From contig OX485804.1 of NCBI GenBank assembly GCA_950295325.1, forward strand, positions 67,804,033 through 67,868,032: a DNA stretch of 64,000 nt, read 5' to 3'. Under the pieces are notes generated by a model. That model was not told where the DNA came from and did no database searches. It was given only the letters and a program-made list of their open reading frames with translations. Below, one piece after another: positions 1-64,000 of the stretch (within the stretch, counting starts at the first letter, position 1; each line of letters starts with the position of its first letter). Source of the DNA: Polytrichum commune (lineage: Eukaryota > Streptophyta > Polytrichopsida > Polytrichales > Polytrichaceae). Made by a program: the position numbers and the translations under genes.

Positions 1-278
1 GGTTCCAAGAGGGTCGGATCCTAGTGCAATCCAAAAGAATTTCAACATATGAACCTAGCTAGTCCACATACATACACATACACAAGGCACCTCATTCTTG
101 TCTAAATCCGGTCCAAGCTACCGCCAGCTAGACCCTCTCGGAACCGAGAGGGTCAGATCCTAGTGCATTCCCAAAGAATTTCAACATATGAACCAAGCTA
201 GTCCACATTCATACACATCTATATTACAATCCATTATTGTCAAAATATGGTCCAAACAACCGCCACCTAGACCCTCTC
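1..278. repeat. Tandem repeat, 139-bp unit
   Basis: Two diverged head-to-tail units begin at 1 and 140, and a third begins at 279 but soon departs. Each junction carries the perfect palindrome ccctctcggaaccgaggg-type sequence near 133-152. The array may extend left of the window. No coding potential was recognised; it could be the edge of a longer satellite or of a retrotransposon LTR. Confidence 0.8.
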
Positions 279-284
279 GGAACC

Positions 285-733
285 GATCCGTGCCACTTTC
301 CGGATTGGCCCGCCCAGGACCTGTGAGACCTCTTCAGAAGGTGGGATGGCGTAACTCCGGCACCTCCCTGATCTTACCTAGTCCTAACGACAGCTATTTC
401 ACATGAACGTTACCCAGGCATCCGGAATAATGAGGTTTCCCTCCCATTACACGCCGGGAATGATCTCCGGACCGGAAACCTAACCGTTCCGGTTTCTCTC
501 CTCCTTCCAACAGATCAATCTGGCTACAACGAACTTAGGCTCAAATAAGTCTGAGATAACTAGGCGATCCGTACCACTTTCCGGATTTCCCCGCCCAGGA
601 TCCGTGAGACCTCTTCAGAAGGTGGGATGGCGTAAGTCCGGCACCTCCCTGATCTTACCCATTCCTAACGACGGCTATCTTACATGGACGTTACCCAGAC
701 ATCCTGAATAATGAGGTTTCCTTCCCACTACAC
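285..733. repeat. Direct duplication of a ~169-bp segment
   Basis: The segment 285-454 recurs at 566-733 with few substitutions, 281 bp apart, with unrelated sequence between. Both copies begin gatccgt and end near a cattacac/actacac string. I see no open frame shared by both copies. It may be part of a decayed LTR or satellite. Confidence 0.8.
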
Positions 734-999
734 TCAAAAAGGAGCCATAGTACTGTAGTCGGTTCCGATCCGGGTCCGGAGATGATTTGCTTCAACCTAT
801 ATTTGCACAAGACCAAAATTTTCACATACGAAGGCCTTGTAATGTTTTTCCAAAGAAACACACATGAACATCCTCAAATTACATACAAACACTCTTGCAA
901 AATGTGTTTTATGATGTAGGTTGTAAAAACCTCAAAGACATTACTCCAATTGGTACATTGGGATCGATAAATATACCAATGTGGAAGCCAACGTGCCAA

Positions 1000-1800
1000 C
1001 TGTATTCGAATAGGAATTCCATCTCATTATATGTGAAGGGTAATATTTATTTCTTTAGAATATATCCACTTTTTCCAACACATGCGTTGGAAATCCACCT
1101 ACAATGGATCACAAAATGGGTTAGACTTAAATCACATAGTGAGAATTCATGGCCCATATTTACTTGAAAATGAAAGGACCATAAGAACAAGATACAAGAA
1201 ATAATCATACGATTGTCTAGATTTATGATTATTAAATCGAGAAAGTACCATTGGAATTGCTTTGAAAAACAAAATTATTGAAACTCACTTGCAATTTTGG
1301 GAAGAAACCCAATGTCAACATTGTACAAGGAGTGTTCACAGGAGCCACTCTTTGTCCCACATGGACACCTTTGTCAAATGTTTTCTTTGAGAGCTAAGAA
1401 AGTTGTCTTCCTCCCAAATCAGATGGATTTTTTCCATTATCACACAAGGATGCATGAATCAAAATATTGTCATTGGCATACTCAATGCATACTCCCAACT
1501 TCATCATGAGCTTCAACACATCTTGTTTGGTATCCTTGTCATAATTTTGAGGTTGTGACTCTCCAAGGAGTGAAATTAAACATGTCAAAGGCAATACATC
1601 CATTTGAGGCTCAAGTACACCACAATCTTTACAAAAGATGACTTGCTCAATCACATCATGACAAAACCAATGACGATTCAACATCTCAAAGTCTGAGTCA
1701 TGCAATAAATCACTTCATACACCTCGTGCAAAGATGTTGCAATGATCTCCCTTCTTTTTTACTAGCCACTTCATGATTGATTTCCTCTCCAATCACATGT
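1000..1800 (-). pseudogene. ROCO/COR-domain-like gene fragment, decayed
   Basis: Read on the minus strand, 1705-1394 is open for 103 residues and contains LKLMMKLGVCIEYANDNILI followed by ASLCDNG, which resembles the part of the COR domain of plant ROCO/TORNADO1-like LRR proteins where a small helical segment precedes an I-P-S/A-L-L string. The open frame then ends, but a neighbouring frame at about 1375-1270 continues with TLGFFPKLQVSFNNFVF, resembling the G-F-F-P-R-L-Q-V element that follows in that family. Upstream, about 1795-1745 reads VIGEEINHEVASKK in yet another frame. Several frameshifts and stops separate these pieces, so this is a remnant rather than a gene. The family assignment comes from memory of the motif order, not an alignment. 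If correct, only a central fragment is here; the LRR and GTPase parts are not seen nearby. Confidence 0.45.
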
Positions 1801-2092
1801 AATTTAGGTTTTTAGGTTACCAAAAAAATTTAGGGGAATTATGAGGGAATCTTAAAAGGTGACTTGGAAGTATCTAAGTGTCTCATATATTAAGTTCAAT
1901 TAGGGTGAAAACATGTTTGTTTTAGGTTCTTCAAGATTTGATATGACACTTATGAAGGTTATTTCATATCTAAAGACTCAGGGCATCTATAGTGTCACTC
2001 ATACTCACTTTATTTACCCTCACCATAGTCTAGCAGTAAGTTCATTTTATTTGGGACCTTGTGCAGTACGCATTCTTAGGTATAGCATTCGT

Positions 2093-2911
2093 CAATGGGG
2101 GCATTCACGGTTGGGGTACTACTTTTGGGTGTCTAACGGTAAAAGGACTATTTTAGATAACTTCACATACTTGGTGTGCTTAGATTTGTATTGTGAAGCA
2201 TATTTTGGATCATACCTACATTTCATACTCCATATTGAGTACACCGACGAAGTTAATTTACAAGGAATAGGGTCATCTAAGATATCATTTTGATTCCTTA
2301 AAGGACATTCATGGGTGCTGTCAAAATTGTTCACCTTAGGATCAAGGAATGAAAAGGACAACAAAAATTAATCGAAACGATCCCAATTTTTTTCCTCACA
2401 ATCATCATTCAAGTGTGTACCAATAGAACCAAAAATGTATTGCATACCAACTGTATAACTTTACATGTGGCACCAAACATGGCCAACAATACACAAAATC
2501 ATGGCTACATGAAAAATGAACGTTTAGTATTAGAGTTGGACGTTAAAAAATATATGTATGGACACGTGACACTTACACCAAGGTACTAGGATGCAAAACA
2601 TGAAAAACTTGACCTCTGATGTACACTTGAATAGTAAAAATTGCCATTGATGTGGCCCAAACAAGTCATATGACCTCTTTACAAGTTTTATGACTTATCT
2701 ACTCATTTCATAGGGAATTTATCCATTATTGGTGATTATTTAATAAGAAATAATATCTTTCTTGATAAAGCCTATGAACTACATACTTATCTATTTAAAA
2801 TTTATTGATCAAATAATAGTAAATCATGATAAACGCCGAGATCCAATGCGACATAGTCATTAAGTCCTTTGTCCCAAAAGTAGTACCCCAACCGTGAATG
2901 GACCCCAATTG
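2093..2911. mobile_element. Short inverted-repeat element (MITE-like)
   Basis: The 37-bp stretch 2093-2129 recurs in reverse complement at 2873-2911 with a small indel and few mismatches, enclosing about 743 bp without a recognisable gene. This is the form of a non-autonomous DNA transposon. A clear target duplication was not found, so the true ends may lie further out. The 126-codon open frame at 1913-2293 overlaps the left arm and has no recognisable protein character. Confidence 0.55.
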
Positions 2912-5816
2912 TCTTGCATTTTAGTGTCCCATTTGAGTTTCTTTACTAGAGCCAAGGGCACTTTGGTGTAATTGTTGTCTCTTGTTTATTACTATATATT
3001 CGGTTCAATTGGGAAAGAGTGTGCAGTGTCCATTACAAGATTATTAATTTTCTTCGATGAATCATTTTTTCAATTTCAATGTCAAACTATATTCTACTAC
3101 CTAGTTTCAACCAAAGTATCCAACTATCCATAATAAGAGACAATAGGCCAAACCACAGTTCAAGTTTAAAAGTCCATAGTATGGCTGATTGATTTATGTC
3201 CTTTTATTTTCATCTACAAAAGCATGATTCTTCCTTCCAGGTACACTAAACTTATACCAACAACCAAATTTCTTGGTGAAAAAGTCAAGACTATTGACTA
3301 TTGCATTTAGATTACCAGAGTGAATTGTCTGAGCTTCCCTAAAGTTCACCAGTCAACATGTACACAAAACCAAGGAGAGTTTATACTCTTTCAATACATA
3401 CCAGTATAGCGCCCTGGTACTACGGCCTGGGATTTGTGGCACTCAAGTAAAGTCATCTGGTAACAAAAATCAGATGAGTCCATCAAGCGGCTCAGATGGA
3501 GCTTACTTTAGTGAAAAGCCTCCGAGTTGGCATGTAAGACTTATTTTCTCCCTCATAGTTATTGTGAACTACTAGTTATTTTGTAAATATCAATCAGTTG
3601 GCAAGGGGCAATGATGTGGCCTTGGATGCTCTAAGCCTAGTTTCTAATCTCCCATGAGTTGTTTCCAAGGCCATGATGTGGCTTTGAATACCACATGGTT
3701 ATTTTGATAAATATCGCAAGATATCAACGTGTGCAACATATAATTATGACGTGTCGTCACATACATTTTTTCTTTTCATACTTCATTTATTTTGCATGGA
3801 TGTGATTGCTCAAACATTTGTAATATGTGAAAATAATATATATTACCTTGTGATAAATTACTGAACTCAAAAAATCAATTCAATTCAATGTTATTATAAT
3901 AATAAGATAAAATTTATTTGAAAATAATTAATATGCACCATGTGATTTTTAAGATAATAAAATATGTGATGAGAATAAAATATTATAATAATTCAGATAG
4001 GTTATAGTCAGAAACTTATGATTTTCTAAGTATACCCCATCCATAACATTGTCCCACAAGTCTAATTCCAAATAACATATCCTTTACTTATACCTCATAT
4101 CATATTACCTAAAAAATAAAAATTATTTTTATATAATATCTTTTGTTATGTGTTTTATATTCTAGCTTCATTGTTTCATTTTGGTCATCTTATGGACACT
4201 TGCACTAATCTATCATCAGAACGACAAAGATAATTTTAAATGATAAGTCACAAAATTATAACCTCAATGTTAATGAGGATTTTGTAATGTTTTTGACCTC
4301 CAAGTTAATTACATGCTTCATTGATGGTGTCACTTCTGGAATGAAATTCCAATCAATTTCTTATTTACTAATTGGAAGTGCACATATATATTGGATTTTA
4401 GACTTTGAAGGTGAAGTGCACTCAATATGGGATTTGTAGTCAAGCGGCCTTCAAAAATGCAAGGGCAATGTTTTTTTCGAAGTTGGGCAAGGCGGACAAC
4501 AATTTTCAGTTGGATTTAGAAAATTTCTCTAGAGGGTTGTCCCAACCCGGATTTGATACCTCCGAAAGTTCATGAGGGAGTATTTAACATTCGCCCATGT
4601 TAATTTCTTAAAAATGACCGGATTAGTAGTGATAAGTTGGTAACACATGATGCACCTACTTGCTTCTAGATGAGGCATTTTTTTTTTAATCTCTATACCC
4701 CTTTGTATTGTTGCCTTAAGTATTAGATTAGACTAGGATTTCTAAAACTGCTAAAACTTGGTATTTCTGAACCCCTTGAGACAAGGAGCCGACAACGTAT
4801 GGAAGTGTCCAAAGTGGTTCATATCATCTGTAAAGATGAATGAACTCTCACTAATGAGAATACACGAGTGCCACGAATCCCCGGCCATTGACTTCCACTT
4901 CCATCAAAAGTTTGTACAATTTGTTATGATGTTTGTAGCACTACACTAAATATCCCAATTAGTGAAGGTGGAAATTAGTGAAGGTGATGCTAAATTCTTG
5001 CTATGTAATTAGGGATGGTTTACACTATGGATTATGAAGTCGAATCATGGAAGAGTGCCTTTTTCAATGGTCTGAGTTTATGGTCCAACTCCTATGGTCC
5101 GACTTCTTAAAAAATTAGTTCTGAAAGCTTTGAGCCTCTCACTAGGTGTAAACCGAATGTGGACCAAGAAGAATGACCATGCACTAAAAAGTGAATGTGT
5201 TGATTTGTTTTAATACATGCCTAAAAAGGTCACTTTTGAAAAAAATAAAATAAAGTTTGACCATTCTCTTGTCTTCTCTTGGGCTTCACTTGTCTTCACT
5301 TCTTGTTAAATGTGTCGAAGATGTGGCTCGCAAATCTTCTCACAATAACTTTTCCAAAAAACGAGCAATTTAATTTGTACATGTGACATGTACCTTATGT
5401 TGTCACTACACTAAATAGGATATAAATAGGATATTTAGTGTCTGTTTAGATTTAATGTTGTTACCACCTTACCTTGCTCAACACTAATTTTCAATTCTTT
5501 GATAATTAGCGTTAGAAGATTTTCTAGAAGATATGTTGGAAGTCTCCTTTTATCATTTTTATATTATCTTTTTCATATCCTTACTAGCACTAAATTAAAA
5601 CACTTCCACATATTACCTTAGCTAATATTTAGTGTTTAAGTTTATATTTAATGTTACTTACTTTCATAGGGTTATTGATATTTAGTGTATGCCTTCGTAT
5701 TTAGTGCATCAAACACCATATATCCTATTTAGTATAGTAGAAAATTATGTGAAAAAGAAACATTTTTTCATTGCGGTTCTTTTGACCACCCTAATCTACA
5801 GACGCTACACGACTAC
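2912..5816. other. AT-rich intergenic DNA, no gene seen
   Basis: No protein family, RNA gene or intact element was recognised. Open frames here are short, with the look of chance frames in AT-rich DNA. Short strings such as atttagtgt recur between 5400 and 5720 without forming a regular array. Confidence 0.5.
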
Positions 5817-5970
5817 AAATTTGTCTTTTTCGTTTTTCAAGTGTAATGTTTTAAAATTTGGGGCGTGTAGTATACCATTGGAAAGGTATTTTCAAGACCT
5901 TTCCAACGGTATATTACAAGCCCCCAAATTCCAAACATCTCACTTGGTAGACCAAAAAAACAAATTTGCA
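5817..5970. repeat. Long foldback hairpin (~70-bp arms)
   Basis: The sequence folds back on itself around 5888-5896. The inner arms 5855-5887 and 5897-5930 are nearly complementary, and the pairing continues outward with more mismatches to about 5817 and 5970. This is either a very small foldback MITE or a long RNA hairpin of the young-miRNA-gene type. No promoter or expression evidence is visible. Confidence 0.7.
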
Positions 5971-6504
5971 CTCAAATTTTTGAATTCTAGATGTCCGACA
6001 TTGTTTGATGAAACATGTGGGAGCAAGTTTAAGGGGTAGGACATGGAAGAAATGGTATGTCTCATGGGCTATGATATGATCTAGGCACATAGAGGGCGGA
6101 ATTGCTTCTCAATATTCATTACATCATATATATGCTATAAAGAGAGCTTTGCCTAGTGGGAAGAGTTGTATATAAAGCCCTTAAAAAGATTTCGTTAAAG
6201 AAATATTATAACAACATTTCTCTACCATGGGCCCTTGCCTTGTCCTACCATACCACCTCTCTTGCCTCTCTCACCACAAAACCCGTTGGACCATGTCAGT
6301 GCATTTATTAGGCCTTGAAAATTGTATTTTGGGGACCTCGACCTCCATGGTCCCTCTTCCATTTTCTCCTTAGTGTAAACCGAAGTGGTCCCGGGACAAG
6401 TTCAACGCCTTGGTTTGACTTCGTGGTTCACAGTGTAAACCACCCCTTAGTGCCACCAAAAGAACTAGGACCCATTGCTCATCTTGGCACTGACACTTTT
6501 GCAT

Positions 6505-6665
6505 GAAAGTATTGGTACTTGGCACCATTCATTAAAGTACTGGCACTTGGCATGAAAGTACTGACATTTGGCATGAAAGTACCGACATTTGGCACCATTC
6601 GCTAACGTACCAACACTTGACACTATTCATTGAAAGTACCGGCACTTGACACTTTTCACTGGCAA
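6505..6665. repeat. Degenerate minisatellite (gaaagtactggcacttggca)
   Basis: A string of imperfect units carrying 'aaagtac(t/c)g(g/a)ca(c/t)ttg(g/a)ca' recurs about seven times, some units extended by 'ccattc(a/g)'. No coding role is apparent. Confidence 0.7.
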
Positions 6666-7429
6666 GCATGTGGCACGCACTAATCACAAGCACGCACTAG
6701 TTTTCTTGAAACTATGATAAATTGAGTATGTATATATGAATTTAGTGTCACTCAATAAAAAAAATCAACCCTAGGCTTGATAACTTTGAGATTTGTCTGA
6801 ATAGTGTGTGCGTGCTTTGGGGATTACAACCATCCTCACTGATTGGGATATTTAGTGTAGTTTCTTGAACTTACGGCTTGCATGACTTGACAGATGAACT
6901 TCAGGTGCAACATGATATTGGTGTGCCCGATCCTTGATTCTATTCAAACCAAGAATCCGTTGAGTTGAATTGAGCCGAATAATTTACATATGCGCCCAGT
7001 TCACCTGTTGGTCATAAATTCCACTCACATGTAAATCTGACACCTGAGGTTTATGGAATAGTTTTGACAAACTATTGTCGTCTGTAGAGAAATAGAAGTA
7101 TGTCTTGTGAGCCAGTCATCCAAGGATATCACTCCTATAGAAGTTCATTAGATTGTCAAAGATATGCATACCTGAGGAGCACTCATCAAGTTCGGCGGTT
7201 CGATTCCCGGCCATGAAATCTTCTCTACTTGACAGAAAAACTAACCAGGTGGCCATGTGCCTCCTGCGTTGCCCCCAAAAAATGAGGAGCACCTATCAAG
7301 GTCCAAAAAGGATCAACAATTTCATCATTTTGGACATCCGAAGTACATGAGTTGCCCATGAGTCACTTGGAGAAATCATGTCTATCCCATCACCAACGTC
7401 GCAATTGAAGAATGCAACTGACTGTTGAG

Positions 7430-7870
7430 ATGTGCATTTTGTGGCGGATTTGGCTGTGGGTACCGGTCATCGGATAGAGTCCAGTAACTTCTTGTCTCTC
7501 ATGGAACAAGTATGTCCGAGCTGCCAACACCTCACTGGACTGCATTGCGACTCAAATATGGATGTCGTGGAGGATTTGATTGCGAGTATCGGTCACCTAC
7601 AGAGTGGTACTTCTTACAATCTTCCATGCAACGAGTATGCCCTAACTGTCAGCGTCGCAACCAAACTCTTCGTGAAATGTCCATTTTGCAGCGGATTCAG
7701 TGATATTGGTCACTTGTAGAGTGGTAACTTCTTGTCTCTCATGGAATGAGTTTGGACCAACTGCCAACGTTACATTCGGGCATTGCGTTAATATGTGCAT
7801 TTAAATGTGGGGGACTCGACTGTGGGTATTGGTCATGTCTATAGATTGATCGCTTCAGCTTACAATCCCT
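7430..7870 (+). repeat. Four diverged ~115-122-bp repeats with protein-like frame
   Basis: Units begin near 7434, 7555, 7677 and 7791. Each contains a '(g)cggatttg(g)ctgtgggta..ggtca' segment and a 'tct(c/t)ca(t/a)gga' segment. Translated on the plus strand, parts of the units read CPSCQ, CPNCQ or CPFC, so Cys-x-x-Cys pairs recur. The frame shifts between units and stops occur. The source protein was not recognised. A decayed repeat protein or a simple tandem duplication are both possible. Confidence 0.5.
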
Positions 7871-8099
7871 CATGGAGCGCGTCGGATCTCATTGATATGA
7901 CTGTTGTGTGATTGCAGATGCAACTGAAATCATTAATAGCTAGGGCAAGAGAACAATATTCTCTCATCTCTGGGTTACTATATAAATCATCAAACCAGTC
8001 AGCTGCCCTCATGATCGAGGCTACTTCTAAGCTTACGATTACTGAACTTCCGACCCTTGTACGTCCGTTCCATGTACATCTAGGGCCTCCCGCCCTGCA

Positions 8100-8810
8100 A
8101 TCCAAGTGTTTATGCCAACCAAGCCGAGAAAATGTCTTCTTGACTACTCAGAGTGGTGGTGGAAGGCAATCAACACATTGAAATCCTACATACGTCCTTC
8201 TGGCTTTGTCAGCAGCTGCCATGCTAAGCTTGCAGCGAGGTTGTGTCTTATGAGCATCTTGTGGCGGTGGCCGAGTGTTACAGGCTCGCCTTCATCCTCA
8301 CGACTTCATCTTTGATACGCCAAACGAAGAGCTCGCCATGGAGTCTGGCATCCACAGAAAAGTTCGCGAGAGCCCCGAAAAGATTTAAGAGTTCCTTAAA
8401 GCTTAGCCACTTGAAGCACGTCATGTTTTGGCGAGGAGATGAGGAGTTGATCACGGACGCGACCCCAATCAATCGAGACGGTGGTGTGGGAGTTGGGCCA
8501 AGTCTTTCAGCACTCATCCACCCTGGAATGGTTTGCCGCATTCGCCAAGTTGTGGATGGAGCACCACAATGTGCGTGTTTCTGGCCATGCCGATCTCAAT
8601 ATTAATAATGTGGAGAGAAGAATATTGGAGTTCGCCAAAGGCTCGTTCCTTCCTGCTGATTGATGTCTGTCGGCACCCCACTATGGAACGGCTTTCAAAA
8701 GTCTTTCTCGTATTCCAAGGAGATTAAAGAGGAAAAACATCCGTGCAACTAAATGAAGGTCGTTATGGATTTGGAGGGGTTATCGTTGCGACCACCGTCC
8801 TGGAGTTGGA
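8100..8810 (+). pseudogene. Unidentified broken coding fragment interrupted by the MULE
   Basis: A protein-like frame covers about 8470-8660 (reading VWELGQVFQHSSTLEWFAA, then KLWMEHHNVRVSGHADLN, INNVERRILEFAKGSFLPAD). A second frame covers about 8660-8730, and a third (VQLNEGRYGFGGVIVATTV) runs from about 8740 up to the MULE edge. If the 13-kb MULE and one copy of its target duplication are ignored, this last frame stays open across the junction into 21895-21930 before a stop. I do not recognise the family. The stops and frame changes indicate a decayed gene, so the MULE may have landed in coding sequence. Confidence 0.35.
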
Positions 8811-8853
8811 GGAAGACGTTAAATACCCCCCCACGAACTTATAGGGGGCACCT
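8802..8853 (+). repeat. MULE left TIR (8811-8853) and target duplication (8802-8810)
   Basis: The target duplication ggagttgga lies immediately outside. The repeat starts ggaagacgttaaatac, followed by a run of seven C and a segment ending gggggcacct. Against the right TIR only positions 4, 9 and 13 differ. Homology fades inward after position 43. Confidence 0.92.
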
Positions 8854-9089
8854 CTGACAGGTACAGGACTGCCCGCGAAGTGACATCAGCAGTGTCCAGC
8901 CGTCCATCCACTCCACTCGACGTTCATCCACTCCACGTCCGCGTTGAAGGCGTCCTCCAAACCTGCGTAGCTAGGATTTAGTACACGACATTGACATATA
9001 CTAAGATCCTTATACATTTATACATACAATGTTATATACACAATGTTACAAGTATAGGGTACTGTATATCCAGTTCTGCATCTGCTGTT

Positions 9090-9430
9090 CTGTATACCCA
9101 GATCTGTACACCCAGACCCAGTTCTGCATATGTACATATACAGTACATGCTCTGCAGATCTGCGATGGAGTGTTCCTGTATATCTACTTATACAGAACAT
9201 TCCCTTCAGATCTGCGATGGAGTCGTTCTGCATATGTACCTATACAGAACATACTCTGCAGATCTGCAGAATGGACTTGTTCTCAATCTCTACCTATAGA
9301 TAACATGATCTGCAGATCTGTACATGGACTCGTTCTCAATATCTACCTATAGAGAACATGATCTGCAGATCTGTAAATGGACTCGTTCTCAATATCTACC
9401 TATACAGAACATGCTCTACAGGTATGCGAA
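9090..9430. repeat. MULE left array, ~52-54-bp units
   Basis: The string (tg)cagatctg recurs at about 9155, 9207, 9259, 9312 and 9366. Each unit also carries a 'tatacagaaca' or related string, a variant of the element-wide TGTNCTG motif on the minus strand. The array is probably non-coding and lies between the left TIR and the transposase gene, where a promoter would be expected. Confidence 0.75.
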
Positions 9431-9566
9431 TGGAGTGATTTTTGGATCTAGGGTTTAAGGGTCTTAGAACGCAGAGCACACATTTCTTTGCATAGTGTGT
9501 GATGGTTTAGGGTTTCGTCATTTGTGCTCGCGTTTTCAGATTTTGAGTTCTTTGCTATCCGTTTCC

Positions 9567-10110
9567 AGTTCTGCTGTTCGAAGTTGTTGGGTACTGCTCA
9601 AATTTTCTTCATCGCCTTCACCTTGCAAGGACACATCCCCTCCCTCGTTTTCAGTTCTGCTGTTCAAAGTAGTTGGGTACTGCTCAAATTTTCTTCATCG
9701 CCTTCTACTTGCATCCCCTCCCTCGTTTCCAGTTCTGCTGTTCGAAGTAGTTGGGTACTGCTCAAATCTTCTTCATCGCCTTCACCTTGCATCCCCTCCC
9801 TCGTTTCCAGTTCTGCTGTTCGAAGTAGTTGGGTACTGCTCAAATCTTCTTCATCGCCTTCACCTTGCATCCCCTCCCTCGTTTCCAGTTCTGCTGTTCG
9901 AAGTAGTTGGGTACTGCTCAAATTTTCTTCATCGCCTTCACCTTGCATCCCCTCCCTCGTTTCCAGTTCTGCTGTTCGAAGTAGTTGGGTACTGCTCAAA
10001 TTTTCTTCATCGCCTTTACCTTGCAGCCCCTCCCTCGTTTCCAGCTCTGCTGTTCGAAGTAGTTGGGTACTGCTGAAATTTTCTTCATCGCCTTCAACTT
10101 GCAAGGACAC
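9567..10110. repeat. MULE 78-bp minisatellite, seven units
   Basis: Units start at 9567, 9653, 9731, 9809, 9887, 9965 and 10043; the spacing is 78 bp except for a longer first unit. Because 78 is a multiple of three, several frames stay open on both strands (for example a 26-residue repeat containing LLRTAELETREG on the minus strand), but I regard these as a by-product of the period. Every unit contains ccag(t/c)tctgctgttc and gggtactgctcaaat, that is, relatives of the element-wide motif. Confidence 0.85.
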
Positions 10111-10269
10111 ACCCCCTCCCTCATCACATTCGTATTCATGGAAATGGCCTCCCGAAATTCTGTTTAAGAGAAGGCGACCACCCATTTCCCCCGCAATTTG
10201 TCAAATCCTCAATCCAGTGTAGAGTGCGATGATGACATCCCACAAATCGCTCCTGCAACATTTCGTGCA

Positions 10270-13200
10270 ATGCAGGCTGATCTTATAATTTCGTTGAGAG
10301 AGAGAGTTCAAAATCCTCCTCCATGTGCATTTGCTATGGACGACTTGGTGTAGACCAACCACGTTACACAAGGTCAAGGGATACAGAAAACCTCTAAGCT
10401 AGCTGTAATATTGTGGGAGAGACTTGATGATTTCATTAAAGGTGAGCAACAACATCCTCAATTTCCCTGCAATTTTACCAAGGAAATCGTCCGTGTTAAC
10501 TTGCCAAACTCCTTGCGAACACCTCGTGCACACAGTCCTGCTATTGTACTGAGGTTTGACCTACTGCCTGCTCTGAATTTGAAACCACACACTATTCATG
10601 TTCTGCTTGTCATAATGTGCTCACCAGCCAGATATCAAACTTATGCATTTCATTCTACACTCCACAATTTGCAGTACACTGTCCTTACTGTTCATGAGGG
10701 TGTATGGATTCCATGTCCTGCAAATATGTACATATAAAATTTTACATATTCAATACATGTGTTCTTCCATTGCCATTGCAGATACAGGTGCAATTTTGGT
10801 CCTGAAGATAGGAGTGATATTGTTGCGCATGATATGCAAACTCTACTGAAATCTACAAAAAAAAAAAACAGAAGATGTTGCAGAAGAAAAAGCGAGGTAA
10901 GAAGGTAATACCGGAATACGAGTCTTTCGCAGTGAGCAAATCAACCCGTCCAAAGGTTGTGCACATTGGCAAGACATATGCGGGCAACTCAAGAAAGCGA
11001 GGGTGCCAATGTTGTTTTCTTGCGAAGAAGCCCTATCTGGACCACTCGTTGTATTTGCTAATTTATGAAAATGCAGAACACTTGAATAAAGCTGGAGAAC
11101 ACTGCCACGGCACCATGCTCGGTGGATTTAGATATGCGCTCGGTGCTGGTCTTTCAACTGAAATGAAACAAAAAATTGTTGAAATGCATGCCTATGGGTT
11201 ATCCCCTGCCCAAATCATGCAACAACACACCAAAGAGGTTCGTGAGCTTGCCGTGTGTAATGGAGTGGTGATACGCGACACATTCTTGTTGCCGTGCGAC
11301 GTCAGAAACATATGTCGAAAGAGGGCTGAAGATCTGTGGGAGAAACATCCGTCCGACCCGATTAGCGTCCGTATGTGGGCAGCAGAGAATCCAGACAACG
11401 TGTTCTACTACCAAGAGCACTCGCTACTGGACCTTAATTCTCAAACACAAGACGACTCACCTTTCACCATAGGCATACAAACTGAATGGCAACTTGAAAT
11501 GATGGCAAACTTCGGTCACAACAGCGCTCTTTCCATTGACGCCACGTTTGGTACCAGCCAGACTAGGGTAAGCTAATGTCCATGTCCTTCATCTTCGTCG
11601 TCATGTTCTGTGATGATTTTCTCATACTGCCAGTCAATTTGTTTCAACCATGTTCTGCCCTATGCTAACAATGATGTTCATTGTTTCTACAGTACCCACT
11701 CTACACTGTTATGGTGTTCGATGATTGGAGAAATGGCATACCAGTGGCTTTCTTTGTCATTTCGCGGACACGTGAACAAGATCTCCGCCCAGTTCTTCAA
11801 GCGCTGCATGACAGGGTTCAAGGGTTCAAAAATGATTGGTTACCATCCTCTATTATCGTTGACAATGCTCAGGCTGAAATAAACACACTTGGGTAAGCAG
11901 TTATTGTCTGTTCTGCAACTTTTACTTTGTAGTCTCACCCCAATATATAATGCAGTGTCCTGCATTGCATATTGGTGTTAATTATTAATTCCTCACTGTT
12001 ACAGGTATTTTCCTCAGTGTTCATCCTCTGAGCTCATAATCTGTTGTTCTGTCTCTTGCGCAGCATGGTGTGGCCGCAAGCCAAAATTTTCTTGTGCTTG
12101 TGGCATGTCAGAAAGTCATGGGCAGAGAACGCCATCAAGAAAATTTCAAACGCTGCAGAACGCAACACTGTTCTTCAAATGCTCGGCGACATAATGTACG
12201 GGAAAGGTTGCAAGGTTGACGATGATCCTATCGACTGGGCCCTCGACCAACTTGGCAATATATCTAACACTCGTCCATTGGCGAGTGCGTTCATGACATA
12301 CATGAACGATGTTTGGTGAGTCAAGACACCAATGTGGTGCGTCGGAGCGCGACGGATACCACATGCAGGACAGGACACTAACGCGGCTATTGAATCCTAT
12401 CACAACAATTTGAAGAGTGTTCTAAACTCTGCCAAAGAGAGATTTGTGGGTAGGCGCATGGACTGGCTTATTTATCATCTAACGGGTGACGTTTTGACTC
12501 ATTACTGGTACAGTGTCCAATGCAAAGCATACGGATATATACGCAACAAGAAACAAGAGGGTATTGTTGCATCTGCAATTATGGGAGCCAACGATATACC
12601 TGATAGTAACGTCCTCATTTGTATGGACGAGGATGTTGCATATGTGGGGTCTGTAAACAACCGCCCGAAGGTGTGGACCATCAAATGTCCGGACTCTGAA
12701 TGGGCACAATGCAACTGCCCCGTCACCAAAGAGGGCATGATTTGCAAGCACACCATTAAAGTCTTCAAGATGCTCCACCCTGGAATTGAAGATGGTGCCA
12801 TAGTGCGTGAAGCTGGTACACGATATGGAACTCAGCGCGCCACTCCAATTGCGCGTTGCTACGCAGGACTGTCACAACAGACTACTCAAATCCATGTTCC
12901 GGAAGACATGGGCACACCAATCGAAGTTGAACCTGTGGTGCAGGACAATGTTCTGCAAATTGATGTTGTCGAAGATCACATCACTCTAACTCCTGTAGAC
13001 CCTGTGACTGTGGACGACGAACAGAACCCCTCGCAGTTCTCCTCTCAGTTTACCCAGATGGACTCCTTCCATTCGACTCCCCTTTCCCAAGAGAGTTCTT
13101 CACAACCACCTACTGCCGCAACCGCGCACGACATTTACGCCACCCTTGCACTCAAGGCTGAGCAACATCCTGTTCTACAAACTCACTTGATCGCTGGCCT

Positions 13201-13372
13201 TAGGCACATTCGGGGCAAGCAAAACCAGCTTATTGCACAAGGGGTTACACGGATGCCATTGACTCCTACGACAACCTCGTTTCCAGAGAGGGCAGGCGAC
13301 AACTCTTTAAAACGCCGGAGGAGTTTCCTGGAGTTCCCGTTGCTGAAGAGAAAGCTTTCCAGCTCCAAATGA
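10270..13372 (+). pseudogene. MULE transposase gene (SWIM-type), with lesions
   Basis: Inferred exons are about 10270-10727, 10782-11567, 11693-11892 and 12064-13372, with GT-AG introns and matching phases. The N-terminal part reads GVWIPCPAN then YRCNFGPEDRSDIVAHDM, and a Cys/His-rich stretch (KRGCQCCFLAKKPYLD, then GEHCHG) follows, as in MULE transposases. The catalytic core has Asp in SIDATFG, Asp in SIIVDNAQAE, the C-x-x-H of CLWHV, and the probable Glu in NAAIESYHNNLK. The SWIM zinc finger is CNCPVTKEGMICKH. The tail of about 190 residues is Ser/Thr/Gln-rich. Three lesions are visible: an in-frame TAG at 10351-10353, a frame change across a run of 12 A ending near 10868, and an in-frame TGA at 12317-12319. 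Both stops could arise from C-to-T change at CAG and CGA codons. The true start is unresolved. Without intact product this copy would need a transposase supplied by another element. Confidence 0.85.
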
Positions 13373-14270
13373 TAGGGTTTAAGTGTGAACAATAATCTGC
13401 ATTATCTGCATATTTGTAATGCAGTACACAGTTAGTTATTACTTGTAATAGTTACGACATACCTCAGCTCATTTTCCTTGTTGTACTGCAACTCGCCTGT
13501 CCTGCTCATTGTGTATTGTTCTGCACCATTGGTTGATCACGCGCCAGTTGTCCTGCCCATTCCCTGCTCTACACTTCTTCTACTGCACATCGACTGTTTC
13601 TGGGTTTGGTGCGTTTTCATCATGACTGCTCCCATCCCTTTCAAGTGATCCCATCTAACCACATCCCCCCCCCAACATCCCATATCACACATGATCTTCT
13701 GAAATGCCATTGTTTTATATCAAAATGGTTGCTATTGAAAGCAGTACAAATGGTCTTTGACCTTCGAGTGCTCTTTGTATCATGTTCTACGTTTTCTGTG
13801 CTGTATATCCTGTTCTGTGTATCCTGTTCTACATGACTACACGGTATTTGATGTTGTACAATGTAATGGAAACTGTACATCCATTTTACAACATGTTACA
13901 CATGTAAAAAATACAACCTAACTCTTGTCGACTACTTTCGGAGGTCCGACCTTGAGCCTTACTCTGCGATGTCATTTCGTTGGAGGTCTTCGTCGTGGTG
14001 TTGTCTGGTGTACAATTCTCACGTTCCATTCCGTGGAGTGGTGCCGTCCATTCTCTATCACATCGATCAACGCATTCCGAACTACCCTCCTTGTACGCAA
14101 TCCATCTGTCCTGCTATAGTTCAACGCGAATCCCTGCAACAACACAAACATCCTTAGAACATTTGTTGCAAAACAGCAGTACATTAATTGTGGTAGTATT
14201 ATACTTAAATTTTTTATGATCTATTACTCATCTGCGTATTCTCTATGCATGTTTAGGTGTTCGAAGAGGT
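13373..14270. other. Spacer between convergent MULE genes
   Basis: About 900 bp separates the stop codons of the two convergent genes and should hold both 3' untranslated regions. It is dense in the element motif: TGTACTG near 13483, TGTCCTG near 13498 and 13551, TGTTCTG near 13517 and 13809, cagtaca near 13742. No further gene is seen. Confidence 0.6.
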
Positions 14271-17200
14271 CTAAGACTCAATTACCTCACACAATGTAAG
14301 GGGTCTATCTCTCACGCTCTTTGTATATTCCATGATATTCTTCAACATGTAGAACCCGCAAGCCCAGCCAGAATTTTGTTGTGGCACAATTCCTTGTACC
14401 CACTGCTGGGACGAGCTAACAGCATTCCACATATCAACATCGGTATCATTGCCACTCCACGCAGCCCACAACTTTCCGAGTCTTGTTTCAATTCTGGGGT
14501 CGGAATGGAGACCTGACCCTACCAAGGAATCGAGATGGAAGAACCCGTGTTCCCCTACTATGTATACGGTCCAATGTTTCCCGCATGTATAAGAAACTAT
14601 TAAAGTGTTTATGTTCTGCGTTGGAAGGGCTCCATGCACGTCATGTATGAAGGCTACATATACCTTTAAGGTGTCTTTTTCTTGCTCCTGAAGATGCGTT
14701 AGGAGCAGGTTTAGAAGATAAGGACTGCAAACGTGACACTTTAAACTCTCAAGTTGGGGATTCAGCCACGCCCTAATCCATTCCATCATGTAGTTACTCA
14801 ACTCCCCATGATTTTGAACCAAAGGCTTAATATCCCCTTTCCACTGTAGACTCAAATTCTCACCACGATACAGAAACTCAAAACTTGCAACTTTCTTCCC
14901 ACCTGCTTCAGCAATGATGGTGTTCACAAGTTCCTCAAGTCTGTAGAACACAACCTCATGTATTAGTTTCGTAGCCAGCAACATCAAAGGACGGTATGAA
15001 TATTATGTTCTGCATTATTAACACTACATAAAAGTTACCTTCCATCCGATTTTTGTGTTGTACTGCCCAGTACGTCGTCCAAAGTTTTGTCCTCCTTAGG
15101 CTGGACAGGACGGGAGCTGACCTTCACTGGCTCAACATGTTCCTCCACCTCTGATACTACCGGGCACGCAGTGCGAGTTGAAGTGGATGCATCCTTTGTC
15201 GCCGTCGAAACTTCACCCATGTTCTGGACCGAAGTGGATGCATCCTTTGTCGCCGTCGGAACTTCACACATGTTTTGGACCTCTTTGTAGGCATCATTGA
15301 AAAGTGCGCCTATTTCGTCCGCTGCAGCACCAGCGTCCTGCGAGCATCCGGATGAGTCCAATGGTTTGTTGTGGGTGCAACCAGTAGGGGTAGTGTCGTC
15401 GAGGTTCAACCTCCGTGCTGGAGAAACCATTGTCCTGCCATCCGGAGGCCCTATTGCAAGCGTGTGAGACGGCGTCCTGTAAAACCACGGTCTTGTGTTG
15501 ACCATTTAGCAAAAGGCATAGGTGGAAGGCGCTTAATTGAACTCATAGGTTGATAAGGGTGTGGTATGAGACACGAACCTTAATGGCGCGTTCTGCATCT
15601 CAGAACTAAGCTGTGTTAGGGTTAGGTCCTGCGTGCTGATGCGGTCGATGCCATCGAAATCCATGTGCATAGGTATTGAGTCCAAACTCTCCAAACTCAT
15701 GGCCTCATGTACTTCACCCCCGAACCCCAGTGTTGATCGAGATGATTTTTCCATAGGCATCGCCACCTCTTCGAACAACAACGCCCTCGTGCAATGTAGG
15801 TCAGGGGCAATGTCATCTGTTGTTTCCTCCACTCCCAGTCCACAATTGAACAACCGCAATTGGGTGGACCTTACATATTGCAAGCTCTGTACTATATCCT
15901 TCACCCGCATCTGCACGCAGGTGCTCTTCTTGTGCAGGTCACCCAATGTCAATGTTCCTATGTCAACGTCCTCGCGGAAGACCATTGATGAACACAGGAC
16001 CTGCGCCACATATCCTTCACTTACTTTGGCCATCGTATGTTGTTATACCAGTACTGTTCTGCACTATATAATACTATATTGTTTTACAATCAATACTCAA
16101 AATGTACTGTTAGACATATCATGTTCCTATTAACTCCCAATCGTCATAGTGAAGAACATGCTAAACCCCGAGGGTGATTGTCACATGAACAGGACTCAGT
16201 ACATACCTTGCTACACTTCGCTTGGCGTTGCTCTCCGACGTCGACACTGAACCACATGTCAGCAAGCTCACTTTCACGGTGCATGCGGACCATGTCTGCG
16301 ATGGCTCGTTGCGCGATCCTACCGATGAAGGACTCCATTTTCTTAACCACAGCCATGCGCCCTGATGGTTCGTGTCCAAGCAGAGCTGCAACGTCTGTGA
16401 ACAGGACATCAATGTGTTCTGCGGCACTCTCGATGCTAGGGAAAGTACACCAACCTGTTGTAGGGATGTTCTGGGCAATTGTCGTCAAGGCGATTGAGTG
16501 GACTGTGTCTCGAGCAAGCTCCAATATGTATTCCTCGTGGAGACCTATAGTTGGGTATGAGATTGGACGACTGAAGCCCGTATGATTTCTGACCAAGTAC
16601 AAAAATGCTCTCAAAACATGCGGGCACTCATGCTCAAGCGACAGAGGCTCGGTCTTCGTGTTCGACAGTAGAACATCTGACATCTCCAGCCACTCCTGTT
16701 CTGTGTGGTCCCATGGGCCAACCTTGAAATTTTTTAGAGGCCATTTTCTGAATATCTGGTACAACGGTGACCATTTCCACTTGGACTCCTCCTCCTTCTC
16801 TTTCACGGCGCTGTCAAATTTTCGTAACGCGTCTTCGACGTGATTTCTTCTAAAATTCTCAAAGTTGACCTTGGCGGCAGCAACCTTCTCATCGTACTCC
16901 CTTTGTTCGACGCGATAATGAAGATAGTCTTTCAGGCGCCTGAGCTCTTCATACACGTTCACATCGGAATTGCTCTTAAAAACCCTGACCTGCGCCTTTA
17001 TTTTATCCAAAAATTCGCTATGTTCTCCAAGGTTCTTCTACAATGTATACACCGGCAGAACATAAAAAAACGACTCATTATAAGAACATAATATTGTACA
17101 GCCAATCTGATCTGGTAGAACATGAGATGATAGAGCACATTCAAAACTGAAGAACATGGAGTGAAACACAATACCATATTTTTGCCATACAGGTACCATT

Positions 17201-19442
17201 GCCCGAATGCAGCCCCAACGCGATAGCCAATAGAGCCATCTTCCAATTGTTTCTGGAGGTATTGCATGCAACCATCCGGGTCATCTAAGAGACTTTTTGG
17301 CACCCAGTAATCGTCAGTCTCGTTGATAAGCACATAGAGACCATCGACTGGCACTGGTTCTGGAGGCCGTGTAATCTCTTTAGGCGCATGGAAAAGAACT
17401 GTGGCCTCCTTGTACGCGTGTTGTTTGCACTCCTCCCGCGACATGGGGATAGGTTGGACAGGTTCAGTCGAGGGCTGGGCAACAACAAGGGGAATAGCAT
17501 CTTCCTGCGGAGGCTCGGGTTGCAGAACAATGTCCGTCACAGGTACTGTTTGCGGAACAATGTCTATGTCTATGGCAGGATTCAACAGTACACCATCGTG
17601 CGAAGTCATAGCTCGAATAAGTTCAGTCTGCTGAACTTGTGGGTGGATATGTTCCACACGCGACGGCAAAGGCTGCGCACAATGTCCATGCTCGTGCGTC
17701 ACAACACGGAAGTGCCCCTGGCCACTGTTCTGCAAATTTGGAGTCGCCTCCTTTGATGTGGAGTCGAACTCGCTTGGCAACGTGCCCGAATTCAGGTCCT
17801 CTTTGCTGGAGGATATACAAATCCTGCGAGATGTCTTCCAATTTTTCTTCGGTCGTCCCTTACTGGCAGAGGGTGACTTGGGTACTCTGGGCGGTCCCTT
17901 CACTGCAAGGTTTTGCACCTTGCGGGGTGGTGATGAGGGAGCGGCGTCCACACCAACACTGCGAGTTCTACAGCCAATGATAGGAACGGGCGTCCTCGTT
18001 GTTAGCTTGCGTTTTCTGGATGGAACACCATGTTCTGCATCGGCAGCCACCAATGATGTACTACCCACTGGATTGGACTCTAATTCCAGAGGCGGAGGAA
18101 ACTGCGATGGGGATTGGGAGTGCGACCCATGTGGCGAGGAAACCTTGTTGAATTTCTGTGCAATCCTATGCTTCTCTCCATGATTGCTTGGCTCCCAGGT
18201 TGGATACATCTTGAGTGGCTTCTCTCCCGTGTAGCTCTTACATAGGTTAAACATCCTATGGCAAGAGACAGTGTTCTTATCTTTGTATGACTCATTGCAA
18301 TAAATACAATTGAACATGTACCTGTTGTTGGCCATTTTAACTTTGTCCCTCGCCTGCCAATATGCCTCTACCACAAGCTCCTCATACTCATCCTCTACGT
18401 ACATACATGCACAGGTCTTTCTATTTTGTTTCATGGTACAACGGAAAACCCTAGATGTTCCATCTGGACCAGCAAACACCTGCAAAACAGTACCTATTCA
18501 ATATGCAGAACTGATGGGAGAGAAGAAAGTTCTGATAGAACTACAGGACATGTTAAATTCCTAAAACAGATGAGAGGGAAGAAAATTTTGATAGAAAAAA
18601 CAGGACATGCTAATTTCCTAAAACTGATGGGAGGGAAGAAAGTTCTCATAGAAAAAACAGGACATGTTAATTTCCTAAAACTGATGGGAGGGAAGAAAAT
18701 TGTCATAGAAAAAACAGGACATGTTCATTTCCTAAAACTGATGGGAGGGAAGAAAGTTCTGATAGAACTACAGGACATGTTAAATTCCTAAAACTGATGA
18801 GAGGGAAGAAAGTTTTGATAGAAAAAACAGGAAATGCTGATTTCCTAAAACTGATGGAAGGGAAGAAAGTTATGATAGAACTACAGGACATGTTAAATTC
18901 CTAAAACTGATGAGAGGGAAGAAAGTTTTGATAGAAAAAACAGGACATGTTAATTTCCTAAAACTGATGAGAGGGAAGAAAGTTTTGATAGAAAAAACAG
19001 GACATGTTAATTTCCTAAAACTGATGGGAGGGAAGAAAGTTCTCATACAAAAAACAGGACATGTTGATTTCCTAAAACTGATGAGAGGGAAAAAAATGCA
19101 GTGAGCAAAACAGGACCTGTTTAATACCAAAAACTGATGCTTACCCCTTGAAAGTTCTGAGAGAATTTAACATATTGTTGTGTATGCAAATATGTAACCA
19201 ACAATACTAGAAAATGGTAAGGAAAAACAACACAACAAGTTCTGTGAAGGAATACTTACCCCTTCTTGCCAGCCTTGTTTACCATGTATGCTCAAGTGGA
19301 CGAATTTGTGCCTCCCCAAGGACCTTATCAGGGCTTCATCTTCGAGGACATGCCAACCCACAGCAAGCGCCTCTGGAAGAAGTTTCGCCCCGTTCTTGTT
19401 CCTAGTCACTTTGGATGCTCCTGTTCCTTCAGTTGTCGCCAT
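14271..19442 (-). CDS. MULE-borne zinc-domain/Ulp1-type cysteine protease fusion
   Basis: Six exons join in phase: 19442-19260, 18479-17175, 17037-16207, 16000-15579, 15491-15039 and 14940-14271, giving about 1287 residues from ATG at 19442. The N-terminal 200 residues hold Cys/His clusters (CTMKQNRKTCAC; CIYC...CHRMFNLC), so a zinc-binding, possibly DNA-binding, domain is likely. A Pro/Ser-rich linker with basic stretches follows (RKRKL; KGRPKKNWK, AT-hook-like), then a charged helical region (exon 3). The last 220 residues form a C48 peptidase domain like the SUMO protease Ulp1: His in GKHWTVYI, Asp in FHLDSL, Gln-Cys in PQQNSGWACGF, in the right order and spacing. All catalytic residues are present and no stop interrupts the model. 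The exon 3/4 acceptor is the least certain; exon 4 also contains an ATG at 16033, so two genes are possible. Role in the host is unknown; deSUMOylation or regulation of the element's own chromatin are inferences. Confidence 0.8.
18520..19115. repeat. 57-bp minisatellite inside intron 1 of the Ulp1-type gene
   Basis: About ten units of 57 bp, each with 'aaaactgatg(a/g)gagggaagaaa' and 'aaacaggacatgtta', occupy most of the 780-bp first intron. Nearly every unit contains caggaca, the reverse complement of TGTCCTG. Because 57 is divisible by three, spurious open frames arise on both strands. Confidence 0.9.
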
Positions 19443-20429
19443 TAATGCGTTCGGGTATGATGATTTCAATTGTGCACAAAAAACACTCAAAACTACACTT
19501 GAAAATGAGTAAACCCTAAACCTCACACGCTTTCATAATTTGCTGGCATTAAATGTGCGATAAGGGAATGAAAAGTCTGCAAATAAGCAAAACTGCAAAC
19601 CCTAATAAAATTGTGCAGAATGTCGCTAATGAACCCGCTAATGAACTTGCTAATGTCGCTAATGAACGGCCGTGGACATAAACTGCCGCAATAATAACTG
19701 CTGCTACAACAACAACCAGGAGCAGTTATTGGACACCAATCGATTAGCACTCAAAACCCTTGGAATGCCGCAAAAACATTTCGAGTATAACCCGCAACCG
19801 CTTCGAATGTCACTAAAAACGCTTAGATTCTAACTAAGTCGACTCATCGAAATCTTGTCTACTCTCGCCGAACATACACCAGCTCATAAATTTCGCACGT
19901 TCCTACTCAAAAGGAAATCAAGCAGTTCACGAATGAAATCCTCGCAGCCCTTCACAAGCTCTTTAGAAAATGGTTAAACCTGCTGGTCTTCAACCCAATG
20001 ACGTCCAAATGATACCTAATAACCCTAAACAATCATTTTCAGTGAAATCACTACGTCATGATGGATGCAGCTATCATTAAAGAGCATGGGCGTACGACAT
20101 CCCTTGAGCAGGACAGTAGTCGCGTCGAACTGCTCTGTACAGGACTGCAGTCGCGAGGAACTGGTATCTACAGGAAGGCAGTCACGTGGAACTGCTGTGT
20201 AGAACAGAACAGCAGTGCATCAATGGCGTGGAGGTGATATGCACAGCACAGTAGTAGCGTGGAAAGTTAAATAGGGAAAATGTTCAACTTGAAGAGGCTG
20301 TCAATGTCTCCCTTGTTTTATGTTGGAGATGAGTTCGTGTTCGACAATGAAGCACTGTCTATCTTCCACTGTAATAAAATGCATATCGTCTACGTTGGAG
20401 ATGACTCCATGATCCACAACCAATAAGAA
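19443..20429. promoter_or_regulatory. Upstream region of the MULE Ulp1-type gene
   Basis: This stretch lies directly 5' of the first ATG at 19442 and must hold the promoter if the gene is expressed. Short repeats of 'gctaatg(a/t)' lie at 19625-19665. The stretch 20100-20230 is rich in caggac, cagtag and gaactg strings related to the element motif. No TATA box was assigned with confidence. Confidence 0.35.
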
Positions 20430-21540
20430 TGCATGTTCCACAAAAAACCATAGCCCATGTTCCTAAACCAAAAAGAGTGCATGTTCCCAAAAAACCAAAG
20501 TCAATTTTCGACAATCAAGCAAAGTCCATGTTCCACAATCAACCAGTGTCCATGTTCCACAATCAACCAGTGTTCATATTCTACAATCAACCAGTGTTCA
20601 TGTTCCACAATAAACCAGTGTTCATGTTCTTCAATAAACCAGTGTCCATGTTCCACAATAAACCAGTGTCCATGTTCCATAACCAAGAACATTCATGTTC
20701 CACAATCCTATATTGTGCTAATTAATGTCCCTATGTTGTGCTATTTTATGTCCCTATGTTGTGCTAATTAATGTCCCTATGTTGTGCTATTTTATGTCCC
20801 TATGTTCTGCTAATTAATGTCCCTATGTTCTGCTAATTAATGTCCCTATGATGTGCTATTTTATGTCCCTATGTTCTGCTAATTAATGTCCCTATGTTGT
20901 GCTATTTTATGTCCCTATGTTGTGCTAATTAATGTCCCTATGTTGTGCTATGTTATATCCCTCAATAAATTAATGTCCATGTTCCACAATAAACCAGTGT
21001 CTATGTTCCACAATCAACCAGTGTCCATGTTCCACAATCAACCAGTGTCCATGTTCCTAAACCCTAAACCAGTGTCCATGTTCCTAAACCCTAAACCAAT
21101 GTCCATGTTCCTAAACCTTAAACCAGTGTCCATGTTCCTAAACCCTAAACCAGTGTCCATGTTCCACAATGAACCAGTGTCCATGTTCCACAATCAACCA
21201 GTGTTCATGTTCCACAATCAACTAGTGTCTATGTTCCACAATGAACCAGTGTCCATGTTCCACAATCAACCAGTGTTCATGTTCCACAATCAACTAGTGT
21301 CCATGTTCCACAATGAACCAGTGTCCATGTTCCACAATGAACCAGTGTCCATGTTCCTCAATAAACCAGTGTCCATGTTCCATAACCAAGAACATCCATG
21401 TTCCACAATCCTATGTTGTGCTATTTTATGTCCCTATGTTGTGCTAATTAATATCCCTATGTTGTGTTAATTAATGTCCCTATGTTGTGCTATTTTATGT
21501 TCCTATGTTGTGCTATTTAATGTCCCCATGTGTGCTAATT
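20430..21540. repeat. Alternating 24-bp and 23-bp tandem arrays
   Basis: Two unit types alternate. The 24-bp unit (ccacaatcaaccagtgtccatgtt and variants) fills about 20520-20700 and 20965-21405. The 23-bp unit (tgtccctatgttgtgctaattaa or ...tatttta) fills about 20710-20960 and 21410-21545. Near 21060-21160 some units are replaced by 'ctaaaccctaaaccagtgtccatgtt', which includes the plant telomere-like string ccctaaa. The long frames across these arrays are periodic and unlikely to be genes. Confidence 0.9.
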
Positions 21541-21583
21541 AATGTCCCTATGTTCTCCCTAGCTAAGTTCAATTCAGTGTGTA

Positions 21584-21751
21584 CTGTATACGATGTCCTG
21601 TATACGATGTCCTGTGTGGGATGCACTGTATACGTAGTCCTGTATACGGGGTCATGTATCCGCTGTACTGTATACGTTGTGCTGTATACGTCGTACTGTA
21701 TCCGACGTCCTGTATATGTTGTACTGTATATGTTGTACTGTATACGCCGTA
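21584..21751. repeat. 14-bp minisatellite, 12 units, near the right TIR
   Basis: Twelve head-to-tail 14-bp units of the form ctgtatacgNNgtN follow one another, with two or three substitutions each. Unit junctions create TGTCCTG or TGTACTG repeatedly, so this array is almost pure motif. It ends 91 bp from the right TIR. Confidence 0.9.
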
Positions 21752-21842
21752 GAACTCCTGAACGCGCTGTCATCCATACGCGTCCGCGAATGACCGGCAC
21801 GACCGGTCACCCCGTCGCCGGGCTGCCCTGCACATTTTCAGC

Positions 21843-21894
21843 AGGTGCCCCCTATAAGTTCGTGGGGGGGTACTTATCGTCCTCCGGAGTTGGA
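21843..21894 (-). repeat. MULE right TIR (21843-21885) and target duplication (21886-21894)
   Basis: In reverse complement this repeat starts ggaggacgataagtac and then matches the left TIR through position 43. The second copy of ggagttgga follows directly. Confidence 0.92.
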
Positions 21895-22144
21895 GGCACA
21901 GTTGCCCGTGACATGGCGTTCGGAGCCTTGAGCCATTACACCCTAAAACTCCGTAATATCAACCTCCATAATGTCACACATTCTGTAATCTCCCGAAACC
22001 CTAGGGAACATATGTTCGTAGTTCACATCTCACTCCTTATTGTCATATTTCACTCCATTATATTATGAAGTTTGTCATTAGTGCAAACCACTAAAGAAGT
22101 CAACCCACACCCTCGCATTGCGTCATGTGTCAACATGTGGAGTG

Positions 22145-22172
22145 TCTTCTTCTTCTTCTTCTTCTTCTTCTT
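22145..22172. repeat. (CTT)n microsatellite
   Basis: About nine uninterrupted ctt triplets. Confidence 0.95.
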
Positions 22173-22437
22173 ATGTCACTTGTTGAATGTTGGTGCATGT
22201 GTCCGCCACATTGCCCAGGAAGGCCAAGTGGAGTAGACCAAATTAGCATAGGTGACGGGAGACGAATTCAAATTGTCCTCACATCTCCTTTGTGTTATTC
22301 CATAATGTCACGTGCTACACTAATTATATAGTATCATGCATCCATATTAACACTACAAAACTCTGTAATATCACGTGCACTTCAATTGCCATAGGTGTGA
22401 TAATACGGAGTTTAGAGTGTAATGTGGATTGCTACCG

Positions 22438-22875
22438 TAGCTCTCTAGTAGCTTGGGCAGAAAATAAATAAGTTTGAAGGTGCCTAATTTTTTTGGAAAT
22501 CAATTTCATTGAGTGCCCAAAAAATAAATAAATAACATTCAAAGAGTGTCTAAAATCACAATAATGCAAGTGACATTCACTAGAAACCAACAAAGTAGCA
22601 TCAAATAACTTCAACAAGTGACATACAAGTAAAAGACAAACTTTAGGGTAAGGAATGTTAGTTAAGAGAAGTGTTTAGTTTAATAATAGTTGCCATAGAT
22701 GAAATTAAGAAAACCATTCATGAATAATAGAAATGACTTGGATGAATATCTAACTTATTTTAAATTACTTTTTGAATTTACCCGATTTTTTAATATTATT
22801 TTTTGGGTTGCCTAACTTACTTTCACACTTTCATTAAATATTAGGCAGAAAGGTGCCCAAGCTGCTAGAGAGCTA
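22438..22875. mobile_element. 438-bp inverted-repeat element (MITE)
   Basis: The ends tagctctctagtagcttggg (22438-22457) and its reverse complement at 22854-22875 differ at one position over 22 bp. The interior is AT-rich without a gene. The only candidate target duplication is the dinucleotide TA at both edges, if the repeat proper begins gctctct; the superfamily is therefore undecided. Confidence 0.65.
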
Positions 22876-24022
22876 TCGTATCTCGACGGTGTGAAAGAAT
22901 ACATGATGGGTGTATTTATTATATTAGCTTTCACAAATGGTATTGCCAGGCCGATGTGGTTTACCTTGAGATGAGGATCATTGTGGATGCCGATCGTGAC
23001 CTTCAGGAGGGGAATCAAACTTGGAGAATATTGGGTACATAAGGTAGAGGGTGCTTAAACCAACACTTAGAGGTATTTAGCCTATTTCTAGAGTCCATTT
23101 GGATTTGGATTAGCGGTATTCATAATTGGTCTAGCAAGTTGGCTTACATATAGTAGAAACAAAACCAAATAAGATTGCACATCGTATGATTATACTATGC
23201 ACACTCCAATCATTCAGAATTTGGAGTCCTTTTAAAATTTGCATGTGGGATCTTAATAAACACATATAAGCAACCCCGTAGTCCCTAGCAATGTTCTGGC
23301 ACTTGCCCAATCTAATTCCACTTTTACTCAAAATTGATTCCACGTTCTCTTGAATTGTTCTATTTTTTCATCCAAATTAGTCCCCGCATTGCATTGGAAA
23401 GATTGGATGGTTACGGTGTGTCCTTGGTACATGATTAGGTGGTGTGCATAGATGTTGGTTTTGGGTAGGGTGTTTGTTACAACACCCTCTATCTTAGACC
23501 ACCACCTTTGATAGGCGGCATTGGTGCTTCATTCATTGCAAGTTTATAGCTTAGCTATATAAGTTCACTGTGGATGTCCACATGACTCTTAACTCTAGTA
23601 TGCTCAAGGGTGAAGCATCTCTCATTCAAACCAACATTTGGGTGATGTCTATAGATATTGGATTTAAAAAAAATTGGATATATCTAAACAACTTTGATGA
23701 GAGTGTTCTTGAAGATGAAAGACTTATACTGCATAAATGTTGTTCACACTAGAAGAAAAGTTGTTAGAAATCAAGAATACATCCATACATTTGAAAGCTA
23801 AATTTAATATCTTGACATGCCAAATTTTCATGACATGTAAGCTTATGATTGTAGATACTTATGAGAAAATCATAGCAAGGTATTCTGAGCAATACCATTG
23901 TGTCATTATAGTAATTCTGAGCAATAGCCTTGGAATGAGTGTGCAACACCATTTGAACACTTGGAAAAAAACATTCGTTTGTACAAGTGGTGGCTAAAAA
24001 TATTACATATTGCACAAAAATA
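22876..24022. other. AT-rich intergenic DNA, no gene seen
   Basis: Short open frames (for example 23570-23752 and 23737-23997) have no recognisable protein features. A small hairpin occurs near 23465-23495. Nothing else stands out. Confidence 0.5.
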
Positions 24023-24050
24023 CTATAATCGACTGTGTGGTCGATTATAG
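24023..24050. repeat. 28-bp palindrome
   Basis: ctataatcga and tcgattatag form perfect 10-bp arms around an 8-base loop. Confidence 0.85.
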
Positions 24051-24224
24051 AGAAAGAGAATCACTCTGACAATATCCTAGATTTCAAAATGAATGAGTAA
24101 ATCCTCAAACCGATCCAAGAACCAATAAATTGTTTGTGGATTGAAAGTGCCCAATATCATAAGATCATACCTTATGTGTTCACATATAGACATCATTCTA
24201 AGTTTAATAATGTACGCAAATGGA

Positions 24225-24450
24225 AGGGTGAGTGTGAAGGGTGGAAAAGAGAAAAAGACTCTCATGTTCACTTTTCTCTTTTATAACTTTCACATCTCGG
24301 CTCAAATTTGAAAACTTAGAATAACAATCTTTACAATTTGCAATATGCTAACTGAATAACATAATTCCCAATCTGATTGGACGCCCAAAATTGTATGTGG
24401 ATTAGAAGTGCCCACAATAGGCCTGCGTTACCTTGCACAGGAGCATGATG
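24225..24450 (+). repeat. Dispersed repeat family, partial copy
   Basis: This stretch shares with 61690-61830 the order 'acttt(t/c)(g/a)catctc..ctca' then 'aaaacttag/aaacttggaa', and shares with 59590-59660 and 61530-61590 the 'gtggatt/gagttggaagtgcccacaatagg' end. It is one of at least seven copies in this window of an uncharacterised, apparently non-coding repeat of about 350 bp. Confidence 0.6.
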
Positions 24451-24498
24451 AAGCTTCGCATGGATTGTTGAACGCCAGATGGCGGGCTGCGAAAGAAA

Positions 24499-25735
24499 AG
24501 GAAGGCCTGACGGATGAGGCTGGATGAATTCAGATAGATGAAAACTGTTCATAGAAGAGCCCTTCCAGTGGTAAGGAATGAGGGCTGGATGAAGTCGATG
24601 AGTCTGTCGCGAATGAATGGATGAAGTGGACGAGTCTGGGAAGCAGGGGACGGAGCGATGAGGAAGGTACCCTGCTTCCCAGACTCAAGAAGCGCACAAA
24701 TGACCAACAAAACAAAGCGGCAATTGGAACCCGTGTTCAATTTCTTATACAAATAGGCAACGAAACAAGGCGGAAATTGGAGCATTTTACACACCGTGGT
24801 CTATTTGTTATGATTCAGCGGGTTAGGTATGTAGAACAGAGGTTGTAAATGCAGGAACATTAGCGTGACTGGAGATGGAACGGTACGACGAGTGTTCTGT
24901 GCAGTGGTGGTGCATTTGAGTCCATTCTGCATTCAGCGAAGAGTGACAAGGACTTGGTTGCGCCATTCTCGCTTGCTAGGGCGACAGTCGATAGTGTCAA
25001 TGCAAGGTTTCATTACGGACACCAGAAGCCCACAGACAAGCAACGAGACAATGCCGCAGACCTAACATTCTATGAGTATACCGGAACTCAATTCCTGCGA
25101 TTCAGTTGGTTAGGTACGTCGAAACCAGTTTCGGACGCAGCAATTGGCGCGGGAATCGATCGTGTCATTAACAGGTTTTCATTAATTAATCGTAATTGCG
25201 TTTTAAGAGGAGATTGTTGCTTCGTATCACGGATGAGGTCGGATGAAAGCGGATAGATGAAAATTGGTGTTGCCGGGAAGAGCACTTCCAGTGGTCAGGA
25301 ATGTGGAGTGGATGAGGCGATGAGTCCGTCGCAGAGCAGTGGATGAAGAAGATGAGTCTAGGAAGCAGGGGACGGAGCGATGAGGAGCGTCAAGCTGTGG
25401 ACACAAGAAGCACACAAACAAGCAACGAAACAATGCACCAAAGCGAGCATTCTACATACCGTGTTCAATTCTTGCGATTCAGTTGGTTAGGTATGTAGAA
25501 GCCCGTTTCCAACGCAGGAATTGGCGTGATTGGAGCTGGAACATTACGATGAGTGTTCTGTGCAGTGGTCGCGCATGTGGCTCCATTCAGTCTTCCGCAA
25601 GAGCGAGCGACAATGACTTAGTTGCGCCATTCTCGCCTGCTAGGGTGACAGTCAATAGTATCAATGCAAGGTTCCTATTGTGTAATTGTAGTTGCGCTTT
25701 GAGAGGAAATTGTGGCATCTCGTCACGGAAATGGC
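24499..25735. repeat. Tandemly repeated segment upstream of the ABC gene
   Basis: Blocks recur with offsets of about 370-720 bp: 'gatgagg..ggatgaa..gatagatgaaaa' at about 24510 and 25230; 'gcgccattctcgc(t/c)tgctagg' at about 24960 and 25625; 'cagttggttaggta' at about 25103 and 25480, with a weaker copy at 24815; 'taattg(c/t)gttgcg..tttaagagga' at about 25190 and 25685. About three diverged units of 370-720 bp lie here. No protein family was recognised. The region ends less than 1 kb before the first recognised ABC exon and may include its promoter or first exon. Confidence 0.7.
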
Positions 25736-26043
25736 GCTCGGGTGAGTCCGTGTATAGGTCGAGAATCCATATATGCCGTGGCCGAAGGCGGAGAGTGATT
25801 TCTGCGAATTCGTCAGATTCAGAGTCGTTGGTACAGGATGGAGATGACAGTACTGGAGAAGAGTCGGCCAAAGCTCGTGTTCCTCAAGACAGCCCCGAAG
25901 GCGCACTTCTACGCGAGATTGCTTCTTCTTCTTCATCGGATAAGCTACTTAACGGATGCATTGCTGAATTTTTGCCTCCATCGGAACAGAAGGTCTTTAT
26001 TGAAATGTTTTCGAGTTTTTCAGAAACACAGTGGTCATTATAA
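25483..26043 (+). other. Possible upstream exon region, unassigned open frame
   Basis: An open frame of 186 codons ends in an acidic, Ser-rich stretch (VQDGDDSTGEES, then LLREIASSSSSDKL and a C-terminal FSSFSETQWSL). Its first half lies in the upstream repeats. It might include a 5' exon of the ABC gene or be a remnant of another gene. It has no recognised domain and no obvious transit-peptide pattern, and its reading frame was not joined to the ABC exons. Confidence 0.2.
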
Positions 26044-26553
26044 CAGTGAGATACCAATCATCGTATTCAGATATTGAAGACTGCATAACAAAGTCTTTTA
26101 AATTGCCACCAGTACTATCGGTGATTTGTGACGAGGTAGCAATTCAATTCGTTCAGTAGATGTAACCTCAGGCGGTCTTTATTTCAGCCAGAGTTTGATT
26201 GGATACTTCTTGATATTTGCATTGCGGTTGATCATGATCTTGTGATGATTTAAGACACCTTTGTTACGGTACACTAGTTTAGCTGGAATTATTTGTTCAA
26301 TGAGTTCTATCAGGGAGACCTATTCAACCTATTGTAAAATCGTTTGACGTTGTAAATCGCGAAGTCGCTATTTGACAACTGTATTCCATATCGTATTAAG
26401 ATTATGTACACAATGTGGAATTTTAATGTCAGCTGGAAGGGATTGAAGGGAAACTTATTTGTTACAGGGATATGTCCGATGTGGATGGCTTCAATTTGCA
26501 AAATTATGTAGTCGTAACGCAGTCTGCAATGTTGCGGTTCTGTTTTGGGGCAG

Positions 26554-29500
26554 AGACGGGGCTCAGATTTAGCGACTCTTCTCCGAAGGTTCTGGAAGGT
26601 GGCAGCCCCATATTGGAGCTCCGAGGATAAAGTGAAGGCACGTTTATGGTTAGCAGGAGTTTTTGCACTTACTCTAGCTACCACTGGAATCAGCGTGGGC
26701 TTCAATTTTCTTGGACGAGACTTCTACAACGCCCTGGCAAGTGAGTGTGCTAGCACGATGTCTTGACTTCAGTGCCAGTGAGGAACACGCAATTACATAT
26801 TTCCTTTATGTCCTTACGGTTCACCATGTAAACCGCAGCGGGGAGAAGTATAGAGCCGGCCTCTTCGACAGGCGGAGAGAGCTGTCAGAGTCTTTTGAGA
26901 TAATGTCAGAATCCATTGGGCTACGTCTGCGTCTTGATCGGGCCAAAAGTTAACACTCCTGTAATTAGGTCTAAAGTAGGTCCTTCTAGAGTAGATGCTG
27001 CTATTCATCAGCTGGTTTCTGACTGGAGAACTTTTCTTGACAGGTAAAGATCAGGAGGAGTTTTTGAAGCAGCTCACTAAGTATTTTGCAGCTTTTATTG
27101 GAGGCATACCGGTTAGAATTCATTGGAATTTCTTACAACATTCGAGCTTGTTCAGATAATTTCCGAGCTTAGAATTGGTGTCCGGCTAATCATACTATGA
27201 ACATTTCTGACTTCGGCATCATGAACAGAAAGTTGTCCTAGTGTTGAATGTATCCTGCACAGAACACCCTAATTATGTTTGGTCATTCTGCACGTGACTT
27301 AAAATTGTTGTATACTTTTAGCAGAAACGGAAGTTAATTTGAATACCTACCGACTTTCTGAAATATACTGAAAGGTGCTTTTGACTTCATAGGTTTTTGT
27401 TCTGCGAGATTATTTCAGAGACACTTTGGCCCTCAGATGGCGTGGATGGATGACAACTCAGTACCTGGACAAGTACTTTGAAAACCGGACATTCTACAGT
27501 ATCCAGTCCCAGTCACTCATCGACAACCCTGATCAACGAATTGTTGACGATTTGAATGCATTTACGGGCAGCGCTCTAGGGTTTGCTCTCGCTTTGTTCA
27601 ATGCGACTATCAACCTTATTTCCTTCAGCGGCATTCTTTACGGGATATATCCACCATTGTTTTATGTGCTCGTTGTATATTCAGTGGGAGGCACTGCTAT
27701 TAGTGTGGCTTTAGGCAAGGTGAGCTATGCTATTTAGACTTGAATCCAATTGTGAAAGAATGAGTTCTTGATGATCTCCAGGACCACCAATGTTTGCCTT
27801 GTGTGTAAACTCCCTCAACTTTAATTTTTGAGTATCAATATTATACAAAACGTTGGGACAACAACTGAATTGCTTTGCAGGGCTTGGTAGGTTTAAATTT
27901 TATGCAAGAAAAGAAGGAGGCTGACTTTCGTTATGGATTAGTTCGAGTACGTGAAAATGCTGAGTCAATTGCTTTCTATGGTGGTGAGAGCAGCGAGATC
28001 CAGCTCCTTCTCCAGCGATTCAAGCAATCCTTTGACAATTATAGCGTAAGGATTCCTCTTTGCCGGATCTATTACTTTGGTGAGTTGCTCTGGGTGCTTT
28101 TAGCGCGTTAAAATCAAGTACTGAAGTGGATGTGCAGAAGATGGCTTCTAGTGTGATTCTCAATTAAGATGGCCGATTGTTGTTCAATACTCTTCAGTAC
28201 ATGGTTGAGTAATTTATGTGTACAATCTGTTTTGCAAAATTTCCTTGTACTCTGTTTGCAAGGCATTTCAAAAAGTGAATTATTGCTTACATGCGTAGAA
28301 TTTGTGGCTTCTGGTTGTAGACCTTCTGCCCAATATACTTATCTTCTTCACCTCTTTGGGAGTGACAGCAACTGCTAATTGCATCAAGAAACCTGGACTT
28401 CTTTACGAGCTTTTACCGCTATCTCATCCAGCTTTTACCGGCAGCAGTGGTGGCACCTCTGTACTTTGCTGGGAAGATAGAATTTGGTGTTATCAACCAA
28501 TCCTTCTCGGCGTTCAACAATGTCTTGAGCGATTTCTCTATCATTGTGTACCAATTTCAGTCACTTAGTGCTTTCTCTGCTGTAGTCGATCGACTAGGTG
28601 AGTTCCCTGCACAAGACCTGGTGGAAAATGTCTCATGTTGTAACTGTAGAGTCTGAACTTGGATACCACGAGCAGGTTGAAGAGAGCTCTAATGGGCCTT
28701 GGAGGACTTTAACGTAATTTCTTGTAATAGATGAGCCCTCCCCGAAAGTACAATGTTATATTTAGATGTATATATAAAGGATTATTTTCAAAGATAAGGA
28801 CAGCATTCTTTCAGAATCACGTCACAGGGCTGATGGTGTGATTTGTTTGTGTGACGCTCATCAGGTGAATTCACAGACATCTTAGAGGAGCAAAATGCTC
28901 CGTCTCCAGTCATAAATCAAAATGAAGGAACCAAATTGGAATCAATTCAACCTGAGGAGACGTCTCCTAGTCCTGAAGTGTCTCCAATCAAATCACGAAT
29001 CAAATTGATTGAGATCCAAGACTCAAAGAGCACAAAGAATATTGGTGCCCATCCCCTTCTCATACTTGAAAATGTGACGCTGACGACTCCTCAGTACTCT
29101 ATGACCCTCTTTAAAGATCTTTCATTACTCGTCAACAAAGGAGAGCACCTGCTAGTGAGCAATTCCTCACCCTCTCTCCTTCCCTCCCTTCCCTTAAAAG
29201 GATCTCTCTTGTGCATGTCAACTGGTGTAATTCTTAGTACATAGCTTTGCTAGATGTCCTTTCTTAGCAGTTGGCATGCATGAACAACTAGCATTGTGAT
29301 TTGCATTATTTTCACACTGAACTCTTGCTTGATTTATTCGGCAATTCATATTGGTTGCAGGTAATATGGATAATATCGTAGTTGAGGTTTGATTTCATTG
29401 GTCTTGGAAAAAATATTTGTCGCAGATTATGGGTGCAAGTGGAAGTGGAAAGACGTCCTTGCTCCGGGCTATTGCTGGACTCTGGAGATCAGGTGCAGGC

Positions 29501-30981
29501 TCTATCAAGCGCTATGTCAAATACAGAGAGGCAAAAAAAGATGGAGACAGGATTATAGCAGATAATAGTAAACTGGAGACTGATAAAACCAAAGGCTCAG
29601 ATCAGAATTTACCTGAAGAGGTGATTGGCCTGCACCTTTCCTGGAACCTTTGAGAATAAAGTATGCCTGTTCTGTGCTACCTGCGGGGTATGTAACTCTC
29701 TTGTAGAGTACGAAGAAGACGTTGACCTACCTTGTGTTTAGATGGTGTTAATTACTTAATGTTTGAGTTGGGCATGTGGGTTATGACAGGAAGATGGACA
29801 TGAAGGGAGGATCGATGGTGCCATTGTTCGTGAATCTGGAGAGATGGCCAGTGATGAAGTGTTTTTCTTGCCCCAGCGACCTTACATGGTTCTTGGCACA
29901 CTCCGACAGCAGCTGCTGTATCCTACATGGAGTGAAGAAGAAATGAACGCAGATACTGATAATGGTAAAGTCCTGAAATAAAGCTTTGCTTGTAGAAGCA
30001 TCTCTGCTTTTAAAAATTGAACTGGATTTGGGAAGATATAGAGCCATCTCTTAAGTGGTATGCAACCTAAATGGATGTGGAAACTTACTATTGCATTTGC
30101 CATCTCAACCTTAAGGCAAACCATTGTTGGACTGGATCTTTAAAAATATTTGAGGGATGAGAGGAGGTTGGACTAGCACCTTGACTTTCATAATAATCTA
30201 CAGGATGGTATTAACGAGGTTGTAGTACAGGTGAAGGTCGTTCTTGAGGATCTTCTTTTAGAGGCATATTTGTCAATGTGAAGTAGTCATGTAGGTTTGA
30301 AAAGATCAAGAGAGAATACTACGGGGCTTGGAAAATTTCTACATGGACTTACATATATAGTATTGGTACAGGTTCTTTACCTTTTGTTTCTCAAAAGAAT
30401 ACTGGAAAGTCATCAGCAAAGGAGAGGCTCGCCCCCAATGATGCAGAGCTGGTAGAGGTACTAGAACGTGTTCGGTTGGGGCACTTGATGGACCGCTGTG
30501 ATGGTCTAGATTCTTATGTAGAATGGGCTAGTGTCCTGTCTCTTGGGGAGCAGCAGCGCTTAGCATTTGCACGGCTTCTACTCTCCCGGCCTCAACTCGC
30601 CCTTATGGATGAATCAACCAGTGCACTGGACGAGGATAATGAGGTAATTGGGTTTCTTCAATCCTGCTTAGCTTTATCTTGGGAAGAGCACAATGCCATC
30701 AGAGTTGATATGGAGTCTAAATGGTGCGCTTTACTTCAATATGCAAACCAAGTTTTCCATTTGTCACATCATTAACGTATTTGTCCCATTCAAATCCGCA
30801 GATAAGTCTCTATACAGCGTTGCAAGGAGCAGGTGTGACATTTATAAGTGTAGGTCATCGCAACAGCTTGCGCTGCTTTCATACACACATTCTTCAATTT
30901 CGAGAACCCAATCGGGGTAGTGATACGTGTACTTGGACAGTACAAAGACTGGCTGAAAGTGATTCTCCATCAAGGAGATGA
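26554..30981 (+). CDS. ABCD2: ABCD2-type (chloroplast) ABC half-transporter
   Basis: Ten exons join in phase: 26554-26740, 27044-27111, 27393-27719, 27881-28045, 28369-28597, 28865-29154, 29426-29620, 29790-29964, 30417-30643 and 30802-30981 (stop), about 680 residues. The transmembrane half includes LAGVFALTLATTGISVGFNF and then NPDQRIVDDL and EKKEADFRYGLVR, which are characteristic of ABCD transporters; the order closely follows Arabidopsis ABCD2 as I remember it. The nucleotide-binding half has Walker A GASGSGKTS, Q-loop FFLPQRPYM, signature LSLGEQQR, Walker B LALMDES and the H-loop in SVGHRN. It is a half-transporter (one membrane domain, one ATPase domain) expected to dimerise in the inner envelope membrane of plastids; the substrate is unknown. 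The N-terminal exon with the transit peptide was not found. The first listed exon opens right after an AG at 26553, so one or more upstream exons probably lie in 24500-26500. No lesion seen. Confidence 0.88.
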
Positions 30982-31817
30982 AGTCGAGAAGCAAGCTTGT
31001 GTCAAAAATCTTATTGTACATTATCACCTGTTCCAAGCTTCTTGCTTTGTGGAAAAGGCAACTTCTGGATCAAGTGTGCATTCATGGGTGGGAATTGTAC
31101 TCTGTACATCACAATTGGAAGAAGCCAATGTTTGCCTTTGTTTAGTCCTGTGAGACTTTCAATGTCGTTCAACTGGTTCTCACCAGCCAATTTGTGGTTT
31201 TGGTGAAGTTGGTGCAAAGTTAGGGGTCTCTTTTGGTCAATTATCTTCTACTTTGTTACACCAAGATGAGGGTAACCAACTTCCAAGCATGGTCAGTTGA
31301 ATGCTAACCTAGGATGGCAGAACCTTACACCTCCAAGTTTTTGGCAGTATCACAGGGTTCACAGCATATGCAAATAGATATGTAGTTTATTAATTCCTGG
31401 AAGCATGGCTGTTTTGAGCTGGCCTACAAATTATGTTTTCCTTATATTGCAATCTGGAAAATCCAGGAAAACCTAAGTATTATACAGCTGACTGAATCAG
31501 GATCGAAGTCTTTGAATTCATGTCATTCTGATAACAATCATTTAGAGAACTTAAGTGCCAATCAGGAGGACGTCCATTGCAGGTCCACCAGTATCCCAAA
31601 CTATCTTTCCAACAGCAACTTGTAGGGAATTGCGTTGTTGCAGTGTCTGCAGCAGAATATTATTTGGACAACAGTGTGTTGGAGGATTACCTAATGACAT
31701 TGAGAGAGAAGTTGTCAACTTGAAGGGTTGTCAACTTGAACAACCCTTGACAACCCTTTCCTAACAAATAATGCTTACTTGCAATATGCTTCGTCAAGCT
31801 GGTAGAGTGAGTATCTG
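30982..31817. other. Spacer between the convergent ABC and reductase genes
   Basis: The ABC stop and the reductase stop face each other across about 840 bp. A tandem 'ttgaagggttgtcaacttgaacaacccttgacaacccttt' palindromic stretch lies at 31720-31760 and could form a hairpin. No further gene is seen. Confidence 0.5.
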
Positions 31818-34800
31818 TCACAGTTTTTCCTGCTCTGGAACCTTCCCTACCTCTGTAAATTGGAGATGGCCACCTTCTTTGAACGAAGCAATGGCATCAT
31901 CAAACATGGTCTTCAGAGATTTGAACTTGAGGCCCAGTCGTTCCAGCTTGCTCGTGTCCAGGGTGTAATAGGGCATCGGTGGCATATGTGTTAACCTTAA
32001 GAAAACCAACAGGAATAACCTTAGTGCTGACAACTTATGCGAGTTACTTCATGTGCTGGTTAATCAACAACGACACTTGCAATGGGCAGTGGTTGGTTTG
32101 TCAGTGGCCATAATCTTATGTCTGCTACATATAAGGTATGTGGGCCTTAACTGGTCACTCCTCTTATTTAAGCACTCCCAAGCTTTATAGTTAAGAATGG
32201 ACACCAAATAGACTTTGTGTTATGGTGAGATTGGACTATGTGCTCAAACACATTTAACCATTTTAGGTTCAAATTGTCAACTTTGTTGGGAGGGCATATG
32301 TGATTACTTAAAGAGAGAAAGAGAGTCTTCACTGTATTCCCCCTCTTAACATTTGCATCTCAAATCTGATCTTGAAATTGGAAATGGTAATTTGTGTGTT
32401 TCACAATTGCTAATTGGATATAAGGATTTTCAATTTGATCCCATGGTCAAATTGTCTGTGGAGCTGGAGGTGGCTGCAATAGGGCCGCATATCTTCAAGT
32501 GGTGTGGGGACACAGATTGAAGGTTTGAGAGGGGAAAAGGTTTTTTCACATTGCAGAAATTGGCTAGATGGCTATCCTAAGGTACAGGAGTCTTAAATGC
32601 GTACATTTTTTAATTATCTCACTTCCTAAGATACTAAACATCTGATTAATATGAGATGATTAGCAAATCTAAATCAAGGCTTTAGCCATTCTCTTCATGA
32701 TATTTGGAGATTGTATGAATATCTTGTTCATTATCAAAGTGAAGCTTAGCTTTCTTCTGAAATGACCATATGTGCCGCGACTCCCCCCAATTATGTTGAT
32801 TACTAAACCTGAGATAGTTAACAATGTTTGAGCACATACCCCAATCTTTGTTAAATATATGTAATTTTTTCTTGGATTCAAACCTAACCTCAACTTACAC
32901 TAAATAGCTCTAATATTGTGGGCCACAGTAATTTTCTAGAGCCCACACTAGTTCATATAATGATAATTAATGTGGGCCACATCAATTCTCAGCCCACGTT
33001 AATTTTCTATGGGTGATTACTTGATTTTGTGTTGCTTTTGTCTTGTAACTAATATTCAATGTGTTGTCCCATGTATGGAAATCCATACCAAGAACAAACT
33101 CTTCCCCCTCAACACCCCACAAAATCTCAATCCCCAATGAATTCTACCGCAGACATCCCCCCTCAAATTCAACCCCCAACAATGCATGTACATGGATGGC
33201 TCCTTCATCCCTCCCATCAAAAACCCCAAAGGGCATAGAGAACGGAACATAGCTAGGTCAAGGGTCTCGGTCCCCACAATAGGATACAAATACTAGTGGA
33301 AAACTCCCCAACTACCAAAACATCCTATAAGCCAAACTTAATGCCATCCTATTTCCTATACAAACAATGAAAACACCCAATCAAACACCGATACCTTCAT
33401 TGACAACCTCAATAGTATAATTATGGTCAATAACCACATCATGCATCCCTCCTCACAACACCATCACCCACGCAAACTTCTCATTGCAACAATTGTCCAC
33501 AACATCTATTGGTCCCCATACGAAATTTCCATACACAAAGTCGGTACTATAGTTGCAATAAAACATGTTTCGAAATGAACAAAAACGCTTGTTTCAAATG
33601 GTGCTTCGAAACAAGAGTCTAGGTCCAGGGTCTTGAGTTTCACTGTGCATGTGAGGAATTGGACGACCTTCAACTTGGTACCAAAAAACACAACAAGTTA
33701 TCCTTCTCTCAAATGAAAAAGTTGGTTTTCATTCAAACACACTTGAGGATGTTGGAAAGCATCGGAACTGATGATGCCATTCAAGAATTAAGCCTAATGA
33801 AATTGACATTACCAAGGTTCCTTCTTTAAACACCATATTCGAAATTTTGGGAAAATTCCATGATTTTGGGAAAATACAGTTTAGGTTGAGTCGACCTAAA
33901 CTGTCATCAAATTGGGAGACTGGAAATCTCCCAAAATTTTGAATATGGTGTTTTTACCTTCTTGATTGGAAATTGAAGATCAACATTCTTTCGTTGTATG
34001 AAGCTCACCCATCTCAACGTGTGCCATGAAAATGGGAATCTAAGAGTTTGAATGAAGTTTTGACCATACCAACTTTTGCAAATGAATCTCAATCTCAAGA
34101 AACCTCTACCTCAAGCCAAAGCCTTTTTGAAATAAGCAATTTGGAAAGCAACTCTTATGATGATGATGATTTCAGAAATGGTAGTCATGATGACCATTTG
34201 AGTAGTATAGATGATTTAATTGCTTTTGTTTCGCAAAAAATTGACAGTTGTGAAGACCTCAAGCTTATTCTCGTAAAAAACTGCGCTTTAGCCTTCTTAG
34301 GGATTTGTATAAGTGACGGATTGTAATCTTAGAGCTTATAGTATACTCTAAATTTTCTTTCATGAAATTTGTGTGTTTCAAAATGTTTTGAAACATTTCA
34401 AATCATTTTTTGAAACGTGTTTTATTCGTTTTGAAATGATGTTTCAAAACGCAAATTGCAACTATGATTGACACACATACAAGGATCTCAAAAAACAAAA
34501 AAACAAATGAACTAGCAAATGAAGGAGCCCAAAAGGTTTAACCCACCATCACCCCCCACAAAAACATTGCCCATACCACCCCATACTAGCTTGCTAGCTG
34601 CCCAACAACCACACACAACAGAGCCGTTCGAAACCTCCACGCATTCATCAACGAAGAACACCAAGAACGCAAGATTACTCATGCCAAAAGTAGACTCCCA
34701 TACGTAAATAAATGGCTCTCAAACGACCAAATCAAGCACAAACTATCAAACTACTTTTTGGAAAGCCTTAGGCATATCCGACGCCCAAATTACGCAAACC

Positions 34801-37800
34801 TTGATATTCCGCTACGCACAATACATGGGTAATCATAGAAAAAACATCTTTTGGCCCCTGACGCACCCCAACCCCAACCCCAATTGCTCACTATGCCCCC
34901 AAAACGTTAGAGATACATTGCCCCACCTCTATCCACATGTGAGAATCAACATCTAAAAGGCCTCATAATAGCATGTCACAACACAACAATACACCTCATT
35001 ACCCAAGCATTACAAACTAAAAAAATCACAAGGTTCTTCACCCTAATCAGTGTAGGACACCACAACAACACACCACCCAATTTTTCAATTCCAGAATGGG
35101 TACTAAAATGCACATGCACCCATCCACCATGCCAATGCCATGCAAGACTACAACCAAACATCCTATGCATAATAGGAGCCCCGAACCAAAGCCCCTCCCC
35201 ATCCATCATACTCCAAATCATTGAATTCATATATTGCCATGACAAATTCCTCGAACAAGCCCTTGAACACAAACACTTTGAATGTGACCCACTAATAGCC
35301 ATACTTCACAGCAACGGTTGGAAAGTGAACCCCCTCATTAGCATCTCGGTTGGGGTCAAAGGTGCCATACACAAGCACTCCATTGAAAAACTCAACAAAC
35401 TTCTCATTCCAAAAAGTATTGTTAAAAATGTCATGAACAACATGCACCAAAATGCCATAAATTACATCACATACCTTGTACTAAACAAAAGGAAATTAAA
35501 CAATAAGCAAGCCCTAGCCCCCCCCCCCCCCACCCCAACACTTATATATATAGATAAGGCACTAACTGTCAAACTAGACATTCCCTCTCTCGCGCCCACC
35601 ATCCAAAAGGATGGTAAAACACCTTATACTGCATCATGGTAGCCCATGATCAATATAAGACTACCGGGTATTCACGTCGGTGTAAATAACACGGGCGGTT
35701 TTCTTTTTCTTTCTCTTTTCTTTGTTGGTCATAAGTCTTCATGAAGACGTAGGGGGAAACTAGGATCTTGGACTCACATTAATTCCACCTCAACTAGAAA
35801 ACTAGTGTGGACAGCACTAATTATTTTCACACTAACATTCCACCCACAGTAATAGGACTATTTAGTGTACTTAGATATGGGTGTCTAATTAACACAAGTG
35901 ACCAAACTAAACTTAACTTGCATACCTTAATAGCTTACGTTTCTATACGGACATGCTTCGTGGCCTTCATTGACTTATGTAAACATGAGACTGGCATTAT
36001 AAGTTACATTGGTGTTTGAATTTGGGTGAGATGCTTACTTGGTGGGAATAGGGAGGTCCGGGTAGAGAGGGGCCAAATATTCCACCACCTCAAGTGGATT
36101 GAGCACCTCGGCCGAGCAAATGTAGCGGCCTTGTGCAGACGGATCTTCGTACACTAGAATATGAGCTCGGGCTACATCGTCCACGTGGACATACCCCATT
36201 CGCCCATGCCTTCCAAAGCCCTCATCGCCTGCATCATCCCAAAGCAATTAGGTGAGTATCGTTGGAGCCTCTTAAGGTAATTGATGGATCTTAAATGATT
36301 ACTTTCCCAACTAGCCCACTTCTCCTAAAATGTGAAACACTCGACGAGTACAAGATGTTTAGCAAATCTAATTTGGGGCCATAGCCATTTTCCTCATATT
36401 TTTCGGAGTTGATATGAAATTCTTATTATCAAAGTGAAATATTCTCGTGCCTACTAAATGGGTTTATTAGGTCCCCCAATTATGTTGATTATTGAGATTA
36501 TAATGGTTATCACGTTCTGAGTGCATAACCGAATCTCTTTTCAACACGTTGTCTTTTTGATATCCGTTCTTGGAGTCACACCCAACTACATACCACTCAA
36601 ATATAGGTGTTTGATTAAGATAAGTAGTTGAACTAGGCACGTGTACCTTAGACTGTCTCCAATTAAACTATTCCGCCGGTAGCCAAACTGCAGTGGGCTT
36701 GGGGTATATCTGAGGAGTTATGCATGGATAAATCTTGTAAGATGCTATGGGGATCACCATATTCAACATTGAACTATATATTTAGGGCATGCTATTTCAT
36801 TTTATTTTATTTTTCTTTGGAAAGAGAAAACATGAGGTTTGTTTGATAATGTAAAGTTGGACATTTGTAGCTGACATGAAGAATTTGAGCTCCAGCTCCA
36901 TGAATGAGGAAATCTGATTGCTACACTGAATTGTCGTATTAGTGTGGGTTAGCATTTGGAGGTGCGTGTTGCTATAACTTTTTAGTGGTCGTTTGATTTC
37001 TTTATTCAAGCTACATAAATATTTCGTATGCGCATCAAAGAACATGATATAATTTACTTGTTAAAAACAAAATTAATGTCGGTCAAAACGTTATAGCAAC
37101 ACGTAACTCCAAATGGTGATCCACACTAATACCATAATTCAATGTAGTTACACATTGATCAAATGAGTTTGAAAATTAACTAGTTCAAATTTTAAGACTT
37201 TAGGTCAATCACCAATCATGTTGGAGGAATTCATGGAATATAATTTAAGTTAATTAAGTATATCCAAAAGAAATCAACATGTAACCGGTTGGACTTGGAA
37301 ACATTAGGATCGTGACTGATTATTTCCAAACTCTCGTCATTCACTACTCCAGCTCTAAGATAACTAGTTTTTTTTTATTTGACTTTATTTCTACTAAATT
37401 TATATACTGTCGAGCCCTTCAATTACATTTGTCCACCTGAGGCCACTTATTTAGATTCATGTACTGGATAAAATGTCTTCAATACTGAGGGAGAATCCAC
37501 ACATCTGAACAACCAATGAGTCATGGTTCAAGGCATGAGTACACAAATTACCACTACTAGAAACGTGGTAGTTTTACGACACGAAGGGACCATAATGACA
37601 CGAGCCCGATTCATGCCAACAGTAACATCGAGGTCTGACTTGAGTAACAATTGATTCATAGGAAAGTAGCCCTCGTATATGCTCCATACATTCACTTTAC
37701 ATGGGCACTTGAAGTAACCTTGGATCCTAGTAAGATGAAATGAAAACACTTTTTCTTTACACAAGGCTCCAAACAAGAAACTGTTGAAGATAAGCTTCGC

Positions 37801-40800
37801 TTTGGTCAAGGATGATGAGGTATTGAAAGTTGATTCTCTTGTAAAAGAGTTGGAATTCTTTAGACCTTGTAGATGCTGCACATAGGGTGCAATAATGGAA
37901 GGGCCTTGACAGCACCACTTATTTCATGACAATATGAGAACACATGGACGACTGCTTTTGTTAATCTTCTCTATCGAATCATGACTATCAACATGTGTCA
38001 GATGAGGCGCAACCTTACCTTTAAGAAGGTTCAAAACGTCTCCAGCGGTCTTCGAGAGCTGATCGGGCAAGCACGGGCCAACTACGAAGCCCGGCAATAC
38101 AACCACCAGGTCAAGGGAGTTGAGGGCTGCAAACTTCCATGCTTCTTTTTCAGACAACGCTTTGGCAACGGAGTACCAAATCTATCAAAAACACACAAAA
38201 TAAAACCGCAAGATGTGAATACAACGGCGTGTTTTCGACAATCCAATCTTTACACACCTCTTTCTTTTTCCATGTCCACTCCAAATAAGATCTCCAACCA
38301 GTGCCCGGGAAGTTCTTGGGCATAGTCAGTCAAGAACCTAGTGATTCTAAATCCAGCCGGTTACATGTTGACATCTTCCGGTTGTGCTGCTTTATTTATT
38401 TGAGGTATATTCTCTAGATTCCTCTAAAATGTTTGGTAATTCTCCTGAAGTCTTCAACTTCAACCGGTTATTACCCAACACGGGGAGGTCACTCCATTGT
38501 CAAGTTGAAAACCACGTGCGAACAAAGTTTGCTACCCCTATATTATATGCCATAGATAATTTTAAAAATTATGTTATTTTTTCTATATATACATATCCAT
38601 TGATAATATCTTTTGTATATATTTTTTGAAATTTTTAGTCATCTCCATTTTTTCTAGTAATTTTTTAAATCAATTCTACGTCATTCTAGTTAGAAACGGT
38701 ATGTTTTCTAGAAAAAACAAATTATCAATTTTTACTATGTAATAGATACCATGTATATGTACTCATGAATTCTTTTTGATAAAATTTTAACCCATTTTGT
38801 TGATGCAACTTAGAAAAAGTAGATTTTTTTTGTTCGCACGTGGTTTTCAACTTGACAATGGAGTGACCTCCCTGTGTTACCCAAGCTCAAGCGGTTCATC
38901 TGTAACTAACCGTTGGTTCTTCCCGGACATAGTCTCCAACTCATATTTTATGATACATCCCCGGGGTGGCAACTATTATCCTTGTACACTCATACCAAAG
39001 AACAATTCTACGGAATTCAGAATGGAATGATGTAGTGCACATTGAGACCGTCCATAATACATAATAATTATTTGATTTGAACATGTCTATGTATCATAAT
39101 ACATCGATAATTTGAAAATAATGTGCACTTTCTCTTGGATAGAGGGGCTTGTTCATAATCTGGTCTCCATAATATCTAATTATAATTCAAATAATCTACA
39201 AAAAATTGAAGATAATCTGGATTCATCTGGCTTGTGAGCCCTAACCCTAACTCTCTTCCCAACTTCCCTCAGTGGCTTCTCTCCCGCTTCTCTTTTGAAA
39301 CAGTTACTCTTAAATCCATAATTTTTGAAACATAATCTAGATTATATGTACGATTATGTGCACATAATCTATGCCTTTGTGAAGTTTGTGGACGAGCCCC
39401 CTGTAATGATTTGTTTGAGTTGCCACCCGGGGGAATACATCTTTCGTTTGAGTTGGCCACTACAGGCATTTGGTCGGGGTTCAAATACACACGTACCTTG
39501 TACTTGGTGCAAAATTGCAGGTCACTCCACACAGACTCATCCAAAGGAGCCGAGATGTTGTGGAGGTCCGCACGCATGCGAATGGCTGCAGTGGACGATG
39601 TGAGGACCACCCGCCTCACAGACTTGGCCTTCGCGCAAGAATTAAGCACGTTTAGTGTGCCAACAACAGCAGGGTCTATCAATTCCACCTGCTCCCAACC
39701 CAACCCAACCCAATCGTGTCAAATACATGTATGTATGTATGTATGTATGTATGTATTTTTAGGGTCGTTTCACACATAACATATATTTCAGTAAAACTAA
39801 ACTAAGTCCAAGTTCAAGATTCTGTCACAGGATCCTACGATAGGATTGTATGGTGAGATTTTCTGATAGAATATGCAGAGTCGATGATGATGATAAGATC
39901 ATAGCGGTAATTTTGATTGTACTTTCATTCTTCAACATTTGTTTGTATATGCTTGACATCGGAAAATATATATTTGATTGTTTATCATCATATTTTAATA
40001 ACATGGAATTCAAGTAATCACTAAGGATTTACACGTTTTCCCATAAAGTTTAGGTAGATCAAAAGTGTATCGTAAGTTCCTATGATAAAATTGAAGGAAC
40101 CGAAAAGTTCGGATTTCTGAAAATATGTCTAGATTGACTTAAATACAACATACATGTGACCGATGGCCGTGAGAAAATAATGATTTAGGATTTCTCGGGG
40201 TTATGGTTGGCGGTTTGAAGAACATAACCATGGCAAGAGAAATCCACATCACTTTTTGAAGCCTTGGTCATGAGATGTAGTGTAAAGCAAACTTAGACCA
40301 GGTTGTAGTATTTTGAGCAAGTATTTTTTGACATGCTCACCCATGGTGACTTCTTTTTTTGATGACCTTGTGTGAAATGAAGTGAGGACTACCACTCATT
40401 TCTCAACCAATGAAATTTTTAAAAGTGGAGGTCATGGTCACATGTCACTAGTGTAAACATGGTCGTAGCTTTCAATTCCATGTTTAATTCAAAAGTGAAA
40501 ACAAGAGAGAGAGTGAGAGAGGGTATTATTGCATACAAATAAACTTCTCATTCATCCAACAACAAAGTTGTGAGATAATATGTAGTATGTTGGTTAGTAT
40601 CTTCAATTGATTTGACACTGGAATTAGCTTTATAGAACCCAATTTATCATCATCCAAGTCATTTTAGCTTAATTGGCCACAAATCTATTTAGTATCGAAT
40701 TATCATGTAAAGGCTCAGGGCAAGCCCAATGGCCTTGCACTTGCATCTGCATCTGCGCTTTTTCATCCGCGATGCGGATGCAGATGCAGGTTTGGGCCCC

Positions 40801-42668
40801 AGTGGTTTTGATTTCTGCAAATCTCGGATGAGAATGAGTGCAGGGAGTGTTGATCTACCTGCATAACTCAACATTATGCAGGGACCCTGCTATTTGAATA
40901 GGACAAACCACTTTAAGTACACTTCCCAAATAAGACGAGGAAATGAAGACTTTGTAGTTAACTTCCTTTTAACATTGGGTAGATTAGGGAAGGGTTTGAC
41001 GTTGCTACTTACGAATGCTCTGATTTTCTCTAGTAACTAAATTGAGTAAAATAGAGCATAATTACAATTTAGATAAAGTAGTTTACATGGCGTGGTAAGG
41101 GTGATGAGTGGGTGGCTTCCCTGCATCTGCTCTTGCATCCGTCACATCCACAATATGAAACTATACCTTGGGATCCGAATGGACAATGGCCATGGAGGTG
41201 GCAGTGTGGAAGACTCCCTCGCAACCAGCGACTGCTGTGTCATAGCTGCCTTCAGTTAGCAAGTCCCCCTGCACCAGCTCTAGCCGCTCCTGAGCACCCT
41301 TCAACGCCCAGAGATGGGCGGACTTCTGCTTATTTTCTGCACACAAAAATCACAGAAATTGTCAACAAGTCCAGAATTTTGATGCCTATTTTACAGGGTC
41401 GCGTCCTATGTCCGGGAAGAACCGGCTGTTAGTTGCAGATGAACCGATTGAGTTTGAGAAATAACCGGTTGAAGTTGGAGACTTCATGAGAAATACTGAT
41501 CATTTAAAAAGAATCTAGAGAATATACCTCAATTGAATAAAGCACAACCAGAAGATGTCAACATGTAACCGGCTGGATTTAGAATCATTAGGATCTTGAA
41601 CTTCCCAGGCAGTGGTCACGTGTTGCAAGATCTGGCATGAGGCTTGCATTGACTCTACTGTTGCTCTCATTCAATGAAATGAAATTGATTTTGAAGACTG
41701 GGAAGTCAAAAAGGCTAATGGGACGGAAAGTCCATCAAGATGGGTTCAAACGAGTCAATTCTTTAGAGTGGCGGAGTGCGGTAGCCTCCTTGAAATAGAA
41801 GCTATTGTTAACTTGGTGGTCTAATTGCATGATAAATCTAGTATCTTTAGAGATAGGGATAATCGCCCATCGTTCGGTTTCAATGGCAAGCCTATGGTTC
41901 GAGGTGCGGTAGGGCAACCATGATCTTGAGTCCAATCTCTTTTGAACAGTGGCTGTCTTGTTGGAATCTGTTCTCGGAGCCACACTGAACCACACACCAC
42001 TCAAATGTAGGCTTCCGATGAAGAAAGTAATCGAATTAGGGGTGTCTACCTTCCCTCCCTACTGCCCAACTTTTCAATACCAAAAAAGACCAAATAGGTG
42101 GGTCCAAAGCTTTGAATGCATGTGATAACCTTAATACATGACAGCTTCCTCAGTGTGGCGGCCAATCGGTCTTAGTAAACCCTACTCGCTCCCCTTCCAT
42201 AGGATTTGCAAGGTAGATAGCATCTGCAAGAAACTAAAGGCAGAGAGAGAGAGAGAGAGTGAGAGATCCCCTCTCCATCACTCTCACCCTTTCTAGAGAC
42301 AGTATTTCTACATAGCTCAGAATTCTATATGATCTGCTTAATTAGAGAAGAAATAAGTATGCGACGCACGGTTTCTACAATTGGAGCACACTGATCCTCC
42401 ATGATTCAATTGTCACACACATCAAACAGTAGAATACTCGCAAACATCGCTACAGTTCTGGCGAGCTTGAAACCGCCGTCTGCACACTACTGCAGAACTA
42501 ATTGAGCTACGTACCAGGATCTCGCACAGCTCCACGCACATGGTAGCCCTCGTCAAGGAGACACTTGACCAGCCACGAGGCCACAAAGCCCGTCGCCCCT
42601 GTGACACACACCGTCCCTTTGGCCCCCTTCTGGCCGCCTGCTCCACTGATTTCTGCCAAGGGGCCCAT
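31818..42668 (-). CDS. Cinnamoyl-CoA reductase/dihydroflavonol reductase-like SDR
   Basis: Six exons join in phase: 42668-42515, 41336-41167, 39688-39497, 38181-38019, 36228-36039 and 31995-31818, giving 348 residues, normal for extended SDR108E reductases. Exon 1 encodes the NADP-binding Rossmann turn [13 protein letters not shown] and ends in VRDP; exon 2 has [12 protein letters not shown]; exon 3 LTSSTAAIR (catalytic Ser region) and [13 protein letters not shown]; exon 4 the catalytic Tyr-x3-Lys in [15 protein letters not shown]; exon 5 [20 protein letters not shown]; exon 6 [13 protein letters not shown]. The NWYCY signature of true cinnamoyl-CoA reductases is replaced by IWYSV, so a DFR-like or tetraketide pyrone reductase-like role is as likely as lignin-type CCR. 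Introns total about 9.8 kb and hold a LINE remnant, MITEs and dispersed repeats, yet the exons appear intact. The enzyme would be a soluble NADPH-dependent reductase of phenylpropanoid/polyketide metabolism. Confidence 0.9.
32110..32510 (+). repeat. Dispersed repeat family copy in reductase intron 5
   Basis: This copy contains gagattggactatgtgctca at about 32226, then 'ttgggagggcatatgtgat', 'tttgcatctcaaatctgatcttgaa(a)ttggaaatg' and 'gagctggaggtggc..caataggg'. The same order is found at 59325-59665 and 61265-61595. Confidence 0.65.
33545..34470. mobile_element. ~0.93-kb insertion splitting the LINE remnant
   Basis: The LINE-like frame breaks after the ..SIHK string near 33540 and resumes near 34500. 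The intervening ends are imperfect inverted repeats: ctatagttgcaat..gtttcgaaatg..aaaacg near 33547 and its reverse complement near 34410-34470. Inside lie a 126-bp foldback (33828-33953) and a 92-codon acidic open frame at 34048-34326 ([12 protein letters not shown], then NSYDDDDF). The superfamily is unknown and a target duplication was not identified. Confidence 0.5.
33828..33953. repeat. 126-bp foldback hairpin
   Basis: Arms of about 60 bp, aaacaccatattcgaaattt on the left and its complement at the right, pair around gagtcgacct near 33898. Mismatches are few. Confidence 0.8.
38300..38945 (-). repeat. Intronic repeat copy A (host of a nested MITE)
   Basis: In reverse complement this segment matches 41405-41625 from tatgtccgggaagaacc to gaacttcccgggca, apart from a 398-bp insertion. 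A third short match lies at 37277-37318. The family is unknown; it could be an LTR or MITE. Confidence 0.7.
38479..38876. mobile_element. 398-bp MITE with 8-bp target duplication
   Basis: Terminal inverted repeats of 48 bp (38479-38526 and the matching right end to 38876), starting cac(g/a)gggaggtcactcc, differ at one position. They are flanked by ttacccaa at 38471-38478 and 38877-38884. The related repeat at 41405-41625 lacks the insertion. An 8-bp duplication fits a hAT-type MITE, although the terminal bases are not the usual hAT pattern. It lies in intron 3 of the reductase gene. Confidence 0.88.
39727..39756. repeat. (ATGT)n microsatellite
   Basis: Seven uninterrupted atgt units in reductase intron 2. 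Confidence 0.95.
41405..41625 (+). repeat. Intronic repeat copy B (empty-site paralogue)
   Basis: This is the uninterrupted copy of the family at 38300-38945, in opposite orientation, in intron 1 of the same reductase gene. Around aaataaccggttgaagtt it lacks the MITE. Confidence 0.75.
42240..42266. repeat. (GA)n microsatellite
   Basis: A ga run with one interruption in intron 1 of the reductase gene. Confidence 0.9.
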
Positions 42669-42855
42669 TCTTGGACTCCGATATGCAACAACTGCACGAC
42701 TACCTCCGGTTCCAGCTCCCCTTTAAAGGAATTTGTTCAACTCCACATGCACCACCCGCACGCTCAGCTAGTTTCAGTGCCGGTGATCTCTGATCAGCTA
42801 CTGTGAAGAAAAACGCCCATGAGGTGTTCTATATTTATTCAGAGATGGGCTGGAT

Positions 42856-42889
42856 GTAAGTAAGTAAGTAAGTCAGTAAGTAAGTAAGC
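42856..42889. repeat. (GTAA)n microsatellite upstream of the reductase gene
   Basis: Eight gtaa units with one c substitution, about 190 bp upstream of the start codon at 42668. Confidence 0.9.
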
Positions 42890-42991
42890 GACATACGGCA
42901 AGGATTGGATGATCCGTGCGATCACCCGTGCACCTACCCCAGTGGCACCGGTGGCATGGGCTGCAGCAATTTCTCCCGTCGAGGTCTCACT

Positions 42992-43380
42992 CATCGGCTC
43001 AAACGTCCTCTACATCCGGCCGACCCGTTTCAACCATAACCGGTCACTCATCCGAGTGGAGGGCACTTCCAATAACAACATAGTATCCGTGAAAACAACC
43101 ATAACATTATTCAAATCCATAACAGTATTCTATGGGATTGATAGTATTCCATGGGACTATTCCGTGGAATATTGTCAATCCCACATTACATTGCTATGGA
43201 TCGGCTCAGACGTCTTCTAAATTTGGCCGACCCGTTTCAATCATAACTAGTCACTCATGCGAGTGGAGGGCACTTCCAATAACAACATATATCCGTGAAA
43301 ACAATCATAATATTGTTCAAATCCATAACAGTGTTGTGTGGGATTGATAGTATTCCACAAAATATTTTCCATATATAGAC
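42992..43380. repeat. Tandem duplication of ~206 bp containing a foldback
   Basis: Unit 1 starts atcggctca at 42992 and unit 2 at 43199, with about 85 percent match by eye. Within unit 1, 43115-43201 is an inverted repeat (atccataaca..gtgggattgata/caatattcc). The same arrangement recurs near 43320 and, in diverged form, at 61089-61211. Confidence 0.75.
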
Positions 43381-43439
43381 CGGATGTGGGGGACTATTCT
43401 GTGGAATATTGTCAATAACACTATATTCGTTAAATTGAG

Positions 43440-43946
43440 ACTTTCTCTAGTCTCAAATTAATATATGGATCAAAGAACTTGAAGAGGCCCGAAACTATAT
43501 TGTCAACAATCTCAATTATATTATATGTTCTAATATCCCAAATCTATGATGTGCGGACATAAGCACATATGGTAGAGCACTCGACACCAACTTCATCAAC
43601 AAAAACACATTGGGTAGAGCACTCCAAACAAGTTTCACCCAAAAAACATATAAACTGATTTCTATTATTAGCATGCACAATAGAATATAGACATTGCAAC
43701 ATACAAAGTGCATGTAATAAATGCATATTTCTTCATTCGACAATATAGTCCCAAACATAATAATAAGATGAACTTCATTTTTTTTTTAAATATAGTAAAT
43801 GGATATTCATCCAACTCCAAACAATATAGTATTCGTAAGTTCTACCCAAACTCTGCCCCAATTTTGAAGAGCACACATATGTGTAATTTATATTGCTATA
43901 ATTACGTATTAAACTATAATCATGCTAACACAATCCTACCAACTTC
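43440..43946. other. AT-rich spacer, nothing recognised
   Basis: No gene, RNA or element was recognised between the foldback repeats and the stop of the DUF7869 gene. Confidence 0.5.
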
Positions 43947-46522
43947 TCATTCAACATGGATTGCTTCTTGTGCAATCCGAGCAAGGTTGTCTTTTGCAAA
44001 AGTTATGTACTTTTGAGGGATGGACATTGATCCACTATGGTTTTTCCGTGGTTTCCATGCTATGAATATGGAATCTGTATCTACCCAAGATGGACCGTGC
44101 TCAGAATCCACCTTCCACCGAAAGTTAGGGTTTGTATCCCAGCCTGTATAATGCCGAATCACATCTTCATTCCTTGCTGTCGGTCGATAGTACTCCACTT
44201 GTATCTGTCGAAAATGAGGGCTGGAAGTTACAAAATTGGGTTTGGACAAAGCTCTTGCCACCCACACTGGCTTTGCATATGTCTCGTCTCCAGGACGTAA
44301 AATGAGCATATAACCTTCATGACAATCCACTGCAATGCGGAAAGATGGTGGGGGACGACTACTAGCCGGCCCCACGTAATGGTCGTCCACATCAAACTCC
44401 TCTCGAACCTCTCCATTTCCCAAAAGACTAGGCTCCGAAGCTTGTACATCGACTCGTGTTTGTGGCCAAAATCCATGCCTCAAAGTATGAGGGCTATCTT
44501 GGTGGAGGTCTGCCAAGGCGGCACGAACACGTGTCCAATAATGTATCCAACTCCCATAACGATGCCAACATGATCCGCCAACATCCGTTATTTTCAAACT
44601 CTCCCAATATTGTATGAAGCCTGATATACCTTTCAAAATATCCTCCAAATTCTTCATGGCTATTGGCTTGCAAGGCCTAGGCTCCCCATCCGGTAACATG
44701 GTCTTTCCATCCGCATCCACGCGCCACACAAGAAGACCCTCCGGCGGGCTCCAGTCTTGTGTCGTGCACAACAACTTGTATTGCATGGCCGGGACACCAT
44801 CGTCACGCATATAGAAGCGGAATTGTTGTGCCTTCGTATGCCCGATCAATCGGTGAGCTCCACTTCGAATATAAGGTTCTATAAATGCCTTGAAGTCTGG
44901 CACCTCCTCAATCATATGGGGGATGACCGGAACGTTATCCAAATCCATGTACGACTTCATCAATAACGGGATTGTAGGGAAATCCTCCTCCCGCAACTTC
45001 ATGCTCCACCGCCCAAAAGATGCATCAATATCATCGTGCGTGTGGCCTACCAATAGGAAGGACACAAAAACCTCCTTGAAAATGCCTTTCGCAACCAACA
45101 ACGACCAATATGCAAAAACATATCTACTTTTATTGTCCTTGGCACAATTGTCCAATTGGACACGCAAAGTGGGAGGCAACTTTTTGGCAATCACGGGATC
45201 ACTGGGTGGCTCTGGCAACGAATGAAAGCATACATCTTTTCCATCCAACAACGCTTCATATAGAGGTGTTGAACCCGTGTTTTCAAATAACAATCCTGAA
45301 GAATAGGCTGGCGGTTTCTCTAAATCACGTAAAAGCCTTGCAAATGACCCTATTGTGTGGTTTGAATCCGCTGGATACAAATCAAGAGCATAATGAGCAA
45401 ACTTGACATCACCGTGTCCATGTGCAATCATTCCTGTAATGCCAACCCAACGTGATTAGATATAATTAAACCATTTTGAGTGAATCCATGTTCTCAAGTA
45501 CATCACGGAATAAAAAACCACAACATTTAGGGTATGTCATGACATTGTTTCGAAGTTCACCTGTAACCGATACAGGCAACTTAAAAAACCCATCCGTGGC
45601 CTTGATTCGATTTGCAAAACATGGGGAGGCTGTTTTGGCATGGTCCATTTTGTCATGGATGACCATAAGAACCTCCAAGGGCCTGGAGATGGACAAAGCT
45701 CTATTTGTGTAATAATCATTACGGTGTGCCTCTTGCATGTTTACGTGCTTGAAATAGTTCAATTGATGCGCTGCATATGACTCGGTACCCATCGTGTGTG
45801 CATCCCGGAGGCGCTTCAACTTCTCGCAATTAGAGCACCTGGCAAATTTGTCCCCTCGTCTTTTTGTAATGTATTCGCTAAAGTTTTGTTTCTTAATTGC
45901 ACTCAATTTTGACAATGAAATTGGCTCCAACCTAATCTTCTCGCCAACTGCATTCACGTCCAACAATATGTCTTTCCATTTTGTGCCTGTGGGAAGAACT
46001 TTCTCCACAACCTTTTCACCGGTTGTGAGCGTGCGTGTTTTGTGCGGCATTGCATCGGCAAGGGGGACAATGATGGTTGCTAGAGTGGCCGTTGCTTGCC
46101 TTGTTGCTTCCCTAGGCTTCTTTAAATCCACATTACCATGGTGACGGGACCGGCGGCCTTCCTTGGCATAAGCAGCTTGTCAATAAAAGTCCGCTTTCGA
46201 CACACCGTGAATGGTGTACCATGCCTTACAACACACGTCCATGCTTTCAATGGTGATGACCTTGCGACCCATCCCATTCACATGTATCGCCCTATGGACA
46301 TCAAGTTTTCTTGTGGATCTTAGACGGAAATCTCCAAGCCACATTTCTTCGCGGATGGCCTTCAATTTATCCCTTGGAAACAATTGGCAACAACGATGCA
46401 CACAACAATCCTTTGTGGCAACTTCTCTAATGGACTCCTCCCCGAGCAACCTTTGACGTTTACAATCAGTTGCAGACGGAGCAGGACGTGCCAATGTATC
46501 GTACTTTCTTTGACCCTTACGC
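43947..46522 (-). pseudogene. DUF7869-type gene, disrupted
   Basis: Three consecutive open segments on the minus strand belong together: about 46522-46183, 46179-45466 and 45440-43947. The first has DCCVHRCCQLFPRDKLKAIR, the second a Cys pair (CSNCEKLKRL) and YPKCCGFLFRD, the third ITGMIAHGHGDVKFAHYALD, then VQLDNCAKDNKSRY and the family hallmark SFLLVGHTHDDIDASFGRW. This is the order of plant proteins with DUF7869, thought to derive from transposable elements; the conserved Asp/His residues suggest an RNase H-like or nuclease core, function unknown. Lesions: TGA at 46180-46182 (a CGA-to-TGA type change), a TAA at 45466-45468 followed by a +1 frame change (a 30-40-bp intervening string that does not make a normal-sized intron), and truncation of the 5' end by the LTR at 46523. 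No terminal repeats bounding it were found. Confidence 0.75.
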
Positions 46523-47496
46523 TGTCGCGCACCTCTCCATGAGGAGTGCCCGAAACACCATGGGCACAAGGGGGACCCCGGAGTGACACCCGGGACTTGT
46601 GGCGCCGTTGGTGAGAGGGCCCAAGTGATCCTAGTGTGGGTGAGGGCCCCGGGCGTTGGGAACGCCTCCCACCCACAAAGACTAGGAGGCATGAGGGTGA
46701 GGCCATGAGCTATGCGTAGCTCATGGCGTGGTGATTCTAGAATGCTCAAGATCACCTCAATCGGAGGTGTGAGCTAGGAGTTATGGCCATTTGAGTGGGG
46801 TGCTGTCCCGGGACAGCGCCCTGGTACAGCAGTGCCTGGGAGTGATTCCCGGGACTGCCAAGGTTCAAACAGGCATAACTTCCTCAAGACTTGCCCGAAT
46901 GGGGCAAGCGAGGAGTCCATCGGCATCTACGTGAAGCGTAGATGAGGATGGAGTGATTGGTTGTTATGATCAGACATCATACAAGGAAGTTATGATGGTC
47001 TGAAGCTGCTGGGGGGGTTCTAGGCCCAGCAGCTAAGGGAAAATGTCCACTTGGCCCCAACTCTTGGTAGAGAGACAAGAGGTTGGTTGGCGGTGGGGTA
47101 GGGGCTCCGTGTAGAGTCCTAGAGGCTTATATGGGTGAGGTGGTGTGGCCTCACCCACCCGAGGCCGAACGGCACGGCCTCCATGGGCATTGGCCCATTG
47201 TGAGGCCATAGTTGCCTAGTATGGTTCGGGTTGTTGTAGTGTTGCTCCGGCAACGCGATGATCAACATAGGATTGGACTTCCATGGATGGAAGTCCACAT
47301 TGGGGAAATGGGTTACCGATTAAGGGGTGAGTCCCGAAAGCAAAGTAGGAGGGTTGGTTCCCTCCTATGAACTATTGGTCCGGGGTAAGAGGAGCTATCC
47401 ATTAGCATGGCGGAATGCGAAGGGTTAGCGACTCGTAACCTTTGCTAGAATTGAAAATTGGCAAGATTATTAAGGGCCCTAGCAAGGGTTGCGACA
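46523..47496 (+). repeat. 5' LTR
   Basis: It begins tgtcgcgcacc and ends gttgcgaca, giving the usual TG..CA ends with a 6-bp inverted repeat (tgtcgc/gcgaca). The first 158 bp are GC-rich and recur at 52806. Confidence 0.88.
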
Positions 47497-47498
47497 CT

Positions 47499-47510
47499 TG
47501 GTATCAGAGC
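47499..47510 (+). other. Primer binding site (initiator Met tRNA)
   Basis: tggtatcagagc lies 2 bp after the 5' LTR and is the usual plant complement of the 3' end of initiator methionine tRNA. Confidence 0.93.
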
Positions 47511-47547
47511 AGGGTTCCAATATTTGAGCTAGCATTTTGAGGGAGAC

Positions 47548-48790
47548 ATGGCTATCAAACGGGTTATTATGGTTAGCCCGGGGTTTCCAAAAGGTTGTGA
47601 GGCTCAAATTGGAACAAAGATCATGTGTAAAGGGAATTTGACCATACCATTGGTTCTAATGACAATGGTGGGCATGATGGTGGATTCGGTAAGGAAATTG
47701 GTGGAGTCCTTTGAAAGGGCTCCCGCACACCTCAAAAAAGCATTTGGGGCCTAGAATACCGAATGCACCCAAAACCTTGGAGGGCATTAATGTTGGATTG
47801 AAATTCCAATTCGAAATGCTTGGAAGGTATTGATGTTGGAATGAATTTGGTGGAAATGAGGCGTGCGGGCCTCTTAAGGCGTATATGCGCGAATTTCACA
47901 CCCAAATGAATTGTGCATCTTAGATGAACGAGTTTTCTAAGAAGTACATCGTTTTAGGTGGGGTTTCAAAAGCGGGTGGTGAATACCAAGTTCAAATTTC
48001 CAAAAGTTTATTGAGGTTGTGGCGGGGATCATCAAAATTGCAACGAGCATTAAGGCCGATGACCCCAATAAGAAATTTGGTGGTGCCTTACAACAATGGA
48101 CGTTGAGGGGAGATAGGTACCACGCCAAATAATACTTATGCCGCGGACCGAATGTAAGACGATGGCATTGTGGCCAAGGCTAGTAGCCTTAAGCCGAGGC
48201 CAAGTCTTTTGTACTTTGAGGCTCAAATGAATGGGACAAATGTCTCATGGGTTGATAAAGAGGCTATCATTCCTTCTTGAGCCCAAAACTCGCAAGGAAG
48301 TTGGGGCTTGCCGATTGATAGAGCGGGCAAGCCCACCAAGGTGCGGTTTGGAAAGGGCGAACCGCATGAAACAAAGGAGGCCGCGATGCATGTAACTTTT
48401 CAATATGGGACATTGGATTTTTGTCAAAATTTCACACCATGTGAAATAGATGAAATACATGTCATTGTGAAGGCTGCCTTCTTTGGAACTCACATGATAG
48501 ATGTGAGGTGCAAGCCGGTGAGCTTGCGGTGCATTTGTGATGTCTTGATGGCAAAGAATTGCACTACAAATTGACAAGGACTCCTATGGTAGGAGGAATC
48601 AACTCGAATTTGGTCTTAATGGACCAAATGAATAAACGGAAAAACATAATTATAATGGTCGTGGTTCAATTGGAGCAACTCCAAGGAACTCATGGGGAGG
48701 CTAGGAAAGATAGGCCTCCCCAAAACCATATTGGTGGGATGTTGGTGAGGTACAAGGATGTATTCACCAATGTGTTGTCCAAAATGTTAC
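47548..48790 (+). pseudogene. gag/protease-region remnant of the gypsy element
   Basis: Short broken frames cover this part. The segment at about 48308-48580 reads KPTKVRFGKGEPHETKEAAM and later KAAFFGTHMIDVR, as in the aspartic protease region of chromodomain-type gypsy elements, and about 48730-48800 reads GGMLVRYKDVFTNVLSKMLP, the usual entry to reverse transcriptase. Stops are frequent and the catalytic Asp-Ser/Thr-Gly was not located. Confidence 0.6.
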
Positions 48791-48811
48791 CGCCAACGAG
48801 TGGAGGGGGGG

Positions 48812-48848
<37 letters not shown>
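48812..48848 (+). repeat. A37 tract at the site of the missing reverse transcriptase
   Basis: A run of seven G and then 37 A sits where the polymerase domain should begin. The frame after it (AQREIEFLRYVMTKE, then GLRSFVGLANYYHHFIRG) belongs to the very end of reverse transcriptase. The core of that domain is therefore absent. Confidence 0.85.
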
Positions 48849-48849
<1 letters not shown>

Positions 48850-48850
<1 letters not shown>

Positions 48851-49056
48851 TGCTCAACGAGAGATTGAGTTCTTGAGGTATGTGATGACAAAGGAAGTTG
48901 GTGGATGAACATGACAAATGTCAAGGCAATCCAAGAGGAGAATTGGCCCTTGACTCAAGAGAAGGGCTAAGGTCATTTGTTGGCCTAGCCAACTACTACC
49001 ACCACTTCATTCGAGGTGTTTCTAAGGTTGCTAGGACCTTAGTCAACTTGTTGGAA
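48850..49056 (+). pseudogene. End of reverse transcriptase, remnant
   Basis: GLRSFVGLANYYHHFIRGVS is the conserved connection between reverse transcriptase and RNase H in Ty3/gypsy polyproteins. The catalytic YxDD segment is not present. Confidence 0.75.
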
Positions 49057-50190
49057 AAATGGCTATCCCAAGAGTGGGATGAGTCTTGTCACCAAGCCTT
49101 TGGGGAGCTCAAGAGTAAGTTTCCTTCACAAGATGTGGTTAAGTTCCCGAGCTTTCACAAGCATTTTGAGATGCACATGGAGGCGAAGGACTTTACCATC
49201 GGCGGATGTTGGTCCAAGATGGATGACCATTGCTTATGGGAGCATTAAGCTCCATGGTTGTCGAACCTTGTACGGCTTGTGCAAGAAATGGTTATCCCAA
49301 GAGTGGGATGAGCCTTGCCACCAAGCCTTTTGGGGAGCTTAAGACCAAGTTCTCTTCGCCACCCGTGCTCAAGTTCGTGGAGTTTGACAAACCTTTGAGG
49401 TGCATACGGGGGCAAGTGACTTTAGCATTGGCGGATGTTGAGGCAAAATGGATGTCCTTTGCATATAAGAGCATGAAGCTCGATGGTTGTCCAACCTTGT
49501 CCAACTTGTGCAAGAAATGGCTATCCCAAGAATGGGATGAGCCTTGTTACCAAGTCTTTGAGGAGCTTAAGAGCAAGCTCTCTTCGCCGCCCGTGCTCAA
49601 GTTTGCGAAATTTGACAAACCTTTTGAGATGCATACGGGGGCGAGTGACTTTACCATTGGCGGATGTTGATCCAAGATGGATGCCCATTGCATATGGGAG
49701 CATTAAGCTTAAAGGTTGTCAAACCTTGTGCGACTTGTGAAAGAAATGGCTATCTTAAGAGTGGGATGAGCCTTGCCCCCAAAGTCTTTGGGGAGCTTAA
49801 TACAAAGTCGTCTTTGCCACCCGTGTTCAAGTTCGCGGAGCTTGACAAACCTTTTGAGGTGAATACGGGGTGGCGAGTGACTTTGCCATTGGCGGATGGT
49901 TAATGTAAGATGGATGGCCATTGCATATGAGAGCGTTAAGCTTGATGGTTATCCGACCTTATCCGACTTGTGAAAGAAATGGCTATCCCAAGAGTGGGAT
50001 GAGCCTTGCCACCAAGTCTTTAGGGAGCTCGAGAGCAAGTGTTCTTAGACGCCCATGCTCAAGTTCGCGGAGCTTGACAAACCTTTTGAGGTGCATACGG
50101 GGTTGATTAACTTTGCCAATGGCGGATTGTTGATGTAAGATGGATGGCCATTGCATATGGGAGCATGAAGCTCGATGGTTGTCAAAGAAG
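49057..50190 (+). repeat. Five tandem ~229-bp copies of the RNase H start
   Basis: Units begin at 49057, 49286, 49515, 49744 and 49977. Each encodes, in changing frames, a version of EWDEPCHQAFGELKSK, then SSPPVLKFAEFDKPFE and SDFTIGG, that is, the N-terminal part of RNase H. A normal element has this once. Only after the fifth unit does the rest follow (KMWRHYLGSHKAKVYMNN-like reading near 50240-50290). Confidence 0.88.
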
Positions 50191-50478
50191 ACAACCAACT
50201 CATGACAAAGAACTTCTTTGTTGTAGTGCATTGCTTGAAGATGTGGCGACACTATTTGGGGTCGCACAAAGCAAAGGTCTACATGAACAATGTGTCTTAA
50301 AAGAATTTTGACATTCAAGCGCAAGTAAGCGCCAAGTCATTGCGGTGGCATGATAGTTTGGCGCTTATGAACGTGGATTTGATCCACAAACCGGACCGTG
50401 GAAATGTGGTGCCGGATGCGCGAAGTAGACCGGATGAGTTCCAAGCAATGAGAACCATCCAAACCTTGTGGCTAATGT

Positions 50479-51561
50479 GTGCCGGCGAAGGAAACTTGTG
50501 ATGCAAGATACGGGAGGGGTAAATTAACTACCCCAAAAGCACAAAAACTTTTAGGTGAACTTCGCAAGAGCAAGGTGCTCAAAGAGGTTAAGTTGGTGGA
50601 CGGATTGTTCAAGTGCAAGCAAAGTTGGGTGTATGTGCCACAAGGCAAGTTGAGGCTATCGGTTTTGAAGGAGGAATTTGATAGTCCTATTGCCGGCCAT
50701 AGAGGAGAAAGAAAAAACCGCCATAGAATGGTGTCATGGAGGTACCATTGGCGGTGCATAAAGGAGGATATAACCCACTTTGTGAAGGCGTGAATAAAGT
50801 GCCAAGTGAACCGAGCCTCTTACCAAAAGCAAGGCGGTTTCTTGCAACCGTTGCCTATCCCGTCGGCGCCATGGCATAGTATGTGCATGGACTTGATCAC
50901 AAGTTTGCCGGAGTCACATGGGTATGATGCCATCTTGTTGATGGTAGAGCGGTTTGCCAAGTTGGCACACATGGTGCCAATTGTGGGAACCGCCACCGCG
51001 TTGGAGACCGCATAGCCTTTTCTCAAAGGATGGTTGAGGCACCACGGGTTGCCAAGAGTGATTGTGTGGGATCAAGATCCAAAGTTCACAAGTGCATTTT
51101 CAATGCATTTCTCTAAGGAGGTTGTATTGAAACTAAGGTTTAGCACGGCCGTGTATTCCCAAATGGATGGGAAAACAAAGCGAGTGAATGGAGACTTGAA
51201 GCAATACTTGAGGAACTTGGTGGGGGCGGACCAAGGAGATTGGGCGGACTATGTGGGTCGAGCGGAGTGTAATTGCAATGTAGCCACGCACTTGGCTACC
51301 AAGGGGTGGTCTTTGGTGGTGGCTTATGGAGTGGATGCGCTCCAACCTATTAACCTAGCTCTCGAGGGGGCACATTCAACACTAGAGTTTAACCAAGATG
51401 GTGAGGACTTGGCCAAGGATGGTAAACAAGTCTTGGAGATGACCAAGTTGTTGGTGGAGAAAGCCCGAAGGTGCTACGGAGTGCTAGTAAATGCCGGAAG
51501 ACGCGAAGTGGAGAATGAGGTGGGCCAAAAGGTGTTGTTGAATGTGAACAACTTCACTTAG
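50479..51561 (+). pseudogene. Integrase region of the gypsy element
   Basis: Segments in one strand but broken frames read LRLSVLKEEFDSPIAGHRGE (zinc-binding part), HSMCMDLITSLPESHGYDAI (first catalytic Asp), RVIVWDQDPKFTSAF (second Asp), and SQMDGKTKRVNGDLKQYL where the catalytic Glu is expected but Lys is found. Stop codons lie near 50793 and 51013. The product would be inactive. Confidence 0.85.
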
Positions 51562-51995
51562 CCGGAAGGCCTCGCTCCAAAAGTTCATGTCCAAAATTGG
51601 AGCTTCGTTTTCCATTGTGGAACAAGTGTTCAAGGACATGTATAAGTTGGAATTACCGCCGGACATCAAAGTGCATCCGACATTTCATGTCTCATTACGA
51701 AAGTCATTTTAGGACGACACCTTGTGGCCCGATCACAAGCAAGTGATTAGGCCACGTCCCGACCTTGTGGAGGTCATTTGGAACATGAGGTAAGAGGGCA
51801 TCCTCAAGTGTAGGAAGCCCAAGTGAAAATGAAAGAAAATGTACAAAGGAGTACTTGGTGAAATGATGAGGATACCATGAGAAAGAAGCCGTTTGGGTAG
51901 CGGCAAGAGACATGATGAACGGCAAGGAATTGGTAAAGCACTTTGAAGAAACTAAGGCTAGACATTCCAATAAAATGAAGCGTAGGCATTGATGA
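51562..51995 (+). pseudogene. C-terminal chromodomain-like remnant of the gypsy element
   Basis: About 51650-51720 reads YKLELPPDIKVHPTFHVSLR, the usual link after integrase. About 51790-51990 reads EGILKCRKPK and, after stops, EKEAVWVAARDMMNGKELVK, which is chromodomain-like. This places the element among the plant chromoviruses. Confidence 0.6.
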
Positions 51996-52792
51996 GGACA
52001 TCAATCTCCTTTAGTGGGGGAGAGACTCTAGTAGCACACTTAGCTTCGAGGCTAATTGCTCCACAACATGAACTTGTTCTTTGGCTTGAGGGAATAAAGT
52101 CCAAACTTTAGTGGTGCAAAGAGAAAAGTACGAGATGAGGTCCTAGTCTTGTACTTGTGCTTGGTTAGTGGAAGAGGGGGAATAGATATGCCAAACTAGG
52201 TTGGGTAAGCCGAGTAATTGGGGCCATGGCTAGGAGGGGCCTTGGATAAAACCAAAAAACTTCTTAGCCGTGGGCTTGTCCGGGCGGGGACAAGGTGATG
52301 GCGCGTGCTCATAAAAGTGCTACCCGCGAGCTAACGAGAGTTGGCGCATGGGAGTCATGAACCCATGTCTCGAAAGAGCAAAGTGGGAACCGAGTCGGGC
52401 GGGACTTGGCATCACCCCCGTGCGATCGAGGCGTGGCTTAACAATGGAAAGCCATCTCGGAGTTGCAACCGAGACAACTTAGTGGAAGCGTTGAGGTCTC
52501 GCCTAGATGTGTCACGTTAGGCTAGTGGAGCCTAACGGGGGAGGCCCCAAAGGAGGGGCAACCCAAGTGAGTCCCAAAGTAGGTGGGTCTAGTGTAGGTT
52601 AGGTCCTTGGATGAGAGATCCAAGGTCGCTAACGGACCACCTAGTAACGACACCTTTGGGACTATGCCAAATTTGAAGATGCATTGTGGGGGTCGCGCCC
52701 TAAGGTAAACACAATGCGGCACCATAGAGGATGGCAACTTGAGAATTGGTGTGCCGACTACGAGTATAGTCGATGAGGGCATCGAGTCCGTT
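51996..52792 (+). other. Non-coding 3' region of the gypsy element
   Basis: There is no frame with protein character between the chromodomain remnant and the polypurine tract. Confidence 0.5.
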
Positions 52793-52793
52793 T

Positions 52794-52963
52794 GGTGGGG
52801 GTGAGTGTCGCGCACCTCTCCATGAGGAGTGCCCGAAACACCATGGGCACAAGGGGGACCCCGGAGTGACACCCGGGACTTGTGGCGCCGTTGGTGAGAG
52901 GGCCCAAGTGATCCTAGTGTGGGTGAGGGCCCCGGGCGTTGGGAACGCCTCCCACCCACAAAG
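52794..52963 (+). repeat. Polypurine tract and truncated 3' LTR
   Basis: ggtgggggtgag (52794-52805) precedes tgtcgcgcacc at 52806. The next 158 bp equal the first 158 bp of the 5' LTR without a mismatch, then homology ends at cacaaag. About 816 bp of the 3' LTR is missing. Confidence 0.88.
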
Positions 52964-53995
52964 GTCCAGTGCCCTTTGCATCGCCGATATATTGTACGTT
53001 CTTACCTCTTTTTCATTTATAAAATACCTGATGAAATTGTTGGAGTGCATGCGGTGCATCTAGAATAAAGGAGGTGGTCACTAAATTGCAAAGGTAAGGG
53101 ATAGGTGGAGCTGCCCGGAGGACAGTGAGATATTTTTGCGTAGAAAGACATACACAAAATGCACGTGAGAAATTGGTTGTATATGTACAGCAGTAATTTA
53201 CACATATATGCATCTGAGAATTTAACTTTTGAGATCTTTAAGTCCATGCATTTTCAGGTTCTGCGACAAGTATTCTGGGGCGACCTTTGTCATGATGATT
53301 CATGGATATTCGGAAAGAAGAAGCATAACATATATGGGATCAGCATCAGCAGCATATGGAAGCTGCATGCATATATGTGATTGGACTTTGCAGCAGAATC
53401 AGGCATTTGATGCCGCGTATATTGCATTGCAAGCATGAAGCATGCAATTGCATTGCATTGACAAGGTGAAACGTTTCAAAACGTGGGGCGCTGTGATAAG
53501 GGTGAATCAGCAAGGGGGAAAACCTAAACCATCCCCAGAGGCCTTAATTCGATCATTTTTTATTTGATATTTCTCCTCCATTTTCAGATGACCCTAATTA
53601 GATGTGTTGTGCAAAACCATCCTCGAACGGTAGACCTGTAATTTGCACTTGTAACACAAGTTGTTTTCCTTGGGTTTAGCACAGCTACAGGTTCACAGCG
53701 GCACTGGATTTGGTTGTTCATATGTTTGCAGATGATGATCCACTAAGAAAATGATGATAAGCTCTTAAACCCCGCTCCTAATTATAAAACCTTTTGCTTT
53801 GAGATGGAAATATGTAGTGATACTCTAGCTGCAAGGTGATCAAAAGGGAAAAAATGTGTTGCACTACATGAAAGGCTCTCTCTCTCTCTCTCTGGATAAA
53901 CTTCACCTTGCTTCAGGGCCCGGGGTGACAACTCTAGCAACTCTGCCTTTTGAGTCACTTATAATACTTCTAATGAATTTATGAGTTGCTCTTTC
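52964..53995. other. Intergenic DNA, no gene recognised
   Basis: A 70-codon frame at 53229-53438 has no family resemblance. A (TC)n run lies at about 53875-53892. Confidence 0.5.
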
Positions 53996-54176
53996 CATAA
54001 CATTATTAAGCAGTATGCGTTCATTTGTTCATGTGGGCCGAGAATATAACCACAGGATGCTCCAACCTAGTGCAAATTCACACTTAATCTAAGTCTCCTT
54101 GCACTAGGTTGGGACATCCCATGATTGTATTCTCAGAGCTCTCATGAACGAACACACACTGCTTAATAATGTCATG
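53996..54176. repeat. 181-bp foldback hairpin
   Basis: Arms of about 85 bp run from cataacattattaagcag to aacctagtgcaa and back. Pairing is good with scattered mismatches, and the loop near 54085-54095 is short. The terminal string cataacattatt is shared with the foldback at 57864-58018. Confidence 0.78.
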
Positions 54177-57100
54177 TCACAACAAGGAGAAACATGCTTG
54201 AAAAAGAGGGTATTGAGAGGACTCCATTCATATGCTTTGTGTTTGAATTTGTAAAAATTTGCAATTTCATATCATATTTTAAAGGTTTATTAGAAGTTGG
54301 TTTTCTAAACAAATTAAAGGTCACCATCTAGACCCCCTAGGTGTTGAATTTCACTTGCAAATTGTTTATATTAAATTTCTTAGAATTCATGCAAGTCATA
54401 AAGTCGTATTTAGTGCAAAACTAGCTCTCAAGTTATGCTTCTTTGATGTGAGTGCTACATATAGTTGCCATCCAATGCTTCAAGTCATCTAGAATTGAGG
54501 GTCATCTGAAGGGTTTGGGGTGGGTTTCCATGTCCATTGCTAGTCCACTACATTCTAGATAATAATGAGTCGGATGTGCTCTCATGAAGATAACAAAAAC
54601 AACCAAACAACCACATCATGGTTCCCTTTTAAAATGTGGAGGTTTGTGACCATGAGCCACTACTCTATTTCCATGTGCCCACTAAACACATAAAATAATT
54701 GTGGTTGGTTAACACATGCAAACCCTACCCCATGAGATTTCATCTACATTTGTCCTTATTCCCACCATAGTCTAGTGTGCAAGCAACATGCATGAAAACC
54801 CACCCTTAATTAGATCACCATCACTGGAAGAATAAATATCAATCAGCACAATAGTCATCTCCAAAAGAGGCTACTATATTACATCAGCCTACTTGCTTGC
54901 AATATTAGTGCTGTCAAATGGACTCTATGATGTCCTCTTTCATGTCCTATCGGTATTTCATCAACAGCCTTAATCAAAGCAAGCCCATAATTCACATCCA
55001 GGAAAATGGTTACTGAGGTTTCTCAGATTGTATCAATCACAGTCCTGAACACAGGAACTTTGCTGTTTAGACTTATATTACTTCCTCTCAAGAACATGTG
55101 AGGAGTTGACTCCACAAATTCTGGCACTTCAGAGGATCGTAATAGGCCAGGGATTGATCAATTGTGCTTGATGTCTCTTGGCTCATGCAGGCATTTGTGA
55201 TCAACGAGACGACCGTACTAGGCACACCCATTAAGCTGAAACGACTTGCAAATTATGTCATCCAGGTCACCTCATGTTAATCAATCGCCCTATGTCATCC
55301 ACCCACCTGCTTTCTAAAAAGGTATGTAGTCTTACCACTACTGGAATCCAGTGGATTTAATGTCATATTCGTTTGTCGACTTTGTGATATTCTTAGTTTT
55401 CACTAAGAGAAAGTGTCATAGTTGTGACATTATTGTGCTCAATAAGTTGACTTTAACACAATCAAAACGCATTAGTGTGTTGTGGGCACTTCCAACCCGA
55501 CAAACAATTGTGATCATTGGAATATCGATACAGGAATAGTCTCACTCAATTAGCAATTGCAAATCACGCAGAAGATTGTTAGGTCAAGTTTCACGATCGG
55601 AGTCGAGATGCAAAAGTTGTAAGAAACTAATGTAAAGATCACCTTTCTCTTTAAATGATTACGTAGACCCTCCCAATTGTATTAAGAGTTGGATATGGAG
55701 TGGTTGATATATCATATAGTTTGAGCACATAGTCTAATCTCATTGTAAAACATGTCATTTTGGTGTCCATGCTTCTTGCCTACAAGCCTTGTCATATATC
55801 CCTCAAAGAAGTCTAGTGACCATATCAAGCCCACATACCTTCATGAGTGGTTCCGAACTTTGACAGCATCAAATATTAAAACAATGAATTGTGAATCTGT
55901 GCTACCTGCTAGTGTGACAGAGGGGTTTATTTGGCAGGGACAAGACTAATAAGAGCAGGAACCAATATGTACAATGTAATCCCATAATGGATTACCATTG
56001 GATTGAGCAAAATGAAGGATAGGAAGACTTGGGATGCAATCACAGTTCATCTTTGCGCTCAGGGCAATGGATCCAACATAATAGCCCTGAAATGCTCTGC
56101 ATCCTGGAGGTTACTTTTTTTGAGTTGATTTGACACTGGAATTCACTTTAAGGACCCAGAATCTCTGCAAGGTCTGCCCTGCTAGGCTTGGACCTCACAA
56201 TCTAATGCAGTTTAATTGTATGTGTATTTCAGGATACATTTATTCTTCGATTACACTCTCCTTGAATCAAATTAACATTCTCATCAGTTGGAGAAGTTGT
56301 ATTGTTGCATTCGTCCACAAACACACATGTTTGTGATGAAATATATTGAATATCAGGAGCTCCAGTCCAAAATATAGGTTTATATTGAAATCAGTAAAGA
56401 CATGAAGACTATCCAATCGCAAGAATGTTCCCCTTCAGTTAAGGAGATATACCTGTGGCCAAATGGAGGATTAGTTAAACTCAACAACAATAGAATACAG
56501 GCCATGGACCTGTGGAATTTCTAGATATGTTTCATAAATATCCTGCTCAAATTGGCAATTCCAAAGAGAGAGAAGGCCATACAATAAAAATGCATGGTTG
56601 GAGGCATCGTAACCCCCTTTTACTTTCATTAGAGCTCCAGTTGAGAGCTCAAGCACGCAATACTTGGAATTTGTGAACTTTCATCAAAATCTCAAACTAC
56701 GAAGTTTAGCATGGCCGTCAGTGTGTAAGGATGAACTCCAACAAACCAAATAATCGGTCAAACTGTTTTCTCTTCCTGATGGACTTTCATATAAAACCTC
56801 CAGAACTTCAGATCTTTGCCCTTGTGGGCGAGCGAATGCCCCACCCTGCCCCATGTCAGCACAAAGATTGCATTAAACACGAACTTCATTGATCACATTC
56901 ATGACAAAGACGAACGATTTTAACATGACCGCATTTCCTTAAAAAAGCAATACTCTGAGATCATTAATCTCACCAACAACAACACGCAATGTGATGAATA
57001 CCAGTGTTCAGATTTCAGCTTATAACCTTTGTTGTTGTTTATTAATTCTTCACTCTTCTATGTCCATCTACACATAATATTATTCAGGTGAAGGAGCTGA

Positions 57101-57863
57101 TCATATTTGCTTTCTACCCTGTGCAAGCATCCCGCCTTTATGTTGGATACGTGGGCTAGTTCAAATTTTGAGCTTACAACATGGGGAAATTGAATCACCC
57201 ATGTTCATCTGCAGATTGGATCTTATTCATGGGGGTATAAATTTTCAATTAATGTTCTTCATTCAATTGTTCGTTGATGCATGATGCTATATTTATAAGA
57301 GGAGCCAATGGAATTCATGATTCACCAGTTAATGAAAAGTCACCAAAAGTGAGGACCAACTCAAGTTTTTTGATGGAATCTCAAAAATTTGCCATTTCCA
57401 ACACTTGTGTCAGTAATCTAAAAATGAAATGGGGAGGGAAGTCGTTTTGCTCTATTTTGGGGCAAATGTTTTTTTGAGAAACTTTTGAGAAGTTTGCTTC
57501 TATTTGAGGAGTACACAAGGGGTGAGAGGAGCAAAGAGATGCATGTGCACATAAGTGGCAAAGGAAATGAGACGATTCTTAGTTATATAAAGATAATACA
57601 TGTCGGCACCTAAAACTCAAAGAAGTCCTCCAAGACTTTCCGGTTACACTTAAACAAGGGACTATTAAGGCAATTCAACCCCAATTGATCCCCGTACATT
57701 TCGGTTAACTCTATTGTATGAAAATTGTTTTCACTCTTCCTTCCGCACAAAGTGCCTTAAACAAGTAACCAGAGACAAAGAGGAACCTAAGGATACATCC
57801 CTCATGACTCATCAATGAATTTTTGCATCTGAATAGTTTATAGTAACAAGTCTCAATCTCGTT
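54177..57863. other. AT-rich intergenic DNA with one dispersed repeat
   Basis: No gene or RNA was recognised. The only assigned feature is the dispersed repeat copy at 55480-55790. Open frames of 60-68 codons (for example 56130-56336) look like chance frames. Confidence 0.5.
55480..55790 (-). repeat. Dispersed repeat family copy
   Basis: In reverse complement it reads ggacaccaaaatgacatg, then gagattagactatgtgctca, caattgggagggtctacgta, atcatttaaagagaa and gttggaagtgcccaca, the full order seen at 59325-59665. Confidence 0.7.
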
Positions 57864-58018
57864 CATAACATTATTTAGATCTTGCAAGTTGTTCAGTGAG
57901 GCCCCTTATTAGTGGGAATGACTCCCAAGTAGTGGCCACATTGAGTCTGAATGTGAAACATGTCCGGGTTGACGGGACCTACCGTAGTTACTTGGCAAGC
58001 CATCTAAATAATGTTATG
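57864..58018. repeat. 155-bp foldback hairpin
   Basis: Its ends, cataacattatttagat and its complement near 58000-58018, pair; the inner arms pair less well. By its terminal sequence it belongs with the element at 53996-54176. Confidence 0.55.
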
Positions 58019-58499
58019 TTCTGAACGGGGTTTAGTATTCAATTTTTAATGTGCAAATATTTTATTGTGTCATGGCCTTGCTCATGACTCGTATTGACAA
58101 AGTTCAGACAGACAATCCTGGCCATTATATGTAGCAAGCCATCCCAAGCCAATGAGGATTAGTTGAATGAGGGTAATTATAAGTGCTACACGCACAACCC
58201 AAAGATGTAATACAAGGAAAAACTTTCACATCATTTGAAGTTTTAAGCCAATACCTAGGTTCGTTCTGGTTTACATAAAAGAAATGTCTGAGATGTGTTT
58301 TCGTAACAAACATCAAACTTGAACAAAGGTATCATGTGGGTGTTATTCAGTTTGTTTTCATGTTTCCCAACTTCTACCGCTTAGATTCATGCAAGGAATT
58401 TTGTGTTACATTAGCACATCTATTATAAAGCATCAGCAAACACCAGATTGGAAAATCAGACCTCTCTTCATTTAGGGATGGTTATCAAAAGTGCATGGA

Positions 58500-58720
58500 T
58501 TCCTTACATGAATACAAAGGTCCTTCCAATTGTGTTCACTATTGAGTGCAAAGGAGTTAGTAAGATTTGATGATGCAGTCCAATCTCTTTTACACATGTG
58601 GTTTTATGGTGTTTGTTCTTTCATCCTCAGCTAACCACACACCAATCAAATATATTAGGTTTTTGGTTAAGAAAAGCAACTGAACAACACCTGCATACCT
58701 TAGAAGTTAGATGAGACCAT
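58500..58720 (-). repeat. Dispersed repeat family copy (5' part)
   Basis: In reverse complement it reads taaggtatgcaggtgtt, attggtgtgtggttagctga, gagattggactgcatcatca, then aatagtgaacacaattgg. Confidence 0.65.
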
Positions 58721-58944
58721 CCATGTCCCACTGAACGTAGCAACTCCCGCAACACACAGAAATGGACTATGTAATTAGTTGACAACCATCCCAAAAGCAT
58801 GCCCACAAAGTCTGCAATTACTGATGCCTGACTCAGTTACTTCCATAATGAATTGCACCAAGATTTAGGACCGCACCATTTTTGTGCATTTTTGTAAACA
58901 GATTTTACTCGCCACAATTTTGTGCATGTCTCTACCAGAATGCA

Positions 58945-59145
58945 TAAGGTATGTGGGTGTTATTTGGCTATTTTTCTTGATCGTACACCTATACTTGACT
59001 GGTGTGTGGTGTGGTAAGGATCAGAGAACAAACACTATTAAGGCACATGTTTAAGGGAGATCAGACTACGTCTCCAAAAGTATTAACTACTCCAAACTGA
59101 ATAGTGAATAGAATTGAGAGGACTTACATATCGAGTTAAGGAACC
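58945..59145 (+). repeat. Dispersed repeat family copy (5' part)
   Basis: It has aaggtatgtgggtgttattt, tgactggtgtgtggtgtgg, gagatcagactacgtctcc and aatagtgaatagaattgaga in the same order as the minus-strand copy at 58500-58720, 230 bp away and inverted to it. Confidence 0.65.
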
Positions 59146-59324
59146 AACAAACATGCACTTGTGATATCCATAACTATTTCAGAGAGGCCCGATTTTTGTT
59201 GATGCTACATTGTAGATTTGCTAATGTAACACAAGTTCCATTGTGTAAATCAAATTGGTAGAAGTTGGAGAACATGAAAAACAAACCAAATAAAACCCTG
59301 AACTCTATGTGACCACTCACCTTA

Positions 59325-59665
59325 TTTAGACACCTATATTTAAGTAGTGTATGACAAGGCTTGTAATTGTCAAAAAAATAGACACCAAAAAGATATTACG
59401 TGCACATTGAGATTGGACTATGTGCTCAAGCATATAGTTACACCACATCCTAGGTTCAATAATTAACACCATTGAGAACATTGGTCTATGTGATCATATA
59501 AAGAGAGAGAATCTTTCCTAAGACCTCTCACAACTTTTACATCTGAACTCCGAATCCAAACTTTGAAATGACAATCGCTATACAACTTGATGAGATCCTT
59601 CCCAATCTGGTCCAACGGCCAAAATTGCTGTGGAGTTGGAAGTTCCCGAAATAGGGCTAGATACC
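59325..59665 (+). repeat. Dispersed repeat family copy (nearly full)
   Basis: It contains gagattggactatgtgctca at about 59409, then tctatgtgatcatataaaga, acttttacatctgaactcc, and gtggagttggaagttcccga near the end. Confidence 0.7.
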
Positions 59666-60807
59666 TGACAATATGGTTTGTCAACTACAACAAAAGGAAA
59701 TGTGCAAAGCTGCTAGTTTCACTGCCTTATAACTCAAATGTGATGCAGTGTGAATCCACAGTCGTTGACTGCAAACTACATGATTTGAAGAGGGGGAAAA
59801 GGGCAAGAATTGTACAATAGCAAAAAGTCAACACAATATTTTTACAGATGCTTCCAATTAGTACTATATTAAAAGGCATCAAAATTAGTAACAGAATATT
59901 GACTTGCTCGAGGACACGCAAAAAAGGATCAGATCGGCCATGTACGTAAAATGCAATCCAGTCACTTCACATGGGTTCTATACGGACAGCATCTGATGCT
60001 TGTGAGTCAAATTCACTCCTGAATCTCAATACTCAGTTTTTATGGCTCAGATGTTGGACAATAAATGTTGGCTCAGATGTATAAATCAAGGCACACAATC
60101 TCTGTGATCTGCTTGCAAAATGTAGCCAAGGGTTTAATATACTCGCGATTGCTGGAATCCATCCAATAAATTGATTACCATAATCTCCCAAGATGAGAGG
60201 CCAAAATCACAATCAGTTTAGATCCACCTTCATTGTCATGATCTCTGAGGCTAATGGCGACAAAACAAATCTTGCGAGATCAGGTCAAGTGTTCTACCGT
60301 TTTCTTTGGGTTGTCGCTTCCCGCAATCTTCTAATCACATCACCTCCTCACTGTTTCGAGGTCACCTTCAACATTATTGCTATACTATAAATATTAAAAG
60401 ATTAAAAAAAACTCCAAAACAGGTGGACTCGTCAACTCTTAAGGCCCATTTCCTGAAAGCATCATGTCATCGGACATGAAGGTTTCTAACAGTTTGATGG
60501 GTATTTCAGCCTTTGCAATTAACCCTACTCGATACATTGTTGTGTAGAGCTTTGCATGGTCCTCCACGAGAAACGAATCGAAGGCTAACACAGATGCAGT
60601 CCCTCTACAGAACTCTATATCTACTCACAATATTTGATTATTTGAGCTGGTCATAGGCCATGAAATTCAGGAGATGGCAAGCATCTGCAGATTGATGTCA
60701 CAAGCTGCCTTTGTGGTACGAATTTGCAGTCTAATAAACTATGATCAATTATGCATGCAAAGTTGGAGTATTTCTAGAGTCTTAGAACCGAGCTTGTGAG
60801 TGAGTGT

Positions 60808-60830
60808 ATGGATAGATAGATAGATAGATA
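60808..60830. repeat. (GATA)n microsatellite
   Basis: Five gata units in an otherwise unassigned region. Confidence 0.9.
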
Positions 60831-61088
60831 CTTCTCATCAAAACTCCTCCACTGTTAAGTAGTGCAGTGAATGTGGTCACTCTTGTGGACCAGGCAACAT
60901 ATATTTAAGTGGTATAGACTGTAGTATCTTTACCACGTCTTTTATTTATAGTATAATTCTTATTTTTAGATTCTGCAATCCCTGATCTTAATAAAAATCG
61001 TATCTTTTCATATTCATTTTTTTTTTAAATTTAATTTCTAATAAAAAATTAATTAGTGCCGAAGTGGTAAATTTTGTATTATTCAGGT

Positions 61089-61211
61089 CCATAACAAAGT
61101 TTTGTGGGACTGGGAATATTCTATGGAATATTCTTGGATATTTTCTACATTTGGTCTGAACGTATGCAATATTCCTTGGAATATTTTCATTCCCACGTAA
61201 CTTTGTTCTGG
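61089..61211. repeat. 123-bp foldback (MITE) related to 43115-43201
   Basis: Arms run from ccataacaaagttttgtggg..gaatattctatggaatattc to the complement near ccagaacaaagttacgtggg. The same recurring ggaatatt strings occur in the repeats at 43115-43430. Confidence 0.75.
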
Positions 61212-61264
61212 ATATGAATATTGTTATGAAGGTACTACTGTAAATATGGTATATATGGTTGAAG

Positions 61265-61595
61265 GCTTTGTAGTAAAGAATGTTGACACCAAAAAGACAT
61301 GAGTTATAAGGAGATTGGCCTACGTCTTTAAAATGTAAAGTTGTAAACGTCATTCTTGTAACAATAGTGAACACAATTGGGAGGGTCTGTCTATGTAAGT
61401 GTTTGAAGAGAGCTTGTTGAAGAGATTGGTATAATTTTGCATGCTCTAAATTGCAGTTATGAAACTTGAATTAACAATTTGTGTGATTGATTTGCAATCA
61501 ATGACTAGACGAGATGATGCCCAAGCCGATCCAATAGTCAGCTTATATGTCTACGGAGTTGGAAGTGTCCACAATAGGATCACATATCTTACACC
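61265..61595 (+). repeat. Dispersed repeat family copy
   Basis: It reads gacaccaaaaagacatgagt, gagattggcctacgtc, aacacaattgggagggtctg and ggagttggaagtgtccacaa. Confidence 0.7.
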
Positions 61596-61828
61596 ATTTC
61601 ACAACACAAAATTTCACAAAACCTCCAAAGAATGTTAGAAGACAGTAATCGGGTGGAGCAACATGTTCCGATCTCACTTTTAAAGCGTAATAAGACATTC
61701 CACTTTGACTTCTTATAACTTTTGCATCTCAACTCATGTTCTAAACTTGGAAATAATCATCTGAATGGTTCATAATCTTTGAACATATGAGAAAATCCTT
61801 GAGCTGCTCTAGGATATGTGAATGGATG

Positions 61829-61960
61829 TGACATGGCACTAGCCATCATGTCACATCACAAATCACGTGACACTACCCACCCATCATGTCGCATCACAAA
61901 TCACGCCACATTGCCCCTAACCATCATGTTACATCACAAATCATATGACACCATCACGTC
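61829..61960. repeat. Tandem repeat, three units of ~45 bp
   Basis: 'catcatgt(c/t)(a/g)catcacaaatca' recurs three times with 'tgacacta/cgccacattgcc' type spacers. Confidence 0.8.
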
Positions 61961-62559
61961 ATGTTCAGATACTAACACCTATTGACATAATAATTCTTTT
62001 AACTGCAACAATGTTTTGTAAAACTATTTTATTTTATTTTTGGTCAATTGCTCTTGTTGACTACTACTAGCAATCAATTCTAAAAAATATGAAAATTCTA
62101 GAATACAAAAGCATTTGGATTGTTAAATCTCATTGAATACAAGATGTAACAATCCAAAAATTGTTTTGGAATCTTATTTTTATTATTGGCTTTCCTAGAA
62201 GTCAACTACTCTTAGTCGACTACAACAATCAATTTTGAGCAATTAGTTGCTCTAGTCAATTGAAACAATTGACCCGAAGCATTCAACCAACTATCCAACC
62301 ACCAGACCAAAAAACTTTAAAACTAAATATTATTATTATTATTATTAAAAATCTAGACTGTTAAATCTTGTAGCCAACAAGACCTAAGGGTTCAAAAACT
62401 AGAATTTTTCAAAAAACAATCTTTTGCAAACAACTATCATATCAAGTGCAAAGTAGCAACCGACCAAACCATTCACTAGGGGGTTAACTACATCAATTTA
62501 CCCCAAATAAAATGTTAGACTTACCCCCTGCTAACGTGACAGTTTTGGGTCCGGCATCA

Positions 62560-62700
62560 CATCACTATCACAGGATATGCACATGAAATCCCTGGAGCCA
62601 ATCCAACAACAAGAAATGTTTGTGAAGTCAGAAGCGCCCACAATAAGGCCACATACCTTATGTGAACCACTTCAAGGCACAAACTATATACAACCTCTTA
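62560..62700 (+). repeat. Dispersed repeat family copy (3' end)
   Basis: 'gagccaatccaacaacaagaa' is followed by 'gaagtcagaagcgcccacaa' and 'aggccacataccttatgtg', the right-hand end of the family. Confidence 0.55.
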
Positions 62701-64000
62701 AAGTTATAAAGGAAATAATTGAACCCCAAATCATATCAACTTCGTAATGACTCCCTAGTTTAAGGGCACATTCCATGTGTTGATTGTTCCTGCAAAGCAA
62801 AATAGAAGTTGCCAAATGCTTTTGCCAACATCTTGAATCATCTCGATGGTCAAGCACAGTCATGTGGAGTTTTTTGTGGGGGGGGGGGGGTTTGAGAGAG
62901 TAGATTTACCTTGTTGTTAGATTTGCAAGTTGAAATGCGACCATCCTTACACTTGCCCCATTTTCAATGTTGCATGACTAGAATGATTGTGATGTCTTGA
63001 GATACTATGAACATACACATAAAATGACAAATGACAAATTTGGCAAGGTTTCAATGATGAGAATATGGCACTATGAGATTATTAAAAAAAAAATTAAAAA
63101 TGTACATAGTAGAATACGACAATCTTGGATCCACACCGCCAGGTCTATGGAACTTGATAATTTCCCATTCAAATGGGTAAGTCAATGTCCAAGTTTCAAA
63201 AAAGAAAGACAATCGAGTCCTCCTCTTCAAACTTCAACTAAGGTAAGTGCAAACTTACCTATCCCCTAGTGGGTGCCCTAGTATAATCGCACCCACGATT
63301 AGCTTTTGTTTTGCCAACACATGAAATCATGCCCTAAAACCCTATACCAAGCCCTTGCCACATGGTTCGATACACCTTCTCATCCCACCTAGAGTTGCAC
63401 CCTAGAAGATTGCCCACTTGTGAGCCCAAAAGGGTGCCCACATTTAGTCTTAGACCCTTGAAACGTTAGTTGATGCACTTTGAAGTAGCATGTTACTTCA
63501 CAAAAATATAAAAAGAGTGAAATGTTAGTCTTAGAAGTACCATGTTGTAAGAGGCTAGGATGTGAGTTGTTATTGTGTTTTTACCTTCGGAAGGATTTGA
63601 GTGAATGAGGATAGGTAAGGAGAACTTGGATTGAATAGTTAGTGAGTAGGCTAGTACAAATGGATGGAGACAACCAAAGTGACTCAAGAGGCAAGTGCAT
63701 TCGAATTGGGATGAATGGAGGATCACATGGAGCGCACAAGTGGACCACCTCATCATGGCCACTTAATGGGGAAGGCCCAAGGAAGAATGCAAGGTGGAGG
63801 ATAAGCAAATTCTCAAAGCACCAATCAAATCACGAGTTAAGCATCGTGGTTTGAATTAAGTGGTGAGCGACGATTTGGGAAAGTAAGGGGAGAAAGTTAT
63901 GGCGGCGGAAAGCGAAGGAGGCTAAGTTTGGGTTGAAGCATCCCAAGTTTGGTAAAGTGTGGTAGGTAGAAAGCCAAGGCTAGTTAAATGTTCGAATTAG
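62701..64000. other. Unassigned DNA to the window end
   Basis: A G13 tract lies near 62878-62890. From about 63600 the base composition becomes more purine-rich and resembles retrotransposon interior (for example gattatgg-free, ggagg/gatgg-rich text), but no domain was recognised in the 70-codon frame at 63642-63854. Confidence 0.4.

Follow-up and report, generated by a model that had tools for sequence, protein, structure and literature searches.

The window analysed in this study, a 64,000-nucleotide stretch of Polytrichum commune DNA, contains an element of 13,075 bp (8811..21885) with two genes, MURA and the convergent gene U (Table 1). The element is a MULE. A sequence-only reading had already called it a 13-kb MULE, and this is borne out by the MURA gene, terminal inverted repeats of 43 bp that are 93% complementary, and a 9-bp target-site duplication; among 11 copies examined, identical 9-bp duplications flank the window element and four others. 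The SWIM profile match of MURA stayed below its cut-off (E=0.23), and the D, D, E residues and the CxCx(n)CxH pattern were recognized by eye from the translations.

Table 1. Features of the MULE and its borders, in window coordinates
Feature	Position	Strand	Remark
Target-site duplication, left (9 bp)	8802..8810	.	GGAGTTGGA; sequence read, matched among copies
Left terminal inverted repeat, 43 bp	8811..8853	+	
TGT(A/C/T)CTG sites, n=65	9086..21740	both	275 bp inside left end to 151 bp short of right end
53-bp array	9121..9434	.	motif copies
78-bp array	9560..10103	.	units with GTTCTGC and GTACTGC
Possible 5' MURA exon	10354..10560	+	limits uncertain; by eye, resembles upstream MURA stretch of L037
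MURA coding stretch 1	10833..11566	+	
MURA exon 2	11692..11892	+	
MURA exon 3	12064..13372	+	in-frame stop 12317-12319 in window copy
U C-terminal exon	14271..14986	-	Ulp1/C48 domain
U exon 5	15041..15503	-	limits approximate
U exon 4	15582..16032	-	limits approximate
U exon 3	16206..17038	-	helical central domain
U exon 2	17179..18477	-	CCHC/BED-like finger and variable linker
57-bp array, U intron 1	18509..19139	.	9 CAGGACA in about 11 units
U exon 1	19262..19441	-	
31-bp array	20109..20201	.	one motif match
24-bp and 23-bp arrays	20408..21554	.	three motif matches, all within a 23-bp array
14-bp array	21580..21751	.	TGTACTG/TGTCCTG units
Right terminal inverted repeat, 43 bp	21843..21885	-	93% complementary
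Target-site duplication, right (9 bp)	21886..21894	.	GGAGTTGGA; sequence read, matched among copies

The motif TGT[ACT]CTG (CAG[AGT]ACA on the other strand) occurs 65 times in 8811-21885 and 12 times in the other 50,925 bp of the window. The earlier estimate of about 60 exact matches, sparse outside the element, is thus close, and the positions cited for it are correct to a few bases (e.g., 16055 where 16051 had been given). When every tandem array was cut to one unit before the recount, 45 matches were left, whereas 300 dinucleotide shuffles averaged 5.9 and gave 14 at most, so that the enrichment outlives the array collapse that had been named as its possible undoing. The fourth variant, TGTGCTG, showed no enrichment, with 3 occurrences in the element and 4 in its flanks. 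GT[ACT]CTGC, i.e., GCAG[AGT]AC, forms the stronger core; a small EM search returned sites that were too degenerate at the mixture cap and gave at most a hint of a TG..ACA shape.

Matches were assigned by the earlier reading to introns, spacers, arrays and some exons, which agrees with densities per kb of 11.2 in introns, 8.0 in arrays, 4.8 in intergenic DNA and 2.75 in exons, against 0.24 in the flanks; exon limits are approximate in these figures, and the likely extra 5' MURA exon was scored as intergenic. Arrays hold 23 of the 65 matches and exons 17. The exon matches exceed what codon choice yields: MURA has 5 compared with 1.5 in synonymous-codon shuffles (reached in 10 of 1000), and U has 12 compared with 3.3 (reached in 0 of 1000). 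The spread is even: every 1-kb bin of the first 13 kb holds 3-8 matches, and the final 75-bp bin has none. TGTHCTG is absent from the terminal inverted repeat of the window element. In the arrays, whose units differ in length and sequence, the motif word is the sole element in common.

We examined 11 copies of the window family, the window element included; the right end was not found in three, and the eight with both ends placed carry 42-65 matches. Purifying selection on the motif columns was not seen among these 11 recent copies: the change was 1.78% in motif columns and 1.79% in anagram columns, and 154 of 300 control sets were as low or lower. A first conservation test on 10 copies had looked favourable (2.6% in motif columns, 4.2% in all other columns); it was dropped because arrays had been kept and composition was unmatched, and the difference was gone once both were handled. 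The C>T changes among the 11 copies numbered 264 on 807 CHG sites, 181 on 780 CG sites and 330 on 2,875 CHH sites. This pattern fits methylation of the plant type, the copies bearing the mutational trace that methylated CG and CHG sites leave.

At least 150 MURA places, with identities of 46-100%, were found in the host genome, and the motif was studied at 13 of them and in the window element. These fall into six classes, GCAG(A/G/T)AC, GCAGAAC, GAAGGAC (with GAATGAC), GAAGAAC, GCACTAC and (C/T)GTTAC. In all 14 elements the highest-ranking heptamer coincides or overlaps with the class word, and the cross-family motif matrix is near diagonal (L038 entered it with 5,500 nt, so as to omit a LINE-like insert, and the starts of L033, L037 and L038 are rough). 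Three rows are weak. The top p-values of L033, L038 and L039 (4.1e-8, 1.5e-6 and 7.3e-7) lie inside the range of the best values from 20 shuffles of various loci (minima 1.4e-8 to 7.9e-6); each is below the minimum of its own shuffles, and relatives of the same class lend support. L029/L034, L030/L035 and L031/L036 (97.6-99%), L038/L040 (96%) and L037/L039 (92%) are not independent because of their identity. The trees of MURA (16 rows) and U (12 rows) both allow each class to be a single clade; support for the GAAGGAC clade is 0.70 and 0.94, respectively. Class words are still enriched where families of the same class no longer align; the unaligned DNA of L031 versus L033 holds 21 GAAGGAC in 6,521 nt, compared with 0.7 expected (arrays uncollapsed). 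At their left ends, L029, L030 and L033 agree with the terminal repeat of the window element in 34-36 of 43 positions despite their different motif. Related elements lacking the motif had been named as a possible refutation, and the outcome is informative: copies of the window family carry it, whereas diverged families bear their own variants instead.

U accompanies MURA. A convergent U lies within 20 kb 3' of 72 of 150 MURA places, compared with a random mean of 0.4 and a maximum of 3 (104 of 141 U rows, short partial rows being omitted, and all 150 MURA rows). Among the most distant MURA places 1 of 49 was paired when the window U was the query, and a remote U-like ORF adjoins L040/L041 (probability 62%, E 7.7e-5). 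This most distant class is seemingly without an Ulp1 exon between U and MURA (by eye; no C48 match). In the window copy, the Ulp1/C48 peptidase domain of U scored above its cut-off (PF02902, E=1.1e-5), and its active-site H, D and C lie inside the alignment with 6dg4_A (E=0.024). The finger matched zf-BED weakly (E=0.15) and the N-terminal structure model was poor (pLDDT 54.8), so the DNA-binding fold of U remains putative. The central helical domain had no convincing Pfam match.

We consider it somewhat more probable than not that an element-encoded protein, most likely U, binds the motif and marks its own family, working in the manner of VANC/VANDAL anti-silencing. The candidate protein has an N-terminal CCHC/BED-like finger, a variable linker, a helical central domain and usually a C-terminal Ulp1-type protease. 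With dozens of sites in introns, spacers and expandable arrays, such a protein could locate the elements that belong to its family and act on them, probably by relieving host silencing as VANC does for VANDAL. As families diverged, protein and motif would change together, so that one genome would come to hold six or more private addresses. The enrichment, the spread over introns, spacers and unrelated arrays, and the motif switching at like terminal repeats are as this self-recognition idea of the earlier reading predicts, and they suggest a private address tag by which each family recognizes its own copies by its own word. Since U is inherited with the element, agreement between its tree and the motif classes is no proof of U as the reader. 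The lack of extra motif conservation in recent copies, the motif-bearing exons and the want of DUF1985/DUF287 in U are points against the U-based anti-silencing reading, as are the weak finger match, the poor N-terminal model and the rare pairing of U with the most distant MURA places.

Alternatively, the transposase or an accessory factor may bind the motif for transposition, to bring about synapsis or to recognize copies, much like TnpA and the subterminal repeats of CACTA elements, with silencing irrelevant; we regard this as rather unlikely. It has a precedent in En/Spm-type CACTA elements, whose TnpA is described in PMC2613891 as a DNA-binding protein that the element encodes and that goes with repeated motifs specific to the family, and the C-terminal tail of MURA diverges fast, with 35-46% identity to the GAAGGAC families compared with 70-78% for the exon 3 core. 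However, CACTA motifs lie near the termini, and no subterminal confinement of motif clusters was found in the window element, whose sites run evenly across 13 kb, introns and exons included. The terminal repeats moreover lack TGTHCTG and stay alike through the motif switches.

Two further explanations dispense with an element protein. That the word has no function, having spread through tandem duplication and gene conversion within the element before the families inherited it, is improbable. The matches inside arrays and the unremarkable motif columns of recent copies would suit it, but the 45 matches left after array collapse, the words kept in unalignable DNA of same-class families, the array units that share the word alone and the exon excess beyond codon choice do not. 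Slightly less probable still is that the words are signals read by the host, in splicing, transcription or silencing by a family-homing factor. TGCAG resembles the plant 3' splice site, and introns are the densest compartment; against this, the motif stands on both strands and in spacers, arrays and exons, and a single host factor would hardly account for six distinct words within one host.

The nearest known systems are VANC21/VANDAL21 and VANC6/VANDAL6 of Arabidopsis, for which sequence-specific anti-silencing is described with binding and hypomethylation demonstrated (PMC5735166); for the present system both are predicted. As that paper describes VANDALs, the likeness to the element-borne recognition proposed here extends to a MULE with a short element-specific motif enriched in non-coding DNA and tandem arrays, to related families with differing motifs, and to a second gene whose conservation is lower than that of the transposase. 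The motifs given there, YAGTATTAY and AGTTGTCC/AGTTGTAC, differ from GCAG(A/G/T)AC, GAAGGAC, GAAGAAC, GCACTAC and (C/T)GTTAC of this genome. VANC21 sites are non-coding, whereas confinement to non-coding DNA was not found in the window element. According to PMC6446971, VANDAL terminal repeats are absent or short and degenerate, with some exceptions, in contrast to the well-matched repeats of the window element.

Whether U is a different protein, as had been proposed, has a divided answer. VANC has DUF1985 and DUF287; in U, neither gave a Pfam match up to E=1 (exon pieces, at the sequence-profile level), and neither was among the matches listed for 29 and 20 alignment members, so U was not filed as VANC. 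A DUF1985 search of the host genome gave no match, and control genomes likewise gave none. On the other hand, U has the Ulp1 domain, which some VANC (KIU) genes also carry according to a 2026 review (PMC13317346), and on these sequence comparisons U and VANC may be remote homologs. The same review states that KIU-carrying VANDALs recognize motifs of other KIU-carrying VANDALs. The KIU/Kaonashi MULEs described in Arabidopsis, melon, rice and grapevine also have an Ulp1-domain gene inside a MULE, but the present system differs from them in the finger and helical central domain of U, in its terminal inverted repeats and in the apparently Ulp1-free distant class. A separately evolved MULE self-address, in which an Ulp1-type finger protein unrelated to VANC reads words some 9 bp long that mostly take the form TG(C/A)A(N)(N)ACA, with at least five joint switches of protein and address in the graded family series of one genome, is a tentative proposal.

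These classes bear on how a transposon can evade silencing by its host and yet leave the remaining genome under control. Two VANDAL motif specificities are described in Arabidopsis (PMC5735166). Within a single clade, the moss genome has no fewer than six private motif classes, which agree in gene layout and have terminal repeats that are related, and specificity switching is therefore traceable stepwise (GCAG to GAAG, GAAGG to GAAGA). The paired proteins and motifs of these classes allow tests of such switching. If the self-address evolved separately, the code of recognition between protein and word could be read out directly from the series. If U is unrelated to VANC, the system would be a convergent solution; if U is a remote relative of VANC, the system would be older and wider than the eudicot record.

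The motif TGT(A/C/T)CTG (TGTHCTG, either strand), of which the sequence-only reading had counted about 60 hits in the two-gene MULE of the window, has 65 exact matches inside the element and 12 outside it in the whole window. When each tandem array was cut to one unit, the enrichment survived: 45 matches were left, against 5.9 in 300 shuffles (maximum 14). The heptamers most over-represented relative to the window's own flanks were GCAGAAC, GCAGGAC, CAGAACA and CAGGACA, that is, the core GCAG(A/G/T)AC(A); no enrichment in the element was seen for TGTGCTG. The placement seen by eye, in introns, spacers, arrays and some exons and sparse elsewhere, is borne out by the densities per kb: 11.2 in introns, 8.0 in arrays, 4.8 in intergenic DNA, 2.75 in exons and 0.24 in the flanks. 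The exonic count exceeds the expectation from synonymous codon choice. TGTHCTG is found in the arrays with 53-, 57-, 31-, 23- and 14-bp units, and the core words GTTCTGC and GTACTGC in the 78-bp array; neither TGTHCTG nor these core words occur in the 24-bp arrays.

Features of the window and of other MURA (transposase gene) loci of the same genome
Feature	Position	Strand	Remark
Complete element	8811-21885		
MURA gene	within 8811-21885	+	exon limits approximate
U gene (second gene)	within 8811-21885	-	convergent to MURA; exon limits approximate
In-frame stop in MURA	12317-12319		one stop in this copy
Cluster of outside matches	23292-30938		9 of the 12 outside TGTHCTG matches, in about 8 kb right of the element; possibly a decayed relative or chance
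Large ORFs	43947-46773	-	one of them matches DUF7869 (E=4.7e-43); looks like a further mobile-element gene
Tandem repeat	49057-50183		229-bp unit, 4.9 copies
Integrase-like ORF (by eye)	51016-51561		downstream of the 229-bp repeat; no Pfam match up to E=0.01
LINE-like coding stretch	L038:6890-10000	-	seems to split the MULE copy (by eye)
Remote U-like ORF	L040:270-1235		convergent to MURA; profile match
Remote U-like ORF	L041:491-1213		convergent to MURA; profile match

The window covers 67.80-67.87 Mb on contig C2 in a genome of 408 Mb. The 43-bp inverted ends of the element are 93% complementary, and the 9-bp duplication GGAGTTGGA stands on both sides of it. Of ten sister copies, four each have an identical pair of 9-bp duplications of another sequence (GTAGAATGT, CTCTCTCAA, ATTGTATAC and CAACTAGCA). 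In the short stretch compared, the window's MURA stop is absent from all ten other copies, and three of the ten have a stop elsewhere. The MURA stops differ between young copies; where the change can be guessed from the other copies it is C>T or G>A, which agrees with cytosine methylation of these elements. Across the copies there are 264 C>T changes at 807 CHG sites, 181 at 780 CG sites and 330 at 2,875 CHH sites. This pattern fits past CG and CHG methylation, which would suggest a plant-type host.

With a portion of MURA as the query, at least 150 MURA places of 46-100% identity were found, counting the window and close copies of it; the true number may be higher, since 150 of 398 candidates were scored. 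To cover the identity range, ten loci (L029-L038) were read over 10 kb each and three more (L039-L041) over 5 kb each, beside the window, and heptamers were counted in distinct sequence contexts only, against 20 dinucleotide shuffles per locus. GCAGAAC occurred 18 times in the window (1.7 in shuffles), 26 in L029 (1.6) and 27 in L034 (1.1). GAAGGAC occurred 15, 17, 20, 19 and 12 times in L030, L035, L031, L036 and L033 (0.9-1.6), and GAATGAC was also among the printed top nine in L030 (10), L036 (10) and L033 (11). The words were GAAGAAC in L032 (16; 1.3), GCACTAC in L037 (21; 1.0) and L039 (7; 0.5), and ATGTTAC in L040 (12; 0.7) and L041 (11; 0.4), with a weaker signal in L038 (GTTACAA 10; 1.3, and ATGTTAC 11; 1.8). 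As controls, two 13-kb pieces of the flanks had best p values of 4.9e-5 and 2.3e-6, the latter slightly under its own 20-shuffle minimum (7.1e-6) and inside the range of shuffle minima across loci (1.4e-8 to 7.9e-6). Per 10 kb, the main class word reached 14-54 in its own families and mostly 0-8 elsewhere, with the exceptions of GAAGAAC in L031 and L036 and GCAG(G/T)AC in L037 and L039 (each 10-11). GCAGAAC is common to the window and L029/L034, and GCAG(G/T)AC sets the window class apart (19.9 versus 4.5-5.7 per 10 kb in L029/L034). Related elements lacking the motif had been named as evidence against self-recognition; diverged families have class words of their own in its place.

The class words appear to be more than inherited repeats, since they are retained where families of the same class no longer align. 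In unalignable DNA, with expectations from base composition and arrays uncollapsed, GAAGGAC occurred 21 times in 6,521 nt of L031 versus L033 (0.7 expected) and 14 times in 6,545 nt in the reverse comparison (0.7), and GCAGAAC 15 times in 6,356 nt of the window versus L029 (0.6); the weakest of ten comparisons, L033 versus L030, gave 5 in 3,677 nt (0.4). Every class is compatible with a single clade in the trees of MURA (16 rows) and U (12 rows), the GAAGGAC clade having support of 0.70 and 0.94, respectively. Against this, among 11 recent copies of the window family no extra conservation was found (motif columns 1.78%, anagram columns 1.79%), so constraint is seen at the family scale only.

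Which protein would read the motif? Left ends, the only ends compared across families, matched 35, 34 and 36 of the 43 positions of the window's terminal inverted repeat in L029, L030 and L033, and 25 and 26 without gaps in L031 and L032; those of L037 (23/43) and L038 (21/43) were placed without confidence. That motifs differ between families with similar left ends speaks against the motif arising as a side effect of the transposase recognizing the ends. Divergence is faster in U than in MURA: identity to the window is 43-69% for U pieces and 69-89% for MURA pieces in L029, and 33-61% and 46-80% in L031. U is the preferred candidate reader, and the fast-changing tail of MURA is the alternative. 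U lies convergent and 3' of MURA at 72 of 150 places (random mean 0.4, maximum 3), with group medians of distance of 3.6-4.2 kb. By place rank, pairing was 25/30, 31/35, 15/36 and 1/49, the last because the window's query is too distant. In L040 and L041 a convergent U-like ORF stands beside MURA (profile match probability 62%, E 7.7e-5).

U has a Peptidase_C48/Ulp1 match in its C-terminal exon (E=1.1e-5), and H, D and C are present when it is aligned with a Ulp1-like protease of solved structure (E=0.024). Inspection by eye showed no Ulp1 exon between the U-like ORF and MURA in L040 or L041. A motif may therefore be retained without the protease part, and either loss or gain of the protease may have happened in this clade. 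The N-terminus carries a C-x2-C-x13-H-x5-C pattern, mostly retained among homologues, with a weak zf-BED match (E=0.15). The predicted model of the central domain is entirely helical, and the domain has no convincing Pfam family match. In other assemblies, 49 homologues are 34-77% identical to the window's U exons (two alignments), hence the U gene occurs beyond this genome's family.

In the available text of PMC5735166, VANC21 binds YAGTATTAY and the targets of VANC6 contain AGTTGTCC/AGTTGTAC, both motifs occur as tandem repeats, and VANA is far more conserved than VANC; the accessible part of PMC10398659 agrees on the VANC/VANDAL system. A review, as far as its available text goes, describes Ulp1 (KIU) in some VANC genes and recognition of specific motifs also by KIU-carrying VANDALs (PMC13317346). 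DUF1985 and DUF287, features of VANC, were not found in U, and the VANC/VANDAL motif is confined to non-coding DNA whereas the present one is also exonic. Therefore, we do not class the system as VANC. For a published counterpart, the literature search, in the text portions available, gave Arabidopsis work, reviews and otherwise unrelated papers. One study is reported to deal with rapid co-evolution of the anti-silencing systems of Mu-like transposons, and it may cover related motif switching in eudicots. Judged from its sequence, the present system would resemble the VANC/VANDAL and KIU systems in its working.
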